Shown here piece after piece: positions 1-64,000 of a stretch of 64,000 bases of DNA. The stretch lies in contig NZ_CP022684.1 in the NCBI RefSeq assembly GCF_002863865.1, positions 1,765,501 to 1,829,500 of the forward strand, read 5' to 3'. The DNA comes from Ketobacter alkanivorans (lineage in GTDB: Bacteria; Pseudomonadota; Gammaproteobacteria; Pseudomonadales; Ketobacteraceae). The translations under genes were made by a program, and so were the position numbers. How positions within the stretch are numbered: position 1 is the stretch's first letter; the number at the start of each line of letters is the position of its first letter. The notes beneath the pieces are model-generated. The model was not told the origin of the DNA, did no database searches, and saw only the letters and a list, made by a program, of their open reading frames with translations.

Positions 1-3000
1 ACAGCACTGTGCGATGTATGCAGCCTGTGCTTCAATCACTGCCACACTTGCCTGCAGCGAAAGCGCTGATGAATTGGCGACTTTCACCAGGATCGCTTGC
101 TGCTCTGAAACGACAACCTGTGTCGACAGCTGCTGGGGCAATATGCCGCACACGGTATCACCTGGCTTAAACAGAGCAGTATCTTCTCCTGCCTGTACAA
201 TAACGCCACACGCTCCCATAACATGTTCATCACCGGGCTTGAACGCTAGCCGGGTTAGCCTGATCTGATACTGATTGGGTGCAACCGTTGTGTTATCCGA
301 CGAGATCAATGCTTGATATTCGGTGCCTTTCTTCCTGAACAGAACCGGTGTCTGCTCGATATCGGCCACCTGCATGGATTGTTCCTGTTCCAGTGTCGCG
401 GAACGCACCAGCTCAACGCCGTAACGCTGCCCATTACGAATCGCAATCTCATCAATTGTTTCAGAATTCAGAAGCTCCACAAACAGGCATTGAGCCTGAA
501 GGTATAGCTCTTCTTCAACAGCAACATCGATGAGTGCCGCATCCAGCTGTTCGCATTCGTTACGCACAACGCGCATGAATCCAGCAACCGCAGTTTGTGC
601 GGGAATCACCTGATCATCTGAACCGATCGCAGCAGCCTGTCGAGTAATGACACGCAACTTACAACGCTGCTGGTGACGATCAAGCTCCTGCACCGTCATC
701 AATAGATCCTCAACCACATCCTGCCCAGTAGGATCGGATTCCCCACGTAACCCTGCATCTGCTATCACGGCTAGATGTGTGGTCTTTTTCAGCGCCGGGT
801 TATCACGCACCTCGCTCATGCAAAAACGCTGGTGCGGTATGTTCATACTGAGACAGACTTCCACCAACGCGTCCGCCAGCAGGTCTGCTGGATTCGCCAC
901 AACCCCCAACAGCCCCACATTCTGGTCGACCTTTTCAAGTGGCTGAAGGGCATTCCATACCCGCTGATAATCTCCCTTCGGAAAACTACCCGCATCCGAC
1001 TTGCCGCGCAGGGCAACACAAGACAAGCCTCTGATGGCTGCAAAAACATTGCCTTCTTCATCCGCCAGATCAAAATCGCAGACAATACGCGCAGGATCTT
1101 TAGACACGATCCGGGTATAACAAACTATTCTTTCCTGCGCCGAATCAAATACCTGGATTGCGTCCAGCGCAACTGGCAGATAAGCACCATCGCGAGCTTC
1201 CATCAAACTCAAGGCAGATTGGAAACATCCGTCAAGTAACGATGGGTGCAGTATGTACGCGCCGGTATCCTCACCTGCACAGTCTGGGCGCTGTAATATC
1301 GCCAGCACTTCGCCCCGTTGCCGATTACGGGTAAGCTTTACGATTGACTGGAACGCCGGCCCGTATTGCAAGGATACATCGCGCAGCTCTTCATATAGCG
1401 CATCAACAGGGACGGTCTCGCCGGTAAACTCTCGAATAATGTCGCTGCCTAACTGGCGTGGTCGCTTGGTGGTTAACGGATACATTTGTGCATCTGCATG
1501 CACCACTGGTGCCTTATCACTTTGTGCGTTCATTGCCACCAGTTGCGCCTTATTGGTGAATTCGTCAAACTCCACTTGCAGTAAGGTTGCACGTTCACGA
1601 TCCAGAATCAGAGCTTCATGGATACCGATATTACGCAGGCTCCAACCACTAACCTCATCGGTTTGGGGCCAGCGCTGGCGGGCATTCTGGCACAACGCTT
1701 CGAGATAGCCTGCCGCTGGCATAATAGCTGCCCCATCTACCTTGTGATCGAATAAATAATTAAGGCGATTCAGGTTTAGATCCGCTCCTTGTGTAGCGCA
1801 AAGCGGATCGATTTGCGATTCAAGACGATCCTGCGACTGCCACAAGGATTCGCGCCAAAGGGCTTTGCGCTGCCAGGGATAAGCGGGGAATTGCAGCAAC
1901 CGGCCACAGGGTTCCCGCTGCTTCCAATCAACGATACCACCGCTTGTATAAATGTCCGCAACTGCCTGTTGAACCGCAGATTGTTCAGGCTTGTTCATCC
2001 ACAGAGTAGCAATAACATTGGCGCTGACACCTTGTTCTTTTACCACCTCTTCTATTGATCGACGCAGAACCGGATGAGGCCCCACCTCAACAAACAGCGT
2101 ATAACCGTCGCCAAGCAGGCTGCGCACCGCCGTGGCGAAATGCACAGGATCACGAACGTTGTCACACCAGTACTCCGCATCGTAGAAGCGGGTGTCGGAC
2201 TGGTGTCCAGTGCGCGCGCCAGTAACCGTTGAATAAAGTGGAGTAATTGGTGCAACTGGCTTAAGGCTTGCCAGCTGCGCACGTAATTCAGGTTTCAGCT
2301 TTTCCATAACCGGACTGTGATAGGGAACCTCTACGTCCAGCATACGAGCAAACAATTTACGCTCGGTCGCCAGCGTGCAGATGGCATCAAGACTGGCAGC
2401 ATCCCCCGCAACCGTCACGCTGGAGGGTGAATTGATCGCCGCAAGTGACACCTCACCAGCGTAGGGCGCGATCAGCTCGGCAGCCTCAGCTTCGGAGACA
2501 CCCAATGCCAGCATTTTGCCCTCACCGGCAGTGGTTGCCTGAATCCTGCTGCGCTGGTAACTGACGCGCAGTGCATCTTCCAATGTCAACATACCGGAAG
2601 CCCAGGCGGATGCGACTTCGCCGACGGAGTGGCCAACCACCGCAGCAGGGTGAACACCCTCAGCACGCAGCACGGCGGTAAGCCCTATCTGAACCATCAG
2701 ATTGCCAGGTTGAGCCAACTCAGTGCGCTTGATTTCAGAATGTTCTTCACTCTTCAGCATTTCCGCCAGAATCGAGAATCCGGAAATGTCTTTAAACACT
2801 CGATCAGCATCCAACAACGCGTTACGGAAGACTTCATTAGACTGGAAAAGCTCACACCCCATACCATGCCACTGGGGGCCCATTCCCGTATAGATGAAAA
2901 CCACCTTGGTATCGCCCTTGCCATTGCGCTCCCCCTGAGCGCAACCCGCTGGCGTTTCGCCATCCAGATGTTGACGCAATGCTGTTTGCAGAGCTTCCTT

Positions 3001-4521
3001 ACTATCACCCCACACGGCCAAACGATGCGACAAATGCGCCCGTCGATTGCCTGCGGTATAAAGAACGTCATCCAAACAGGTTGCATCTGATTCCAACAGA
3101 TTGAGAAATTGCAGTGCCCGTGCTCTCAGCGCATCCGAATCACGCGCTGACACCGGCAGCATCCTACCACTTTGTGTGCGGGGCTCCGCAGGCTGGAGGT
3201 TAAGGCTGTCGACGCAGGGTGCACCGAGAATAAGATGGGCATTAGTGCCGCCATAACCAAAAGAGTTGATCGCAATCAGGGCTGGCTTGTTGCCTGACTC
3301 CAAAGGAATAGGTTCTCGGGTCAATGACACAGTGGCCGGAATCGCGGGGTTCACCTCTTTCAAACCGGCAACAGGCGGGATAGTGTTATATTGAAACATC
3401 ATCACCGATTTGATCACACTGGCCATGCCTGCAGCGGCTTCCAGATGACCAATACTCGCCTTGACGGACCCTACCTGACAGTTTCTATGTTGACCGTAAA
3501 CCTCGGATATAGCCTTGGTCTCCAGCGGGTCGCCTACTGCCGTACCCGTACCGTGAGCTTCGACATAGGAAATCTCATCGGGAGTACGGCAGCTTTCGGT
3601 CAACACTTTGGTCATTAATTCACGTTGAGCCTGGGGGTTTGGCACCGTGATGCCACTGGTTCGACCATCCTGATTAACCCCTACGCCAGCCACGACCGCC
3701 AAAATGGGGTCGCCATCCCTTTCAGCGGCAGCAAGACTCTTCAAAACCACAATGCCACCACCTTCACCACGGCCATAACCATCGGCACGCGCATCGAAGC
3801 TTTTAGAGCGGCCATCCTTCGCCAGAAATCGCCCTTTAGACATCGCTATGGTGTACTCGGGGCGCAACATGAAATTGACACCACCTACCAGTGCAGCCTC
3901 ACATTGATTAGACTTAATCGCCGAAACAGCCTGCGCAAAAGCAACCAGCGACGAAGAACACGCTGTATCCACCGAAAAACTCGGGCCACGAAAGTCAAAG
4001 GCATAAGAAACACGATTGGATAGCATCGTGAGAGTGGCACCGGCCGCACTATGTGACCCAATGGCTTCACGGGCACCAATACCAAACTGATTAAGCAGGT
4101 GATCCACTGTAAAACCACCCACGAACACACCGGTATCAGAGCCTGCCAGCTCCTCTGGATTCAGACCCGCTGACTCCATAGCCTCCCAACTCAGCTCCAG
4201 CAACATTCGTTGCTGCGGATCGAGAAACTCTACTTCTCGTGGCGAAAAGTTGAAGAATTCAGCGTCAAACCCACGGTAGTCGTAATCATGCAGGAAGTGT
4301 CCATTCTGAACATAAGCTTTACCTGTTGCCTCCTCCGGGTTGTAGAACTTATCCAACGACCACCTATCCATCGGAATTTTGCTGACATAGTTTCTACCCG
4401 ACAGCAGATTCTGAAAGAACTGCTCTGGTGTATTGGAACCTCCAGGAAACTTACATGCGCTGCCGATAATCGCGACGCTGGGCTCAGCCCGATCAATCAC
4501 AGTGGTATCACTTACTTTCAT
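1..4521 (-). CDS. type I polyketide synthase (KS-AT-DH-...-ER start), 3' end outside window
   Basis: Partial gene: the frame opens at an ATG at 4521 and runs 1507 codons off the left edge. A ketosynthase covers about residues 15-440, with the nucleophile in DTACSSS (Cys188) and the later EAHGTGT and GSVKASIGH histidine motifs. An acyltransferase follows, with GHSVGE (Ser632) and a later VPYHSPVM motif. A dehydratase has H-x3-G-x4-P (His926) and HPSLLDG near residue 1095. After a linker that may be a structural reductase remnant, an MDR-type enoylreductase begins near residue 1415. Ketoreductase and ACP would be expected beyond the edge. The order fits a highly reducing, fatty-acid-like type I PKS; the product cannot be read. 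The divergent SDR at 5273 may be a partner. Confidence 0.95.
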   Translation of the reverse strand, partial: MKVSDTTVIDRAEPSVAIIGSACKFPGGSNTPEQFFQNLLSGRNYVSKIPMDRWSLDKFYNPEEATGKAYVQNGHFLHDYDYRGFDAEFFNFSPREVEFLDPQQRMLLELSWEAMESAGLNPEELAGSDTGVFVGGFTVDHLLNQFGIGAREAIGSHSAAGATLTMLSNRVSYAFDFRGPSFSVDTACSSSLVAFAQAVSAIKSNQCEAALVGGVNFMLRPEYTIAMSKGRFLAKDGRSKSFDARADGYGRGEGGGIVVLKSLAAAERDGDPILAVVAGVGVNQDGRTSGITVPNPQAQRELMTKVLTESCRTPDEISYVEAHGTGTAVGDPLETKAISEVYGQHRNCQVGSVKASIGHLEAAAGMASVIKSVMMFQYNTIPPVAGLKEVNPAIPATVSLTREPIPLESGNKPALIAINSFGYGGTNAHLILGAPCVDSLNLQPAEPRTQSGRMLPVSARDSDALRARALQFLNLLESDATCLDDVLYTAGNRRAHLSHRLAVWGDSKEALQTALRQHLDGETPAGCAQGERNGKGDTKVVFIYTGMGPQWHGMGCELFQSNEVFRNALLDADRVFKDISGFSILAEMLKSEEHSEIKRTELAQPGNLMVQIGLTAVLRAEGVHPAAVVGHSVGEVASAWASGMLTLEDALRVSYQRSRIQATTAGEGKMLALGVSEAEAAELIAPYAGEVSLAAINSPSSVTVAGDAASLDAICTLATERKLFARMLDVEVPYHSPVMEKLKPELRAQLASLKPVAPITPLYSTVTGARTGHQSDTRFYDAEYWCDNVRDPVHFATAVRSLLGDGYTLFVEVGPHPVLRRSIEEVVKEQGVSANVIATLWMNKPEQSAVQQAVADIYTSGGIVDWKQREPCGRLLQFPAYPWQRKALWRESLWQSQDRLESQIDPLCATQGADLNLNRLNYLFDHKVDGAAIMPAAGYLEALCQNARQRWPQTDEVSGWSLRNIGIHEALILDRERATLLQVEFDEFTNKAQLVAMNAQSDKAPVVHADAQMYPLTTKRPRQLGSDIIREFTGETVPVDALYEELRDVSLQYGPAFQSIVKLTRNRQRGEVLAILQRPDCAGEDTGAYILHPSLLDGCFQSALSLMEARDGAYLPVALDAIQVFDSAQERIVCYTRIVSKDPARIVCDFDLADEEGNVFAAIRGLSCVALRGKSDAGSFPKGDYQRVWNALQPLEKVDQNVGLLGVVANPADLLADALVEVCLSMNIPHQRFCMSEVRDNPALKKTTHLAVIADAGLRGESDPTGQDVVEDLLMTVQELDRHQQRCKLRVITRQAAAIGSDDQVIPAQTAVAGFMRVVRNECEQLDAALIDVAVEEELYLQAQCLFVELLNSETIDEIAIRNGQRYGVELVRSATLEQEQSMQVADIEQTPVLFRKKGTEYQALISSDNTTVAPNQYQIRLTRLAFKPGDEHVMGACGVIVQAGEDTALFKPGDTVCGILPQQLSTQVVVSEQQAILVKVANSSALSLQASVAVIEAQAAYIAQCC

Positions 4522-5272
4522 GTCCAAACTCCATTTATATTCGATGTAAAAAAGCCAGCAAGGTGGATAAACCTGTCTACCACTGGTATACGCAAAAACA
4601 TCAAGCTACCCATCAGTCAGTAGCGCACTTTTTTCAGGCAAAAAGAGGCCTTGCCACATCAGCCAGTGCTGAAATGGGATTCTTCTCAACCAAAAATAAA
4701 TCACGACGAAATCGACTTCGCTTGATTCGATCTGCTCGGCGATCCAGAGTGACACCCAACTTCAAGCCAACCGCTTGTTTGGTGTCCAAGTTTTCATGCT
4801 GCGTAGACTAGTTGCTAAAAATTTATTCATCCATGAAAAATGGAGAACATATTACCTGCATTAAGTTACATAATAAGTTCCACTTCCTTTGAACGAGTAG
4901 ATACATACAGCACCCACCGCCTTTAATTAATTCGCTAAAACATATTTTCTGCATATAACAACCAACACTGATACACACCAAAACCCACAACAACGCTAAT
5001 TAGTGTCAACAGAAACGGTTTAGTTTCGGCACGCATTTAAACACAGTCCGAATGAATGGATATCCATCTTAGGAATGATTGACATAAAAGATGAAGTAAG
5101 TCAGACCTACTGTTTAGCCAACATTCCGACTGCCCTACCCATAAAGAAACATCGGGCAGCCGGTATCGCGGCAACTTATGCAATGCCATTGCATAAATCA
5201 TGCAAATACCATATAGTCAGACCATTAACATCCTCCACATACAACACTATGCCTGCGGAATTTTAACCTTTC
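4522..5272. other. AT-rich divergent intergenic region between PKS and SDR
   Basis: These 751 bases separate the leftward PKS gene from the rightward SDR gene and must carry both promoters. No convincing gene is present; the short open frames have no family features. The one clear structural element is the perfect palindrome at 5177-5195. I could not assign -35/-10 elements with confidence. Confidence 0.6.
5177..5195. promoter_or_regulatory. perfect 8-bp inverted repeat, candidate operator
   Basis: The sequence is TATGCAAT-GCC-ATTGCATA, a perfect 8-bp inverted repeat with a 3-base spacer. It ends 77 bases before the SDR start codon and lies about 660 bases upstream of the PKS start. Symmetry, length and position fit a binding site for a dimeric regulator. 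The cognate protein is unknown; the AraC-type protein at 8300 is a nearby candidate, though AraC sites are usually direct repeats. Confidence 0.4.
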
Positions 5273-6100
5273 ATGAAAGCACTCGATAACAAAGTGGCGG
5301 TGATTACAGGCGCTGGCAGTGGCATCGGCCGCGCACTGGCCACTGCATTCGCGCAACAGGGATGCCATTTAGCATTGCTGGATATCCACGAAGGAAACCT
5401 AAACGAAACCGCTGCCCAGCTGAGCCGAGGCAGCACTCGCCGTATAACTACGCATGTATGCGACGTTGCAGATCGTGCTGCCATGCAAGCATTGCCCGAG
5501 TTGATCGAACAACAGCACGGCGCCATTCACATCCTATTTAACAATGCTGGTGTGACCATTAACAAAACCTTCGAAGACCACAGTATCGAAGATATCGATT
5601 TTGTCATGGGCATCAATTTGTGGGGTGTACTGTATGGGTGTTACTACTTCCTCCCCTACCTTAAAAAGCAAGAGGAAGCCCATATTATCAACACATCAAG
5701 CCTGGCTGGCTTTTTCGGGTTGCCCAATCAAAGCACCTATTGCCTGACCAAGGCGGCAGTAAAATCACTCAGTGAAACCCTGCGGGTAGAATTAGCACAC
5801 TATAATATAGGCGTCACAAGCATACACCCCGGCACAATAAGCACTAATATATTACGCGCCGCCGCCACAAAATCTGGATCAAATCAGGCTACAACGAATA
5901 AGCTGGCCGGATTCATGGAGCGCTTTGGTATGCCGCCGGAAAAGTTGGCAAAAAAAGTAGTCACTGCCGTATTGAAAAACAAAATGCAGATTCGTGTTGG
6001 AATAGATTCATATCTAGGTGACTGGTTGAAACGACTTTTACCCAGAGCGATACATCGGCCTTTGCAATGGGGTTTCGAAAGAAGCATAAAAAGCAAGTAA
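5273..6100 (+). CDS. short-chain dehydrogenase/reductase
   Basis: A 275-residue classical SDR. The N-terminal Rossmann motif is TGAGSGIG, NNAG follows in the middle, the catalytic serine is in INTSS, and the YxxxK pair is in YCLTK. An aspartate (LLDIH) at the end of the second strand favours NAD over NADP. It reduces or oxidises an unknown alcohol or ketone. It is divergent from the PKS gene, so it may act on the polyketide or a fatty acyl product, but this rests on position only. The ATG at 5273 is the natural start for the family; a small hairpin lies just after the stop. Confidence 0.9.
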   Translation: MKALDNKVAVITGAGSGIGRALATAFAQQGCHLALLDIHEGNLNETAAQLSRGSTRRITTHVCDVADRAAMQALPELIEQQHGAIHILFNNAGVTINKTFEDHSIEDIDFVMGINLWGVLYGCYYFLPYLKKQEEAHIINTSSLAGFFGLPNQSTYCLTKAAVKSLSETLRVELAHYNIGVTSIHPGTISTNILRAAATKSGSNQATTNKLAGFMERFGMPPEKLAKKVVTAVLKNKMQIRVGIDSYLGDWLKRLLPRAIHRPLQWGFERSIKSK

Positions 6101-6108
6101 TGAAGCAT

Positions 6109-6126
6109 GCCCAGGTCCTTCTGGGC
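6109..6126. terminator. small hairpin between convergent genes
   Basis: GCCCAG-GTCCTT-CTGGGC forms a 6-bp GC-rich stem with a 6-base loop, between the SDR stop and the end of the opposing periplasmic protein gene. There is no T-run on either side, so it is at best a weak or factor-dependent bidirectional terminator. Confidence 0.35.
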
Positions 6127-6142
6127 TATACCTCTACCCATT

Positions 6143-6568
6143 CTATTTGGTCGACCAGACCACCTTAACGCCATCCCCAACTTGATCTGCATTGACATAT
6201 CCGACCGTGTTAGGGTTATCTGCCACCAGACGCAACATATCCTCCTCCGACATGGCGACTTTAGGCGGAACACCACCACCGGTAAAAATCAATCTTGACC
6301 AATAAGAACGTACCTGGGAATCCGACTTACCCGTTGATTGCAGATAGAATTCATCTCGAACAGGAATGTCATTGGGCATATCCAATGGAATAGCACTGCG
6401 ACCATCGGGGAACTGCTTTAACTTACCGAGAAAGATTAAACTCACCTGATTAGTTGTGAGCGCAGAGGTTGGATTATCTTTACTGACGACAACAACCACC
6501 TCGGCGTACGCTAAATTTAACGCCATCATCATGATGAGCGGGCAAACTAGACTGATAATACGTTTCAT
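6143..6568 (-). CDS. PstS-like periplasmic phosphate-binding family protein (short)
   Basis: A 141-residue protein with a signal peptide (about 22 residues, ending AYA). The body matches the short PBP-like proteins related to phosphate ABC-transporter binding proteins: a VSKDNP start, an IFLGK segment, RDEFY, and a late segment predicting one lobe with a GYVNAD loop. It is about half the length of PstS, so it is a single-domain relative, and no ABC transporter genes adjoin it. It lies 15 bases downstream of the porin gene on the same strand, so the two are probably co-transcribed and may work together in uptake across the outer membrane. Confidence 0.8.
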   Translation of the reverse strand: MKRIISLVCPLIMMMALNLAYAEVVVVVSKDNPTSALTTNQVSLIFLGKLKQFPDGRSAIPLDMPNDIPVRDEFYLQSTGKSDSQVRSYWSRLIFTGGGVPPKVAMSEEDMLRLVADNPNTVGYVNADQVGDGVKVVWSTK

Positions 6569-6583
6569 AATCTTACCCTCCCC

Positions 6584-7843
6584 TTAGAAAGTGAAATCCA
6601 GCGCTGCTGAAATAATATTGACATCACGTGACTCAGAAAAGAATTCAGGTGTGTAGTTAACAAACTCCGCCGCAGTATTCTTGGGCTTCATGACGTAATC
6701 CCACTGCGCCTTTAAAGCAAACCCACCCGAAATATCCCAACGCACACCAGCACCAATCGCATCGCGCTCAATGAGAAACTCAGAACCAGCATTAACCGCC
6801 GTCACCAAGCCGCCTAAACCGGGATCAATTGAGGACGTATCAAGATCCGGAAACTCAGCCTGATTACGATGAATCAACTTGCTTATAGAAAAGTAGGGAG
6901 AGATGTCACCAAAATGGTATCCACCCAAAAAGTACACACCATCCAGGCTCTGTGCAAAATCGGAATCGAACTCTCTTCGGGCATACTCGGTCTGAACAAA
7001 CAACCCACCCTCATCATACATATAGCCAATACTGATAAAATCTGTCGGCACATCCAACCGCTGCATCCGATCGTGAATCAACGAAGCATTGGCTACGCCA
7101 TTGGCCTCCAGCATATCCATCGCCACGTCGTACAACTCCAATGCATCATTCTTCACATCCATTTTGAAGTTCTGATAGCCGATCCTAAACTTTGATCCTC
7201 CATTTTCAATCGTTGCATCAATCGACTTGATATCGAAGGTGAAATCCAGAGTTCCATTAACCTGATTAATTTCCTGATTCAGCGCACCAATGCCTGCGCG
7301 CAGCTTCACCAATGAATCCCCCCATAGAAATTTATAACCGGCATCAAAACCGTTCATATACGATATTGGGCTCAGCAAATAGACTTCAGCAACGGGGCGC
7401 ACTGCTGGCTGCGCGTAACCAACCATGCGTGACTCTGACACTAAAAACGTCGGCGCAACAAAACGTCCCGCCCGCAGATATAGCTGTTCACTGACATCGT
7501 ATTTGAGATTCGCCCATTCAAAGTAGGGCTGCGTGCTGTTGTAATCCGAAAGTCTTCTGGAAATTATTTGGGCAGTGGCGGTGAGTTTTGGTGTTAACAC
7601 AACATCAATCTGCGTACCAAAAATACTATCCAAACCACCATCTGGGTTATTGCTGCTGCCAACACCCGTACTCTGTTCTATGTTGGCACGATAATCCGCA
7701 TCCTGATCATCACTCAACGCAAACGCTACGGTTCCAAACCCTGATATTCGAATCCTTTCCTCGATATTTAAATCGGCGTATGCCGACTGGCATAAGGCAC
7801 CGATGGCAAGTACAACTAGTAAATGTGTTCTCATCTTAATCAC
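6584..7843 (-). CDS. outer-membrane porin-like beta-barrel protein
   Basis: A 419-residue protein with a signal peptide (residues 1-23, ending SAYA). Alternating hydrophobic/polar strands follow, and the C-terminus is ALDFTF, the terminal phenylalanine expected of BAM-inserted barrels. Segments such as YLRAGRFVAPTFL and FDAGYKFLWGD resemble porins of the type often found beside short PstS-like proteins. The substrate is unknown. It is the first gene of a probable two-gene unit with the protein at 6143-6568, and its promoter lies in the region shared with the divergent AraC gene. Confidence 0.8.
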   Translation of the reverse strand: MIKMRTHLLVVLAIGALCQSAYADLNIEERIRISGFGTVAFALSDDQDADYRANIEQSTGVGSSNNPDGGLDSIFGTQIDVVLTPKLTATAQIISRRLSDYNSTQPYFEWANLKYDVSEQLYLRAGRFVAPTFLVSESRMVGYAQPAVRPVAEVYLLSPISYMNGFDAGYKFLWGDSLVKLRAGIGALNQEINQVNGTLDFTFDIKSIDATIENGGSKFRIGYQNFKMDVKNDALELYDVAMDMLEANGVANASLIHDRMQRLDVPTDFISIGYMYDEGGLFVQTEYARREFDSDFAQSLDGVYFLGGYHFGDISPYFSISKLIHRNQAEFPDLDTSSIDPGLGGLVTAVNAGSEFLIERDAIGAGVRWDISGGFALKAQWDYVMKPKNTAAEFVNYTPEFFSESRDVNIISAALDFTF

Positions 7844-8299
7844 TCCGCTATGACCAACAGGTACCGCAACCTCGTCGGGACCGAATGAGGTATAAAGCTC
7901 GGAACTTCATACCTACATTGAGATCAAAATCTAGCAGACGGATTAGCCGTCAACAAACCGGCAAATCACTGTTAATTAAGGGATTTATAGCAAGAAACAG
8001 ATACGCCAAAACACATTATAAAGCAGCAAAAAGACACCAAATTGTACAAACCTATCATCCATAAAAACCGACACAAAAATATTGCAAAGCCACATTAAAA
8101 CAACTGTGAATATTCCTTGAAAACAAACAGGATAGCCGCAATCATTTAAACGGCTGCAATAATGACGGAAAACCGGCAGCCTGCATCGTTATTACATCTA
8201 GATTAACTGCGCAGACACAAGATAAGAAAATGATCTAAAAAAATATTCAGTGTGTGATTAAATAACAAGAACCCTGACGCAAATGGCTATCGAAAGATT
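7844..8299. other. divergent intergenic region, porin / AraC regulator
   Basis: These 456 AT-rich bases lie between the leftward porin gene and the rightward AraC gene and must hold both promoters. An imperfect inverted GGCTGC / GCAGCC pair with a 22-base interval lies near 8153-8181. I see no gene and no RNA. Confidence 0.5.
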
Positions 8300-9124
8300 A
8301 TGAATACCACTTCGGTCAAACCACCCGCTTATATGTACCCATGGGAGAAGAGAACCCTGTTTCTTGGCAAACTACCACAACCTCTCAGGGTGGCTTACGG
8401 AGCAGCGACACTCGTAATCAGTCTTGGAAAGCCCATTCACGCAAAGTTTCCAAAAAGAACACTGGAAGGCTACAGCTTTCTCATTCCACCGAATGCAGAT
8501 GTCATCATTAATACCGGCATTCAAACGGTTGCGGTTTTCCACCTTGATGTATTAGGGGAAGACTACAAAATGTTTACTCATCATTTCGCCACCCCACATA
8601 CAGAAGATGGTGCCTACTGCAATCTAAATGAAGAAGCAGACTATCGATCACTGCTAACCACCCTGTACCAACAGCCATCGGATTCATCACCCACGTACAA
8701 CCAACTGAGCGCACTATTGGATTACACATTTTCCAACCAGAACGATTTAATGATAACCGATCCAGAGATCGCCATTGCAGTTGACACCATCAAGAGGCGC
8801 TTCGAGGATAATATTCCCATCACCGATTTGGCTAATATGATCAACATGTCGGTGCCCACTTTGATGAGACGCTTCAAACAACAAACCGGCATGCCAATAC
8901 GCCGACTGCGCCTGTGGCATCGCATGTATGAATCCATGATTTTTATCAGCAGCGGCCAAAATCTAACAGATGCTGCCTACAGTGCCGGATTTGCCGACTC
9001 GGCCCATTACACCAGAACCTTTCAGAACATGTGGGGCATCGGCCCCAGCTCTCTTTTCAACAAAACCATTCGTGCACACATCATTGCACCGGCAGAGCCC
9101 CCAACCCTTTCAGAAAGCCCTTAA
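8300..9124 (+). CDS. AraC-family transcriptional regulator
   Basis: A 274-residue protein. The C-terminal 100 residues hold the double helix-turn-helix: the first helix pair around ITDLANMINMSVPTLMRRFK, then the second with AAYSAGFADSAHYTRTF and the family GIGPSS ending. The N-terminal 150 residues form a cupin-like sensor region without a recognised ligand motif. It is divergent from the porin gene, and its last 44 bases overlap the convergent hydrolase gene. Targets may be the porin, the hydrolase or the PKS; none is shown by the sequence. Confidence 0.92.
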   Translation: MNTTSVKPPAYMYPWEKRTLFLGKLPQPLRVAYGAATLVISLGKPIHAKFPKRTLEGYSFLIPPNADVIINTGIQTVAVFHLDVLGEDYKMFTHHFATPHTEDGAYCNLNEEADYRSLLTTLYQQPSDSSPTYNQLSALLDYTFSNQNDLMITDPEIAIAVDTIKRRFEDNIPITDLANMINMSVPTLMRRFKQQTGMPIRRLRLWHRMYESMIFISSGQNLTDAAYSAGFADSAHYTRTFQNMWGIGPSSLFNKTIRAHIIAPAEPPTLSESP

Positions 9125-10022
9125 TATATCGACTGGTTTCATTCGGGCATTCCAGCATGGGCAGGTGGCCAATATTCTTCATAATCACGACCTGACTGTT
9201 TGGAATTCCACGCTGAAACACCTCAGCCATCGACGAATCCATAATGCCGTCTTTATCGCCCCAAACAATTAGCGCAGGCTGCACGATCCGATTCAGTACG
9301 CCATCAACCATTTGAGCTGGATGAGTCTGCTTCTGATCTTGATCCATTATATCGGCAAATAGCTTCTTAGCCCTTGCCATGCGAGCCAGCCCTTCCTGAA
9401 AGGAAACGCATCTGAACGATTTTGGAATAGACGACGCGTCAGCTACAGATATTTTCATAAGCTGATCAAAATCTTCTTGATTGGAGAAAAAGAATGGATT
9501 TTTATCCCCGGACAGCGCCTCAAAGAACGGGCTAATCAGCGGCGGCTTTACACCAACAGCGTTCAGCAGCACAATGCTGCACACATCATCAGGATAAGTG
9601 ACAGAGTAAAGAGAGGTGATCCACCCTCCCATTGAGTTCCCGACCATATGGAACCGATTCAAGCCCATTGCATCGGCAAATCTTTTCAACTCATCTACAT
9701 AAAAGGGAATGTCGTGCTTATACGATGCCTCATACCACGACTCACCATGGCCACACAAATCGGGTGCAATAATGCGGTATTGTTTCAATCTATGAGAAAG
9801 AGATAACCAGTGATCCTTATCCGCATTAAAACCATGAATCAGTAGCAGCACCTCTTTCCCGCTACGATTATTATCGTAATAGGAATATTGTCGCCCGTCA
9901 CCAAGATCAATCATCTTGCGCTCAAACCCAGCCAAGTGACAGCCTACATGCTTGATCGTACGGGTAACAGAGTAATGCCAAGTATCCTTTAGGCGCTTGC
10001 GTCCAGCTTGGGCGAAATTCAT
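9081..10022 (-). CDS. alpha/beta-hydrolase
   Basis: A 313-residue alpha/beta-hydrolase fold enzyme. The oxyanion motif is LLIHGFN, the nucleophile elbow is GNSMGG, the acid is probably in WGDKDGIMD, and the histidine is in IGHLPMLE. A basic N-terminal extension of about 45 residues precedes the fold. Substrate unknown; esters or C-C bonds are possible. The gene ends inside the 3' end of the AraC gene (44 bases shared, opposite strands). Confidence 0.88.
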   Translation of the reverse strand: MNFAQAGRKRLKDTWHYSVTRTIKHVGCHLAGFERKMIDLGDGRQYSYYDNNRSGKEVLLLIHGFNADKDHWLSLSHRLKQYRIIAPDLCGHGESWYEASYKHDIPFYVDELKRFADAMGLNRFHMVGNSMGGWITSLYSVTYPDDVCSIVLLNAVGVKPPLISPFFEALSGDKNPFFFSNQEDFDQLMKISVADASSIPKSFRCVSFQEGLARMARAKKLFADIMDQDQKQTHPAQMVDGVLNRIVQPALIVWGDKDGIMDSSMAEVFQRGIPNSQVVIMKNIGHLPMLECPNETSRYIKGFLKGLGALPVQ

Positions 10023-10123
10023 GACTAGGGCTCCATCCGCAAATAGAATCCAAGTTTAAATCTAACAACAAGCGCCCAATTGAATGAATTTATCGGGATT
10101 CAACATGCCACGGTCAAGGGGAA

Positions 10124-10621
10124 TTACGAATAGTATTTTAACCAATACATAGCCAACGGCATTATAGCTAACAATCCGGTAACGGACTTTCCAAACAACC
10201 CGGGTTTAATCAGAAAACTCTTATGTGGTTTTTCAGGATCATAATAAACCGTGATTTTTCCACTTGAGCCTCGACATATAGAGTTCAACTGGCTTTTCAG
10301 AATGAATCTTGCGTTATTGTTCGTCACAAAAGCCCAGGGGGACAACCTGTTACCGACGTATTCTTTGCCCTCCACCACATACTTATAGGATACGGATACC
10401 ACATATTCCTTTTGAGACATTGCATAGGCGTACCCAAATTCGCGAATGCGCTCATCCTCAAGTTCACCTTCAACCCCAGGCAAAGATGAAACCCTAACCT
10501 GGAATCGGAGTGAGTACAAAAGCATAACCAAAGCATAAAGCGAAGCAAAAAAGAAAACACCTTGCGCCTGCCCATTAAGGGCTAACCCCCACATACTTTC
10601 GAAATAATCAACCGCACCCAT
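10124..10621 (-). CDS. DUF3592-type membrane protein
   Basis: A 165-residue protein started at the ATG at 10621, which has AGGTG seven bases upstream; a GTG nine bases earlier is less likely. One membrane segment near residues 20-40 and one near 145-162 flank a soluble domain. That domain has the DUF3592 features YKYVVEGKEYVGNRLS and a late VYYDPEKPHKSFL. The family is uncharacterised and common in bacterial accessory regions. Separated by 70 bases from the gene upstream on the same strand. Confidence 0.7.
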   Translation of the reverse strand: MGAVDYFESMWGLALNGQAQGVFFFASLYALVMLLYSLRFQVRVSSLPGVEGELEDERIREFGYAYAMSQKEYVVSVSYKYVVEGKEYVGNRLSPWAFVTNNNARFILKSQLNSICRGSSGKITVYYDPEKPHKSFLIKPGLFGKSVTGLLAIMPLAMYWLKYYS

Positions 10622-10691
10622 ACTGCACACCTGCCTGGCAAAAACACTCCATTACTAACGCGTCTAATCATATTCTCATAGCCACATGCCA

Positions 10692-11330
10692 TCACCCAAG
10701 CTGCAACACATGAACCAGATAATTATGATGGGCCATACCGGCATAAGGGCGCTCAGCACTATTATTCATTTCAGTCTTGGCACCCCAGTTATACATGTAG
10801 CCTGCATCGTTAATGTATACCCAATGGCGCAACCCCAAAAACTCGCTGTTTCGCTGCGCGGTATCACCCACACCACAAACACAATTTCTAAAAGAGCTAA
10901 GGTTCTGTTTACTCCAAACACCATTGTGTGGCACCTCAGTTGCCCTGGCTCCTATCCAGTTGATATAAGCGATCAACGCATTCTTTGTCATCGCCACACC
11001 CCACCCGGATTCAGTAGCCTTGGCACCATTAGTGCCACCTTTGATTGCCTCAACGGATCTCTGGCATTCCTGAATCAGTGAATCAATGGTCTTGTGGGCA
11101 TGAACACCGCCAAACGCCTGCGTGAAGCGAACCAGCTCACTGGCCACCTCTGGCTTACTCACCTTGGCATACCTAAGAAAAGCCAAGATAGACAGCCCCA
11201 AATTGTATTCCAACTCATTCTGACTCAAGCCATCCAGAGCATCGCCATCGTTTTTGGATAACAGAATTCCATGAATCACCGATACGAAGCCGCAAACGCC
11301 GCCCCAATAGTTTTGACCAAGAAGTTGCAT
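10692..11330 (-). CDS. uncharacterised protein with papain-like Cys/His/Asn pattern
   Basis: I use the ATG at 11330 because GGAGG lies eight bases upstream; the frame extends 24 codons further but without a ribosome site. The 212-residue product has no signal peptide. Residues 6-17 (QNYWGGVCGFVS) place a cysteine (Cys13) at the start of a helix, and residues 169-183 carry a HW...GYMYNWG segment (His169, Asn181). This arrangement is typical of papain-like cysteine peptidases and of several secreted effectors. The middle is helical, with further cysteines at 89, 150 and 152. I do not recognise the family; the peptidase reading is inference from motif order only. Confidence 0.6.
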   Translation of the reverse strand: MQLLGQNYWGGVCGFVSVIHGILLSKNDGDALDGLSQNELEYNLGLSILAFLRYAKVSKPEVASELVRFTQAFGGVHAHKTIDSLIQECQRSVEAIKGGTNGAKATESGWGVAMTKNALIAYINWIGARATEVPHNGVWSKQNLSSFRNCVCGVGDTAQRNSEFLGLRHWVYINDAGYMYNWGAKTEMNNSAERPYAGMAHHNYLVHVLQLG

Positions 11331-11465
11331 AAGAAATCCTCCGTGAAAAAGAACATTTAAGCAGAAGATGCAGGATATACAATCCCTGGCTACCAACAAC
11401 AAGAGCGCAGCGAAATCTTTGAATCAGACCATGCGGGAGGGGATAAACCTGCGGGGGAAGACCCT

Positions 11466-11539
11466 AACTGGTTAGAGGATAACCAATAAACCCCGAGGAA
11501 GCGCCGAACTGGTCGCCAGACAACCAACTTACCCCGGGG
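11466..11539. repeat. tandem pair of 33-bp imperfect repeats with internal hairpins
   Basis: Bases 11466-11498 and 11507-11539 align without gaps and match at 23 of 33 positions. Both begin AACTGGT and end near CCCCG, and both keep TGGT and ACCA arms at the same spacing, so each can form a hairpin although the loop sequence differs. Related CC/GG-rich sequence continues on both sides (about 11445-11465 and 11540-11550). The repeats lie between two leftward genes, downstream of the gene ending at 11547. Confidence 0.65.
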
Positions 11540-11546
11540 GATGCGT

Positions 11547-12296
11547 TTAAGCCGGTGTTGCTTCGATCATAGGCTCGGGGGAAGGAGTGCTGCGACGCTG
11601 GGAGCGCCGATACTGACTGTGGTAACCCTCCAACCGGCCCTCAGCATCCCAGAACACAAACTGGCCGCAGGCACGGATCTCATCCACGGCCTCCTTCAGG
11701 TGCGTATAAGCCTGATCACGGATCACACGGGCACTGTTGCCCCCTGCCCGCTCACCATTCACCTGAGCCAACAACTCCGCCATACCCTCTGCAGTGGTGG
11801 CGGCCAGCTCCAACTGCTCGGGCCCCACACCCACTACCTGCAACGGCTCTGGGTGAGCGCGGCCCAGAATCGCGATGTCGTTCAGATCCTGAATCATATC
11901 CGCGTGGCCCGTGCCCTCAGCAATTTGCGCCACCCGCTTCAACAACACCTCATCACGACGATAAGCATAGCGCATCGTGCGCAGCATCTGATCGCGCAAC
12001 GCATAGGCAGCCGGAGCCTCCTGATCCCAGCGCACCTGAGCCTCCTCGCGGCCGAAGCGCTCCTTAAACCAGCGTGATTCCGCTTCACGCAAAGCACCTA
12101 TGCGCTGAGGCAAACCCTGCACCCAAGCCCAATCCAAACCCGCCGACTGCAGCGCCTGCTGATCCGGCTGCACCCACTGATACAGGTTCTCTGCCTCTTG
12201 AATGTAGATCTTGATAGGAAGGTTAGGCTTTTTGATGCTATCGGTACTGATGGCCTCGATAGCCGCCAACTTGGCAGCGTAATCCGTGCTACTCAT
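11547..12296 (-). CDS. uncharacterised helical protein
   Basis: A 249-residue protein, mostly amphipathic helix, without signal peptide or membrane segment. AAGGA lies nine bases before the ATG at 12296. The best-conserved-looking part is near residues 190-235: RDQAYTHLKEAVDEIRACGQ, then FVFW, GYHSQY and a basic SRR-type tail. I have seen this ending in uncharacterised proteins of other bacteria but know no function. Composition is GC-rich (many Ala, Glu, Arg) compared with the AT-rich cassettes that begin at 12.6 kb, so it is probably outside the array. Confidence 0.7.
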   Translation of the reverse strand: MSSTDYAAKLAAIEAISTDSIKKPNLPIKIYIQEAENLYQWVQPDQQALQSAGLDWAWVQGLPQRIGALREAESRWFKERFGREEAQVRWDQEAPAAYALRDQMLRTMRYAYRRDEVLLKRVAQIAEGTGHADMIQDLNDIAILGRAHPEPLQVVGVGPEQLELAATTAEGMAELLAQVNGERAGGNSARVIRDQAYTHLKEAVDEIRACGQFVFWDAEGRLEGYHSQYRRSQRRSTPSPEPMIEATPA

Positions 12297-12671
12297 TATA
12301 TAAATCCTTTTGGTTTATAGCGTTGAAAGTGAAATGCCCCAGCGTGCAAGAATGGAACGCGACCGGGGCCGGAACGAGGTTCCGACTATAAAGACGGCAG
12401 GCACGTAAAAATACGGAAATTGTTAAGTGATTGATGCATGTTTAAACAGACTTTATAGTAGCAGGACGCTACTGGGGATGGGGGATGTGCGCTGTGCTGA
12501 GCAAGCCCTTGAATTTGGATATCTCGGAGCCTTCGGCTTTTGCCAGATGAATTTACAACCTATACCGACCAACACGTCATTTAAAACAAAGACTTAGGGA
12601 AATGGGGCTTGGATATCACGAAAGGTTCGGTTCACTAAGTTGTTAGCACCCCGTAAAAAAGAGAGACTACC
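12297..12671. other. intergenic region at the left edge of the cassette array
   Basis: These 375 bases hold no gene. The segment contains a short hairpin GTAGC-AGGAC-GCTAC near 12460-12475, a stretch at 12581-12599 that resembles the end of the class 1 attI site (TTAAAACAAAG followed by TTAGGG), and GTTGTTAGCACC near 12640, which could be a degenerate core site. The first cassette gene starts at 12672. Confidence 0.5.
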
Positions 12672-13886
12672 TTGAACGTTAACGTAAATTTTGATTTTTC
12701 TGATTTGTCAGGAAAAAACTTCAAGTTTCAGGATTCAAGAGCATTGGCCGAATTTTTGGAGTTTGAGGTTAATTTTTGGGCAGAAAAAAATAAGTACATT
12801 GGCAACCAGAGGCAGCTCCATCCATCTATAAATTATTGTTCCAATTTTAAGGATGTTCTGCAAAAAATGCAGAGCTGGGATGAGCAAGAAGATATAACTA
12901 CCGAAATATACCAAGATAAACTGAATGGGCTTAAGCAAAACCTCTTTCGTCACACAAACACTCAGTGGCTTTGGAGCGGTCATTCATACACGAATATTTT
13001 TATTGATTGCCACAAGAATCATGGTTTGGCTACAGCGGCCGCCTTTCTTGAATATGTAACAAAGAACCAAGTTGGAAACCTCAATTCACCAGAATCCTTT
13101 CTAGGTGTCATGATTGGATATGATTATCTAAATCAGGGCGCTGATTTGGTTAAAAGAGGAAAGGCTGAAAGGGAATCAATTGAGCTTTTGCGATGTGAGC
13201 TTGAAAGTGCTCATAAAGCGCTATTTGGGGAGATTGAGGCTTTTAAGAAAACCTTTAATGAGTGGGATGCCACGGTTAAAGAAAATTGGAATACATGGCT
13301 GGTCGATTCTAATGAGCAAAATTCAAATCTACAAAAAAGCACGAAAGACGAGTTCGTTAGCTTTATGGATGGCTGCAACACTAGAATCCAAGATCTTGAA
13401 AATACTTACCAAGAAAAATTGCGCTTAGAAAAACCTGCCACATATTGGAACATAGCAGCAAGGAAGTATGGGGTTCAAGGTGGGTTGTGGGCTTTGGCAC
13501 TTATCGCAGCAGTGCTATTAGGCTTGGTGTATTTTTCAAACTTCTTTCTAGGTTGGCTTGAAGGCAAGCCTATACCTTTAGGATTGCATACTATTCAAGG
13601 CGTTGTAATCTTTGGGAGTATAGCCACTGCATATGCATTTTTAGTCCGAGTGTTGTCTAAATTGACATTTAGCTCACTGCACCTGATGCGTGATGCAGAA
13701 GAACGCGAACAATTAACCTATCTGTATTTGTCCTTGATGAAAGATAGCGATGTAAGTGAGGCGGATCGGAGGATAGTCTTACAGGCTCTATTTAGTCGGA
13801 GTGAAACAGGATTGCTAGCCGCTGAGCACGGGCCAACCATGCCAAGTGTTGGGGAAATTGTAAGTACTGCTTCAAAGTTAAAGTAG
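12672..13886 (+). CDS. DUF6161-type membrane protein
   Basis: A 404-residue protein starting at a TTG after GAGAG. The N-terminal 40 residues (VNFDFSDLSGKNFKFQD) are a typical beta-rich start. A coiled-coil region spans about residues 165-260, two membrane segments lie near 270-295 and 308-330, and a short cytoplasmic tail follows. The layout matches the uncharacterised DUF6161 family, which recurs in integron arrays and mobile DNA. It is the first gene of the array and its attC-like site follows 10 bases after the stop. A role in phage or stress defence is conceivable but not shown. Confidence 0.75.
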   Translation: MNVNVNFDFSDLSGKNFKFQDSRALAEFLEFEVNFWAEKNKYIGNQRQLHPSINYCSNFKDVLQKMQSWDEQEDITTEIYQDKLNGLKQNLFRHTNTQWLWSGHSYTNIFIDCHKNHGLATAAAFLEYVTKNQVGNLNSPESFLGVMIGYDYLNQGADLVKRGKAERESIELLRCELESAHKALFGEIEAFKKTFNEWDATVKENWNTWLVDSNEQNSNLQKSTKDEFVSFMDGCNTRIQDLENTYQEKLRLEKPATYWNIAARKYGVQGGLWALALIAAVLLGLVYFSNFFLGWLEGKPIPLGLHTIQGVVIFGSIATAYAFLVRVLSKLTFSSLHLMRDAEEREQLTYLYLSLMKDSDVSEADRRIVLQALFSRSETGLLAAEHGPTMPSVGEIVSTASKLK

Positions 13887-13896
13887 CATCAAAAGT

Positions 13897-14012
13897 GCTA
13901 ACAATCCGATGCACACGGAGCCAGCTACGCTCCACAGTTATTGTGGTATCGCTGCGCTCTTTTACCACAATAATTGTTCCACTACGCTGGCCCGGTGATT
14001 GGGGCGTTATGC
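13897..14012 (+). other. attC-like recombination site (complete)
   Basis: The site begins GCTAACAATCC and ends GGGGCGTTATGC, about 116 bases apart, with imperfect complementary arms. The inner stem pairs TTATTGTGGTA with TACCACAATAA perfectly, and outer blocks such as GCCAGC pair with GCTGGC. Complementary TAAC / GTTA ends and a long imperfect stem are the hallmarks of an integron attC. It separates the DUF6161 and TIR cassettes. Confidence 0.85.
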
Positions 14013-14029
14013 CTTGAAAGGAGTTCTGA

Positions 14030-14797
14030 TTGAATTTTCTTAAATATGATTTAGGTAATTTAAAGCGGGGAGAGATTGTCGAGGTTACGCTCACAAGCGG
14101 TGTAAACGTGCGATTAATGGATAGATCTAACTTTAACAGCTATAAAAACGGAAGGAAGCATCGATATTATGGCGGTCTCGCAAAGAAATCGCCCATAAGG
14201 CTTCAGGTTCCCAATTCAGGCCACTGGTATGTAGCAGTAGACATGCAAGGTCTCCGAGGTAGCACTAACGCATCTGTTCGTGTGCTACCAGGAGTATTGC
14301 CGGAAATTCAAGAGCGTGCATTGTCTGAAGTCCCTAGCTTGGTGAGAGATAATGTTCCCCCAACTACAGAAACTGGCGGGGAAACGCACGATGTTTTTAT
14401 TTCTCACGCTTCAGAAGATAAAGACAATTTTGTTAGGCCATTGGCAAATGCCTTATCAAGTGAAGGCTTGAATGTGTGGTATGACGAAATGACACTTCGA
14501 ATAGGAGACAGCCTGAGACAAAAAATTGATAAAGGTCTTGCGAATAGCCGTGTTGGCTTAGTTGTCCTCTCGCCGTCATTCATCAAAAAAGGCTGGACCA
14601 ACTACGAGCTTGATGGAATCGTAACACGAGCAGTTTCAGGTGAGCAGGTATTGCTACCCATATGGCACAACATTACAAAGCAACAAGTCGTAGATTTGAG
14701 CCCATCATTGGCTGATAAAGTTGCGCGCAGCACAGCAACCCATACAATCGAAGAGATCGCTGCTGAAATAGCAGAATTAATTAAGTCGAGGGCATAA
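14030..14797 (+). CDS. DUF1883-TIR domain protein
   Basis: A 255-residue protein from a TTG start with AAAGGAG eight bases upstream. Residues 1-90 match DUF1883 (FLKYDLGNLKRGEIVEVTL, then a GHWYVAVDM strand). Residues 118-250 are a TIR domain: HDVFISHASED, the WYDEM loop, a VVLSPSF strand, and the glutamate in NYELDG (Glu193) in the position of the NADase catalytic residue. TIR NADases act in many anti-phage systems by depleting or processing NAD. DUF1883-TIR fusions are common, but the trigger domain is uncharacterised. It is a single-gene cassette; its stop codon lies in the next attC-like end. Confidence 0.9.
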   Translation: MNFLKYDLGNLKRGEIVEVTLTSGVNVRLMDRSNFNSYKNGRKHRYYGGLAKKSPIRLQVPNSGHWYVAVDMQGLRGSTNASVRVLPGVLPEIQERALSEVPSLVRDNVPPTTETGGETHDVFISHASEDKDNFVRPLANALSSEGLNVWYDEMTLRIGDSLRQKIDKGLANSRVGLVVLSPSFIKKGWTNYELDGIVTRAVSGEQVLLPIWHNITKQQVVDLSPSLADKVARSTATHTIEEIAAEIAELIKSRA

Positions 14798-14820
14798 CAA
14801 GGTGCTGCAAGGTGTTAAAC
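14793..14820 (+). other. truncated attC-like site
   Basis: GCATAACAAGG at the TIR stop codon is a normal left end, but only about 28 bases later comes GGTGTTAAAC in place of GCGTTATGC. The site is too short for the usual stem, so it is a deletion product or a minimal hybrid site between two cassettes. Confidence 0.5.
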
Positions 14821-14824
14821 TCTT

Positions 14825-15178
14825 ATGAAAATATTGAGCGTTAATGAATTAATCCAAAACCTAGAAATCTATGTGGGCAAATATGTTCACGTCGAAGGAA
14901 CTCTATGTTACCAATTTGAATGCTGTTGCTTATACCACCGGCCAAAATCCGAATGGGATAAACACAGTGATTATAACTCTAGCATTTGGTACGGCCCTGC
15001 GTTTAATTTTAGCCTAGAGGATCACACGTTGAAGAAGTGGTCTAGTAAACGTGTAGTTATGGGCGGTACTATTCGAGGCCCAAGTGAAAATTTGGGTGGT
15101 TGTGGTCATATGTCTATGTGGCCAGCAGAAATTGAAATTACACAGTTACATTTGCATGGTAGGCTCGGTGAAGCTTAA
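14825..15178 (+). CDS. uncharacterised cassette protein, OB-fold-like
   Basis: A 117-residue soluble protein. The beginning (LIQNLEIYVGKYVHVEGTL) reads like the first strands of an OB fold, and a CCCLYH cluster follows. A middle strand (RVVMGGTIRG) and a late GGCGHMSMWPAEIEI segment complete a small barrel pattern. Cysteines and histidines could bind metal. I do not recognise the family. The stop codon overlaps the left end of a complete attC, as expected for a cassette gene. Confidence 0.65.
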   Translation: MKILSVNELIQNLEIYVGKYVHVEGTLCYQFECCCLYHRPKSEWDKHSDYNSSIWYGPAFNFSLEDHTLKKWSSKRVVMGGTIRGPSENLGGCGHMSMWPAEIEITQLHLHGRLGEA

Positions 15179-15244
15179 CAAGGCAAAGCAGCCTCAGTCG
15201 CTACGCTCCTTGGACAGACTTGCTGTTGTTTGCGGCGTTATGCA
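15173..15244 (+). other. attC-like recombination site (complete)
   Basis: The site runs from GCTTAACAAGGC to TTGCGGCGTTATGC, about 72 bases. GCAAAGCAG near the left end can pair imperfectly with CTGTTGTTTGC near the right end, and the centre is CGCTACGCTCC. Size, ends and orientation match the other attC-like sites. Confidence 0.85.
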
Positions 15245-15438
15245 TCCGAGAAAGTGAGGATCATAGTTCATGAACTTCAGCTCTGCGGTTACGGGGCCGG
15301 ATGGGGCAGAAGGGAGTAGAGCTTGATAGCCTATGTAATTGTTCATCTAACATCTCGTACACAATTTACTAAGTACCAAGTCGTATTTTTCGAAACATAT
15401 GGCGTTGGGGTTGCAGCGGACTAAGAAAGGATTTATTG

Positions 15439-16419
15439 ATGTCTGAAACGGGGAATATAGAAGACCTAGCCAAGATTGTAGCTAAAGATGTCTTTTCTTG
15501 GTTCAAATGGCGGCAAGCCGAATTGAAGGATGTGAACTGGAGTTGTGTTCAAGATCATCACAAAAAGAGTACGCACCCTAGTGATACGGTGTTTAGCTAT
15601 ATTCATCCTTACACCGGGGACAGGATTTTTCTAAATACCGATTTAAAAAGCTACGCAGAAGGTACGATAAAACCCGCTGCGATTAGAAAAGCCATTCAAT
15701 CGTTAGCTATGTCAGTAGAATGTGCGAATGTGAGTTCAGATTGGCAAGAGAAGTACATTCCTGACGATGAGTATACCAACGAGGTAGTTGGGTTGCTTTT
15801 TATATATAATCACGACAACAAATTTGACAGGAATTTTTTCAGTTTTTTGTCACAAATGGACAGAAAGAACCTGAGAATTGCACCCGGAAACACTATAGCA
15901 GTAATTGGGCCCCAAACGATAGATTACCTAGTTAATGTTGTCAATGATATTAAGGTGTTGATAGCTGATGAACATCTTCCAAAAAAGAATGAACTAACCT
16001 TTTACTACCCTGACTTGGTGATGAGTAAACGCCATGGGAGTGAGTGGGATCAGCCTGCAACAATAGAGCTTCTTACTTCACCTTGGATGATTATAAAGCA
16101 TAAGCCTTCAGAGAAGTGCGGAGAGGAAGGATATGTTATCTATTACCGTAGGCTAGGTGAAACGGTAGATGAGTTTATATATTTTTTAGATACTCTGTCT
16201 CACTACCAACTATTACTGCACAATGCGCCGATCAAGTTACGTTTTGTCGGATCTTCGAAAGTAGCAATGCAAAATTTTAATAAAGCTAAAATTCAATACC
16301 TTCAGAGTTGGGGTGCTGATCCTGGCAGGGAACAGCAATTAAATAGGATAGAAGCGTCATCAGTAACAACTGTAGTTACTGAATTTAATCCAATGGAAAT
16401 AGGAATGCGTGATGTCTAG
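15439..16419 (+). CDS. operon gene A: putative PD-(D/E)XK-type nuclease
   Basis: A 326-residue protein started at the ATG at 15439 (GAAAGGA eight bases upstream; a TTG immediately before is less likely). Residues 47-72 carry an acid followed 19 residues later by an acid-x-lysine (Asp49 in HPSD; Asp68-Leu-Lys70 in NTDLKSY), with a strand between. This is the order of a PD-(D/E)XK nuclease core; an upstream Glu28 is available. The rest (residues 110-320) is alpha/beta with no motif I know. It opens a three-gene unit; its stop overlaps the next start in ATGTCTAG, so translation is probably coupled. No family was recognised. Confidence 0.65.
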   Translation: MSETGNIEDLAKIVAKDVFSWFKWRQAELKDVNWSCVQDHHKKSTHPSDTVFSYIHPYTGDRIFLNTDLKSYAEGTIKPAAIRKAIQSLAMSVECANVSSDWQEKYIPDDEYTNEVVGLLFIYNHDNKFDRNFFSFLSQMDRKNLRIAPGNTIAVIGPQTIDYLVNVVNDIKVLIADEHLPKKNELTFYYPDLVMSKRHGSEWDQPATIELLTSPWMIIKHKPSEKCGEEGYVIYYRRLGETVDEFIYFLDTLSHYQLLLHNAPIKLRFVGSSKVAMQNFNKAKIQYLQSWGADPGREQQLNRIEASSVTTVVTEFNPMEIGMRDV

Positions 16420-17515
16420 AAAAAACGGCCCTTCTCTATATCATATGACAGACAAAAATATTTTCGATGCATTGCAACATAAGAAGGTGACATTGAATGC
16501 GTTGAATGATCATCTACTTGAAAGAGGAATATTTCTGTCTGATGAAACAGGCAAGTCAGAAATAACCGAATACGTGGCCAGCCTTCCACACGACTACCAT
16601 CATTATCAGTTTATTGCGGGGCTAATAGAGAATTCAAATAGAAAGGAACCATCAACAAACACCGTATTAGATGTGCAATTAAAGAATGGTGATATTAAGT
16701 CTTACTGTGATGAAGTTGTCAAAACCAGGAAAGGTTCGGGGGAAGTATTGAAGATAAGTCAGAGCGGTGACAGCACTACAGTTACTGTGACTTATACCGA
16801 TGTGGATTTTTCAAAAACTGAAATTCGCCAAAGAACGACCAAGCATGCAGTGATCGAAATCGAGAATAACAATGGTGCGCTTTCAATTCGTAGACCCGCG
16901 AACAATCGTGCAGCTGAGATCGTTGATCAGTTTACAAATGAACTAAAAAAATCCGTAAAAGAAGAGGTTCCAGAGCGGATTATCTCTCTCGAAGCAATAG
17001 TTCAAGCAGAAGCAAGAAGCTATTTTTTTGATAAGCTAATTAAATTGATTGATGGATTCAAATTAGTTGATGTAAAACAAGTTAATGTTAAGTTTTCTGA
17101 AAGTGATGATGGCGAAGATAGTGACGAGGATGACGACAATGGGGTTCTACTTGGGCATATTCAAAAAGCAGTCCTCAATGGTGATGGAGTTCTACAATCT
17201 GCCGAGTTCAACCAACTTCATGGATCCGGGTTTTATATTACGAAGATTACTTGGGTGAGTGTTGATACCTTACCTGGCGGAGACAAAGTGGAATTCTCTG
17301 CTGAATTTGGCAATCCAGATATATGCTCAGACTACAAATATAAAGTATGTTCTATATATGGGTATAAGAAGTTAGACGAATACAATGTAACAGGTCGCTC
17401 ACCCAGTGCTATTGAAAAAAAGGTATTACTTAAAAAATTAGAGGCAGCTTCCTTTTTAGCCTACGAAAAAGTAGTTAACAAATACGGGCAAAATGATTCA
17501 GATGAAGACGATTAG
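16412..17515 (+). CDS. operon gene B: uncharacterised protein
   Basis: A 367-residue soluble protein, started at the ATG that overlaps the end of gene A by eight bases. The N-terminal 80 residues are helical (LYHMTDKNIFDALQHKK...). A beta-rich part follows (TTVTVTYTDVDF), then helices, an acidic stretch (DGEDSDEDDDNG) near residue 233, and a final domain ending in another acidic tail. No membrane segment or signal. The pattern 'short strands, NNRAAEIVDQF, later LGHIQKAVLNG...SAEFN' resembles, loosely, the layout of gene C, so the two may share a fold. Function unknown. Confidence 0.6.
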   Translation: MSRKNGPSLYHMTDKNIFDALQHKKVTLNALNDHLLERGIFLSDETGKSEITEYVASLPHDYHHYQFIAGLIENSNRKEPSTNTVLDVQLKNGDIKSYCDEVVKTRKGSGEVLKISQSGDSTTVTVTYTDVDFSKTEIRQRTTKHAVIEIENNNGALSIRRPANNRAAEIVDQFTNELKKSVKEEVPERIISLEAIVQAEARSYFFDKLIKLIDGFKLVDVKQVNVKFSESDDGEDSDEDDDNGVLLGHIQKAVLNGDGVLQSAEFNQLHGSGFYITKITWVSVDTLPGGDKVEFSAEFGNPDICSDYKYKVCSIYGYKKLDEYNVTGRSPSAIEKKVLLKKLEAASFLAYEKVVNKYGQNDSDEDD

Positions 17516-17564
17516 ATGGTTTAATCTTCAACTACCGGTCTCGATTAGAGAGTTAGGGGATCGA

Positions 17565-18167
17565 ATGAACGAAAATCAGTACAATGAGAGTGCTGGTAAC
17601 GGTTTTATATTGTCTCGAAAAGGGAATAGAAAAATCGAAGGAAAATATGTTGTTAAGGACATCATCAATCAAGAAATAAACGATCCTTTTGGAAACACCC
17701 AAGTATTTAAGCGAATTGAATACATCACGGTTACTTTCAGTATCAGTAGTGATCCTGGTTTGTTCATCCACCTATATAACCCACCAAGAAAAATTAGACC
17801 TTTTATTGATGCAATGTCTGGAATATGTGGTCTTGGCTTTGGGATTTCATCGTTAAGTATTGAGCCACTCAAACTTATAAAAGAATTAGAGCATAAGTTA
17901 GGATATTCTAAAATAACATATATCGAGTGTTCTGGAATAAATGTGGATAATAAAGCTACAGCTAAGGTAGTTCTTAATTCAGAAGAAGATTCCAGAAAAA
18001 GCCTCAAATCCTTTATTAAGGATTCATACTATAAAGTAAATAAGCTAAAAGCAAAATTTGATAATGCCGAATTTTCTGGGGATTTAGAAATTAGAAGCAA
18101 TGGATCTGTTACCTATGCGGATTTTCCTGAGCGTTTTATTGTTCCTATATTAAAATCTTCTTTATAA
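17565..18167 (+). CDS. operon gene C: uncharacterised protein
   Basis: A 200-residue soluble protein. I start it at the ATG at 17565 (AGGGG seven bases upstream); an in-frame ATG at 17493 overlaps gene B but lacks a ribosome site. It is beta-rich at first (YITVTFSISSDPGLFIHLYN), then has a GLGFGISSLS turn, a long helix, and a late NAEFSGDLEIRSNGSVTY segment. No catalytic motif is visible. It ends the operon; no attC follows, and insertion-sequence debris begins within 30 bases, so the cassette's own recombination site has been lost. Confidence 0.6.
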   Translation: MNENQYNESAGNGFILSRKGNRKIEGKYVVKDIINQEINDPFGNTQVFKRIEYITVTFSISSDPGLFIHLYNPPRKIRPFIDAMSGICGLGFGISSLSIEPLKLIKELEHKLGYSKITYIECSGINVDNKATAKVVLNSEEDSRKSLKSFIKDSYYKVNKLKAKFDNAEFSGDLEIRSNGSVTYADFPERFIVPILKSSL

Positions 18168-18195
18168 AGTCACCAACATACTATCAGTTATCGCA

Positions 18196-18234
18196 AGTTA
18201 GAGATGACCTGGGTTCCGCCAGTTAGAAATGACC
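18196..18234. repeat. 14-bp direct repeats, possible IS21-type end
   Basis: AGTTAGAGATGACC (18196-18209) and AGTTAGAAATGACC (18221-18234) are direct copies with one difference, 25 bases apart. Short direct repeats of this kind form the multiple terminal repeats of IS21-family elements. No transposase of that family is nearby, so this would be a relic. The following 140 bases hold nothing I recognise. Confidence 0.45.
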
Positions 18235-18379
18235 CCCCTTGTAGTCTATCAGGTTCCCCTGGCACAGGCACATTGTCAAAGAACAGCCCTAGCATTTAGC
18301 AAGGTAGTCAAGGATAAAGAGCTTGCGTTCGGGTGAGCTTTAGAGGTGATGAAATGCGATTTTGATGCAAGTATAAACC

Positions 18380-18535
18380 AGATGTTGAGGAAGCTTGGCC
18401 GGGCATATTTGCCTATATTGAAACGTTATATAACCGCAAGAGAAGACATTCTGCGAATGATGGCATGGGTCCTGTCGAATTCGAATAGCAAGCAGCGATG
18501 GCTGCATAGTTAGGGTGTCTACTTTTGGTGGGGAA
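18380..18535 (+). mobile_element. IS3-family remnant (3' end only)
   Basis: This segment matches the last part of orfB and the right inverted repeat of the element at 30015-31275: the codons for GIFAYIE, the NRKRRHSAN part, the TAG stop and GTGTCTACTTTTGGTGGGGAACA. A frame-breaking change and premature stop make it inactive. The next cassette gene starts 23 bases after the repeat. Confidence 0.85.
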
Positions 18536-18557
18536 CACCGCCTAAAGAGAAGCAACG

Positions 18558-19211
18558 ATGGATGACAAAGCTAAAGAATGGATTATCTATATAACGGGTG
18601 CAATTGCTGTACTGATGCTTTTCTACGGGATACTTCAGGTACTCATATCTTTTGCAGAAATGCTTCCTGCTCTACTAATGACAGGCATTTTTTTCCTAAT
18701 TTTGCAGATTGTAACACTTGTTGGAGCAGTGCTAGCTATAGGAGCAATTGCGATATTAGTCATACAAGCTGTGTTGTCTATATTGTCTAAATTTGAATCT
18801 GATTTTAATGAGCAAATTGCCTCTCTTAGAAGATCGATTAACAAAGTCACAAACAATCTTGCATCAGAGGTACTAGCAATAATTTCATCTATTCTAATAG
18901 CAATAGCTCAAGACAACCTTTCATCAAATAGCATCACCAAATACTCTATCGGTATTCTATCAGCCGTTTATCTTTTCTTTTCGATACAGTTAATCAAAAG
19001 TGACAAGAAGAAGGATAAAGTTGTAGGGGTGTTTTTTTATACCTTTCCAATACTTGTTTCCTTGGCATATTACCTAGCAGATATAGAAACCCTAATATCA
19101 ACTTTTAACGTTGATAACATTCAAGTTACTATTTTACCCGCTGCTGCATCAATAACTTTGCTGTTAGCATTTTATTATTCATTTAAACCTCAGTCAGCAG
19201 AAAAGGGTTAA
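18558..19211 (+). CDS. uncharacterised polytopic membrane protein
   Basis: A 217-residue protein with about five or six membrane segments: two long ones in residues 9-78, then an amphipathic linker with KFESDFNEQI, then segments near 100-118, 128-146, 154-172 and 188-206. The linker may sit at the membrane face. AGAGAAGCAACG precedes the ATG. The family is unknown. The stop codon lies inside the left end of the attC-like site that follows, so it is a cassette gene. Confidence 0.65.
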   Translation: MDDKAKEWIIYITGAIAVLMLFYGILQVLISFAEMLPALLMTGIFFLILQIVTLVGAVLAIGAIAILVIQAVLSILSKFESDFNEQIASLRRSINKVTNNLASEVLAIISSILIAIAQDNLSSNSITKYSIGILSAVYLFFSIQLIKSDKKKDKVVGVFFYTFPILVSLAYYLADIETLISTFNVDNIQVTILPAAASITLLLAFYYSFKPQSAEKG

Positions 19212-19267
19212 CGAGTTAAGCAAGCGGGCTGGCCTGCTACGCGCCCCCCGTTAGCAACGTTATGCAC
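19206..19267 (+). other. attC-like recombination site (complete)
   Basis: It runs from GGTTAACGAGTTAAGC to GCAACGTTATGC, about 62 bases, with GGGCTGGCC / GCGCCCCCC-type GC-rich arms around CTGCTACG. TTAAC and GTTA ends are complementary. Confidence 0.8.
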
Positions 19268-19368
19268 CTGGATGATTGTCGAGCCCTGTCTAGATTTGAT
19301 ATGTAGATTTAGACTAATATCTCGCGAGTTTAGGTTTAGATTTCCAGCAACACAATAGGTGGCCCTAA

Positions 19369-19701
19369 TTGCCAGAAGTAAAAACAGCTTTACTGTTTAT
19401 CGTCACTGCATTCGCTGAAATAGTAGGGTGTTACTTGCCCTATCTATGGCTTCGTGAAGGCAAGTCTATCTGGTTGCTTTTCCCAGCGGCTTTAAGCCTA
19501 GCAATGTTTGCGTGGCTCTTGTCGATTCACCCCACCGCTGCAGGTAGAGTTTACGCTGCCTATGGGGGCGTCTATGTGTTCGTGGCTATTTTTTGGTTAT
19601 GGGCGGTTGATGGTGTTCGTCCAACAACGTGGGATATCCTGGGCTCTTGTGTTGCACTAGTAGGGATGGCTATTATCATGTTTGCGCCGCGCAATGCATA
19701 A
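19369..19701 (+). CDS. YnfA/UPF0060-family small membrane protein
   Basis: A 110-residue protein with four membrane segments, the usual size for YnfA. The first helix contains [16 protein letters not shown], and AAYGGVYVF and [15 protein letters not shown] later match the family. YnfA proteins belong to the drug/metabolite transporter superfamily and are related to SMR efflux pumps. The start is a TTG with AGGTGG nine bases upstream. Single-gene cassette, preceded by a complete attC; its stop lies in the left end of the next, broken, site. Confidence 0.92.
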
Positions 19702-19720
19702 CAATCATATTAAGTGATCC
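19696..19720 (+). other. broken attC-like site (left end)
   Basis: GCATAACAATC at the YnfA stop codon is a normal left end. A weak CCAAGCTACGTTCC centre follows, but no GCGTTATGC right end is found before the IS remnant at about 19995. The region 19702-20435 otherwise holds a small open frame and insertion-sequence debris. Confidence 0.5.
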
Positions 19721-19768
19721 AAGCTACGTTCCGCATTTTAACAATATAAACGTAACAATAGTGAGAAA

Positions 19769-19936
19769 ATGACAATCAGAATATCTGAGGTGTATTTTCT
19801 ATGGCGTTTTCACCAGTATTTCTCAAGTGATAAGGCATATGGCTCTATAACTAGTCAATTTGGTGATTATCTTGAGCGTTACACATCAGTCAACATTGTT
19901 CAGCTGATATGTAAGCCCGGAATTTTTAAGGTTTAG
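19769..19936 (+). CDS. possible small cassette protein
   Basis: A 55-residue open frame beginning MTIRISEVYFLW and ending CKPGIFKV. It lies between the broken attC and the IS remnant, where a cassette gene is expected. Only a weak GTGAGAAA precedes the ATG and no homology is recognised, so it may be a chance frame or a truncated gene. Confidence 0.25.
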   Translation: MTIRISEVYFLWRFHQYFSSDKAYGSITSQFGDYLERYTSVNIVQLICKPGIFKV

Positions 19937-19994
19937 TTGGTGACGGACATACATATAAGTCTCTAACGAGAAATTGACTACCGACATCTCTTAA

Positions 19995-20416
19995 ATATTG
20001 GTTAAAGATCCTTGGTTTCACTTGGCGGTGGTGATAGATCTGTTTTCACGACGGATTTTTGGCTGCAGCCTGGACACCTCGATTACAGGGGCCTCGATTT
20101 CCAAGACAATGGGCTAAACATTGAGCCAGCGAATCAGCATGAGTCGCAAAGGTAATTGCTGGGAGCGCCTGCCCCACGGAGTGCTTTGGGCACAATGCAC
20201 CAATGGAATCTTTCTTCAGTCGACTTAAAGTTGAATTGATTTACCCGAAGAATTATCGGACGATTGAGGAAGCTAGGTCGGGCATATTTGCCTATATTGA
20301 AATCTTCTATAACCGCAAGAGAAGAGATTCTGCGAATGATGGCATGAACCCTGTCGCATTTGAAGAGCAAGCAGCGATGGCTGCATAGTTAGAGTGTCTA
20401 CTTTTTGTGGGGAACA
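19995..20416 (+). mobile_element. IS3-family remnant (internally deleted orfB, right end intact)
   Basis: From about GATCCTTGG onward the sequence follows orfB of the element at 30015, with internal deletions (the second catalytic aspartate region is missing) and frameshifts. The final part, encoding FSRLKVELIYPKNYR, GIFAYIEIFYNRKR and the stop, is nearly intact. The right inverted repeat GTGTCTACTTTTTGTGGGGAACA ends at 20416. Inactive. Confidence 0.88.
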
Positions 20417-20435
20417 CCACAAAAGCGTAATTAAT

Positions 20436-20984
20436 ATGCCAAGTGTATTAGCCAAAAATTGGTTCGGAGATAAGTTTAACAATCTTCACCCTTTACTTCA
20501 GAAACTGCATACAGAAGGCGGCAGGCTTACTGGTGATGTTGAGATATATTACGGGAAAGGGCTGGCTGGGGTTATTGGTGGTAGGCTAGCGAAGAAAATG
20601 AATTTGCCTAGCGAAGGCACCCATCAACTGGTAGTGAGTATCTCGCATGATAATGATGGCTTGCATTGGGGCCGTTGTTTCGATAATCAGGCATTGGTTA
20701 AGTCATTATTCAAACCTGTAGGGCATATAGAGCAAGGTTATTGGATTGAAACCACAGGGCCGCTATCAATGAAATTGACTGTAGATATTAATAACGGTGG
20801 ATGGTTTTGGCGGTGCCTGAATGTGAATTTCCTAGGTGTTCCAATACCCCGTTGGTTAATTCCGAAAGCCAATGCTTATAAAATTATTGAAAATGGCAAG
20901 TATCGTTTTCATGTTGAATTTTCATTGCCGATTATTGGTTCTTTGGTCTCCTATCATGGGCTACTGCGAGCAGAAAATAGCTGA
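20436..20984 (+). CDS. DUF4166-domain protein
   Basis: A 182-residue protein started at the ATG at 20436. An upstream in-frame ATG at 20394 lies inside the IS inverted repeat and would add non-native residues. The body matches DUF4166: LHPLLQKLH near the start, an EIYYGKGLAGVIGG segment, then HWGRCFDNQ and a late WLIPKANAY. The family is often the C-terminal half of SDR-like proteins; here it stands alone. Its stop overlaps the next start (TGATG), so the two genes form one transcription unit and perhaps one pathway, possibly lipid or quinone related. Confidence 0.75.
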   Translation: MPSVLAKNWFGDKFNNLHPLLQKLHTEGGRLTGDVEIYYGKGLAGVIGGRLAKKMNLPSEGTHQLVVSISHDNDGLHWGRCFDNQALVKSLFKPVGHIEQGYWIETTGPLSMKLTVDINNGGWFWRCLNVNFLGVPIPRWLIPKANAYKIIENGKYRFHVEFSLPIIGSLVSYHGLLRAENS

Positions 20985-21490
20985 TGAGCATTGAGAAAGA
21001 ATTAAGAATAATGCATGCATGTGAATTAGGCGCTGCTGGGGTTTATAGAGGGCATAAATGCGTTGCACGCTACTTCTTCAGGGCTAACCTTTCCAATTTA
21101 GATAATATGCGGTTTCATGAAAAGGATCATGCGTCTATTTTTCGCAACTTACTAAAAGAGCGCGATGCCCGGCTTTGTTTTGCGCACCAATTGTTTTTTA
21201 TAGGTGGCCTTTTTTATGGTGTTATCATAGGGCTACTTGGGCTTAAGGCGATTGGTACGAGCACTTACACTATTGAAGAAATAGTAAATGGTGAATTCGA
21301 GCTAGCGCTTATTAAGCTTGAAAGTGATAGCTCTATTTGCACAAAGATAAGGGCAATACAATTAGAAGAACAACAACATAGAGACTCAGGAAAAGAATTA
21401 GCAGGTAACAATTACGCCCTGTTTGGGGTCGTAGAACGAATAGCGAAGACTGGTGCGTATACAGCGAAGTATTTGGCCTCGTCGCTATGA
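20984..21490 (+). CDS. COQ7-like ferritin-type diiron protein
   Basis: A 168-residue protein with the diiron pattern of demethoxyubiquinone hydroxylases: CELGAAGVYRG (Glu14), FHEKDH (Glu46, His49), a hydrophobic pair of helices with GLLGLKAIGTSTYTIEE, and LEEQQHRDSG. COQ7 hydroxylates a ubiquinone precursor using iron and oxygen. This copy is shorter than the two-domain forms and sits in a cassette, so it may act on another substrate. One-base overlap with the DUF4166 gene. A fragmentary attC-like end follows at 21494. Confidence 0.75.
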   Translation: MSIEKELRIMHACELGAAGVYRGHKCVARYFFRANLSNLDNMRFHEKDHASIFRNLLKERDARLCFAHQLFFIGGLFYGVIIGLLGLKAIGTSTYTIEEIVNGEFELALIKLESDSSICTKIRAIQLEEQQHRDSGKELAGNNYALFGVVERIAKTGAYTAKYLASSL

Positions 21491-21493
21491 ATG

Positions 21494-21515
21494 GGTTAAC
21501 AAAGGCGTTAGCTGG
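21494..21515 (+). other. fragment of attC-like site
   Basis: GGTTAACAAAGGCGTTAGC just after the COQ7-like gene has TTAAC and GTTA elements only a few bases apart, with no room for a stem. It is probably a collapsed attC. Confidence 0.4.
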
Positions 21516-21585
21516 CCTTCTGCTCAGTGATTATTAGTCCTCCAGCCCCGACAGCCATCTAGCATTCACAGAAGCTGCATTCGTT

Positions 21586-21642
21586 TGACAGGCAGGATGG
21601 TTTAGTGGTAATCAGTGCTTAGTTGAAAGCCGAGGCCTGTCA
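21586..21642. other. stem-loop just upstream of a gene start
   Basis: TGACAGGC (21586-21593) and GCCTGTCA (21635-21642) are perfect 8-base complements enclosing 41 bases. The downstream arm ends five bases before the GTG at 21648, so the structure could limit access to the start. Part of the loop (GGTTTAGTGGTAATCA) resembles a tRNA D-arm, but the whole is too short for a tRNA. Confidence 0.4.
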
Positions 21643-21647
21643 GTGTT

Positions 21648-23420
21648 GTGTTAAAATTAGATCACAAAATATTAATGACCTGTTTAGCTGCGTTGTTGTG
21701 GGTTATCTGCGCTCAACTGCAGGCAGCTGATAATGTTGCTGATCAACCGATCGATTCGTTGCTAAAGAGTATACAGGCAGGCCTTTTCCCGACACGGTCA
21801 TATCACGATTACGAAAGGGTGGTTCGCAATTTAAAGCAAGAAGATGAGCCCGAATTTCTGTCATTTCCTTCAAAGCTGGTTTCCAACGACGATTACGCTC
21901 AAGCATTGCATGCCAGTTATCTGGCGTGGGCGTTAGCCAAGAAAAATGGTTCCACTCGTTACCCTGTTGCCTCTTGGTTGAATTTCTTCAAAACCATTTC
22001 ACAAGTCGATCCGCATCATCCTGGGTATGAGCGTGGATTCGCGGAAATCGCCAGTATTCTTCTGTGTGCCTATATGCACCGCCACCCAGATGATATAGAG
22101 AGTGCACAAACCATATTGAGCTATCTGGGGGAGGTAAACCAATTTTCTCCGGTAATGTATGACCAGATATGGAATGACATCATCTATCCACCGGTCTATG
22201 GGCCAACGAAAGTATTCAAAAATACTAAAACATTGGCACTGCTGATGTTGAGTGAAAAGGGTAAGCGTTCCACCCATAGGTTGGTGGGGTTAGCTGTTCC
22301 GCCGGAACGTATGCTGTATCGTATCAATGCCAGAGATTTTACCTTAATGGCAGTGAATAATGGCTCAAGGGAGGACTATCTATCCTGGCTGGATGGCATC
22401 GAGCAGGACCTGATGGTGACAGATCTGAGCCCTTATTTTCCCACCTCTATAGTGACGTACGAAGATTATGTGCGAGCGTTGCATTGGAGCTATGTGGCAT
22501 GGGCGCTGGCACAGTCAGGCAAGCCGTTTGAGGCCCCTCTAATGGAGTGGTTGAACGCTGCGTTGGCGATGGTAGGCGAAGCAGAGAAAGAAGTTGGGGC
22601 AAACGGGCAAAGGGAGCTGATCGCTCGAGCATTGAGTGCGTATCTGTATCTGGCCCCCAGTCGGGAAGGAGCGCTGCAGGCTTTGTTGGATGCCATCGAT
22701 CAAAAGGCTATGCCGCCGTTGTCAGTATTGGACGCTGAACAATACAAAGAACTTTGGCGTGAGATAATGTGCCCTTCGGAAAAGTTTCTGGACGCCCCAG
22801 CGTATGAAGTTTTATTTATGGAAATGGAAAGAGTCTCCTCGAATGATCCTGAAAAAACTCAGTATCTGTTTTCGAGCATAATGAGTTGCTTGCTGCAGGC
22901 GAAGTTTGGCATAAAACAGATCTGGTCGGACGCTGCATACCAAAAACTGGTCAGGCTCTCAAATGAGGGTTTGCCCGGAACGAAGTCGGCACCGGATGGT
23001 ATCAGCACAATCCGTGATATGGCGTGGTGGATTCGAATAAGACTGTATAAAGATAGCATGCCAATGATGGAAGCGCTGAAAATGGAGGGTTGGCGGGTAG
23101 CACCGCTCATTAAAATTTATACAACGCTTTTGTTGGTGTCTTGGGGTTTAAGCGTGGTGGCGGGCATGCTTTACCTGGCGCCAAGGCCTTTGCCGAAAGG
23201 GGGGGCAGCGGTTTCTATCGTGTTGGGTGGCTCCTTCCTCGCGGGAATGATTTTTGTGGTTGCAACGCTGGCGTCAATTGGCCACAACAATGCTAATACA
23301 ACGGGATATTTGAATGTGTTGAGTACAGCGACGCCCGTTTATGCGGTATTTGTTGGCATTTTGTTGCTTTATAGCCTGTATCGATTTTTTGGGCGTACCA
23401 AGGCCGACCCCAATGAGTAG
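21648..23420 (+). CDS. uncharacterised exported/membrane protein with internal duplication
   Basis: A 590-residue protein from a GTG start (an ATG nine codons later is an alternative). A signal peptide or anchor covers residues 1-27 (ending LQAAD). Two related helical blocks follow, around residues 45-210 and 245-400. Compare YAQALHASYLAWALA with YVRALHWSYVAWALA, each followed by a conserved tryptophan segment (ASWLNFF, MEWLNAA). Three membrane segments end the protein (about 488-510, 520-542, 558-578). Function unknown. Confidence 0.65.
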   Translation: MLKLDHKILMTCLAALLWVICAQLQAADNVADQPIDSLLKSIQAGLFPTRSYHDYERVVRNLKQEDEPEFLSFPSKLVSNDDYAQALHASYLAWALAKKNGSTRYPVASWLNFFKTISQVDPHHPGYERGFAEIASILLCAYMHRHPDDIESAQTILSYLGEVNQFSPVMYDQIWNDIIYPPVYGPTKVFKNTKTLALLMLSEKGKRSTHRLVGLAVPPERMLYRINARDFTLMAVNNGSREDYLSWLDGIEQDLMVTDLSPYFPTSIVTYEDYVRALHWSYVAWALAQSGKPFEAPLMEWLNAALAMVGEAEKEVGANGQRELIARALSAYLYLAPSREGALQALLDAIDQKAMPPLSVLDAEQYKELWREIMCPSEKFLDAPAYEVLFMEMERVSSNDPEKTQYLFSSIMSCLLQAKFGIKQIWSDAAYQKLVRLSNEGLPGTKSAPDGISTIRDMAWWIRIRLYKDSMPMMEALKMEGWRVAPLIKIYTTLLLVSWGLSVVAGMLYLAPRPLPKGGAAVSIVLGGSFLAGMIFVVATLASIGHNNANTTGYLNVLSTATPVYAVFVGILLLYSLYRFFGRTKADPNE

Positions 23421-23565
23421 GAATTCTTACTCCAGCGTGGGTTAGCAGATGCCCTAAGGCTATAGTCGTTTGAGTACGAGGTGGGCAGGATAAGCGCTTC
23501 AAAGTAAATGTTTCTACACCTTTCTTTCTCATGCAGAATTTTACCGGTTTGTTTGCGGCCGAATA

Positions 23566-23747
23566 CGTTGGTTGTACTTGGCGGTGGTGATGGATCTGTT
23601 TTCACGCCGGATTGTTGGCAGGAGCCTGGATACCTCGATGACAGAGGCACCCAGAATTGAACACAGGCATACGTTGACTACCTGAGGGGAGCCAGATCGG
23701 GTATATCTGCCTATATCGAAATCTTTTATATCCGCAAGAGAAGACAT
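23566..23747 (+). mobile_element. IS3-family remnant (two orfB pieces)
   Basis: Two joined pieces of the orfB seen at 30381-31247 are recognisable: the part encoding LAVVMDLFSRRI (23575-23650) and the SGIFAYIEIFY part (about 23690-23745). The stretch between is deleted, and the right inverted repeat is lost. It fills most of the 390 bases between two genes; nothing else is seen in that gap. Confidence 0.8.
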
Positions 23748-23810
23748 GGTATACACATTAAAATGGGTGGCAGACAGATTATCTGTTATCAAAGTAGGAG
23801 GCGTCGTATT

Positions 23811-24116
23811 ATGATTAAGTTTGAAAGATACCCCCATATCAATGACCTCCTTTCACATTATGCAGAAAGCCTAAACAACCAAAGGGCCGAACATATACTT
23901 GAAAATGGAGTAAGCAACAAGCAAGAAGCCAAAGAATTTTCAGTATTCGTCTGGCAGGTCGTTGATGCTATGCATGAAGATGAAGAGAATAATATCTCTG
24001 TGCTTGGCAGCACAGACAACATCGAGATGATCCCTGATCTTGAGTACGAAATATCTTCATACATGAAATCCACTGGCTTCTTTAACATTTGGGTAGAAGT
24101 TAGCGAAAGTGCTTAA
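23811..24116 (+). CDS. small uncharacterised cassette protein
   Basis: A 101-residue soluble protein, started at the ATG at 23811 with AGGAGG upstream; the frame extends 16 codons further into IS debris. It is acidic and helical (HYAESLNNQRAEHILENG, then VDAMHEDEENNISVL). No family is recognised. The stop lies in a TTAACAAG motif, the left end of an attC-like site, so it is a cassette gene. Confidence 0.55.
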   Translation: MIKFERYPHINDLLSHYAESLNNQRAEHILENGVSNKQEAKEFSVFVWQVVDAMHEDEENNISVLGSTDNIEMIPDLEYEISSYMKSTGFFNIWVEVSESA

Positions 24117-24140
24117 CAAGTTGCTGATAGCGCCCCTACC
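24111..24140 (+). other. broken attC-like site (left end)
   Basis: GCTTAACAAGTTGC with a following AGCGCCCC is a normal attC start. No right end appears before the desaturase start at 24155, so the site is truncated. Confidence 0.45.
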
Positions 24141-24154
24141 AAACAGGAAGCCTT

Positions 24155-25129
24155 ATGGAGAATGACAGCGGAGTTCCAAGAATAGTTGAGGACGTCCTGA
24201 CCGATGCTGACAACGGAAACGTGGTATGGGCGCCAGCGAAATCGGTATGGTTCATATCAAATGCGGTGATCGCATTGATTGGAGGTTATTTCTACTTTTC
24301 GTGGTCTGCATTGGCACTTTTTTTCGTGTTTACAGGTATAACCTTATGTTTAGGTCATTCTTTGGGGATGCATCGGAGACTGATCCACAATAGTTACAAA
24401 TGTCCTTTGTGGCTTGAATATATCTTCGTGCATTTGGGTGTTCTAGTCGGCATGGCTGGACCCTTCGGTATGGTGCATCAACATGACCTGCGCGACTGGG
24501 CCCAAAGAAAGAAATCCTGTCACTCTTATCTCAGGCATGGGGAAGGATTTATTAAAGATGGTTGGTGGCAACTTAATTGCAATTTGCAATTAAGTAACCC
24601 ACCGATTTTCAACCCAGAGGATCGGATTAAGCGAGATGCAGTGCTCTCTTTCATGGAACGGACATGGATGTTACAGCAACTGCCATGGGCTCTTCTGTTC
24701 TTTGCCATTGGGGGGCTTTCCTGGATTGTTTGGGGAGTTTGCGCACGTGTAACGATATCTGTTGCAGGGCACTGGTTAGTGGGATACTTCGCGCATAATC
24801 AAGGGCATCGAGACTGGCATGTTTCGGGTGCTGCTGTTCAAGGACACAACGTACCTTTCGCTGCGATACTTACGATGGGTGAATCTTGGCACAACAATCA
24901 TCACGCATACCCTGGTTCCGCCGTTCTTGGAATTTATGAATATCAAGCTGATCCTGGGTGGTGGGTACTGAACGCCCTGCGAAATTTAGGGCTGGTTTGG
25001 GATATCGTCCTGCCAACGGATTTACCACATCGTACAGAGTTAGTTTCGATCAATGGTGAATTATCTAGCTTAGGCGAACTTAAAGGGCCAAAACCTTGTG
25101 GTGTGATCCGTACGTTTAGTGGCAGCTAG
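24155..25129 (+). CDS. fatty acid / acyl-CoA desaturase
   Basis: A 324-residue membrane di-iron desaturase. The histidine clusters are HSLGMHR (about residue 68), HQHDLRDWAQ with a following CHSYLRH (about 108-129), and ESWHNNHHAYPGSA (about 245). HD-x-RDWAQ...CH is a variant of the second box seen in one bacterial subfamily, so it should be active. Four or more membrane segments surround the boxes. It would place a double bond in an acyl chain, using oxygen and an electron donor not encoded nearby. It lies in the cassette array as a single gene; no complete attC adjoins it. Confidence 0.88.
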   Translation: MENDSGVPRIVEDVLTDADNGNVVWAPAKSVWFISNAVIALIGGYFYFSWSALALFFVFTGITLCLGHSLGMHRRLIHNSYKCPLWLEYIFVHLGVLVGMAGPFGMVHQHDLRDWAQRKKSCHSYLRHGEGFIKDGWWQLNCNLQLSNPPIFNPEDRIKRDAVLSFMERTWMLQQLPWALLFFAIGGLSWIVWGVCARVTISVAGHWLVGYFAHNQGHRDWHVSGAAVQGHNVPFAAILTMGESWHNNHHAYPGSAVLGIYEYQADPGWWVLNALRNLGLVWDIVLPTDLPHRTELVSINGELSSLGELKGPKPCGVIRTFSGS

Positions 25130-25234
25130 CAATCAGCAGCATAACTACGTACCGCCAATTTCTGGCCCGCTTTTCCGCTACGCTGGGCATCATAGTAATA
25201 ATATCGCATCGGATATCTTTGAGGAAATATAAAA

Positions 25235-25909
25235 ATGGATGCAGAAGAACAAACTACGTTAGTAGGTCGCTGGTTGATTAAGTTAAAGAACCATCCAGTG
25301 GTTGCTATATTGATTATGTTAAGCATTATCATTGTAGGGGTTAGCACGGTATTGGAATCAGCTGGAAATATCAATGATGTGATAACTTCTATTGTTAATG
25401 GTGGTGATTCCGCCAGGGAGGAAACATCCTCTTATATTGGTTCCGAAGCGGTTTCACAGGATGACCTTGTGCACCTTAAGAGCCCTGAACCCAGCACGAC
25501 AGATTACTCCTTTGCTTCTGGGAGCCCAGCTAAAGGGACCGTTGAAATAGATGACGTAAAAGTTGAGTTAAAAACCACAAACTCAGTAGTATCTGGAGCA
25601 TCTTTAAGAAATCAAATTAATCAATCGGCAAACCTAGAATTGCGTTTTTCAAAGCCTATTACAAGCATCAAAATGGCTATACAAAATCCGTTTTATACCA
25701 ATGAGTCCATAATAGATAGCAACATAGGGTTTCCCGATAAAACCTACAACTCCAAGATCACTGTCGAGGATGGGAAAGGAATTTTATTACCTCCTTGGTC
25801 ATCAGGGGTAGTCAAATGGACTAACATCGAAACGCAGGTGGTAAAGTTGCAGACTTCTTCGAATGGCGGTTTGGTGCAATTTAATTCTTTTGAGTTCACA
25901 ACAAAATAG
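25235..25909 (+). CDS. uncharacterised single-pass membrane protein
   Basis: A 224-residue protein from an ATG with GAGGAAAT upstream. One membrane segment lies near residues 22-40 (VVAILIMLSIIIVGVST), followed by a Ser/Thr-rich, beta-rich domain that would be outside the cytoplasm. The late segment (WSSGVVKWTNIETQVVKL, then FNSFEF) suggests a carbohydrate-binding-like sandwich, but no motif is firm. Function unknown. Confidence 0.55.
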   Translation: MDAEEQTTLVGRWLIKLKNHPVVAILIMLSIIIVGVSTVLESAGNINDVITSIVNGGDSAREETSSYIGSEAVSQDDLVHLKSPEPSTTDYSFASGSPAKGTVEIDDVKVELKTTNSVVSGASLRNQINQSANLELRFSKPITSIKMAIQNPFYTNESIIDSNIGFPDKTYNSKITVEDGKGILLPPWSSGVVKWTNIETQVVKLQTSSNGGLVQFNSFEFTTK

Positions 25910-26013
25910 TGCATAGGTACTGAGATAGTCGATGGTTGAAACTGATGTTTTAAAATGTGCTTTCCGGTCACTCAACAAGGTAGTGTACGGTGTTAGATGC
26001 AATAGGGGGTTCT

Positions 26014-26610
26014 GTGAAAATCTACGGTGATATACAGTCTGGAAATTGTTACAAAGTTAAATTGCTATGCGCCTTATTGGATATTGAGCATCAATGGATT
26101 CATGTAGATATTCTTGCCGGTGAAACTAGAAATCCTGAATTTCTGGCTAAAAACCCGAACGGTAAAATCCCATTGCTTGAGTTACCCGATGGTCGTTGCC
26201 TTTCTGAATCCAACGCCATTCTAAACTTTTTGGCCTCTGATAGTGATTTACTTCCAAAGGACAACTTTCAACTTGCCAAAGTTCATCAATGGCAGTTCTT
26301 TGAGCAATACAGCCATGAGCCTTTTGTTGCAGTGGCACGTTTTATTGCTAAATATCTTGGGCTGCCAGAGGCTCGTCGTGCAGATTTTGAATCAAAACAA
26401 GAAGGTGGCAATAGGGCTCTTTCTGTTATGGAAACTCAACTAATGAAAACGCCATATTTAGTCGGTGACAAATTAACTACCGCTGACATAACCCTATATG
26501 GTTACACCCACGTAGCACATGAAGGCGGATTTGATCTTTCCAAATACCCAGCTATTCAATCATGGCTTGGTAGAATTGCATCTAACCCTAAGTATGTAGG
26601 TATGGAGTAA
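26014..26610 (+). CDS. glutathione S-transferase family protein
   Basis: A 198-residue cytosolic GST, started at the GTG at 26014 (AGGGGG six bases upstream) rather than an earlier GTG. The thioredoxin-like domain has the family's NPNGKIPLLEL turn and the ESNAIL glutathione-binding segment; the helical domain has LTTADITLYGYTH. A serine (Ser8 region) probably activates glutathione. It likely conjugates or reduces electrophiles. A complete attC-like site follows the stop, so this is a cassette gene. Confidence 0.88.
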   Translation: MKIYGDIQSGNCYKVKLLCALLDIEHQWIHVDILAGETRNPEFLAKNPNGKIPLLELPDGRCLSESNAILNFLASDSDLLPKDNFQLAKVHQWQFFEQYSHEPFVAVARFIAKYLGLPEARRADFESKQEGGNRALSVMETQLMKTPYLVGDKLTTADITLYGYTHVAHEGGFDLSKYPAIQSWLGRIASNPKYVGME

Positions 26611-26616
26611 ATTGAA

Positions 26617-26703
26617 TTTAACAAGGGACAGCAACCGACAAAGCTTCTCTGACACCGTTCACGCCTTAGGACGCCCAAAGCTCCGCTTGGTACGCGGTTA
26701 TGA
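26617..26703 (+). other. attC-like recombination site abutting an IS remnant
   Basis: The site begins TTTAACAAGGGACAG and ends TACGCGGTTATGAG, about 87 bases, with CCCAAAGCTCCGCTTGG in the arms. The last bases merge directly into IS3-family orfA sequence (GTGCCCAGCA). Confidence 0.75.
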
Positions 26704-27300
26704 GTGCCCAGCAAATCTACAATCGGCGTCGTCGGTTTATGGGGGTTCCGATATGCAATTCAACTCCATAGAAGGAGTTGATTACCTGCACCATAGCCTG
26801 ACCAAGCATAACGTCGCGAATGACCTATTATGGCGTGACTTTGCTTCCGACCGGCCTAATGAGAAATGGACGACTGAGTTCACCTACATTTGGGTTAAAG
26901 GCCGATGGTTGCATTTGGCGATGGTAATGGACATGGCATTGAGCCAGCGAACCGCAGCGCCAGGCCTGATAGCTCATTCAGATCGCGGGGCACAGTATCG
27001 TTCACAGGTGTACATTGACTATCTACGAACCAGTGATATCAGCATCAATATGATGCCTAAAGGGTCACCGCAGGTATAATGCACCGATGGAATCATTCTT
27101 CAGTCGGCTTAAGGTTGAATTGATTTATCCAATGAATTATCGGACGATTGAGGAAACTAGGTCGGGCATATTTGCCTATGTCGAAGTCTTTTATAACCGC
27201 AAGAGCCAGCTTTCAACGAATGATGGCATGAGCCCTGTCGCATTTGAAGAGTAAGCAGCCTTGGCCGCAAAGTTAAGGTGTCTACTTTTCGTGGGGAGCA
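26702..27300 (+). mobile_element. IS3-family remnant (orfA end to right inverted repeat)
   Basis: From GTGCCCAGCA on, the sequence follows the element at 30015 from the middle of orfA through orfB to its right inverted repeat, with internal deletions and stop codons. The first catalytic region (NEKWTTEFTYIW) and the second (HSDRGAQYRS) remain readable, while the left end and parts of orfB are missing. Right end GTGTCTACTTTTCGTGGGGAGCA has one or two changes. Inactive; it explains all of the 722 bases between the GST and the next gene, apart from the attC. Confidence 0.9.
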
Positions 27301-27332
27301 CCACTTGAGTATGCAATACGCATGGGGGAAAC

Positions 27333-27599
27333 ATGAAATATCTTATATATAGTCTACTGCTAATATTCCTTGTTAATGTTAGTACCAATGCCCAACCCGT
27401 TCAGGATGGGAATCAGGATTTAATAATAGTACCTAAAGAATCTACGGCATGTGAATGGAACCCAAAGAGAGAACTTAAACCATCACCCGTACGGTGTGGA
27501 CTGAATGATCTAGGTGCTCCAAATATTGGCATCTATGATTGTGGAAAGTCAGACAACTGTGAAGATCACTGTGTTTTTATTCAATGCCAAGTAATATAA
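27333..27599 (+). CDS. small secreted cysteine-rich protein
   Basis: An 88-residue protein with a clear signal peptide (residues 1-20, ending STNA). The mature part has six cysteines, four of them in CGKSDNCEDHCVFIQC near the end, suggesting disulfides in the periplasm or outside. Start ATG has GGGGGAAAC upstream, and the gene begins 32 bases after an IS right end. It is followed after 14 bases by the 590-residue exported protein gene, so the two are probably one unit. No family recognised. Confidence 0.55.
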   Translation: MKYLIYSLLLIFLVNVSTNAQPVQDGNQDLIIVPKESTACEWNPKRELKPSPVRCGLNDLGAPNIGIYDCGKSDNCEDHCVFIQCQVI

Positions 27600-27613
27600 G
27601 TCGGGGGGGGATC

Positions 27614-29386
27614 ATGGCTTACGTTAATGAACATCTGCTGACGAAGAGCTCGATGGCACAAGTAATTATATGTGGTTTCATTTTAATGCTTACATTTTCT
27701 AGATGTTATGCTGAAGTAAGCCAGCCTATAACGTCTGCTGTGCCTGATGGTGACGAGATTGTCCAAATAGTTCCAACTCAATTTGAAACTATTTATATAC
27801 CCCGATTGGGCCAACACATCGCGGTATACCAACAAAGCGCTAAGTCAAACATTATTTACATTCAACCATATTTGATTGTCGATACCAATCATCTTATAAA
27901 CCAAAGGAAAGCTGAATGTGCGACTGCTTCCAACGCAACCAAGAAGAAGGAATTTAAGCTGTTATATCATACAGCGCAAAAGGATATTGTTAACGATGTA
28001 TTAACGGAGATAAATAAGCTTCATCCTAATCGTAATTTCAAATCTGTTCATTCATGGCCTTATTTGTATATCGAGTTGTCGGCCTGGCACTATGAGAGTT
28101 CTGATGATGCATTCCCTAAGCAAAAGATCATTAGTTACTATCCAACTAGCGGATCCATCGGTGATCTAAGCAATGGTGCAGCTTCTCGTAATTTTCCACA
28201 ATCTTTTAGTGAATCTCGACTCTTTGTGACGTGTAATGAGTTAGACAGCATTATAAAAACAAATGAATTCCAACTAAGGGTATTCACTCCCACCCAACTG
28301 ACTACTACAGCCAGAATTGAGGCCATATTCGATGGCATCATGTCTTCAAAAGAGATTTCGGATTTATTTCGTGTTGAAAACCAAGATGGCTCAATCAAAA
28401 CAACAACAAAATCTATAAGTGATTCAGGCTCAGTAACCTTCTCGCTTGATAAGCTTAACGGTGGCACAGGAAAATCGACGTCTAAAATTGATAATCAGTA
28501 TGCAGACAGTCGAAAGCGTCTTGTTAATAGTCACGCGTTAAATGAAGCGATATCCAAATCTGTTCAAAACTTATCCATACAGCAATACGGTGATTTGTCG
28601 GGCCTTTATTCTATAGAAAAAGTTATTGCGTATATAAAAGGACAGCTTGAAAGTGTTTCTTCGCTAACCCCCGTAAAAATTCAAGATGGAAAAATGTTTC
28701 TTGGTGAGCAGAGTAGAACGCTTAGTAATGATGAGAAAATAACATTGGATAATTTCGGTTCGTTAATAGCGAGCGCTAATTTCAATTCCAAGAACGAAGC
28801 GACTATTCCTATAAAAGGTAAAAATGTAACGATTAAGAAAGATAATTCTGGTGACGTCACGATTACAGATGGTCGCGGAATCAAGTTCACGCAAGATTCG
28901 TCAAAAAGCTGGATTCCGACTTCCGTAGATATGTACATTGTTTCCGAAAACAACGTGTTGAATCTATTAAATTTCAATCAATCGACTGTAACTATCAAGG
29001 GTGGGAGATATCTGCAGTTTTGGAAAATTCCTGCCATAAAGACCCCACCGAAACCCAACTATTATGACGTATCAATGGATGAGTTTAAGAAGAACTTCAC
29101 CGATGAAGTGACAAAGATTATTGTAAGCGAATCTTCAAAATTGGCGAGCAAGTTAGAGGATCTAAATAAAGGTATAGTTAAAGCCAATAGAATTCGGGCC
29201 CCTTTATCTATCTCTATTAGTGGTGCCGAGCATTTCAACACCAATGAAAGTGGACAAGTCTATGCTGACAAAGCCTGCAAAAATATAGGGTCTGGGTATC
29301 AAAGAGCGGTTAGCTATACTGTATCAACCACAACAGGCACATTTAAACGTAATACCATTTCAAGTGTGGTTTGCGTTGGTCAATAG
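27614..29386 (+). CDS. uncharacterised exported protein
   Basis: A 590-residue protein started at the ATG at 27614, which has a run of G upstream; an in-frame ATG 10 codons earlier overlaps the preceding gene. A signal peptide or anchor lies at about residues 14-34 (VIICGFILMLTF). The rest is soluble and mixed alpha/beta: an N-terminal domain to about residue 230, a central coiled helical part, then a repeat-poor region with short strands, and a C-terminal domain ending in GTFKRNTISSVVCVGQ. No family recognised. Probably co-transcribed with the small secreted protein. Confidence 0.6.
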   Translation: MAYVNEHLLTKSSMAQVIICGFILMLTFSRCYAEVSQPITSAVPDGDEIVQIVPTQFETIYIPRLGQHIAVYQQSAKSNIIYIQPYLIVDTNHLINQRKAECATASNATKKKEFKLLYHTAQKDIVNDVLTEINKLHPNRNFKSVHSWPYLYIELSAWHYESSDDAFPKQKIISYYPTSGSIGDLSNGAASRNFPQSFSESRLFVTCNELDSIIKTNEFQLRVFTPTQLTTTARIEAIFDGIMSSKEISDLFRVENQDGSIKTTTKSISDSGSVTFSLDKLNGGTGKSTSKIDNQYADSRKRLVNSHALNEAISKSVQNLSIQQYGDLSGLYSIEKVIAYIKGQLESVSSLTPVKIQDGKMFLGEQSRTLSNDEKITLDNFGSLIASANFNSKNEATIPIKGKNVTIKKDNSGDVTITDGRGIKFTQDSSKSWIPTSVDMYIVSENNVLNLLNFNQSTVTIKGGRYLQFWKIPAIKTPPKPNYYDVSMDEFKKNFTDEVTKIIVSESSKLASKLEDLNKGIVKANRIRAPLSISISGAEHFNTNESGQVYADKACKNIGSGYQRAVSYTVSTTTGTFKRNTISSVVCVGQ

Positions 29387-29655
29387 GATGCTGAACTGTC
29401 TAATTTTATGTGTAGAAATCTAGTTTCGAATTAAAGCAACCCCCAAATATTGGAATCTTTATGATGCGCTCGGCAGGCTAAACATTAATATTCAAAGCAC
29501 ATAGCAAGTTTATCAACCTGGATGCAATTACCGTTTGGGGTTTGTGTTCAATGCGCTTACGATACAAAGCCGCTCCGACATTCGGTTTCGGTTACAAATG
29601 CTTTGTACGCCCGAACTTGTAGCACTGCAAAAATGATCAGAATTTAGGTATCCAA
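29387..29655. other. intergenic region with attC-like hairpin
   Basis: No gene. TACAAAGC (29563-29570) pairs with GCTTTGTA (29600-29607) around a CGCTCCGACATTCGG centre, which resembles the middle of an attC, but clear TAACAA and GTTATGC ends are absent. Confidence 0.35.
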
Positions 29656-29982
29656 ATGGAGCGACTACGACACCCAACCTACGCCAGAAATAGGCGAGTA
29701 TTTTTCTTAGCATCAAGTGTGTTGCTTGCTACATTTTTGGCATGCGGCTTGGTTTTGCTTAACATTTATAATAGAACTCCCTCACTGGAAAACGCACTGA
29801 CGGTCTCATTTCTATCTTTGCTCCTGCTGTTTTTTGTGGTTGCTTTCTTTGTCGATTGTAAGTGTAGGTGCATTACCTGTGGAGCGTGGCCAACCAAACA
29901 TAGCAGCTCGATTGATGACGATAACAATAAGTTGTTTATTTGCAAATCGTGTGGGATCGAGTGGCATACTGGGAGTGAATAA
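29656..29982 (+). CDS. small membrane protein with C-terminal zinc ribbon
   Basis: A 108-residue protein. Two membrane segments (about residues 15-35 and 48-68) precede a cytoplasmic tail with CITCG and CKSCG pairs 25 residues apart, the spacing of a zinc ribbon. The stop codon lies at the start of a short attC-like end, so it is a cassette gene. Function unknown; such tails often contact nucleic acid or another protein. Confidence 0.6.
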   Translation: MERLRHPTYARNRRVFFLASSVLLATFLACGLVLLNIYNRTPSLENALTVSFLSLLLLFFVVAFFVDCKCRCITCGAWPTKHSSSIDDDNNKLFICKSCGIEWHTGSE

Positions 29983-30010
29983 TAGGCTGTATTGGCTTAG
30001 GCGTTATGTA
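29975..30010 (+). other. shortened attC-like site next to the intact IS
   Basis: GTGAATAATAGGC... ends in TAGGCGTTATGTA, a good right end, but only about 36 bases separate the ends. The IS left end begins five bases later. Confidence 0.5.
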
Positions 30011-30075
30011 TCCGTGTTACCCACAATTAGTAGACATCCTTTATAGTTAGACTAACCACTATGGAGGTGTCCGAG

Positions 30076-30384
30076 ATGGCACGCAAGAAGACCCAAGCTT
30101 ATACCGAAGAATTCCGCCGAGAAGCGGTAAACAGAGCCTCGAAAGACGGCATTACTACTGCTCAGGTTGCAAAAGAGCTAGGAGTGAGTGCCCAGCAGAT
30201 CTATAACTGGCGTCGTCAGTTCACCCGTCTTTCTGATAAGCAGTTCAATACGGTAGATGGTGTTGATTATTCTAAGCAGGAGAGTGAAGAAACGCGTAGG
30301 CTACGTCGGGAAAACAAGAAGCTCAAAGAGGAGTTGGAATTCCTAAAAAAGGCAGCTGCGTACTTCGCGAACGACCAAAAGTGA
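30076..30384 (+). CDS. IS3-family transposase OrfA
   Basis: A 102-residue protein, started at the ATG at 30076 (GGAGG ten bases upstream; an earlier in-frame ATG covers that site). It has a helix-turn-helix (TTAQVAKELGVSAQQIYNWR) that binds the inverted repeats, followed by a leucine-zipper-like helix for dimer formation. Ends four bases into orfB. Confidence 0.93.
   Translation: MARKKTQAYTEEFRREAVNRASKDGITTAQVAKELGVSAQQIYNWRRQFTRLSDKQFNTVDGVDYSKQESEETRRLRRENKKLKEELEFLKKAAAYFANDQK
30345..30351 (+). promoter_or_regulatory. A6G slippery site for -1 frameshifting
   Basis: AAAAAAG near the end of orfA is the standard IS3-family slippage motif. A -1 shift here would join OrfA to the orfB frame and give the OrfAB transposase. 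Confidence 0.7.
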
Positions 30385-31247
30385 AGTACGCCTTGATCAG
30401 TGAGTATACGGATCAGTATCCGGTCACTCTCATGTGCCGTGTTCTGAAGGTATCCAGATCCGGTTATTATCGGTGGCTGGAACGCCCTATTAGTGATCAA
30501 GCTCAGCGCCGGCTGGAGATGGAAGAGCTGATCAAAGACACCTACGAGGCTTTTGAGGCCATATACGGAGCGCCTAGATTGGCTAAAGAGCTGGCGGAGC
30601 TTGGTCATCCCTGTTCCGTCAATTATGTCGCTCAGATCATGTTTGAGCAGGGAATAAGGGCCTTGAATGGTAAAGGCTTCAAGTATCCCAGACATAGCCT
30701 GACGATGCATAATGTTTCGGACAACCTGCTGTGGCGTGACTTCTCTGCCTGCCAGCCAAACGAGAAATGGACGACCGATATCACCTATATCTGGGTCAAG
30801 GATCGTTGGTTGTACTTGGCGGTGGTGATGGATCTGTTCTCGCGCCGAATTGTGGGCTGGAGCCTGGATACCTCAATGACAGAGGCCCTGATATCCAAAG
30901 CCATGGATATGGCCCTGCGGCAAAGGGAGACCACACCAGGTCTGATCGTGCATTCCGATCGAGGCACCCAATACCGTTCGCAGGCGTACATTGATTATCT
31001 ACGCGCTAACGAAATTAGCATCAGCATGAGTCGAAAGGGAAACTGCTGGGACAATGCACCAATGGAGTCGTTCTTTAGTCGGCTCAAGGTTGAATTGATC
31101 TACCCGAAGAATTACCGGACGATAGATGAGGCTCGATCGGGTATATTTGCCTATATCGAGATATTCTATAACCGTAAGAGAAGGCACTCAGCAAACGATG
31201 GGGTAAGCCCCGTTGAATATGAGGAAGCAGCTGCTATGGCTGCATAG
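30381..31247 (+). CDS. IS3-family transposase OrfB (DDE integrase core)
   Basis: A 288-residue protein. An HTH_21-type region (YGAPRLAKEL) precedes the rve core, whose catalytic residues are the aspartates in KWTTDITYIW and VHSDRGTQYRS and the glutamate in NAPMESFFSRLK. The C-terminus (NRKRRHSAN) is family-typical. The frame starts at a GTG overlapping the orfA stop and is read mainly by frameshift. No internal stop, so it may be functional. Confidence 0.95.
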   Translation: MKYALISEYTDQYPVTLMCRVLKVSRSGYYRWLERPISDQAQRRLEMEELIKDTYEAFEAIYGAPRLAKELAELGHPCSVNYVAQIMFEQGIRALNGKGFKYPRHSLTMHNVSDNLLWRDFSACQPNEKWTTDITYIWVKDRWLYLAVVMDLFSRRIVGWSLDTSMTEALISKAMDMALRQRETTPGLIVHSDRGTQYRSQAYIDYLRANEISISMSRKGNCWDNAPMESFFSRLKVELIYPKNYRTIDEARSGIFAYIEIFYNRKRRHSANDGVSPVEYEEAAAMAA

Positions 31248-31332
31248 TTAGAGTGTCTACTTTTTGTGGGGAACACCAGTATAAATCACGAGCCGGGTGT
31301 TTATAATTGAATATTAGTGTGGAGGGTGTCTC

Positions 31333-31818
31333 ATGACGGACAGTGTACCGGTTACTTTAAAAGGGAGGTGTTCTTGCGGCGAGTCTGAATACGAACTAAA
31401 GCGTATGCCGATGTTTGTACACTGTTGTCACTGTACATGGTGCCAAAAGGAGACAGGTTCTGCGTTTGCGGTTAATGCGTTGATTGAATCCTCATACGTG
31501 TCTTTGGTCAAAGGTGAGGTGAATGAGATAGAGCTTCCGACCAACAGTGGTTCGGGTCAAAAGGTTATTCGTTGCAAGACATGCCAGGAAGCCTTATGGA
31601 GTTACTATGGGGCCGCAAGGGAGAAGGTGTCATTTGTAAGGGTCGGAACCTTGGATCAACCCGATTTATGTCCACCTGATATTCATATTTACACCTCGTC
31701 AAAGCAGAAGTGGGTTGTGCTGAAGGATGGGGATGCCGCAGTCGAGGCATTCTACAGCCGCAGTGAGTATTGGCCTCAAGACGCAATCGCTCGGTATAAA
31801 AATGCTAAGAATACCTAG
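31333..31818 (+). CDS. GFA (Gfa/CENP-V) family zinc protein
   Basis: A 161-residue protein with the family's cysteine sets: CSCGE near residue 13, CCHCTWCQKETGSAF at 32-46, and CKTCQ near 82. They bind zinc, and in glutathione-dependent formaldehyde-activating enzyme the site binds glutathione. Many members have no known substrate. It starts 57 bases after the intact IS, with GGAGGGTGTCTC upstream of the ATG. The GST gene in the same array would fit glutathione chemistry, but that is only suggestive. Confidence 0.88.
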   Translation: MTDSVPVTLKGRCSCGESEYELKRMPMFVHCCHCTWCQKETGSAFAVNALIESSYVSLVKGEVNEIELPTNSGSGQKVIRCKTCQEALWSYYGAAREKVSFVRVGTLDQPDLCPPDIHIYTSSKQKWVVLKDGDAAVEAFYSRSEYWPQDAIARYKNAKNT

Positions 31819-31850
31819 CCTTCACTGGACTGCGCTGCATGGTTATGCAG
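31812..31850 (+). other. possible degenerate attC-like end
   Basis: After the GFA stop, CCTAGCCTTCACTGGACTGCG leads to GGTTATGCAGGC, which resembles an attC right end. The left TAACAA is replaced by TACCTAG. This is the last attC-like signal in the array. Confidence 0.35.
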
Positions 31851-31872
31851 GCATCATACAGAGGAACAAGTG

Positions 31873-32319
31873 ATGAGTGAAATCACTCAAGGCGAAATAC
31901 TATTGCCAGCGCTGACATTGGTTGGCTTGACGTTCATAGTTTTGTCGCAAATTCCATTTAGAAGGTTCAAGGCTGCTTTGGAAGGCAAGGTAACGCCCAA
32001 GGATTTCGAGCTGGGTGAATCCGATCGTGTACCAGAATTTGCCGCTCTTGCTAACAGGAACTATATGAATCTGTTGGAGCTGCCAGTAATATTTTACTTT
32101 GCATGCACTCTCCATTATTTGCTTGAATCAGTTGACATGAAAGTGCTTGTGTTGGCATGGACTTATGTAATCCTACGCATCCTGCATAGCGCAATACATC
32201 TTTCATACAATAATGTCATGCATCGTTTAATAGCGTTTGCATTAAGTAATTTCGTTTTAGCGGGCATGTGGTTTTTCCTGATCTCACCCATATTGGCAGT
32301 TGCGAGGCTGGATTCATAG
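31873..32319 (+). CDS. MAPEG-family membrane protein
   Basis: A 148-residue protein with four membrane segments, the size and layout of MAPEG proteins (glutathione transferase/eicosanoid related). RVPEFAALANRNYMNLLELP in the middle is the family's conserved loop and second helix start. I chose the ATG at 31873 (AGAGGAAC upstream) over a GTG one codon earlier. Substrate unknown. Confidence 0.82.
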   Translation: MSEITQGEILLPALTLVGLTFIVLSQIPFRRFKAALEGKVTPKDFELGESDRVPEFAALANRNYMNLLELPVIFYFACTLHYLLESVDMKVLVLAWTYVILRILHSAIHLSYNNVMHRLIAFALSNFVLAGMWFFLISPILAVARLDS

Positions 32320-32470
32320 CCAGCGACTGTGCTGCAAGCATTGTGCTTTCAACCATACCTAGTAAGTGGTTATGGAAAACATTCAAGTAATGAGAGATAC
32401 ATGACATCGATGCGCTTGGCCATCTCACCTATAGACTAAGCCTTATACTGGAACGCAGTAGGTACTACAT

Positions 32471-33388
32471 ATGAAGAAATGGATTTTTTCTATATTTGTT
32501 ACAGCAATAGTCGGAATAGCGATATTTTTTGTTGAGTCTGACAAACATGTTTCTGTGAAAGAACATCACCGAGCAGACCCAGCTGATCGCTTTCACGAAG
32601 GTCAAACAGGGATTACCCGTTATCGCGTGTCTGGTGAAGGCAAAACAGTCATTCTAATTCATGCATTTAACGGATATTTAGAATCATGGGATCCTAATGT
32701 ATCTGAACTGGTGAAAGCTGGGTTTAAAGTGGTAACTTATGATCTTTGGGGGCGGGGCTTATCTGATAGGCCGCTGATCAACTACGAATTGGCAGACTTT
32801 AGAATTCAGCTTCGTGAAATTGTAGAACTATCCGGTGGCGGTTCTGTATATCTGGTCGGTGCGTCATTCGGTAGCGTCGTCGCTGCTGATTATGCATTAC
32901 ATTATCCGGATCAGGTTAAGAAAGTCGTATTCATCGGCCCTGCTGGTTGGCCTGGGGACACTGGAAATGAGGATGCTTTTTTGGCACTGCCATTTTTTCC
33001 AGATATGATTTTTGGCCTTTTTGGCAGGCAAATAATTGAGCCGATTGTTGAAGCGTATCTGCATGATCCAAAAGCTCACCAATGGGCTATCGATCGCTGG
33101 TCTGAATATGCATCTCTCCCGTCTTTCGGAAGGGTTGCACTTCTTACAATGCGTAACTCTCCCGTTAGAGATTACACGGAGGGCTGGTCGGCTTTCGGAA
33201 GCCTAAATAAGCCTAATATTTTCATCTGGGGCAAACAAGATATAAGCTTTCCAGTTGAAAATTCCATTAAGGCTAAGCTACTTGTGCCGAACACAAAGCT
33301 GATCGAAGTTGAGGATGCAGCCCACTGGGTTAACATTGAGAACCCCAGGATCGTGAACGGCGCGATAATTGACTTTTTTGGTTTGTAA
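32471..33388 (+). CDS. membrane-anchored alpha/beta-hydrolase
   Basis: A 305-residue protein. An N-terminal signal or anchor (residues 5-22) precedes a hydrolase fold with LIHAFNG, the nucleophile elbow GASFGS, an acid probably in WGKQDISFP, and the histidine in DAAHWVNIE. It would hydrolyse an ester or related bond at the periplasmic face. No partner gene is indicated; neighbours are MAPEG and VOC proteins. Confidence 0.85.
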   Translation: MKKWIFSIFVTAIVGIAIFFVESDKHVSVKEHHRADPADRFHEGQTGITRYRVSGEGKTVILIHAFNGYLESWDPNVSELVKAGFKVVTYDLWGRGLSDRPLINYELADFRIQLREIVELSGGGSVYLVGASFGSVVAADYALHYPDQVKKVVFIGPAGWPGDTGNEDAFLALPFFPDMIFGLFGRQIIEPIVEAYLHDPKAHQWAIDRWSEYASLPSFGRVALLTMRNSPVRDYTEGWSAFGSLNKPNIFIWGKQDISFPVENSIKAKLLVPNTKLIEVEDAAHWVNIENPRIVNGAIIDFFGL

Positions 33389-33485
33389 ATTAAGTTAGGA
33401 CAGGGAATCATTCTAGAAAACTTTTCTTACAAAAGTTGGACCTTTATGTAGAAGTCTTAGAGATCATCAGATAGAAGGAACTAAA

Positions 33486-33884
33486 GTGAAAGAAATTACC
33501 AGAATAAATCACGTTGGCATTCGCGTAGCCAGTCTCGAGGCTTCTCGTAAGTTCTATGAGAAGCTTGGCTTCGAATTCATTGCAGGGCCACTCGGGCCCG
33601 AGCCGGTGGCGATCATGGAGCACCCAACAGGGATTAATATAAATTTCATACTCAATACAAACTCTGACAAAACCGAAAACGTATTGATGGATATACCAGT
33701 AAAGCATTCAGGCTATACTCACATGGCCCTGGAGGTAACCTGCCTAGATAAGGTAAAAACTCAATTAGAACAACACGGCATTGAGATCACAGGTGGCCCA
33801 ATTGTTTTACCTGATGGTGCAACGTTTATCTTTGTTAGAGACCCTGATCGCAATGTTATTGAATTTCATAAGCCTGGGAAATGA
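33486..33884 (+). CDS. VOC (glyoxalase/dioxygenase) family protein
   Basis: A 132-residue single-module pair of beta-alpha-beta-beta-beta units. NHVGIRVASLEASRKFYEKL opens the first half, with a metal-ligand histidine; HMALEV opens the second, and the final strand has NVIEFH with a glutamate ligand. Members include glyoxalase I and fosfomycin-resistance type enzymes; the substrate is not readable. The start is a GTG with GAAGGAAC upstream. Confidence 0.88.
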   Translation: MKEITRINHVGIRVASLEASRKFYEKLGFEFIAGPLGPEPVAIMEHPTGININFILNTNSDKTENVLMDIPVKHSGYTHMALEVTCLDKVKTQLEQHGIEITGGPIVLPDGATFIFVRDPDRNVIEFHKPGK

Positions 33885-33986
33885 GCCAACAGCAAGAAAT
33901 TAAGCTTATAACCATTACCCAAGCGGTGACTATGACATTTTTTTGGGTAGATTAACGGTACAAACTCACATGGAAGTAATATTAAG

Positions 33987-34412
33987 ATGAAAATGAAACT
34001 GGCGTTGTTTTGTTATAGTTTTAACGTAATCGGACTTTTCATATTCGGTTTGATTTATACCTTCAGCGGCGAATTTCTGCCGTTTCACTCAGATGCCATC
34101 CAGATGTCGTGGGATGACCTTAGCTCACCTCAGCAAACGCTTTATCTTGGCATGATGCGAACAGAAGGCGCAGGCCTGCTTGCTTCAGCAATAGCCATTG
34201 CGGCTCTATTGATGTTCCCATTTAGAAAGCGAGAGGTTTGGAGCTACTGGGCAATGACTTTAATTGGAGTGGTAGAAAATGTTCCAAGCATGCTGGGGGC
34301 TTACTACACATCACTAGCTACGCCAGCATCTTCGCCCTGGCAGCTTAATCTTTTGGGTATTGTCTTACTTGTATTGGGTCTGGCTTTCGCTTTAGGGGAT
34401 AGAAAGAGGTAA
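33987..34412 (+). CDS. uncharacterised four-helix membrane protein
   Basis: A 141-residue protein with four predicted membrane segments (about residues 5-27, 60-80, 88-108, 116-135). The loop between the first two carries MSWDDLSSPQQTLYLGMMR. No family was recognised with confidence. Similar spacing and size to the next gene suggest a pair. Confidence 0.6.
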   Translation: MKMKLALFCYSFNVIGLFIFGLIYTFSGEFLPFHSDAIQMSWDDLSSPQQTLYLGMMRTEGAGLLASAIAIAALLMFPFRKREVWSYWAMTLIGVVENVPSMLGAYYTSLATPASSPWQLNLLGIVLLVLGLAFALGDRKR

Positions 34413-34480
34413 ATTCACCCATGAATTCTGGCTCCTAAATTTCAATTTCTAATCCTCTGTCATGAACAAGGAATTTTCTG

Positions 34481-34891
34481 ATGCTATCTAAAGCACTCAT
34501 TACTGTATGTGTTCTATTTTACGCAGTGGGCAGCCCTATAGTTGAGGTAAACAGCTCCCACGTCTTTAATCCAGACTGGACTCCACACGTACGCATTCAT
34601 GAAGTTTGGCAATTGATTACAAATTCCAGCATCGGTTTCATTGTTTTGTGGCTTATCTGGATAGAGAAAAGAGTTGTGCTTGGGGCAGCAATCAGCCTGG
34701 CAGTGATGGGTAGTTTTATAGTAGCGTACGCATTACAGGATCTTTATGGCGGTAGCATGAAATTTTTGAACGGAAGTGAAAACTTGGTTTTTGGCATTAA
34801 TTTTGGTTTGCTGGTTTCATCTTCAATCGTTATCACGTTGCTTCTTGCCATTTATATAGAAACGAAGACGCAGACAAAACCAAGTGCGTAA
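34481..34891 (+). CDS. DUF6640-like small membrane protein
   Basis: A 136-residue protein with four membrane segments. The loop after the first helix (SSHVFNPDWTPHVRIHEVW) is a signature I associate with the uncharacterised DUF6640 family; the histidines could bind metal. Weak ribosome site (AAGGAATTTT). Function unknown. Confidence 0.6.
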   Translation: MLSKALITVCVLFYAVGSPIVEVNSSHVFNPDWTPHVRIHEVWQLITNSSIGFIVLWLIWIEKRVVLGAAISLAVMGSFIVAYALQDLYGGSMKFLNGSENLVFGINFGLLVSSSIVITLLLAIYIETKTQTKPSA

Positions 34892-34934
34892 AGATGCATG
34901 CTTAACTTAACCAATCGATTGATAGGCTGAGCGA

Positions 34935-36026
34935 ATGAACAAACTAATCGGCACCGAAGTTTCTCTCTATACCGGCAAGCTTCGTTGCTACCTCAAATAC
35001 AAAAACATCCCTTTCGAAGATGTGCTCTCGACCAACAATGTTTACAAGAACATCATTATTCCCCGAACAGGAGTACAGTATATACCGGTTCTGATCACCG
35101 ATGATGACGTGGCGCTTCAGGATACCACCGAAATCATTGACTATTTAGAATCACAGTATCCTGACGCTTCGATCTACCCTGAAACGCCGATTCAGAAGCT
35201 TGTGGCGTTGCTGCTTGAAATCTATGGCGATGAGTGGCTGGTGATCCCGGCCATGCATTATCGCTGGAGTTTTGACGAGAATGTGCAGTTTGCCTGGCAG
35301 GAGTTTGGCCGCACGGCGGTGCCTGATCTAAGTGCAGAGCAACAGTTTGAGGTGGGCAAGAAAATGGCCGAACCTTTTAAGGGTGCCTTACCTCGCTTAG
35401 GCATATGCGAGGCAACCATACCAGCGATTGAGGCCAGCTATCTAGCCTTACTTTCCGATCTGGATGCACACTTCTCTAACTATGATTATTTGCTGGGCCC
35501 GCGCCCAAGCATTGGCGACTTCGGCCTTGTCGGGCCTCTTTATGCGCATTTGTATCGAGACCCTTACTCGGGCCGCTTAATGCAAGATAACGCACCAAAC
35601 GTTGTCACCTGGATCGAGCGCATGATCAACCCTGCGCCGAATACCGGTGCATTTCTGGCAGACGATCAAATACCTGAAACACTCTTACCTGTGCTGGCGC
35701 GCATGATTAAAGAACAAGGTAGCGTGATAATGCAGACAATCGATCAAGTCAAAGCCTGGGCAGATACACATGACGACAATGAAATACATCGTGCTATCGG
35801 CAAAGTGACATTCGATATCGAAGGGGTTCAGTCGACGCGCCTTACATTCCCCTATATGCAGTGGATGTGGCAGCGAGCAGTGGATTTCTATCAGGGCTTA
35901 GGTGTAACGGCGCAAAACGATGTGAATGCAGTCATAACGAAAATAGAGGGCCTGCAGGAATTGTTGAACTACCCCATACCTCAACGTGTTCGGCGGCGGC
36001 AGAATAAGGTTGTGCTCGATCGTTGA
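34935..36026 (+). CDS. glutathione S-transferase-like protein (long form)
   Basis: A 363-residue protein. The N-terminal 80 residues are a thioredoxin-fold GST domain: a CYLKYKNIPFEDV strand-helix, then VQYIPVLI and DTTEIIDYLE. A helical GST_C region with PSIGDFGLVGPLYAHLYRDP follows. About 110 extra residues at the C-terminus form a helical extension not found in ordinary GSTs. Catalysis is uncertain. It is the last rightward gene before the steroid operon, with a shared hairpin terminator after it. Confidence 0.82.
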   Translation: MNKLIGTEVSLYTGKLRCYLKYKNIPFEDVLSTNNVYKNIIIPRTGVQYIPVLITDDDVALQDTTEIIDYLESQYPDASIYPETPIQKLVALLLEIYGDEWLVIPAMHYRWSFDENVQFAWQEFGRTAVPDLSAEQQFEVGKKMAEPFKGALPRLGICEATIPAIEASYLALLSDLDAHFSNYDYLLGPRPSIGDFGLVGPLYAHLYRDPYSGRLMQDNAPNVVTWIERMINPAPNTGAFLADDQIPETLLPVLARMIKEQGSVIMQTIDQVKAWADTHDDNEIHRAIGKVTFDIEGVQSTRLTFPYMQWMWQRAVDFYQGLGVTAQNDVNAVITKIEGLQELLNYPIPQRVRRRQNKVVLDR

Positions 36027-36036
36027 GGAGGTAAAC

Positions 36037-36083
36037 GAGCCCGCTGGATTAGAGAGGTATCAACCTAGATATCCAGTGGGCTC
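36037..36083. terminator. bidirectional hairpin between convergent genes
   Basis: GAGCCCGCTGGAT (36037-36049) pairs with ATCCAGTGGGCTC (36071-36083) at 12 of 13 positions, with a 21-base loop. It lies between the ends of the GST gene and the leftward steroid operon. No long T-run follows, so strength is uncertain. Confidence 0.55.
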
Positions 36084-36091
36084 AGCCCCAA

Positions 36092-37294
36092 TCAATAGAC
36101 CTCAAATAACCCCGCAGCACCCATACCACCACCAATACACATGGTGATCACCACATATTTCGCGCCCTGGCGCTTACCTTCCAGCAGGGCATGGCCCACC
36201 ATGCGGGCACCGCTCATGCCAAAGGGATGGCCGATGGAGATGGCGCCACCGTTAACGTTCATTTTGGCCGGATCGATTTCCAGTTTCTGTTGGCAGTACA
36301 GCACCTGTGAGGCAAAGGCTTCGTTCAGCTCCCACAGGCCTATGTCGTCCACAGTCAGGCCGTGGCGCGCCAGCAGTTTTGGCACGGCAAACACCGGCCC
36401 GATGCCCATCTCATCCGCCTTGCAACCGGCTACGGCCACACCACGGTAGGCACCCAGGGGTTGCAAGCCCAGTTGCTCAGCCATTTTACTGTCCATCAGC
36501 AAGGATGCCGACGCACCATCGGATAGCTGAGATGCATTACCGGCGGTTATGAATTTGCCTTGCTTAACCCAGTTTCCATCCTTCCATACTGGTTCCAGTG
36601 CGGTGAGGCTTTCCAGTGTGGTGCCGGGGCGATTGCATTCATCCTGAGTGATGGTCACTTCTTCAAAGCTGGTTTCTTTGGTTTCTTTGTTGAAGTTGGC
36701 CTTGTTCACGGTCATGGCAATGATTTCATCGGCAAACAGGTTGTTTTGTTGTGCCGCTGCGGTGCGCTGCTGGCTCAGCAGTGAATATTCATCCTGCGCC
36801 TGGCGCGAGATGTCATAACGCTCCGCCACGATTTCGGCGGTTTCGATCATGGGAATGTAGGCCGTTGGATCGATACCCAGTACGGTTTTAGATACGCTGC
36901 GATAGGTGTTTTTGTGTTTGTTCTGGGTGAGGGAGATGGATTCCACACCGCCGCCAATGCCAACATCGTATTCGTTGCACATGATGGCTTTGGCCACCGT
37001 GGCAATGGACATCAAACCTGAGGAGCACTGGCGCTCAATGGCCATGCCTGCAGTGGTTTCTGGCAAGCCACCAGCCACGGCGCACAGGCGGCCAAGGTTA
37101 TAGGCTTGGGTGCCTTGTTGGGCTGCCGCGCCGAACACGCAATCTTCCACCAGGGCAGGATCGATACCGGCTTTGGCCACCACGGCATTCACGGTGGCAC
37201 CACCCAATGCGGGGGCTTCGGTATCATTAAAGGCGCCGCGGAATGATTTGGCCAGGGCAGTTCGGGCGGTTGAGACGATAACAGCTTCACGCAT
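36092..37294 (-). CDS. acetyl-CoA acyltransferase (thiolase)
   Basis: A 400-residue thiolase with the acylated cysteine in RQCSSG (Cys90), the NEAFASQ segment, histidine in GHPFGMSG, and the second cysteine in CIGGGMGAAGLFEVY (Cys386). It should cleave a 3-ketoacyl-CoA to a shorter acyl-CoA and acetyl-CoA. It is the last gene of the leftward operon, so it probably serves steroid side-chain or late HIP degradation. Distinct from the FadA6-like thiolase at 42054. Confidence 0.92.
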   Translation of the reverse strand: MREAVIVSTARTALAKSFRGAFNDTEAPALGGATVNAVVAKAGIDPALVEDCVFGAAAQQGTQAYNLGRLCAVAGGLPETTAGMAIERQCSSGLMSIATVAKAIMCNEYDVGIGGGVESISLTQNKHKNTYRSVSKTVLGIDPTAYIPMIETAEIVAERYDISRQAQDEYSLLSQQRTAAAQQNNLFADEIIAMTVNKANFNKETKETSFEEVTITQDECNRPGTTLESLTALEPVWKDGNWVKQGKFITAGNASQLSDGASASLLMDSKMAEQLGLQPLGAYRGVAVAGCKADEMGIGPVFAVPKLLARHGLTVDDIGLWELNEAFASQVLYCQQKLEIDPAKMNVNGGAISIGHPFGMSGARMVGHALLEGKRQGAKYVVITMCIGGGMGAAGLFEVY

Positions 37295-37330
37295 GGGAAA
37301 TTCCTGTGTTTATGTTAAATGGGATTCTGT

Positions 37331-37789
37331 TTAAGCAGGGTAGTAGCGGGAAATGGTATCCACCACACAGGCGGGCCGGTCTTCCCCTTCGATTTCCACG
37401 GTGACGCGGATCACCGCCTGCACCGCATTTTTTATCTGTTCTACGGCAATCAGTTCGCCCACACCGCGCACTCGGGAGTTCACTTTAACCGGGGCGGGAA
37501 AGCGCAGTTTGTCCGAGCCGTAGTTCACGCCCATGCTGATGCCTTGCACATCCACAATCTGAGGCAAGAACATATTTACTAATGACAGGGTGAGATAACC
37601 GTGGGCAATGGTGCAGCCAAAGCTACCCTGCTTGGCTTTTTCTGGATCCACATGAATCCACTGATGATCACCGGTGGCATCGGCAAACAGGTTGATGCGT
37701 GCCTGATCGATGGTAAGCCATTCACTGCTACCCAGGTTCTGGCCCACGGCGGCTTCCAGATCGAGGGGGGATTTAAATACGGTGGTCAC
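37331..37789 (-). CDS. MaoC-family (R)-specific hydratase, NodN type
   Basis: A 152-residue hot-dog-fold protein. The catalytic pair is in TGDHQWIHVD, and the AHGYLTLSL helix is typical of single-domain MaoC/NodN hydratases. It would hydrate a 2-enoyl-CoA. Its place between ipdF and a thiolase gene fits beta-oxidation of a propionyl side chain or ring fragment; steroid MaoC enzymes of the ChsH1 type differ by needing a DUF35-MaoC partner. Spaced 36 bases before the thiolase gene. Confidence 0.88.
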   Translation of the reverse strand: MTTVFKSPLDLEAAVGQNLGSSEWLTIDQARINLFADATGDHQWIHVDPEKAKQGSFGCTIAHGYLTLSLVNMFLPQIVDVQGISMGVNYGSDKLRFPAPVKVNSRVRGVGELIAVEQIKNAVQAVIRVTVEIEGEDRPACVVDTISRYYPA

Positions 37790-37823
37790 AATGATCTCTC
37801 CTACTGTTTATCGGTTGCCGTGC

Positions 37824-38615
37824 TTAAGCGTGCTGGCTGGAGCAGGACAGGATTTCCCCGGTCATGTAACTGGAATAATCCGATGCCAGGAACATCATGA
37901 TGTTGGCGATCTCCCAGGTTTCGGCACCACGGCCATAGGCTTCACGCCCTTCCAGTTCTGCCAATAGTTCCGGCGGCGCGGATTTTTTCAGCATGGGGTG
38001 TACCGCCAGCGAGGGCGATACGGCATTGATGCGCACACCGAATTCGGCGGCCTCCAACGCGGCACATCGGGTCAGGGCCATTACCCCGGCTTTGGCAGCC
38101 GCGTAGTGGCTTTGTTCTTTCTGCGCACGCCAACCCAACACTGAGGCGTTGTTAACAATCACGCCGCCCTGCCCTCTTGCCTTCATGGTGCGCATCATGG
38201 CGCGGGTCATGCGCATGGTGCCGTTTAAGGTAACATCGATCACCTTGAACCACTCATCGTCGTCCATGTCCACCAGGGTGCAGCTGGTGCCCAGCCCGGC
38301 GTTGTTGATCAGCACATCCACGCCATTTAATTGCTGTTCGGCAAAGGCAATCAGTGCCTGCACGTCTTCTTCGTGGGCCACGTTGCCCACTTTGCCATAC
38401 ACGGCATCCAGGCCGGTTTCGTCTTTTAGCTTTTGCACGGATTGTTGCAGGCGGCCTTCGTGGATATCACTCAGCACGATGCCGCGGCAACCTTCCTCCA
38501 CGGCCTTTTTAGCGGCCGCAAAACCGATACCGGCACCGGCGGCGGCAGTAATCAGTACGGATTTGCCCGCCAGTAATTGGTGGCCTGGCACGTAACTTGG
38601 GTTATGAATGTCCAT
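37824..38615 (-). CDS. ipdF: IpdF-like SDR (5-hydroxy-HIC-CoA reductase/dehydrogenase)
   Basis: A 263-residue SDR with a variant cofactor loop (TAAAGAGIGF), NNAG, NNASVLGWRA and YAAAK. The N-terminal segment PGHQLLAGKSVLITAAAG and overall length match IpdF of the actinobacterial HIP pathway, which acts on the 5-hydroxyl of the HIP-CoA intermediate. The neighbours (fadE30-like upstream, MaoC downstream) support that role. The terminal tail (SSYMTGEILSCSSQHA) ends without extra domains. Confidence 0.8.
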   Translation of the reverse strand: MDIHNPSYVPGHQLLAGKSVLITAAAGAGIGFAAAKKAVEEGCRGIVLSDIHEGRLQQSVQKLKDETGLDAVYGKVGNVAHEEDVQALIAFAEQQLNGVDVLINNAGLGTSCTLVDMDDDEWFKVIDVTLNGTMRMTRAMMRTMKARGQGGVIVNNASVLGWRAQKEQSHYAAAKAGVMALTRCAALEAAEFGVRINAVSPSLAVHPMLKKSAPPELLAELEGREAYGRGAETWEIANIMMFLASDYSSYMTGEILSCSSQHA

Positions 38616-38654
38616 GGGTTCTCCTACTGAATTCCTGTTTTTATAAGCGCGTTG

Positions 38655-39848
38655 TTAAGGGCGCGGCTCTTTGGGCATACCCAAACCGCGCTCGGCAATG
38701 ATGTTGCGCTGGATCTGATTGGTGCCGCCGTAAATGGTATCCGAGCGCACAAACAGGTACATGGCCTGCAGGCGGCTCAGTTGATAGGGTGCCGCTTCCA
38801 ATATCTGGCTTTGTGGGCCCAACACATCCATGGCCAGTTCACCCAGCTCCCGGTGCCAACTGGCCCAGAATAATTTGTAGATTAGGGCCTCTTTTTGCAG
38901 CGATCCATCGCCACCGGACTGGCCTGACAGCATGCGCATGGCGTTGTAGCGCATAATCTTCAGTTCGGTATGGGCCTTGGCAATGCGCTGGCGTAATGCT
39001 GGATCCTGTGCCGCTCCATTGCCTTTAGCGATTTTTAAAATCTCATTAAACTCATTCTGGAACTGCATTTGTTGGCCAAGCGTGGAGACTCCCCGCTCAA
39101 AGCCCAGCAATCCCATGGCCACCTTCCAGCCATCACCGGGGGCACCTACGATGTCATCGGCTGCACAAACTGCATCGTCAAAAAACACTTCGTTGAATTC
39201 ACTGGTGCCGGTCATTTGCTGGATCGGGCGCACTTCTATACCGGGCTGAACCATCTTCACCAGAAAAAAGCCCAAGCCTTTGTGGGCTTTGGATTCAGGA
39301 TCGGTGCGGGCCAGCACAAAACAGTAGTCCGCCTCCTGCGCCAGCGAGGTCCAGACTTTTTGGCCGTTGATCACCCACTGTTGCTTGGATTCATCAAAAC
39401 GGGCTTTGGTTTTAACGTTAGCCAGATCAGAACCGGCACCGGGTTCGGAATAACCCTGGCACCACAGTTCTTTGCCACTCACAATGCCCGGCAGATACTT
39501 TTGCTTTTGTGCATCGCTGCCAAAGGCCATGATGGTAGGCCCCGCCAGACCTTCACCGATATGCCCCACCCGACCGGGGCCACCGGCGCGGGCATATTCC
39601 TCGAAAAAGATTACCTGCTGTTCGATGGAGCAGCCACGGCCACCATATTGTTTGGGCCAGCCTACACAGGTCCAACCGCCTTGGGCCATGCGCTGTTCCC
39701 AGGCGTGACGTTCATGATGGTACATGTGTTCATCACCGGGGCCGCCCCGATAGCGGATGGCTTCAAATTCGCCTTGCAGGTTCTGCTGCAACCAACTTGC
39801 GACTTCCTCACGAAACTGCTCGTCTGCGGCGCTGAAACTTAATTTCAT
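38655..39848 (-). CDS. fadE30: FadE30-like acyl-CoA dehydrogenase
   Basis: A 397-residue acyl-CoA dehydrogenase. GYSEPGAGSDLA and VINGQKVWTS contact FAD, and the ending IYGGTNQIQRNIIAERGLG lacks the glutamate of MCAD-type enzymes. A glutamate at GFERG (Glu251) takes the isovaleryl-CoA dehydrogenase position and should be the base. In sequence it resembles FadE30, which oxidises the propionyl side chain of HIP-CoA. It overlaps the partner gene at 39845 by four bases (ATGA), as expected for a heteromeric enzyme. Confidence 0.85.
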   Translation of the reverse strand: MKLSFSAADEQFREEVASWLQQNLQGEFEAIRYRGGPGDEHMYHHERHAWEQRMAQGGWTCVGWPKQYGGRGCSIEQQVIFFEEYARAGGPGRVGHIGEGLAGPTIMAFGSDAQKQKYLPGIVSGKELWCQGYSEPGAGSDLANVKTKARFDESKQQWVINGQKVWTSLAQEADYCFVLARTDPESKAHKGLGFFLVKMVQPGIEVRPIQQMTGTSEFNEVFFDDAVCAADDIVGAPGDGWKVAMGLLGFERGVSTLGQQMQFQNEFNEILKIAKGNGAAQDPALRQRIAKAHTELKIMRYNAMRMLSGQSGGDGSLQKEALIYKLFWASWHRELGELAMDVLGPQSQILEAAPYQLSRLQAMYLFVRSDTIYGGTNQIQRNIIAERGLGMPKEPRP

Positions 39849-41059
39849 AACACGCCCTCCCCGTCCAGCAGCAACGCTGCCAACCGCTCCCGATGCCAGG
39901 CACCGGTTCCCAAGTACTGTTCTGAAGCTTTCGCGCGTTTGAAATAAAGGTGCACGTCGTACTCCCAGGTAAAGCCCACGCCGCCATGGATTTGAATGGC
40001 CTCCCCCGCATTTTTAAAAAACGCATCAGAGCAATAGGCCTTGGCTACGCTGGCGGCCTCCTGCAATGCCACTAAGTCCACCGCCGTACCGGCCTGAATG
40101 GCCTGTAATGCTTCTTCGGCTACACAGGCGGCGTAGTACACACCGGAGCGGGCCACTTCTACCCTTAGCATCATGTCCGCCGCTTTGTGTTTGATGGCTT
40201 GAAACCCCGCAATGGCGCGGCCGAACTGGTTGCGCTCTTTAGTGTAGGCAACTGTCATATCCAACAATTGTTGCGCGCCGCCCATCTGCTCTGCAGCCAA
40301 AGCAACGGTAGCCAGATCTAACACCATAGCCAGCGCGTCGCCAGACTGCGACTGCGCACCCAGCAGGGCTGAATTCGGCACTACCACGTCGGTGACACTG
40401 ATACGCGCCCACTTTCTGGTTTGATCCATGGTGGGAAGCAATTCACGTTTGATGCCAGGGCTGTTGGCGTCAGCAACAAACAGGCTGATGCCGTGATGCC
40501 CCTGGCTTGCAGCGCCCTTAGTTGCTGCATCGCGCGCGGCCAATATCAGATAATCAGCAGAAGCACCATCAATGACAAATTCATAGTGTCCGTTAAGCAG
40601 ATATCCATCGCCTTTGGCTTCAAAAGTAGCATCCACGGTGGCCACATCCCAGCGGCCACCGTAACCAGCTGCTGCCTCACCGGCAAACGCCAGCGTGGCG
40701 GTTTTGCCAGCGCAGAATTGAGGTAACAGTCGTTGTTTCTGTTCAGCAGTGCCAGCCACCAATACGGCATTGATCGCCATGCATACGGAAGCATAATAAG
40801 GGGAGCAGAAAAGATAACGCCCCATCTGCTCTTGCATGGCAACGAGCTCTACATAGCCCAGCCCCATGCCACCGTAGTCCTCAGGAGTGTGAATGGCTTG
40901 CCAATACAGATCTGAGCACACGGTCTGCCATAGGGCAGGATCGTAGCCGCGATCGGTAACCATAACATCACGTATGGCCGCGCTGGTGGAGACTTCCTGC
41001 AGAAAGGATTCCGCGGTGTCGCGAATCATGTTCTGCTCGTCAGTAAACACAAACTCCAT
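39845..41059 (-). CDS. acyl-CoA dehydrogenase, partner subunit
   Basis: A 404-residue protein of the same fold. It keeps the helical bundle and the ERNQFGRAIAGFQ segment that contacts FAD at the dimer interface, but has LATVALAAEQ where a catalytic glutamate would be and ends QIHGGVGFTWEYDVHLYFKR. It probably pairs with the FadE30-like subunit as an alpha2beta2 heteromer. It starts 84 bases after the SDR gene, the widest gap in the operon, so an internal promoter is possible. Confidence 0.85.
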   Translation of the reverse strand: MEFVFTDEQNMIRDTAESFLQEVSTSAAIRDVMVTDRGYDPALWQTVCSDLYWQAIHTPEDYGGMGLGYVELVAMQEQMGRYLFCSPYYASVCMAINAVLVAGTAEQKQRLLPQFCAGKTATLAFAGEAAAGYGGRWDVATVDATFEAKGDGYLLNGHYEFVIDGASADYLILAARDAATKGAASQGHHGISLFVADANSPGIKRELLPTMDQTRKWARISVTDVVVPNSALLGAQSQSGDALAMVLDLATVALAAEQMGGAQQLLDMTVAYTKERNQFGRAIAGFQAIKHKAADMMLRVEVARSGVYYAACVAEEALQAIQAGTAVDLVALQEAASVAKAYCSDAFFKNAGEAIQIHGGVGFTWEYDVHLYFKRAKASEQYLGTGAWHRERLAALLLDGEGVL

Positions 41060-41143
41060 AGCGGTTCTTTACTCCTGAACTCGAATAAAAAAAGGGAGTG
41101 TCATAACGAGGGATGTGTCATGAACTCCCCAAACCCAAACCGT

Positions 41144-42028
41144 TTACGCACCGTAAACTTTTTGTGCGGGTGTTTCTTTGCTTAGCAACTCGTCCATCGC
41201 TGCGGAAATTTCTGTTGGCTCCCAGCGTGCGCCTTTGTCCACGCCTGCTGTGGTCCGCCAACCATCAGCGATTGAAATTTTGCCACCGGCCACTTCGAAT
41301 ACTCGGCCACTGACCGAGCTGGATTCTTCACTGCACAACCACACCACAATGGGTGCTACGTTGGCAGGATCGTAGAAATCAAAGCCATCGTCTGGCTTGC
41401 GCATCATGTCGGCAAACACATCTTCGGTCATGCCGGTACGCGCTGCCGGTGCCAGCGCATTAGCTGTTACACCATAACGGCGCAGCTCCGCCGCCTGATT
41501 TAATGTGAGGGAGGCAATGCCACCTTTTGCAGCGGCATAATTGGATTGGCCTACCGATCCATTCAAGCCAGCCCCTGAGGAAGTATTGACGATGCGCGCA
41601 TCCACTTTCTCGCCCTGTTTGCTACGATCACGCCAATAGTGCACAGCGTGGCTGCTGATACAGAAATGGCCTTTAAGGTGAACGGCAATGACGGCATCCC
41701 AATCGGCTTCGCTGAGGGATGCGAACATACGATCGCGGCAAATACCTGCATTGTTCACCACGGCGTGCAACGCTCCAAAGGTGTCCACCGCCTGTTTAAC
41801 TGCGTTGGCAGAATCTTCGTAATTCGTGATATCCGATGTGTTAGCAATCGCCTCTCCACCGGCCGCCTTTATGGCATCCACCGTAGACTGGGCGGCTTGG
41901 GCATTGATATCGTTAACCACAACCTTGGCACCTTCTGCAGCCAGGGCTTTGGCGTAGGAGGCTCCCAGGCCACCGCCTGCGCCGGTGATGATGACTACTC
42001 GATCTTTACAGATAGCTGAGCTTGGCAT
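41144..42028 (-). CDS. steroid-pathway short-chain dehydrogenase
   Basis: A 294-residue SDR of the hydroxysteroid/multifunctional-enzyme type: TGAGGGLGASYA, VVVNDI, NNAGICRD, NTSSGAGLNG and YAAAKGG. The C-terminal 45 residues (ISIADGWRTTAG...) extend past the usual fold and resemble SDRs of the KstR2 regulon in actinobacteria. Probably a 3-hydroxyacyl-CoA dehydrogenase acting with the neighbouring FadA6-like thiolase. Substrate not proven. Confidence 0.85.
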   Translation of the reverse strand: MPSSAICKDRVVIITGAGGGLGASYAKALAAEGAKVVVNDINAQAAQSTVDAIKAAGGEAIANTSDITNYEDSANAVKQAVDTFGALHAVVNNAGICRDRMFASLSEADWDAVIAVHLKGHFCISSHAVHYWRDRSKQGEKVDARIVNTSSGAGLNGSVGQSNYAAAKGGIASLTLNQAAELRRYGVTANALAPAARTGMTEDVFADMMRKPDDGFDFYDPANVAPIVVWLCSEESSSVSGRVFEVAGGKISIADGWRTTAGVDKGARWEPTEISAAMDELLSKETPAQKVYGA

Positions 42029-42053
42029 TGTTATTTGCTCCAGAATCTTGCTC

Positions 42054-43202
42054 TTATAATTTCTCGATGATCGTTACGTTGGCCTGGCCACCGCCTTCGC
42101 ACATGGTCTGTAAACCATAGCGACCGCCGGTGCGTTCCAGTTCATGCAGCAATGTCGTCATTAGCTTGGTACCAGTAGCCCCCAGTGGATGGCCCAGTGC
42201 AATGGCCCCTCCATTCACATTGGTTTTGGCATGGTCATAATCCAATTCCTTTAACCACGCCAAGGGTACCGAGGCAAAGGCCTCATTGATTTCCACCAGA
42301 TCGATGTCATTCATGGTCATGCCGGCTTTTTTCAGCGCATAACGGGTGGCAGGGATAGGGGCCGTTAACATCCAGATCGGATCTTCTGCGCGCACTGAGA
42401 TATGATGAATACGGGCCCTCGGTGTCAGGTTGTAGCGTTTCAAGGCTTGTTCTGACACGATCAACATGGCAGAAGAAGCATCACAGGTTTGCGATGAAAC
42501 GCCCGCCGTTACCTTGTCACAACCGAACAGAAAATCCAGCTCTGCCATTTTTTCCAGCGAGGTATCCCGTGGCGTTTCATCCATGGTGACGCCTTCCAGT
42601 GGCACGATCTCACGATCGAAACGACCTTCTGCAATGGCACGCAAGGCACGCTGATGAGAATCGTAAGAGAATTCCTCCAACTCACGACGGGAAAGATTCC
42701 ATTTGTCGGCAATCATTTGGGCCGAACGGAATTGTGTGGGCGGCTGATCACCATAGCGGGCAACCCAGCCCTTGGAACCAGTAAAAGGATCGCTGAAACC
42801 CAACGGCTCCGCTGCCATCATAGCGGATGAAATTGGAATTTGAGTCATGGTCTGCACGCCACCGGCAACCACCACATCCATGGTGCCGGACATAATCGCC
42901 TGGGCAGCAAAATGCACTGATTGCTGGGATGATCCGCACTGACGATCAATAGTGGTGCCTGGCACCTCATCACTTAACCCGGCGGCAAGCCAGCAAGTGC
43001 GGGCGATATCACCGGCCAATGGCCCGATGGTGTCGACACAACCGAAGAGGACGTCATCGTATTCGTTATCCGGAATACCATTGCGCTCAACCAATTGGCG
43101 CAACACATGGGCACCCAGGTCTGCTCCGTGAACGTGAGCCAGCCCCCCTTTGCGGCGGCCGGTAGGGCTGCGCAACGCATCTACAATATAGGCTTCAGCC
43201 AT
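42054..43202 (-). CDS. fadA6: FadA6-like 3-ketoacyl-CoA thiolase
   Basis: A 382-residue thiolase: acyl cysteine in DRQCGSSQQ (Cys89), [19 protein letters not shown] and [10 protein letters not shown] (Cys368). The length and the [12 protein letters not shown] segment resemble FadA6, the thiolase for the last ring fragment of the HIP pathway. It lies 25 bases upstream of the SDR gene in the operon. Confidence 0.82.
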
Positions 43203-43221
43203 GTTAATTCTCTCTCACTCG

Positions 43222-44292
43222 TTAAATTTTGTGCTGTTCACCAAAGGTTTTATCTGCCCCTATTTTGGCATTGGGGTTCATCAACCATTGATGCAGACGA
43301 TTTTTATGAAAACCGGAGTGGCCCCAGAATTTGTCCAACGCCCAAGCTCGCTTCATCCAGATATGGAGGTTGCATTCCCAGGTGTAACCCATTGCGCCAT
43401 GGGATTGAATGCCATTCTTTGCTGCCAGCAAAGCCGCTTCACCGGCAGCAACCTTGGCGTGAGATACCGCAAAGTCTGCATGCACCGGACGCTGGCTTAC
43501 GGTATAGGCGGCACGATACAGCGCGGGCTTGGCAAACTCGGTTTTTACCGCGCAGTTGGCCATATGATGTTTCAGAGCCTGATTGGAACCGATAGCACGG
43601 CCAAACTGAAAACGATCCGTGGTGTATTGAACGGTCATATCCACCATCGCCTCAGCCAACCCGATTAACTGGGCGGCGGCACCCAACGCTCCACGATTCA
43701 ACGTTGCTGCCATCGCAGACACACCCCTGGCACCATTCACCAGCAGGGTTTCCTCTTCCGGGCGCCATTCCACTTTAAACAGACGGCGGCTGGGATCCAC
43801 ACTTTGCAGGGGAATAAGACTGACGCGCTCGCGCTCAAGCAGGTGGATCTCATTACCGCTGGGTAATATCAGATAATCTGCAATATGAGCATCACTCACC
43901 GTTGGATTCACTGCATGTCCAACGGCTACACGACGTTCACCGGTAGCAATTTTTTCAAGCAAGGTGGCACAACGGGCATCTCTGTCTGCCTGACAAGCCA
44001 GCAACGGCGTGGCTACCAATGCGGTTTCAACTAAAGGCTCTGCCAACGCAACCCGACCGCATTCCTGAGCCAACAGAACAAAGTCCAGCTCGCTCATACC
44101 CAAACCACCGAACTGTTCCGGCACCAGCATTGCAGTAAGACCCAGCTCTACCATCTGCTGCCATAAAGCCTCGTCTCGGCCGGTTTGTGAATCCCAACCG
44201 GTGCGCAAGCTATCAGCAGTCACTTCTTTCTGCAGAAACTGTTTTACGCTGTCGCAAAACACCAACTGATCTTCACTGAATGTAAAATCCAT
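43222..44292 (-). CDS. acyl-CoA dehydrogenase, partner subunit
   Basis: A 356-residue acyl-CoA dehydrogenase-fold protein lacking both usual catalytic glutamate positions (NRGALGAAAQLIG in the middle, QSHGAMGYTWECNLHIWMKR near the end), while keeping DRFQFGRAIGSNQ for FAD contact. Probable beta subunit of a heteromer with the protein at 44307; 14 bases separate the genes. Similar to FadE31-33-type partners of actinobacteria. Confidence 0.83.
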   Translation of the reverse strand: MDFTFSEDQLVFCDSVKQFLQKEVTADSLRTGWDSQTGRDEALWQQMVELGLTAMLVPEQFGGLGMSELDFVLLAQECGRVALAEPLVETALVATPLLACQADRDARCATLLEKIATGERRVAVGHAVNPTVSDAHIADYLILPSGNEIHLLERERVSLIPLQSVDPSRRLFKVEWRPEEETLLVNGARGVSAMAATLNRGALGAAAQLIGLAEAMVDMTVQYTTDRFQFGRAIGSNQALKHHMANCAVKTEFAKPALYRAAYTVSQRPVHADFAVSHAKVAAGEAALLAAKNGIQSHGAMGYTWECNLHIWMKRAWALDKFWGHSGFHKNRLHQWLMNPNAKIGADKTFGEQHKI

Positions 44293-44306
44293 GATCTGCC
44301 CCTCGC

Positions 44307-45470
44307 CTATTTACGCGGCATGCCAAGCAAACGCTCGGCGATGATGTTGCGTTGAATTTCATTGGTACCCGCATAGATAGGGCCAGACTGTGCAAACAAA
44401 AACCCTTCAAGCCAGTTACCCACTGTGGCTTCGGTATTAGCATCAGGCAGCAGTTCTGCATTGTTAGCCAGGATGCGCATGGCCGTTTCGTGCATGTGTT
44501 GATCCAGCTCCGACCAGGAAATTTTGTTAACCGAAGCCTCAGAGCCGATTTTTCCGCCCTTCATCAAACGCGATGCAGTTTGATAAGTAGAAAGCGCATA
44601 GGCCTCTGCATCCATAAAGGATTTCACCACTGCATCTTCAACACTTAGATCAACGATATCGTTGGCGTGCTCACGATAGAGTGCAACCAAACGCTTTGCT
44701 GTCTCCTGAAACCGGGCAGGGCTACGCAGCATCAAACCACGTTCAAAGCCAGCAGTGGCCATGGCGATGTTCCAGCCTTCACCCTCACCCCCTAAACAAT
44801 TCGCCACCGGCACCCGTACATCATCAAAGAATATTTCAGCAAAACCGGGCAAGCCGTTTAACTGGGGAATGGGCCGTACTGTAATGCCGGGGGCATCCAG
44901 GGGCACCAATATGAAAGACAATCCATGATGACGCTCAGAGGTGGGATCCGTACGAAAAATACAGAATACCCAATCGGCAAACACTGCGCGGGTGGACCAT
45001 ACTTTTTGCCCATTAAGAACGTATTCATCCCCTTCACGTACTGCCTTGGAGCGTATAGCTGCCATATCACTGCCGGCGCCCGGCTCTGACCAACCCTGAG
45101 CCCACATTTCTTCACCGCTGGCCATCTTGGTAATGAAGCGCTCTTTCTGCTCTGGGGTGCCATATTCCATTAAGGTTGGCCCCAGCAAAAAGATACCATT
45201 CTGATTGACCCGCAGTGGCGCTTGGGCACGGTAGTATTCTTCTTCAAAAATCAGCCACTCAATCAGATTGCAACCACGGCCACCGTATTCTTTGGGCCAG
45301 GTCACCATGCCCCAATTGCCCTGCGCCAGGGTTTGCTCCCATTGACGATGCTGTTCAAAACCCTCGGCTGTATCGAACGATTTCAACGCAGTCCGAGGCA
45401 CGTTGGCTTGCAGCCAGTCGCGCACCTCATGACGAAACGCTATTTGTTCAGGGGTATAATTCAAATCCAT
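44307..45470 (-). CDS. acyl-CoA dehydrogenase, catalytic subunit
   Basis: A 387-residue protein with GWSEPGAGSDMAAI, YVLNGQKVWST, a glutamate at GFERG (Glu243) that should be the base, and the ending IYAGTNEIQRNIIAERLLG, where alanine replaces the MCAD-type glutamate. The paired gene follows after 14 bases. It likely oxidises a later CoA intermediate of HIP degradation (FadE31/32-type step), by analogy. Confidence 0.85.
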   Translation of the reverse strand: MDLNYTPEQIAFRHEVRDWLQANVPRTALKSFDTAEGFEQHRQWEQTLAQGNWGMVTWPKEYGGRGCNLIEWLIFEEEYYRAQAPLRVNQNGIFLLGPTLMEYGTPEQKERFITKMASGEEMWAQGWSEPGAGSDMAAIRSKAVREGDEYVLNGQKVWSTRAVFADWVFCIFRTDPTSERHHGLSFILVPLDAPGITVRPIPQLNGLPGFAEIFFDDVRVPVANCLGGEGEGWNIAMATAGFERGLMLRSPARFQETAKRLVALYREHANDIVDLSVEDAVVKSFMDAEAYALSTYQTASRLMKGGKIGSEASVNKISWSELDQHMHETAMRILANNAELLPDANTEATVGNWLEGFLFAQSGPIYAGTNEIQRNIIAERLLGMPRK

Positions 45471-45487
45471 CCAGTATTGCTCCCGCT

Positions 45488-46249
45488 TCAGGCTTTGGTC
45501 TGGTTGAAAGTGGCATCGCGTTTTTCCACAAAGGCGTCGCGGGCTTCTTGTGAATCATCATCGGTGTAGGCTTGCAGGGTGAATCCCTGCTCCCAGCGAT
45601 ATTTGTCTTCCAGGTTTCCATCTTCGATGCCGGTGAGCGCTTCTTTGGCCAGTTGAATCATGGGGGAGCTTTTTTCGGCAATCTTTGCTGCCATCTTCAA
45701 TACCACGTCACGCAGTTCTGCTTTCGGAACCACCCGCTCTACTGCCCCCAGCCGATACGCTTCCTGAGCATCAATAAACTCACCGGTGTAATACATGTAT
45801 CGCACTTTTTGCACCGGGAACATACGTTGTAAATGAGCACCACCGCCCATCGCACCACGATCTACTTCGGGCACACCAAAACGTGCACATTCAGAGGCAA
45901 CGATGATGTCCGCAGCACCAGAAATACCAATACCACCACCCAACACAAAACCATGCAGAGCGACAATAACCGGCTTGGGATTCAAGTGAATGGACTTGAA
46001 GGTATCGTAGTTGCCTTTGTTTACTGCAACAATTCGAGAGCTGTCTGCTGCCAATTCCTTGATATCCACCCCGGCGCAGAATCCTTTGCCTTCTGCACGG
46101 ATAACAATCACTTTTACCTGAGGATCCACACCCAGCTGATCCAACTGCCTGGAAATAGCCGACCACTCCTGACTGTTAAAGGCATTCACAGGGGGCTTGC
46201 AGAAAATCAGTTCGGCAATGCCATTTTCAATTACGGTTTCAAACGCCAT
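45488..46249 (-). CDS. echA20: EchA20-like enoyl-CoA hydratase/hydrolase
   Basis: A 253-residue crotonase-fold protein. The oxyanion loops are in GFCAGVDIKEL and HGFVLGGGIGISGAAD, and the acid position is replaced in the segment PEVDRGAMGGGAH. In the HIP pathway EchA20 opens the D ring by hydrolysis rather than hydration. The neighbours (ipdC upstream) and overall similarity support this role; the exact reaction is by analogy. Confidence 0.82.
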   Translation of the reverse strand: MAFETVIENGIAELIFCKPPVNAFNSQEWSAISRQLDQLGVDPQVKVIVIRAEGKGFCAGVDIKELAADSSRIVAVNKGNYDTFKSIHLNPKPVIVALHGFVLGGGIGISGAADIIVASECARFGVPEVDRGAMGGGAHLQRMFPVQKVRYMYYTGEFIDAQEAYRLGAVERVVPKAELRDVVLKMAAKIAEKSSPMIQLAKEALTGIEDGNLEDKYRWEQGFTLQAYTDDDSQEARDAFVEKRDATFNQTKA

Positions 46250-46267
46250 GCGTGTTCCCCAATATTC

Positions 46268-47422
46268 TCAGTTGTGGGTCGCCAGACCGGATACTGATTC
46301 GGTTTGTACTGTATTGTTATGAGTAGCTCCGCTTTGATCTGTAGTGGAACCTGCAGATAAGCGCTTCAATACTGTTTCGGCTTCGTGAACGATATTATTT
46401 ATCAGCTCTGATACCGTCGGCAGATCGGTGATAACACCTGCTATCTGGCCACTGGGCAGAATACCCTGTTGCGGATGGCCTTTTACCATCGCTTCCTGAA
46501 TCATCATGGGCGCATTGGCCGCCATCATGGTCTGGCCCAGAGTCATACCGTTTGATTTTTTCATCTTCCAGGCGGAATTCAGCATGGCAAACAGCGATCC
46601 GCCGGTGAGCTTGGTGAAGGCCAGACCGTTGGTTATGGCCATCCATAACATGCCTAAGGTTGATTTGGTTTCCAGCTGTTGCAAACAATCATTCATGATC
46701 ATGCGCTGAGGCATGCCATCAAGCTTTTTACTAACAATGATCTGCTCGGTAACCGACTTTAAATATTCCTGCTTGGTGACATCCGGCACAGGGCATTCCT
46801 GCGTGAGTAAAAAGCGAGTTCCCATCGCGATCCCTTCGGCACCGTAGGACAACGCAGCCACCAAACCTCGACCATCTTTAAAGCCACCGGCGGCAATAAC
46901 CGGCACCGTCAACGCATCCACCACCTGTGGCAATAGAATATTGGAGGATACTGCACCGGTATGTCCGCCGCCTTCACCGCCTTGCACGACTACCGCATCG
47001 GCACCCATTTCCACTGCCTTAACAGCGTGTTTCAACGCTCCCACTGTGGGGATACATACCACACCAGCCTGCTTAAGTTTATTCACCATCGCTTTGGCAG
47101 GGGAACGGCTATAGCTCACCGCTTTCACCCGGTGCTTAATGCACAGATCAATAATCTGGGCAGCACCCGGTGAATACATGTGGAAGTTGACACCAAAAGG
47201 CCGATCGGTTTTTTGTTTGATCGCCAATATGCCCTGCTCTACTTCTGCTGGGGTCATAACCGCGCCTGCCAAAAAACCAAAGCCACCTGCATTACAGGTA
47301 GCGGCCACTAAAGTGGGATCGGCCACCCAGCCCATGGCAGTTTGAATAATGGGATATTCACACCCCAACAACTGACATAACTTTGTATTCAGAACTGTTT
47401 TCTTCGGTTCTGCGCTACCCAT
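46268..47422 (-). CDS. ipdC: IpdC-like FMN-dependent reductase/oxidase
   Basis: A 384-residue TIM barrel of the nitronate monooxygenase type. FMN-binding parts are visible: IIQTAMGWVADPTLVAATCN, VVVQGGEGGGHTGAV, VIAAGGFKDGRGLVAALSYG and AMGTRFLLT. IpdC in actinobacteria removes hydrogen from a HIP-pathway intermediate before ring opening. The C-terminal 30 residues are Ser/Thr-rich and probably disordered, an extension not needed for catalysis. Confidence 0.85.
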   Translation of the reverse strand: MGSAEPKKTVLNTKLCQLLGCEYPIIQTAMGWVADPTLVAATCNAGGFGFLAGAVMTPAEVEQGILAIKQKTDRPFGVNFHMYSPGAAQIIDLCIKHRVKAVSYSRSPAKAMVNKLKQAGVVCIPTVGALKHAVKAVEMGADAVVVQGGEGGGHTGAVSSNILLPQVVDALTVPVIAAGGFKDGRGLVAALSYGAEGIAMGTRFLLTQECPVPDVTKQEYLKSVTEQIIVSKKLDGMPQRMIMNDCLQQLETKSTLGMLWMAITNGLAFTKLTGGSLFAMLNSAWKMKKSNGMTLGQTMMAANAPMMIQEAMVKGHPQQGILPSGQIAGVITDLPTVSELINNIVHEAETVLKRLSAGSTTDQSGATHNNTVQTESVSGLATHN

Positions 47423-47431
47423 GATCAGCCC

Positions 47432-48628
47432 CTATCGTTTCACGATTACGGAAGAGCCATGACCAAACAGACCCTGATTTGCAGTAATACCAACTCGGGC
47501 ACCTTCTACTTGCCGTGCTCCGGCTTCACCTCTTAGTTGCCGGGTCAGCTCACAGACCTGAGCCAACGCTTGAGCTGGCACAGCCTCCCCAAAGCAGGCT
47601 AAACCACCCGATGGGTTCACTGGCAAGCGGCCTCCGATTCGGGTGGCACCGTCACGCACCCATTGCGCTGCCTGACCGCGCTCACACAATTGCAGATCTT
47701 CCATCCAATCCAGTTCCAGTGCGGTGGACAAGTCATAAACTTCGGCCACATTAACATCAGCAGGAGAGATGCCAGCCTCTTCATAGGCCTTGATGGGTAA
47801 TGCCGCACGGAAGCTGTGCGCATCCACCACCGCAGCCGAATCCGTGGCAATGTCGGGCATTTCAATAATTGAGGATGCGTAGGTGGGGGTAACGGTGGAA
47901 ATCGCCGCCACCTTCACTGCATCACCTCGGCCAATTTTTTTTGCATATTCCAAACTGGAAACCACCAGTGCGGCACCGCCATCAGAGGTGGCACAAATGT
48001 CCATCAAACGTAAGGGATCTGCCACCATGTTGGACGCGGCAACATCTTCAGCCGTGAAGCGCTTGCGATATCGAGCGTATTCATTCTGGAATCCGTGTTC
48101 TGCATTCTTCACTTTGACCAGGGCGAAATCATCCTGGGTATCACCATACATTTCCATACGCCGACGGGCATAGAGCGCAAAGTAGGTAGGATTGGTGATG
48201 CCCAAACGAAAGCGCACCCAGTCCGGATCATCGGGCCGCTCGCCTTTTTGGGGTGCCAGAAACCCCTTAGGGGTAGTATCTGCTCCCACCACCAAAGCAA
48301 CATCACAGGCACCGGACAGTATTTTCGCACGTGCCGCAGCCAGGGCCTGAGAACCGGAAGCACACGCGGCGTAACTGGTGTTCACCTCTGCTCCCTGCCA
48401 TCCCAACGCCTGCGCAAAGGTGGCTCCGGCCACATACCCAGGATAGCCACAGCGCATGGTGGCCGCACCGGAAACAAAACCGATATCCTGCCAGGCTACG
48501 CCAGAATCCGTCAGCGCATCACGGGCTGCCTTAACACCATATTCGACGAAGTTTTTGCCCCATTTTCCCCAGGGGTGCATCCCCACCCCCAATATTGCGA
48601 TGTCATTATTCATGCTGCCATTACTCAT
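47432..48628 (-). CDS. Ltp/SCP-x-type thiolase-fold aldolase subunit
   Basis: A 398-residue thiolase-fold protein started at the ATG at 48628, which shares ATGA with the DUF35 stop. The active cysteine is in SYAACASGSQAL, YDLSTALELDW and CFGEAVPAQ follow, and the end is NQGLFGHGSSVIV. Thiolases of this class without a second typical thiolase cysteine act as steroid-side-chain aldolases (Ltp2, Sal-type) when paired with a DUF35 protein, which is encoded immediately upstream. Its placement inside an HIP operon is unusual. Confidence 0.82.
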   Translation of the reverse strand: MSNGSMNNDIAILGVGMHPWGKWGKNFVEYGVKAARDALTDSGVAWQDIGFVSGAATMRCGYPGYVAGATFAQALGWQGAEVNTSYAACASGSQALAAARAKILSGACDVALVVGADTTPKGFLAPQKGERPDDPDWVRFRLGITNPTYFALYARRRMEMYGDTQDDFALVKVKNAEHGFQNEYARYRKRFTAEDVAASNMVADPLRLMDICATSDGGAALVVSSLEYAKKIGRGDAVKVAAISTVTPTYASSIIEMPDIATDSAAVVDAHSFRAALPIKAYEEAGISPADVNVAEVYDLSTALELDWMEDLQLCERGQAAQWVRDGATRIGGRLPVNPSGGLACFGEAVPAQALAQVCELTRQLRGEAGARQVEGARVGITANQGLFGHGSSVIVKR

Positions 48629-49080
48629 AGTGGTTTCCACTTCCAGGTGACATGCTCAGTCGACTCGTCTTCAAAGAGTGTGTCGAGTACCAGTTCCATT
48701 TCCATACCGGCCTTGAGGTCGGAAGGATTGACACCGGATACGACCTGGCCCAGCACAATCATTTTTTCTTTTTCCAGCTCAACCGCAGCAATGGTAAAAG
48801 GAACGTAGGGATCGGCTGCCACATAGGGCTCTGGGGGTTGATATTCCGCATTGGTGAACGACCACACCTTGCCGGTGCGACTTAAAGGCACATCGTTGAA
48901 TTGATCACTATTGCAGGCTGGATTTTTACAGAAATGTTTAGCCTTGGGAAAATAGTACGAGCCACAACCAGCGCACTGATTGCCAATCAGGTGGGGCTTT
49001 TCCTGATCCAGGGTAAACCAGCCTTCCAAAGCCGGTTGCCTGTTTTTCTTGCCAGCTGCCGCGTTAGTTTCTTCACTCAT
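48625..49080 (-). CDS. DUF35 OB-fold zinc-ribbon protein, aldolase partner
   Basis: A 151-residue protein started at the ATG at 49080; an in-frame start 36 codons earlier would overlap ipdB. The zinc ribbon is in CAGCGSYYFPKAKHFC with a following CNSD, and the OB fold follows (TGKVWSFTNAEY, FTIAAVEL, MIVLGQVV). DUF35 proteins support Ltp-type aldolases and thiolases by completing the active site. Translationally coupled to the Ltp gene by ATGA. Confidence 0.83.
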   Translation of the reverse strand: MSEETNAAAGKKNRQPALEGWFTLDQEKPHLIGNQCAGCGSYYFPKAKHFCKNPACNSDQFNDVPLSRTGKVWSFTNAEYQPPEPYVAADPYVPFTIAAVELEKEKMIVLGQVVSGVNPSDLKAGMEMELVLDTLFEDESTEHVTWKWKPL

Positions 49081-49117
49081 GTCGTCACCGCTGTATTTAA
49101 ATTTTTTATGCCTAGGG

Positions 49118-49921
49118 TCAGCGTCGATCGCCGGGCGGATTATCCTTAAGTTGTTTGGAACGCCAGTTGAGAGGGTCAAGCTGCGCAATTGTTTGCAACT
49201 GCTGTTGAGTTGGCGCAGCAGTCACCGGCACATCAGTTGGCACATAAATCTCAAAACCGGTGTTTTCCAATACCTGCTCAACCGTAACCCCAGGATGCAG
49301 GCTTAACAGTTGCAGCATGTGATTAGGCCCATTCCAATCCATCACACACAGATCCGTGATCACCATCCGAATATCAATATCATCCAGACTGTAGCCCTTG
49401 GGTAGACGCTCCGGGTTGTAACCAATGGAGCACACCACATCACATTCATCCTGCACAAAAACCCGCTTGCTGTGGGCCGGTACGAAAAAGGAATTGGCAT
49501 GACTGATGGAATTGCCCGGAAAACCACGGGCACCTAGCATCTGCACTTTAGGTTGCTGATAGCTGCCACCCAATGCTGAGATATTGGTTTGACCATAACG
49601 ATCTATCTGCGATGGCCCTACCATGGCATGACGCTTACCGCTCCACACGTTGTCAAATATGCGGGAGAAGCCCATCCAACTTTCTTGCGCTTGCCCTTCA
49701 TGAGAGGTGCGACCACTGACTGGATTGGGATCACTCAACATGTAGGATTCGGAATCCGTCATCATCATATCGGGGTTGATTGTTTTCATGGCCAGGCTAG
49801 CCGCCAGCCGTGGCAGCAGGCCAATGCCTGTTGCCAGTATTTCACCATCATGACGAAAGGCTTCGGCAGCCGCGCAGATCATCAATTCCGCCAGGCTGTA
49901 TTCTTGTACTGTCTGATTCAT
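49118..49921 (-). CDS. ipdB: IpdB, CoA-transferase-fold beta subunit of COCHEA-CoA hydrolase
   Basis: A 267-residue class I CoA-transferase-fold beta subunit. Recognisable segments include ATGIGLLPRLAASLA, DSESYMLSDPNP, PSQIDRYGQTNIS and LGARGFPGNSISHA. With IpdA it opens the last steroid ring (COCHEA-CoA) without transferring CoA. Gene order ipdA-ipdB at the head of the operon matches other steroid degraders. Confidence 0.88.
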   Translation of the reverse strand: MNQTVQEYSLAELMICAAAEAFRHDGEILATGIGLLPRLAASLAMKTINPDMMMTDSESYMLSDPNPVSGRTSHEGQAQESWMGFSRIFDNVWSGKRHAMVGPSQIDRYGQTNISALGGSYQQPKVQMLGARGFPGNSISHANSFFVPAHSKRVFVQDECDVVCSIGYNPERLPKGYSLDDIDIRMVITDLCVMDWNGPNHMLQLLSLHPGVTVEQVLENTGFEIYVPTDVPVTAAPTQQQLQTIAQLDPLNWRSKQLKDNPPGDRR

Positions 49922-49949
49922 TGTTAGTTCCCGTTACAGTCCGGCGTGA

Positions 49950-50825
49950 TTAATAAACAGGTAGAGGTAGTTTGCGAATGGCATCCAGCCCGCCAACGGC
50001 TTGCTGGTAATCCTGTTCAGTGGTTCCACTCAGATATTTTGCACGGTAACCGTCAAAACCACCCTCTTTGGCCGAAACGTTGTATTCCTTGAAATGCTTG
50101 GTATCAAAACCATAAAAAGGATTACATGAGGATGGATGCGCACCACCGGGAATGGGCACCACCGCCTGGGTTTGAGCGCGCTCCCAATGCACATAGCGCG
50201 CCTCATCTCCTTGATGAAAGTGCGCGGTGTCTACCAATTCTTCACAACTCACAATGGTGTTTTGCGCCGCGCGAGCAAACCAGTCGTCCATGTATAGATC
50301 GGGGCCCTTAATCTGACAAACACCGCGCTCGTCGGCTCGATCCACGTGAATCAAGGCAATATCCAAATTCAGGGCAGGCATGGCCAGCCACTCTTTGTCA
50401 TCATAGGGGCTGTCAATCACCTTTAAATCTGGATTATTTTTGACAACATCCGTGCCCAAGCCAACAGCGGTGGGAATGTAGGGCAGGCGCCAGGCTGCAG
50501 CTCTTAATCCTAACAACATCAACCCCTCGTCAATCTCCATCACATCAATGCTGCCATTCTGACGAGCTTCGCGAAAATAGGGCTCAAGCGGTATGAAATC
50601 CAAAGACACGAAGGCAAATATCACTTTCCTGACTTTTCCAGCAGCACACAACATTCCGACATCAGCACCGCCGTAGGAGACTACCGTCAGATCTTTTACA
50701 TCGGTACGCATCAGCTCACGCACTAACGCCATCGGTTTACGGCGAGGGCCCCAACCACCGACACCAATGGTCATACCGCTTTCAATCTGACCAACGGCCT
50801 GCTGTGCCGACATCACTTTATTCAT
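49950..50825 (-). CDS. ipdA: IpdA, CoA-transferase-fold alpha subunit of COCHEA-CoA hydrolase
   Basis: A 291-residue alpha subunit. GMTIGVGGWGPRRKPMALVR at the start, VVSYGGADVGML, and MEIDEGLMLLGLRAA near residue 96-110 carry the CoA-binding loop and acidic residues of the class. It is the first gene of the 15-gene leftward operon and faces the divergent fadD3 gene across a 246-base regulatory region. Confidence 0.88.
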   Translation of the reverse strand: MNKVMSAQQAVGQIESGMTIGVGGWGPRRKPMALVRELMRTDVKDLTVVSYGGADVGMLCAAGKVRKVIFAFVSLDFIPLEPYFREARQNGSIDVMEIDEGLMLLGLRAAAWRLPYIPTAVGLGTDVVKNNPDLKVIDSPYDDKEWLAMPALNLDIALIHVDRADERGVCQIKGPDLYMDDWFARAAQNTIVSCEELVDTAHFHQGDEARYVHWERAQTQAVVPIPGGAHPSSCNPFYGFDTKHFKEYNVSAKEGGFDGYRAKYLSGTTEQDYQQAVGGLDAIRKLPLPVY

Positions 50826-51071
50826 CTACTGGCTCTCTTTCTTGTTCTGTTAGCCCACCACCTCAGACGTTGCGACCTAAACTACTTTCCTTTAAAAAAC
50901 GCATAGTTAGGCAGATCGCTTGATTACCAAAATGCAAGCCTGAGTGCTTATTGGGCATTATGGGAACTTTACTCGCCACTAAAATCGTCCAAGTGGACTA
51001 GGACACTCAGGGGCCATTCCGATACTTTTTTCAACAAGGAAATACAGTCCTTTTCACAGGTAAAAACCAAC
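50826..51071. promoter_or_regulatory. divergent promoter region of the two steroid operons
   Basis: Both large steroid operons must start here. Two symmetrical elements are visible: GTCCA-AG-TGGAC (50987-50998), and CCTGAGTG (50939-50946) facing CACTCAGG (51004-51011). The latter pair encloses the former. Neither matches an operator I know with certainty, and short repeats of this size can occur by chance. No promoter boxes assigned. Confidence 0.6.
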
Positions 51072-52637
51072 ATGCAGATACCCGTTACCACCATCCCTCA
51101 ATTGGTGGAGCAAGCAGCCAGAACCTACGGCAACGACCTGTTTTTAGAAGAGCATCGAACCCGCATCGGATTCGATGATTTTGCCGTGCAAGTAAATTCC
51201 GTAGTGGGGTCATTGCTGGCAAGCGGGATACGTAAGGGTGACAGAATCGCCGTTTGGGCCCCCAATATCAGCGAGTGGGTGATTGCAGCGATTGGCGCAC
51301 AATGCGCAGGTGCAGTTCTGGTTACGCTAAACACTCGTTACAAAGGTAGCGAAGCCGCCTACATTCTTAGGCAAAGTCGTGCCAGGATTCTATTTTCTAT
51401 AAGCAGCTTTCTGGGAACAGACTATCCTGCGCAACTAAAAGACGAAGCCCTTCCTGATCTGGAAAAAATCATAGTCTTTCGCGGTGATGACGACAGCCCG
51501 CATACCCGCTGGGAAGCGTTCCTAGACGATAGCGGCAATATCACTGAGCAGGATATTCAACAACGCCTTGCAAGCATTAGCGACACTGATATTTCAGACA
51601 TTCTGTTTACGTCCGGAACAACCGGACACCCCAAAGGCGTGATGACGAGTCACGAGCAAAATCTTCGCGCCTTTACCCATTTCTCCGAAATAGTCGGTCT
51701 TACCCAAGGGGACCGCTATCTGGTGATCAACCCTTTCTTTCACAGCTTTGGCTACAAAGCCGGAATTCTGGCGTGCCTGCTGAAAGGCGTTACCTTGCTA
51801 CCCCACGCAGTATTCGACACAGAGGACATTCTGCAGCGAATCAGCCGTGATCGCATCTCTGTACTGCCGGGGCCTCCGACTCTTTTTCAATCGTTACTGG
51901 CACATCCAAATTTGGGCCAACACGATCTTTCAACACTGCAAAAAGCCACTACCGGCGCAGCTGTCATACCGGTAGAGATGATTCGAAAAATGAAATCCGT
52001 TTTAGGCCTAAATACCGTTATTACAGCCTATGGGCTTACTGAAACTTGCGGCTTGGTCACCGCTTGCCGACAGGGCGATAGCGACGAAACCATCGCAACC
52101 ACATCCGGCCGCGCGATCCCCGGTGTAGAGCTTCGCTGTGTTGACAGCAATAATCAGGAGGTTCCCAGAGGCGAGCCAGGCGAAATTGTGGTTCGCGGAT
52201 TTAACGTCATGCAGGGCTACTTTGAGAACGAACCGGCCACCCACGAAGCGATAGATGCTGACAACTGGCTGCACACCGGCGACATTGGGATCATGGATGC
52301 CGATGGAAATCTGAAAATAACAGACCGCCTGAAAGATATGTTTATTACCGGCGGTTTCAATTGCTATCCCGCCGAGATCGAAAAGACCATTGCCAACCAC
52401 CCGGATATCGCCATGAACGCCGTTATTGGTGTTACCGACGAGCGCATGGGAGAAGTAGCAAAGGTTTTTGCCGTACTTAAACCCGACAGCAGTTTGACAG
52501 CAGATGAACTAATCGCCTGGTGCCGCGAGCACATGGCGAACTATAAAGTTCCGCGACAGGTAGAGTTTATGGAGCACCTGCCTCTCAATGCGTCTGGCAA
52601 AGTGTTAAAACCCGAACTGAGAAAGCTCAGCCTTTAG
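51072..52637 (+). CDS. fadD3: FadD3-like HIP-CoA ligase
   Basis: A 521-residue adenylate-forming acyl-CoA synthetase. The motifs in order are LFTSGTTGHPKGVM, YGLTETCG, HTGDIG, DRLKDMFITGGFNCYPAEIE and the catalytic lysine in NASGKVLKPEL. Among steroid genes FadD3 activates the indanedione propanoate HIP with CoA, and this gene faces the ipd operon, which uses HIP-CoA. The substrate is inferred from context and similarity. Confidence 0.85.
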   Translation: MQIPVTTIPQLVEQAARTYGNDLFLEEHRTRIGFDDFAVQVNSVVGSLLASGIRKGDRIAVWAPNISEWVIAAIGAQCAGAVLVTLNTRYKGSEAAYILRQSRARILFSISSFLGTDYPAQLKDEALPDLEKIIVFRGDDDSPHTRWEAFLDDSGNITEQDIQQRLASISDTDISDILFTSGTTGHPKGVMTSHEQNLRAFTHFSEIVGLTQGDRYLVINPFFHSFGYKAGILACLLKGVTLLPHAVFDTEDILQRISRDRISVLPGPPTLFQSLLAHPNLGQHDLSTLQKATTGAAVIPVEMIRKMKSVLGLNTVITAYGLTETCGLVTACRQGDSDETIATTSGRAIPGVELRCVDSNNQEVPRGEPGEIVVRGFNVMQGYFENEPATHEAIDADNWLHTGDIGIMDADGNLKITDRLKDMFITGGFNCYPAEIEKTIANHPDIAMNAVIGVTDERMGEVAKVFAVLKPDSSLTADELIAWCREHMANYKVPRQVEFMEHLPLNASGKVLKPELRKLSL

Positions 52638-52659
52638 TGCACCCACAAGGATTATAACA

Positions 52660-53565
52660 ATGAAAATACACAGTCTTGGATACATTGGCGTCAATTGTAC
52701 TGACCCGGCACGCTGGGCGCACTACGGAACCCAAGTGTTGGGGATGATGGATGTTTCGGAGCAACTTAGCCCAAATGATGACAGTGTTTACCTGAAGATG
52801 GACGACAGGCCCTGGCGAATCGTGGTTAATAAATCCGATAGCGATGGCTATGCCTTCAGCGGTTGGGAAGTTGCGGGAGAGGATAATTTCAATGAAGCAT
52901 TGAATACGCTGGAACGGCACAGCATCAATTTCGAGCGCGCTAGTGCCGATCTACTGGCCCAACGCAGAGTTCAGGATCTGGTGAGTTTTTCTGACCCGGA
53001 TGGCAACCGACATGAATTGTACTGGGGGCCGATTTCAGATTTCGGACAGTTTGCCTCTCCGGTCGGCATCAAGCAGTTTATCACCGGCGATCAGGGGTTT
53101 GGTCATGTTGTACTGCCCACCCCCAGTTTCGATGGCTGTCTGCAATTCTATAAAGACGTGATGGGTTTTGACCTATCCGACTTAATGAAAGTGCGTTTCA
53201 CCCCAGATCCGAACGAACCTGAAAAACGCCTGTACTTCATGCATTGTAATGAGCGCCATCACAGCCTGGCTATTTTCGAGTGCCCCATGCCTGCCGGTTG
53301 TGTGCATGTAATGGTGGAAACCGACCGGGTTGATGAAGTCGGGCGCGCCATGGATAGGATGAAAGCACATAACGTGAAGCTTACGGGCACCCTAGGCCGA
53401 CACGCCAATGATCACATGGTGAGTTTCTACATGGCCACGCCATCAGGGTTCATGCTGGAATACGGTGCCGAAGGCCGTACCGTTGAGGACTGGAGCCGCT
53501 ACTCACCGTTTCAAAGCACCGTGAACAGCTTCTGGGGGCACGACTTCAGCGTAGGCATGGAGTAA
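52660..53565 (+). CDS. hsaC: HsaC/TesB-type extradiol dioxygenase
   Basis: A 301-residue type I extradiol dioxygenase with two VOC domain pairs. The iron ligands appear to be His149 (GFGHVVLP), His200 or 201 (ERHHSLA) and Glu267 (MLEYGAEG). It cleaves the catechol ring A of 3,4-DHSA in a meta manner. It sits 22 bases after fadD3. Length and neighbours match HsaC/TesB. Confidence 0.92.
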   Translation: MKIHSLGYIGVNCTDPARWAHYGTQVLGMMDVSEQLSPNDDSVYLKMDDRPWRIVVNKSDSDGYAFSGWEVAGEDNFNEALNTLERHSINFERASADLLAQRRVQDLVSFSDPDGNRHELYWGPISDFGQFASPVGIKQFITGDQGFGHVVLPTPSFDGCLQFYKDVMGFDLSDLMKVRFTPDPNEPEKRLYFMHCNERHHSLAIFECPMPAGCVHVMVETDRVDEVGRAMDRMKAHNVKLTGTLGRHANDHMVSFYMATPSGFMLEYGAEGRTVEDWSRYSPFQSTVNSFWGHDFSVGME

Positions 53566-53583
53566 CGGCGGTTGCCCCATTCA

Positions 53584-53636
53584 GTCTCTATGGAGTAGGC
53601 CATTTGAGGTAGGAAATTTAAATGGCCTGTTGAGAC
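53584..53636 (+). promoter_or_regulatory. stem-loop between hsaC and hsaB
   Basis: AGGCCATTT (53597-53605) and AAATGGCCT (53620-53628) are perfect complements with a 14-base loop. GTCTC (53584-53588) and GAGAC (53632-53636) extend the stem outward. It lies in the 102-base gap between hsaC and hsaB, where it could reduce or stabilise transcription of the second part of the operon. No T-run follows, so it is not a classical terminator. Confidence 0.6.
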
Positions 53637-53667
53637 GATAGCATCAGGATAACAAGAGAAAAGCACT

Positions 53668-54159
53668 ATGTCTCAAATTGATCAGAAAGCGTTTCGCAGC
53701 GCCCTTGGCCAGTTCGCCACCGGGGTAACGGTAATTACGACCGTGGATGCACAAGGCAACAAAGTGGGTATGACAGCTAACAGCTTTAGCTCAGTCTCAC
53801 TCGACCCGATGCTGGTATTGTGGAGCATTGCCCGCTCATCAAATTCCTTTAATGAATTTGTTAACGCCGACCGTTTCGCCATCCACGTTCTGCATGCCAA
53901 CCAGCAAACGCTGTCCAATCAATTTGCATCCAGCTGCGATGATAGATTCTATAACGTAAGCCATAGCGATGGTTTGGGCGGGGTTCCACTGCTAAACGAT
54001 TATAGTGCTGTATTCCAGTGCCAAACCGAACATCAATATGATGGCGGTGACCACATCATCATCGTTGGGCGCGTTGTCGCATTCGAAAACCGAGAACAGC
54101 CACCTCTCATTTTCCACGCCGGTCGCTACGCCGATCTGGATCTGCCCGTAGCCGTATAA
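53668..54159 (+). CDS. hsaB: HsaB-type flavin reductase component
   Basis: A 163-residue flavin reductase domain protein. The flavin-binding strand is GVTVITT, MTANSFSSVSLDPMLVLWS follows, and DHIIIVGRV is near the end. It should supply reduced flavin to HsaA, encoded 20 bases downstream. The pair hydroxylates 3-HSA. Position and size match HsaB (TesA1 in proteobacteria). Confidence 0.92.
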   Translation: MSQIDQKAFRSALGQFATGVTVITTVDAQGNKVGMTANSFSSVSLDPMLVLWSIARSSNSFNEFVNADRFAIHVLHANQQTLSNQFASSCDDRFYNVSHSDGLGGVPLLNDYSAVFQCQTEHQYDGGDHIIIVGRVVAFENREQPPLIFHAGRYADLDLPVAV

Positions 54160-54179
54160 AAACAAGAGCGAGAATCATC

Positions 54180-55379
54180 ATGACAGCACAAGAAAAGAGC
54201 CTGCAGGACGTGACCCCCGAACTGATCATTCAGCGGGCAAAAGACATGATTCCCTTCCTAAAGGAACAGGCCCCTCGCGCGCAGGCGGAGCGAAAAGTCC
54301 CCGAAGACACCATCGCTAAAATGCAGGAGGCAGGATTCTTCCGCGTGCTTCAGCCCAAGCGCTGGGGTGGCTACGAAATGGATCCACAGGTTTTTTTCGA
54401 AGTACAGATGGCGCTGGCCGAAGGCTGCATGTCTACTGCCTGGATCTACGGCGTTATTGCCGTTCATAACTGGCAAATTGCCTTATTCGATCTAAAAGCT
54501 CAGGAAGATGTCTGGAAAGACGATACCAGTATTCTTATTGCTTCATCCTACATGCCCGTAGGCAAAGTCGAACCAGTGGAAGGCGGCTTTAACTTCAGTG
54601 GCCGCTGGGCCTTCTCCAGCGGCTGCGACCACTGCGAATGGGTATTTCTGGGTGGTGTTGTGCCACCGACTGCCGACAATCCGGAACCTAATTATCGGAC
54701 GTTTCTGGTACCACGAGGTGATTTTAAAGTGGTTGACACATGGCATACCTTTGGCCTGCAAGGTACCGGCTCCAACGACATCGTTGTAGAGAATGTCTTT
54801 GTACCAGAGCATCGCACCCACAGCTCACTGGACGGATTCCGTGGCACCAACCCGGGCATTGATTCCAAAACAATTCCACTATACAAAATTCCTTTTGGGC
54901 AACTGTTCCCGCGAGCGGTTTCAGGTTCCACCATCGGCGCTACCCAAGGTGCCATCAATGCCTATCGAGAAGTTGCCTCAAAACGCGTTGGCAGCAACTC
55001 CGGTGCCAAAACAGCTGAAGACCCTCATGCTCAAATGGCGGTGTCTCGCGCTCAATCTCTGGTTGATCAGCTCAAACTGAGGTTGACTCAGATCTTCGAT
55101 CAATTGATGGCTGATGCGCGCCGCGGTGAGCCTACCGATATTAACCTGCGTATTCAGTACCGCTATGAATCTGCAGCCGTGCCCGAGGCATGCCTGGCTG
55201 AGGTGCTGGAACTGCAAAAAATGTGTGGTGGCCGTGCCATTTTCACCAGCAGCCCACTGCAACGCTTTGTGCTGGATATTCTTGCTGGCCGAGCCCATGT
55301 TGCCAATAACCCATACCAGTACGGCCGCAATTACGGCGCCGTGCAATTGGGCTTGGATAACACTGACTTCTTCCTATAA
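54180..55379 (+). CDS. hsaA: HsaA-type 3-HSA hydroxylase (oxygenase component)
   Basis: A 399-residue flavin-dependent monooxygenase with the acyl-CoA dehydrogenase fold: an N-terminal helical part (GFFRVLQPKRWGGYEMDP), a middle beta domain with FSGRWAFSSGCDHCEWVFLG, and a C-terminal helical bundle ending near the PYQYGRNYG segment. It hydroxylates ring A of 3-HSA at C4, using flavin from HsaB. Length is that of HsaA/TesA2. Confidence 0.92.
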   Translation: MTAQEKSLQDVTPELIIQRAKDMIPFLKEQAPRAQAERKVPEDTIAKMQEAGFFRVLQPKRWGGYEMDPQVFFEVQMALAEGCMSTAWIYGVIAVHNWQIALFDLKAQEDVWKDDTSILIASSYMPVGKVEPVEGGFNFSGRWAFSSGCDHCEWVFLGGVVPPTADNPEPNYRTFLVPRGDFKVVDTWHTFGLQGTGSNDIVVENVFVPEHRTHSSLDGFRGTNPGIDSKTIPLYKIPFGQLFPRAVSGSTIGATQGAINAYREVASKRVGSNSGAKTAEDPHAQMAVSRAQSLVDQLKLRLTQIFDQLMADARRGEPTDINLRIQYRYESAAVPEACLAEVLELQKMCGGRAIFTSSPLQRFVLDILAGRAHVANNPYQYGRNYGAVQLGLDNTDFFL

Positions 55380-55394
55380 CTGCGGGGCACAGCA

Positions 55395-56255
55395 ATGAAC
55401 CTTTCCCCGCGAGTTATCTTGGTTACCGGTGCCAGTCGTGGTGCCGGCAAAGGTATCGCTCAAGCGTTCGGCCGTTTAGGCGATATCGTCTATATCACTG
55501 GCCGCAGTCAGAAAGAAGGTGACGCTCCGTTGCCAGGCACCGTGTTTGCAACTGCCAACGCGATTACCCGCATGGGTGGTGTGGGCGTGCCGGTGGTATG
55601 TGATCACAGTGATGATGCCCAAGTTAAACAACTCTTTCAGCAGATCATGGAAGAACGTGGCCAGCTGGATATTTTGGTCAACAATGCCACCGCTCTGCAC
55701 GACGATTTAGTCATGCCCGGCCCATTCTGGGAGAAATCTCTGGATTTAGTCGACATTCTCAATGTGGGCTTACGCTCCAGTTATGTTGCCAGCTATTACG
55801 CCGCACGTATTATGGCGCAACAGAAAAGCGGATTGATCGTGAACACCAGCTCGCCCGGCGCTGCCTGCTATATGCACGGCCCAGCCTACGGTGCACAGAA
55901 GGCCGGCAGCGATAAAATGATCTGGGATATGGCACAGGATCTTAAACCGTTCAATGTTGGTTGTGCCTCCATCTGGATGGGTGTACTGAAAACCGAGCGC
56001 CTGGATGCTGTGATGGCGGCCGACCCGGAAAAATACGCCGCTTTTTTCCAGATGGCGGAATCGCCTGAATTTACCGGCCGTGTCATTGATGCGCTGTACC
56101 GTGATGAAAACCTTTTGGATAAAACCGGCCGCGCCTTCATTGGCGCAGAAATCGGAATGGAGTTGGGCGTCTGCGATCTGGATGGCTCCCAACCCCACTC
56201 TCATCGTGAAGCCTTGGGTGGTCCTCTGCCCTACAACCCAGCCGTTGTGCAATAA
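55395..56255 (+). CDS. steroid-operon short-chain dehydrogenase
   Basis: A 286-residue SDR: VTGASRGAGKGIA, a threonine/arginine-containing cofactor loop (ITGRS) favouring NADP, NNAT, VNTSSPGA and YGAQK. The layout is closer to the DHRS1-like group than to hydroxysteroid enzymes. It sits between hsaA and hsaD, a place not occupied in the core actinobacterial cluster. A role in reducing a keto group of the steroid is plausible but unproven. Confidence 0.85.
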   Translation: MNLSPRVILVTGASRGAGKGIAQAFGRLGDIVYITGRSQKEGDAPLPGTVFATANAITRMGGVGVPVVCDHSDDAQVKQLFQQIMEERGQLDILVNNATALHDDLVMPGPFWEKSLDLVDILNVGLRSSYVASYYAARIMAQQKSGLIVNTSSPGAACYMHGPAYGAQKAGSDKMIWDMAQDLKPFNVGCASIWMGVLKTERLDAVMAADPEKYAAFFQMAESPEFTGRVIDALYRDENLLDKTGRAFIGAEIGMELGVCDLDGSQPHSHREALGGPLPYNPAVVQ

Positions 56256-56274
56256 CTTTTAGAGTGGCCACATC

Positions 56275-57114
56275 ATGACTATACCAGCCAAACCGCCATG
56301 CCATACTCTGCAAGTCTGCGATGGCATTACCATAAGCTACTGTGAACTGGGGCCACAACAAGGCCACCCTGTTCTATTCCTTCAAGGCAGCGGCCCCGGT
56401 GCCAGCGGCTGGTCGAACTTCAGGTACAATGCCCAAGCATTCGCACAGGGCGGCTATCGGGTAATCATTCCGGATCTGCCCGGTTTTGGCGACAGCGACA
56501 AACCGGACACCGACTACACGCTGGATTTCTTTGTGCAGTGTGTAACTGAGTTTGCAGATCAACTGGACTTGCAACAGTTCGCGCTTGTTGGTAACTCATT
56601 AGGTGGCGCGATCAGTATTGGCCTGGCATTGGCCCATCCAACTCGCATCAGTCATTTGATTCTTATGGGGTGCGGTGGCCTGGAGGATCAAATAACGTAT
56701 TTCCAAACCATGCCTGGTATTCAGGCCATGACCAAGATACCGCTGGACTCCCCTGAATTCACCCCCGCCTACCTTAAGCAGGTATTGCAGCTGATCGTTC
56801 ATGATCCTCGGTTTATTACCGACGAGCTTATAGAAGAGCGCTTCCGCATTCTGGAAACCCAGAACAGCAGTGTCTTCAAACGCATGGTCATTCCTAATCT
56901 GACTGATCGCTTATCCGACGTGAAGCAACCGGTGCTGGGGTTCTGGGGTGGCCAGGATAACTTCTGTCCGATCACAGGTGCCGAGAAAATTGTGCGGTAC
57001 TGCCCCAACGCTCAGATGATTACCCTAAGCCAATGCGGCCACTGGGCCATGATTGAGCACGCTGATCTGTTTAACCAACGCAGCCTTGAATTTCTGGAAG
57101 CTAACCCTGTATGA
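56275..57114 (+). CDS. hsaD: HsaD-type meta-cleavage product hydrolase
   Basis: A 279-residue alpha/beta-hydrolase of the C-C bond hydrolase group. The oxyanion loop is QGSGPGASGWSNF, the nucleophile is Ser108 in GNSLGG, and the acid and histidine lie in GGQDNFCP and CGHWAMIEH. It splits 4,9-DSHA into the HIP precursor and 2-hydroxyhexa-2,4-dienoate. Its stop overlaps the hsaE start (ATGA). Confidence 0.93.
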   Translation: MTIPAKPPCHTLQVCDGITISYCELGPQQGHPVLFLQGSGPGASGWSNFRYNAQAFAQGGYRVIIPDLPGFGDSDKPDTDYTLDFFVQCVTEFADQLDLQQFALVGNSLGGAISIGLALAHPTRISHLILMGCGGLEDQITYFQTMPGIQAMTKIPLDSPEFTPAYLKQVLQLIVHDPRFITDELIEERFRILETQNSSVFKRMVIPNLTDRLSDVKQPVLGFWGGQDNFCPITGAEKIVRYCPNAQMITLSQCGHWAMIEHADLFNQRSLEFLEANPV

Positions 57115-57905
57115 GCCTGTCATCCGAACAACGCCAACATTTAGGTGAAGAGTTATTTCGTGCATTAAGTTCGTGCCAAACCCTGGCACCTCTTACTGAG
57201 CGCTTCGACAACATTGATATTGAAGATGCCTATTATATTTCCCAAGCCATGCTGAAAGCCCGTCTGGATCACACCAAAGAAAGAATAGTAGGTAAAAAGA
57301 TCGGGGTCACCTCGTTGGCGGTGCAAGAGATGCTTGGTGTCTATCAGCCTGACTTTGGCTTTCTCACATCCAATATGGCAGTGAACAACAAAGCAGATTG
57401 CCCGATCGAAGGCAACCTGATTCAACCCAGGGCCGAAGCAGAAATCGCCTTTCTGTTAAAGCAGGATTTGCAGGGGCCGGGCGTAACAGAACAGGATGTA
57501 TTGAATGCCACAGAATGCATCATGCCCTGCTTTGAAATTGTGGATTCACGCATCAAGGATTGGAAGATCAAGATTCAGGACACCATCGCCGACAACGCCT
57601 CCTGCGGTGTATTTGTGATCGGCGATGAACGGGTGAGCCCTCACGAGGTTGATCTACCAAACCTAGAAGTCACGGTATTCAAAAATGGCGCACCCATCAG
57701 CAACGGAAAAGGTTCTGCTGTGCAAGGCAACCCACTGACTGCCGTTGCCTGGCTGGCCAACACCTTAGGTGAGTTTGGAATTCCGTTTAAAGCTGGGGAA
57801 GTGATCTTATCTGGCTCACTGGTGCCGTTGGAGCCGGTGGTGGCTGGCGATGAAATGCATATGGAGCTGTCCGGTATTGGCAGCGCCACCGTTCGTTTTT
57901 GTTGA
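57111..57905 (+). CDS. hsaE: HsaE-type 2-hydroxy-dienoate hydratase
   Basis: A 264-residue protein of the MhpD/TesE family. [32 protein letters not shown] and [19 protein letters not shown] are family segments, with metal-binding acids in EAEIAF and the later FEIVDSR. It hydrates 2-hydroxyhexa-2,4-dienoate for the aldolase HsaF. Coupled to hsaD by a four-base overlap. Confidence 0.93.
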
Positions 57906-58008
57906 TTGCCTAACGCATCGAAAAGCATTTCTTATATACGAACTCTCTAAACACAAATTCAGCAACTCCACCAAGAACAACGTCGGGAACAACATGGGGA
58001 ACAACATC

Positions 58009-58902
58009 ATGTCGCAAAAATTACGGGCCGCCATCATTGGCCCTGGCAACATTGGCACAGACCTGCTCATGAAAGCCATGCGCAGTGACTGGATCGAGCC
58101 AGTGTGGATGGTAGGCATAGAAGAATCCGAAGGCATAAAACGAGCACGGGACTTTGGCATGAAAGTCTCAACCAGTGGGGTAGACGGTATGCTGCCTCAC
58201 ATGAAAGACGACAACATCCAGATCGCCTTTGATGCCACCTCCGCCTATGTGCATGCGGAAAACTCCCGCAAGGTGAACGAACAGGGCGCCATTATGATCG
58301 ACCTGACCCCGGCAGCCATCGGCCCTTACTGTATCCCACCGGTCAATCTGCAAAGCTTATTGAAAGAAGGCCGCAAGGAAAACGTCAACATGGTGACCTG
58401 CGGCGGACAAGCCACGATTCCCATGGTGGCTGCCGTTAGTCGCGTGCAGACCGTCGAATACGGCGAGATCGTTGCCACCGTTGCCTCCAAGTCCGTGGGC
58501 CCCGGCACGCGAAAAAACATCGATGAATTCACCCGCACTACATCCGGCGCTATCGAGAAAATTGGCGGCGCAAAAAAAGGTAAAGCCATCATTATCGTGA
58601 ATCCGGCGGAACCACCCCTGATTATGCGAGATACCGTACATTGCCTTACAGCAGATGAGCCAGATCAAGACAAGATTCTTGCATCCATCCACGCCATGGT
58701 AGAAGACGTGCAACAATACGTGCCCGGATACCGGCTTACCAATGATCCGGTATTCGATGGCAACCGCGTTACTGTATTCCTGGAAGTTGAAGGGCTGGGA
58801 GATTTTCTGCCGAAATATTCCGGCAATCTGGACATCATGACCGCCGCCGCATTGCGCACCGCCGAAATGTACGCTGAAGCCATGGCAAAAGGAGCACTGT
58901 AA
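58009..58902 (+). CDS. hsaG: HsaG-type acylating aldehyde dehydrogenase
   Basis: A 297-residue acylating dehydrogenase, started at the ATG at 58009 (GGGGA upstream); an open extension reaches back into hsaE but lacks family sequence. Rossmann motif [12 protein letters not shown] and catalytic Cys131 in TCGGQAT are clear. It converts propanal or acetaldehyde to the CoA ester and works in a complex with HsaF, whose start overlaps its stop by one base (TAATG). Confidence 0.93.
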
Positions 58903-59927
58903 TGAATTTTAAAGGCAAAAAAATCACCCTGCACGATATGTGTCTGCGGGATGGCATGCATCCTAAACGCCACCAAATCAGCATCGACCAGATGATAGAC
59001 ATCGCATGTGCACTGGACGATGCCGGCGTTCCCTTGATCGAAGTCACCCACGGTGACGGCCTTGGTGGTGCTTCGGTAAACTACGGATTCCCGGCGGCAA
59101 CCGACGAAGCCTATCTGGATGCTGTGATTCCCAAATTAAAAAACGCTAAGGTTTCAGCACTGCTGCTGCCGGGCATTGGCACTGTCGATCATCTAAAAAT
59201 GGCGGCAGACATGGGTGTAGGTACCATTCGCGTGGCCACCCACTGCACCGAAGCCGACGTGTCCGAGCAACACATAGGCATGGCTCGTGATATGGGGTTG
59301 GATACCGTCGGGTTTCTGATGATGGCGCACATGATCAGTCCCGATGAACTGTTGCAACAAGCCTTGCTAATGGAAAGCTACGGTGCCAATTGCATCTATT
59401 GCACTGACTCGGCGGGCTACATGCTGCCTCACCAAGTAACTGAGCGCATCGGCCTGCTACGCGCCCGCTTGAAACCTGAGACTGAACTGGGGTTCCACGG
59501 TCATCATAATCTTGGCCTTGGAGTAGCCAATTCCATGGCTGCAGTCGAAGCCGGAGCAAATCGCATTGACGGCTCTGCGGCTGGCTTGGGTGCAGGTGCT
59601 GGCAACACCCCCCTGGAAATCTTTGCTGCCGTTATGGATCGCATGGAAGCCGAAACCGGTGTGGACATCTTCAAGCTAATGGCGGTCGCCGAAGAAAAGG
59701 TCATCCCCATGATGGATCATCTGGTGCGAGTAGACAGGGATTCCCTGATTCTAGGCTACGCCGGGGTGTATTCATCGTTTCTGCTGTTTGCCAAACGCGC
59801 CGGAGCCAAGTACGGCGTACCATCCCAGGATATTCTGCTGGAAATGGCGAAGCGCAAGGCCATCGGTGGGCAAGAAGATTTGATCGAAGATGTGGCCATG
59901 CAGCTGGCCAAAGCAAAGGTTGGCTAA
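58902..59927 (+). CDS. hsaF: HsaF-type 4-hydroxy-2-oxo-acid aldolase
   Basis: A 341-residue DmpG-type aldolase. [16 protein letters not shown] provides the metal aspartate and arginine, and [14 protein letters not shown] the two metal histidines; the C-terminal communication domain is present. It splits 4-hydroxy-2-oxohexanoate to pyruvate and propanal, the latter channelled to HsaG. Confidence 0.94.
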
Positions 59928-59968
59928 CGCACTGATATTGCTCAATGTTTCGACTAGAAGTCGGGAAA

Positions 59969-60033
59969 GTTTTGGGAGTTTAGAAGTAAATCAGGTAGTA
60001 TCGGGTTTACAATGAATTCTAGGCTCCCAAAAC
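59969..60033. promoter_or_regulatory. 10-bp inverted repeat upstream of luxR gene
   Basis: GTTTTGGGAG (59969-59978) and CTCCCAAAAC (60024-60033) are perfect complements separated by 45 bases. They lie in the 145 bases between hsaF and the LuxR gene, ending 39 bases before its start codon. They could be a transcript hairpin that ends the hsa operon or paired sites for a regulator. Confidence 0.5.
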
Positions 60034-60072
60034 GATAAGACTTGCCACAGCAAGCATGATTGAGATGTGCCC

Positions 60073-61218
60073 ATGCCCCTGAACATCGACAATGTTGCCC
60101 TGTCTGACTTGCTTTGTGCATTGTACGGCTCCGCAACGTCATCTCTGCCCACCAACAAACATTTTTTGACTCAGCTCAAGCGGCTGATGAACTTGCAACA
60201 CGCCACCCTGATTGTGCGCCCCCCTACTGCCCATGACGCAGGCCTGATATACACCAGTGGTACCGAAGGCGATATCGCCCTTATGGGCAGCGAAGAAGGC
60301 AGCTATACCAGCCTCTACACGCAGGACCCTCTCGTCAATCTACCGCTGAAAGAAGTGGTTACCCTGGATGAGCACACGCCGCGGGCGCAACTGCTGAAAA
60401 GCGATTATTATGATCTGTTCCTGAAGCCTTTTAATATCTACTACATCGCTGGTATCGATTGGCAGTATGACAAAAACTCCCGCATATCCATTCGTTTCAC
60501 CCGGGAGAAGAAGCAAGGCAACTTTACCGAAGAAGAAAAAGCCTTTCTGCGCCTGTTGATCCCCCACCTGGAGCAATCAGTCGCCCTTGGGATTCAACTG
60601 CGACAATTGGATTCGGAGCGGCAAATCTACGCTGACTCCATCTCACGCAGATCCATTGGTATCTTCACGTTAGACAAGCAAGGCAACATTCTGCAATCCA
60701 ATACCAAGGCCGAGCAATTCCTCAAAAGCTCTGATGGTTTCCACCAGGCCCAGAATCGCATCAAGCTCAACAACAGCTCCTTAAACGAATCCTTCAACAA
60801 GCAGATCCACGAGGCCATCGATTTGGTACGCCGCAATGAGCGAGCCCAGGTCTACGCGTTTTCGGTGCCCCGTGACAATGGCAAGCAACCCTATCAGTTA
60901 TTAATCAAACCCATGCCAGTGGCTCACCACGACGAATCGGATGTGACTCCCTATGTGACCATCTTGATTCAGGACCCTGAAAAAAACCTGGAGATATCCG
61001 TACGTACGCTAATGGATTTGTATCAGCTCACCATGTCCGAAGCCACCATCGCGATTCTGCTGGCAGAAGGCCATACCACCGATGAAGTAGCCACCGAACT
61101 GGACATCAAGAAAAATACCGTACGGGCCCACTTACGCTCCATGTTCGTAAAGATGGGCGTAACCCAGCAATCCATGCTGGTAACACTGGTGTTGACTAGC
61201 CTGGCGTCGGCGCAATAA
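60073..61218 (+). CDS. LuxR-family regulator, TeiR-like
   Basis: A 381-residue protein started at the ATG at 60073 (a GTG two codons earlier is possible). The C-terminal 65 residues are a LuxR-type helix-turn-helix: LTMSEATIAILLAEGHTTDEVA, then NTVRAHLRSMFVKMG. The N-terminal part is a sensor without a known ligand motif. TeiR, a LuxR regulator of about 390 residues, activates testosterone genes in Comamonas. Same size and place beside hsa genes make this a strong candidate for the steroid-operon activator. The ligand is unknown. Confidence 0.82.
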   Translation: MPLNIDNVALSDLLCALYGSATSSLPTNKHFLTQLKRLMNLQHATLIVRPPTAHDAGLIYTSGTEGDIALMGSEEGSYTSLYTQDPLVNLPLKEVVTLDEHTPRAQLLKSDYYDLFLKPFNIYYIAGIDWQYDKNSRISIRFTREKKQGNFTEEEKAFLRLLIPHLEQSVALGIQLRQLDSERQIYADSISRRSIGIFTLDKQGNILQSNTKAEQFLKSSDGFHQAQNRIKLNNSSLNESFNKQIHEAIDLVRRNERAQVYAFSVPRDNGKQPYQLLIKPMPVAHHDESDVTPYVTILIQDPEKNLEISVRTLMDLYQLTMSEATIAILLAEGHTTDEVATELDIKKNTVRAHLRSMFVKMGVTQQSMLVTLVLTSLASAQ

Positions 61219-61265
61219 CCTAAGCTACCTAAATAAGCTCCATTCATCCGACAAAGGACAGCATT

Positions 61266-61826
61266 GTGGTACTGATCGTTCTTGGACTGGTTATCTGGTC
61301 AGCTGTTCACCTGATCCCCGCCGCTGCACCCGGCTTGAAAGCCAAATGGCTTCAGGCGCTGGGGCCATACGGCTATAAAGGCAGCTTTTCACTCCTGATT
61401 ATCGGAGCGGTTGTACTGATGGTAATGGGTTGGCGGCATTCGTTGCCTATCTATCTGTACACCCTCTCTGACACTATAGATCGCACCACCATTGGCATCA
61501 TGGCATTTGCCGCCGTGTTATTCGTTGCGGCCAAGCTTCCAACTCGGATCAAAAGAATCATCCGCCATCCGCAACTGACGGGTGTCGCTTTTTGGGCACT
61601 GGCCCACCTTCTTGCCAACGGTGATTCCCGCTCCGTCACCCTGTTCGGCGGTTTACTGCTGTGGTCGATCGTGGAGATCGCGCTGATCAATCGGCGGGAA
61701 GGGCCGTGGATAAAACCACCACCCAGCGGACTATTGTACGATTTGATTGTGCTCGCGCTGGGGGCTGCGCTGTTCTCAGGCCTGATATTTGTACACCCTT
61801 ACTTATCAGGCATCAAACTGGGCTAA
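61266..61826 (+). CDS. NnrU-family membrane protein
   Basis: A 186-residue protein with five or six membrane segments, starting at a GTG after an AAAGGACAGC ribosome site. SAVHLIPAAAPGLK near the start and RHPQLTGVAFWALAHLLANGD in the middle are NnrU signatures. The family is linked to denitrification and to sterol/isoprenoid isomerase-like proteins; the activity here is unknown. Confidence 0.82.
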   Translation: MVLIVLGLVIWSAVHLIPAAAPGLKAKWLQALGPYGYKGSFSLLIIGAVVLMVMGWRHSLPIYLYTLSDTIDRTTIGIMAFAAVLFVAAKLPTRIKRIIRHPQLTGVAFWALAHLLANGDSRSVTLFGGLLLWSIVEIALINRREGPWIKPPPSGLLYDLIVLALGAALFSGLIFVHPYLSGIKLG

Positions 61827-61986
61827 CCTGCCTGTCATCAATCTGACCCACACCGCCCCCTGCGCATAAGCCTGCATCCATTTGATCTAGAGTATGCTTT
61901 GGCTCAGAATGCCTTACAGCATCTCACGGTTGTGGACAAGCTCCTCACCTACTTCCAACTACATTCACCTGGTAAGGCTACATAAC

Positions 61987-62430
61987 ATGCAACAAGCAAC
62001 TGGCAAACTGTTCTACCTGTATCTGGCACTGGGTGTGATGGCACTGGTGTTAACTTGGGTTCATCTGGGCAGCTATATGGGCAAAGGCATCGTTGATGCC
62101 AATATCCTGTTCTGGAAAGACGCATTGTTCAATGCCAACCCGGCCAGTACGTTCCTGGCGGTAGATATACTGTTCTTTGCCCTGGTTGGTAACATTTGGA
62201 TGGTCATTGAAAGCCGACGACTTCAAATGAAATTCGTTTGGGTTTACGTAGCCATAGGTACTTTCATTGGTATCAGCTTCGGATTCCCCTTGTTCCTGGC
62301 CATGCGAGAAAAACATCTGGCTGCGATCAGCAGCAACACAAATGTCGCACTCAAGACCTATGATGTGCTGGGTTTGCTGGCCCTGGGCGCGGTGACAGTA
62401 GCAACCGGTGTTTGGCTATATTTGAAGTAA
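61987..62430 (+). CDS. DUF2834-family membrane protein
   Basis: A 147-residue protein with four membrane segments, started at the ATG at 61987; an upstream in-frame ATG adds 31 residues unlike the family. ILFWKDALFNANPASTFLAV and IWMVIESRRLQMKFVWVYV match DUF2834. Function unknown. The 160 bases upstream show nothing else. Confidence 0.75.
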   Translation: MQQATGKLFYLYLALGVMALVLTWVHLGSYMGKGIVDANILFWKDALFNANPASTFLAVDILFFALVGNIWMVIESRRLQMKFVWVYVAIGTFIGISFGFPLFLAMREKHLAAISSNTNVALKTYDVLGLLALGAVTVATGVWLYLK

Positions 62431-62470
62431 TTTACATAAAATTTCCACATATCGCACACAGGTAGATGAG

Positions 62471-63754
62471 ATGACCCAGTACGTTACCTCAGCACTGAAC
62501 GCAGTTGCAGGCATCCAGTCCAATCATAATGTGTGGGTTCACTCCATGGCGGCAACTCCATGGGTTTTACTGGATGCTCTGGCGGAACACGCCCTGCAAC
62601 ACAGCAATATTGCCTTGTATCAACTGCATCTGGAACACGCCGAAGGGTTGGCAAGAGCGGTTGATGGCGGACACATCGCCCCCAAAGCCTATTTTGCGAG
62701 CCAGTACAATCGGCAGTTGATACAAGAAGGTAAAGCAGATTACATCCCCATATCCCTGTCGGAAATTCCGCGCCTGTTTCGCAGAGGCGAGCAACGCATT
62801 GATGTAGTGCTGATTCAGGTAGCACCACCCGACAAACATGGTATCTGCTCTCTCGGGGTATCGGTTGAAGCCACTCGCGCGGCATGCGAAGTCGCCGACC
62901 TTGTCATCGCGCATATCAATCCACAAATGCCGCGCACCCATGGCGATGCCTTTATTCACTTGAATCAGATCGATGTCGCTTACGAGCAGGATCTACCATT
63001 GCCCGAACACAGCCCCTCAATTCTGAGTGAAGTTAACCGTCAGATCGGCGAACAGGTGGCAAGCCTTATCGAAAATGGCGACTGTTTACAAATGGGTATC
63101 GGTGATATCCCGGACGCAACCCTGGCCTGCCTGGATCAACATCAACACTTGGGCATTCATACTGAGATGTTTTCCGATGGGGTGATCCCCCTGTGTGAAG
63201 CAGGCGTGATTGATAACAGCCGAAAACGTAAACATCGAGGCAAACTGGTAACAGGGTTTGTACTGGGCAGCCGCAAGCTCTACGAATTTGTTGATGATAA
63301 TTCAGAGGTGGCGTTTCTGGATATTGAGTACATCAACAGCATCGAGACAATTTGCCGAAACCCCAATATGGTGAGCATCAATAGCGCGTTGCAGGTGGAT
63401 CTGTCGGGCCAGGTGTGCTCAGACTCACTGGGCACCCATATTTACTCAGGGGTTGGCGGCCAGCTGGATTTTGTACTGGGCTCCAGCCTTTCAGAACATG
63501 GCCGATCAATTCTGGCGTTTCCATCAACCGCCGCAAGCGGCAAGTATTCACGCATCGTTCCCGTACTGGCACTGGGGTCAGGAGTCGTCACCCCCCGAGG
63601 CAGCGTGCATCATGTAGTGACTGAATTCGGTGTAGCAAATCTGCGAGGGAAATCCCTGCGCGAACGAGCCCGAGCACTCATCGGTATTGCTCACCCTGAT
63701 TTTCGTGAAACCTTGAGTCGTCAGGCATATGAACACTGGCACCTGAACATTTGA
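62471..63754 (+). CDS. acetyl-CoA hydrolase / CoA-transferase family protein
   Basis: A 427-residue class I-like CoA-transferase of the acetyl-CoA hydrolase / 4-hydroxybutyrate CoA-transferase family. LQMGIGDIPDATLA, HTEMFSDGVIPLCEAGVID (with the probable catalytic glutamate), and GVGGQLDFVLG are clear. The C-terminal domain has VHHVVTEFGVANLRGKSLRERA, a typical ending. It would move CoA between short acids or hydrolyse an acyl-CoA; a link to propionyl-CoA from steroid rings is only suggestive. Confidence 0.9.
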   Translation: MTQYVTSALNAVAGIQSNHNVWVHSMAATPWVLLDALAEHALQHSNIALYQLHLEHAEGLARAVDGGHIAPKAYFASQYNRQLIQEGKADYIPISLSEIPRLFRRGEQRIDVVLIQVAPPDKHGICSLGVSVEATRAACEVADLVIAHINPQMPRTHGDAFIHLNQIDVAYEQDLPLPEHSPSILSEVNRQIGEQVASLIENGDCLQMGIGDIPDATLACLDQHQHLGIHTEMFSDGVIPLCEAGVIDNSRKRKHRGKLVTGFVLGSRKLYEFVDDNSEVAFLDIEYINSIETICRNPNMVSINSALQVDLSGQVCSDSLGTHIYSGVGGQLDFVLGSSLSEHGRSILAFPSTAASGKYSRIVPVLALGSGVVTPRGSVHHVVTEFGVANLRGKSLRERARALIGIAHPDFRETLSRQAYEHWHLNI

Positions 63755-63873
63755 AATTGCACCATCATCACCCATAGCGAACGAAAGCGGTGCGTTATTA
63801 TCGGTTGTATCAAGGCCGCAGATTAATTAGGCTCATACCATCAACGCTTTTGATTCCAAAGGAGCCACGCCCC

Positions 63874-64000
63874 ATGCTAGCCAAACTGTTCAAGCAAGTG
63901 ATCATTCCAACCATACTTTTAGCCTCCTCTGCCGCTTTTGCCCATAACGGCGAACACGCCATCAGCGGTTTTGTCAGCGGAGTTTTACATCCATTCGCAG
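63874..64000 (+). CDS. HupE/UreJ-like membrane protein (5' end only)
   Basis: Partial gene cut by the window edge. The first 42 codons give a signal-like segment (PTILLASSAAFAHNGEHA) followed by FVSGVLHPFA, which matches the start of HupE/UreJ nickel-transport-related proteins. AAAGGAGCC precedes the ATG. The nickel role is by family only. Confidence 0.75.
   Translation, partial: MLAKLFKQVIIPTILLASSAAFAHNGEHAISGFVSGVLHPFA

Follow-up and report, generated by a model that had tools for sequence, protein, structure and literature searches.

A diverged 3HP operon with a predicted PD-(D/E)XK nuclease and a predicted RdgC/CENP-N-like partner, beside a candidate gene-cassette site in Ketobacter alkanivorans

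The window, i.e., the whole stretch of 64,000 nucleotides from Ketobacter alkanivorans that was analyzed, contains three consecutive open reading frames on one strand (genes A, B, and C) that correspond to the proteins Hp1, Hp2, and Hp3 of the defense system 3HP:

15439..16419, + strand: gene A (Hp1), 326 aa, predicted PD-(D/E)XK nuclease (PADLOC, PHROGs, AF2, Foldseek, conservation)
16412..17515, + strand: gene B (Hp2), 367 aa, predicted helical N-terminus (residues 14-72) followed by two TBP/RdgC-like alpha-beta units (81-182 and 199-358) (PADLOC, AF2, Foldseek, conservation)
17502..18167, + strand: gene C (Hp3), fast-evolving, 221 aa from the ATG at 17502 (PADLOC, PHROGs, homolog alignment)

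The three same-strand frames and the 8-nt overlap of genes A and B, described in an earlier note on this DNA, were found in the sequence as reported. The frame of gene C is open already from 17493; since the homologs align from the ATG at 17502, and the Hp3 profile begins at residue 4 of the ORF starting at 17493, the start of gene C is placed near 17502, where it overlaps the 3' end of gene B by 14 nt. The 49 bases given earlier as the distance from B to C are therefore wrong, gene C having been started at an internal methionine (17565). The three genes are AT-rich, as had been noticed, with GC contents of 39.4% (A), 38.0% (B), and 33.3% (C) vs. 48.4% for the window. A scan for sigma-70 promoters over positions 15150-18350 placed none ahead of gene A and returned fewer hits than shuffled sequences did.

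The operon had been called unrecognized; a PADLOC profile search recognizes all three genes, each nearly over its full length, with PDLC03004 (Hp1) matching gene A (E 3.7e-87), PDLC03005 (Hp2) gene B (E 1.7e-63), and PDLC03006 (Hp3) gene C (E 2.9e-24). Homologs of all three proteins are thus present at the locus, adjacent, in the order Hp1-Hp2-Hp3 and on a single strand, an arrangement that holds family-wide; the three frames are free of stops and retain the invariant residues. In PHROGs, gene A matches phrog_7059 (E 2.5e-112), whose function is listed as unknown, and genes B and C match PHROG 6531 and phrog_5850 (E 2e-48 for C), families without an assigned function. The public record of Vibrio phage 1F53_PE003 labels the homologs of A, B, and C as Rst_3HP__Hp1, Rst_3HP__Hp2, and Rst_3HP__Hp3. 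Single-protein and profile searches of Pfam, NCBIfam, and PDB sequences gave nothing usable for any of the three; the matches were scattered and at chance level (e.g., CodY for gene B, E 0.27).

The PADLOC trio Hp1-Hp2-Hp3 is the Rst_3HP of DefenseFinder and the three-gene system “with no clear predicted domain” that shields Escherichia coli from phage P1 (Rousset et al., 2022; PMC9122126). The copy tested in that study was P2-borne and came from the P2 gpA-gpQ hotspot (PMC9122126), and the DefenseFinder paper lists Rst_3HP as mainly prophage-borne (PMC9090908). The Ketobacter operon almost certainly belongs to 3HP; judged by its sequence, it is a complete, diverged copy of a system known since 2022, and by analogy it may confer the anti-phage protection that has been published for its P2-borne relative. 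It shares with known 3HP all three proteins, their order and strand, and the overlapping genes; it differs in that its Hp1 is ca. 28-54% identical to the relatives found, and in that it adjoins an attC-like cassette site on the chromosome rather than lying in a P2-type prophage hotspot. A literature search that covered few subscription journals found no account of how 3HP works, and no paper connecting it with integrons.

Relatives of Hp1 were gathered from genomes (80 loci), viral contigs (80), and annotated plasmids and phages; a search of genome contigs with the single protein found nothing, and an alignment query succeeded. DLKSY was one of the two patterns in the genome scan, so that part of this set is ascertained for the motif. 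The conserved A-B-C order that the earlier note proposed to look for in homologs was found: all three genes are present in this order at 167 of 178 loci, and the 11 loci without the full trio are all on fragments that break off inside the operon or shortly behind it. Among the full loci, only L153 has more than 1 kb between B and C. By record title, the Hp1 relatives come from gamma-, beta-, and alphaproteobacteria, Campylobacterota, Verrucomicrobia, Acidobacteria, cyanobacteria, and others; the closest found (ca. 51-54% identity, with a maximum of 54%) are mostly from marine gammaproteobacteria (Vibrio, Shewanella, Photobacterium, Salinivibrio). The spread is patchy, with Hp1 in 3 of 58 relatives and Hp2 in 4 of 399 genomes of the phylum, one of these four being a short, weak match. 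The trio occurs on P2-like and filamentous phages, a Vibrio phage, and plasmids. In P2-like elements, Hp1 relatives at 42.5% identity, accompanied by Hp2 and Hp3, are flanked by the portal gene and gpA-type replication genes; the trio has this position in a Klebsiella P2-type phage and in an E. coli plasmid record that includes P2-type phage genes, and these relatives occupy the same P2 hotspot as the system of Rousset et al. (PMC9122126). In the Pseudomonas filamentous phages 54-4 and 99-2 (loci L017 and L024), 3HP stands at the end of 13-kb genomes and thus rides very small phages as well.

The surroundings of the Ketobacter operon include the following features:

12672-13886: DUF6161 protein with an AbiZ-like C-terminal half (PADLOC AbiZ, 1.3e-18)
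13899-14012: best-folding attC-like site, after the DUF6161 gene (z -2.3)
14030-14797: DUF1883-TIR protein, predicted phage-defense candidate (PADLOC PDC-S66, 6.2e-71)
15176..15243, + strand: attC-like site (TAACAAGGCAAAGCAG ... CTGTTGTTTGCGGCGTTATGC), an imperfect palindrome read by eye, of moderate confidence
18310..18541, + strand: degenerate 3' end of an IS3-type transposase (repeat family D1/D2), which ends the recognizable cassette unit downstream of gene C
19209..19265, + strand: attC-like site after a 217-aa gene, on the same basis and with the same caveat as the site at 15176-15243
30381-31247: transposase ORF with an rve integrase core (PF00665, 2.8e-28, 30381-31244)

Reading toward the operon, the order is DUF6161 gene, attC-like site, DUF1883-TIR gene, a 117-aa gene, attC-like site; gene C is followed by the IS3 remnant, the 217-aa membrane-type gene with its attC-like site, and a YnfA-family gene. 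The two neighbors named in the earlier note were correctly identified (PF08980 at 5.6e-36 and PF13676 at 3.7e-21 for the DUF1883-TIR protein, 6.8e-42 for the DUF6161 protein). They were rejected as parts of 3HP, since the relatives of A-B-C stand in unrelated surroundings and attC-like sites intervene here. TAAC reads at the stops of the TIR, 117-aa, 217-aa, and YnfA-type genes, as in cassettes; at the site at 15176-15243, the 117-aa gene that precedes it has its stop codon within the TAAC. The DUF1883-TIR gene, with its stop within GCATAAC, looks like a gene cassette of its own. At 20394-21510, there are DUF4166 and COQ7-like genes with overlapping stop and start; the sequence after them, TAACAAAGGCGTTAGC, has the look of a collapsed attC site. 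The full transposase ORF at 30381-31247 has four related remnants in the window, among them that at 18310-18541; overall, four to five degenerate 3' copies of an IS3-family transposase (repeat families D1-D5) are dispersed over positions 18310-31279.

The cassette assignment is graded as moderate, since its basis is positional (TAA stops inside TAAC, GTTATGC ends), and a scan for attC sites by palindrome score performed, as a whole, no better than on shuffles. The sites at 15176-15243 and 19209-19265, two of the three, had scores and folds not above those of shuffles, and the former has no second copy in the genome. The operon has an attC-like site on its upstream side only; none lies directly downstream of gene C, the next being that at 19209-19265. 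For the “cassette-sized unit” of the earlier note, an attC-like site is seen at the upstream border, and on the other side an IS3-type remnant follows instead. An intact integron integrase is encoded ca. 1.3 Mb away (G000:C1:3081644-3082585; L002, L187; TIGR02249, 484 bits), with no recognizable attC array alongside. With moderate confidence, the surroundings form a decayed cassette array; it lacks an integrase, and 3HP stands in it behind an attC-like site, with no attC of its own.

Residues of gene A are numbered here from the ATG at 15439; counting from the upstream TTG gives numbers one higher. Asp49, Asp68, and Lys70, picked out earlier as an acid...acid-x-Lys pattern, are present as described and belong to the residues that are invariant in 93 non-redundant relatives (E3, C36, H41, H46, P47, D49, Y54, P57, D68, L69, K70, S71, C95, F121, and N124). 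In a pattern check over 175 proteins, the D49 block was intact in 173 and the DLK block in all 175; both blocks are also kept at each of the 15 loci that were found by tblastn or profile search, without the motif pattern. The AF2 model (pLDDT 94, pTM 0.91) shows an alpha-beta-beta-beta-alpha-beta core with a helix at 2-21, strands at 45-55 and 62-72, a helix at 79-96, and a strand at 115-124; the two central strands carry D49 and D68xK70, and the first helix carries E3. The best Foldseek match in the PDB is HamA, the nuclease of the Hachiman system (E 2.2e-4, probability 1.0), followed by FokI and Can2 among the matches of higher probability and by EndoMS and EcoO109I among those of lower probability, all of them PD-(D/E)XK-class nucleases. 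Other entries, such as acetyl-CoA carboxylase, were taken as chance matches, with long and poorly fitting alignments. The model that the earlier note proposed as a check thus came out as a nuclease fold with conserved motif residues, and topology, structural neighbors, and invariant residues together very probably place gene A in the PD-(D/E)XK type. TM-scores against HamA are low (0.24-0.33), so that gene A is regarded as a distant member of the superfamily with a C-terminal half of its own. The prediction that Hp1 is an active nuclease can be made with good confidence; in HamA, the E138/K140 pair is needed for Hachiman defense (PMC12278908). Four invariant Cys/His residues (C36, H41, H46, C95), three of them near the predicted catalytic D49 in sequence, could form a metal site.

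Hachiman itself, defined by HamA (DUF1837) and the Ski2-like helicase HamB, is a different system: 3HP shares with it a PD-(D/E)XK effector for which HamA is the best solved match, but A, B, and C have no match to DUF1837 or to a helicase; there are three proteins, and no ATPase was found among them. A likeness in the mode of action would hold only if Hp2/Hp3 serve as sensors.

The AF2 model of gene B (pLDDT 91.5) consists of N-terminal helices and two alpha-beta units, the first of the order beta-alpha-beta-beta-beta-beta-alpha; Q140, G257, and W281 are invariant. Its Foldseek neighbors in the PDB are CENP-N/Chl4 (probability 0.97-1.0), RnlA, KA1, and TBP-like domains; in BFVD, they include the RdgC models of three phages, which match nearly over the full length (E 2.6e-5 to 1.4e-4) with TM-scores of only 0.30-0.38. 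The orthologs of CENP-N and CENP-L have been reported as similar to RdgC and TBP (PMC4080450). The likeness of gene B to RdgC and CENP-N/Chl4 is one of predicted fold; it differs from them in having no sequence-profile similarity, and in its N-terminal helical region and an acidic loop at about residues 228-245. Gene B has no Pfam match to PF04381 and is no member of the RdgC sequence family; hhalign comparison with the RdgC profile gave a probability of 0.4%, and probabilities of up to 1.2% showed no kinship for B-RdgC, C-RdgC, or B-C. B or C as a true RdgC was rejected on this profile comparison with 24 real RdgC proteins; the host encodes a true RdgC of its own elsewhere (G000:C1:563754-564662). 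Since sequence profiles give no support for common descent, “RdgC-like” is here a statement about fold; the resemblances of A to HamA and of B to RdgC are, on the models, at fold level with large rearrangements. More likely than not, Hp2 has an RdgC/TBP-like fold and binds DNA.

Gene C is far less conserved than gene A. Its sequence suggests that it may repeat the beta-alpha-beta4-alpha order of gene B, with its FIDAM helix at the place of the IVDQF helix of B (165-182 in the B model). The shared fold of B and C suggested in the earlier note was tested by profile; hhalign on whole and half alignments gave probabilities of 0.1-0.7%, and such a relation is conceivable at the fold level only. One Pf-phage record names the C homolog “RdgC-like exonuclease” and the Hp1 homolog “nuclease related protein,” which indicates that others have had a similar idea.

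Taken as a whole, the best explanation, probable by a modest margin of confidence, combines 3HP membership with a nuclease Hp1 and an RdgC-like Hp2(-Hp3) sensor. Hp2, probably with Hp3 as its partner, would form an RdgC-like DNA-binding clamp or sensor that would hold Hp1 inactive on host DNA, and would direct or release it onto DNA states of an infecting phage (ends, replication or recombination intermediates); metal-dependent hydrolysis of the targeted phage DNA by Hp1 would follow, and the cell might or might not be killed. This sensor-effector scheme, drawn from the models, is tentative, with slightly less than an even chance of being right in all its parts. A more specific version is somewhat unlikely: 3HP could be a mechanistic class of its own, in which an RdgC/CENP-N-like heterodimeric clamp of Hp2 and Hp3, without an ATPase, senses the topology or recombination intermediates of phage DNA and passes this DNA to a HamA-like Hp1. 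If true, the clamp reading would represent a defense use of a fold that eukaryotes employ at centromeres.

The main rival, unlikely at present, is abortive infection of the toxin type, in which Hp1 would cut RNA or host DNA and Hp2/Hp3 would act as antitoxin or inhibitor. In its favor, structural matches of Hp2 include the RnlA toxin of RnlA-RnlB (probability 0.84-0.97) as well as an RNaseLS-like phage protein, and strongly unequal conservation of the kind seen between C and A is common in toxin-antitoxin pairs; yet the RnlA match spans just about half of Hp2, the best credible matches of Hp1 are DNA nucleases, and the order of nuclease, B, and C is invariant, without the partner swapping that is frequent in toxin-antitoxin loci. 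Some members of the PD-(D/E)XK superfamily are non-catalytic, and C36, H41, H46, and C95 equal the acidic residues in their invariance; Hp1 could accordingly be a dead or structural fold with these four residues as the true functional center, e.g., a zinc site. This is improbable, however, because the canonical D...DxK and the helix-borne E3 are all invariant, which would be unexpected for a decayed active site. The proposal of an undescribed defense or conflict system would fit the lack of sequence matches in Pfam, NCBIfam, or PDB for the single proteins; it survives as to defense but is refuted as to novelty by the three full-length PADLOC matches, the published activity of the family, and the naming in a public record.

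The preferred reading, a nuclease Hp1 guided by an RdgC-like sensor, adds to what was already known, namely 3HP as a named defense system since 2022; the models predict Hp1 as a nuclease and Hp2 as a clamp-like DNA-binding protein. The interest of the locus lies in this prediction of mechanism and in its cassette-array context, not in a new system. Its position suggests that a system usually carried by prophages can enter a gene-cassette array on a chromosome. With the predicted catalytic residues E3, D49, D68, and K70 of Hp1 and the RdgC/CENP-N-like predicted fold of Hp2, the “three hypothetical proteins” become a hypothesis, open to testing, of a nuclease plus a DNA sensor.
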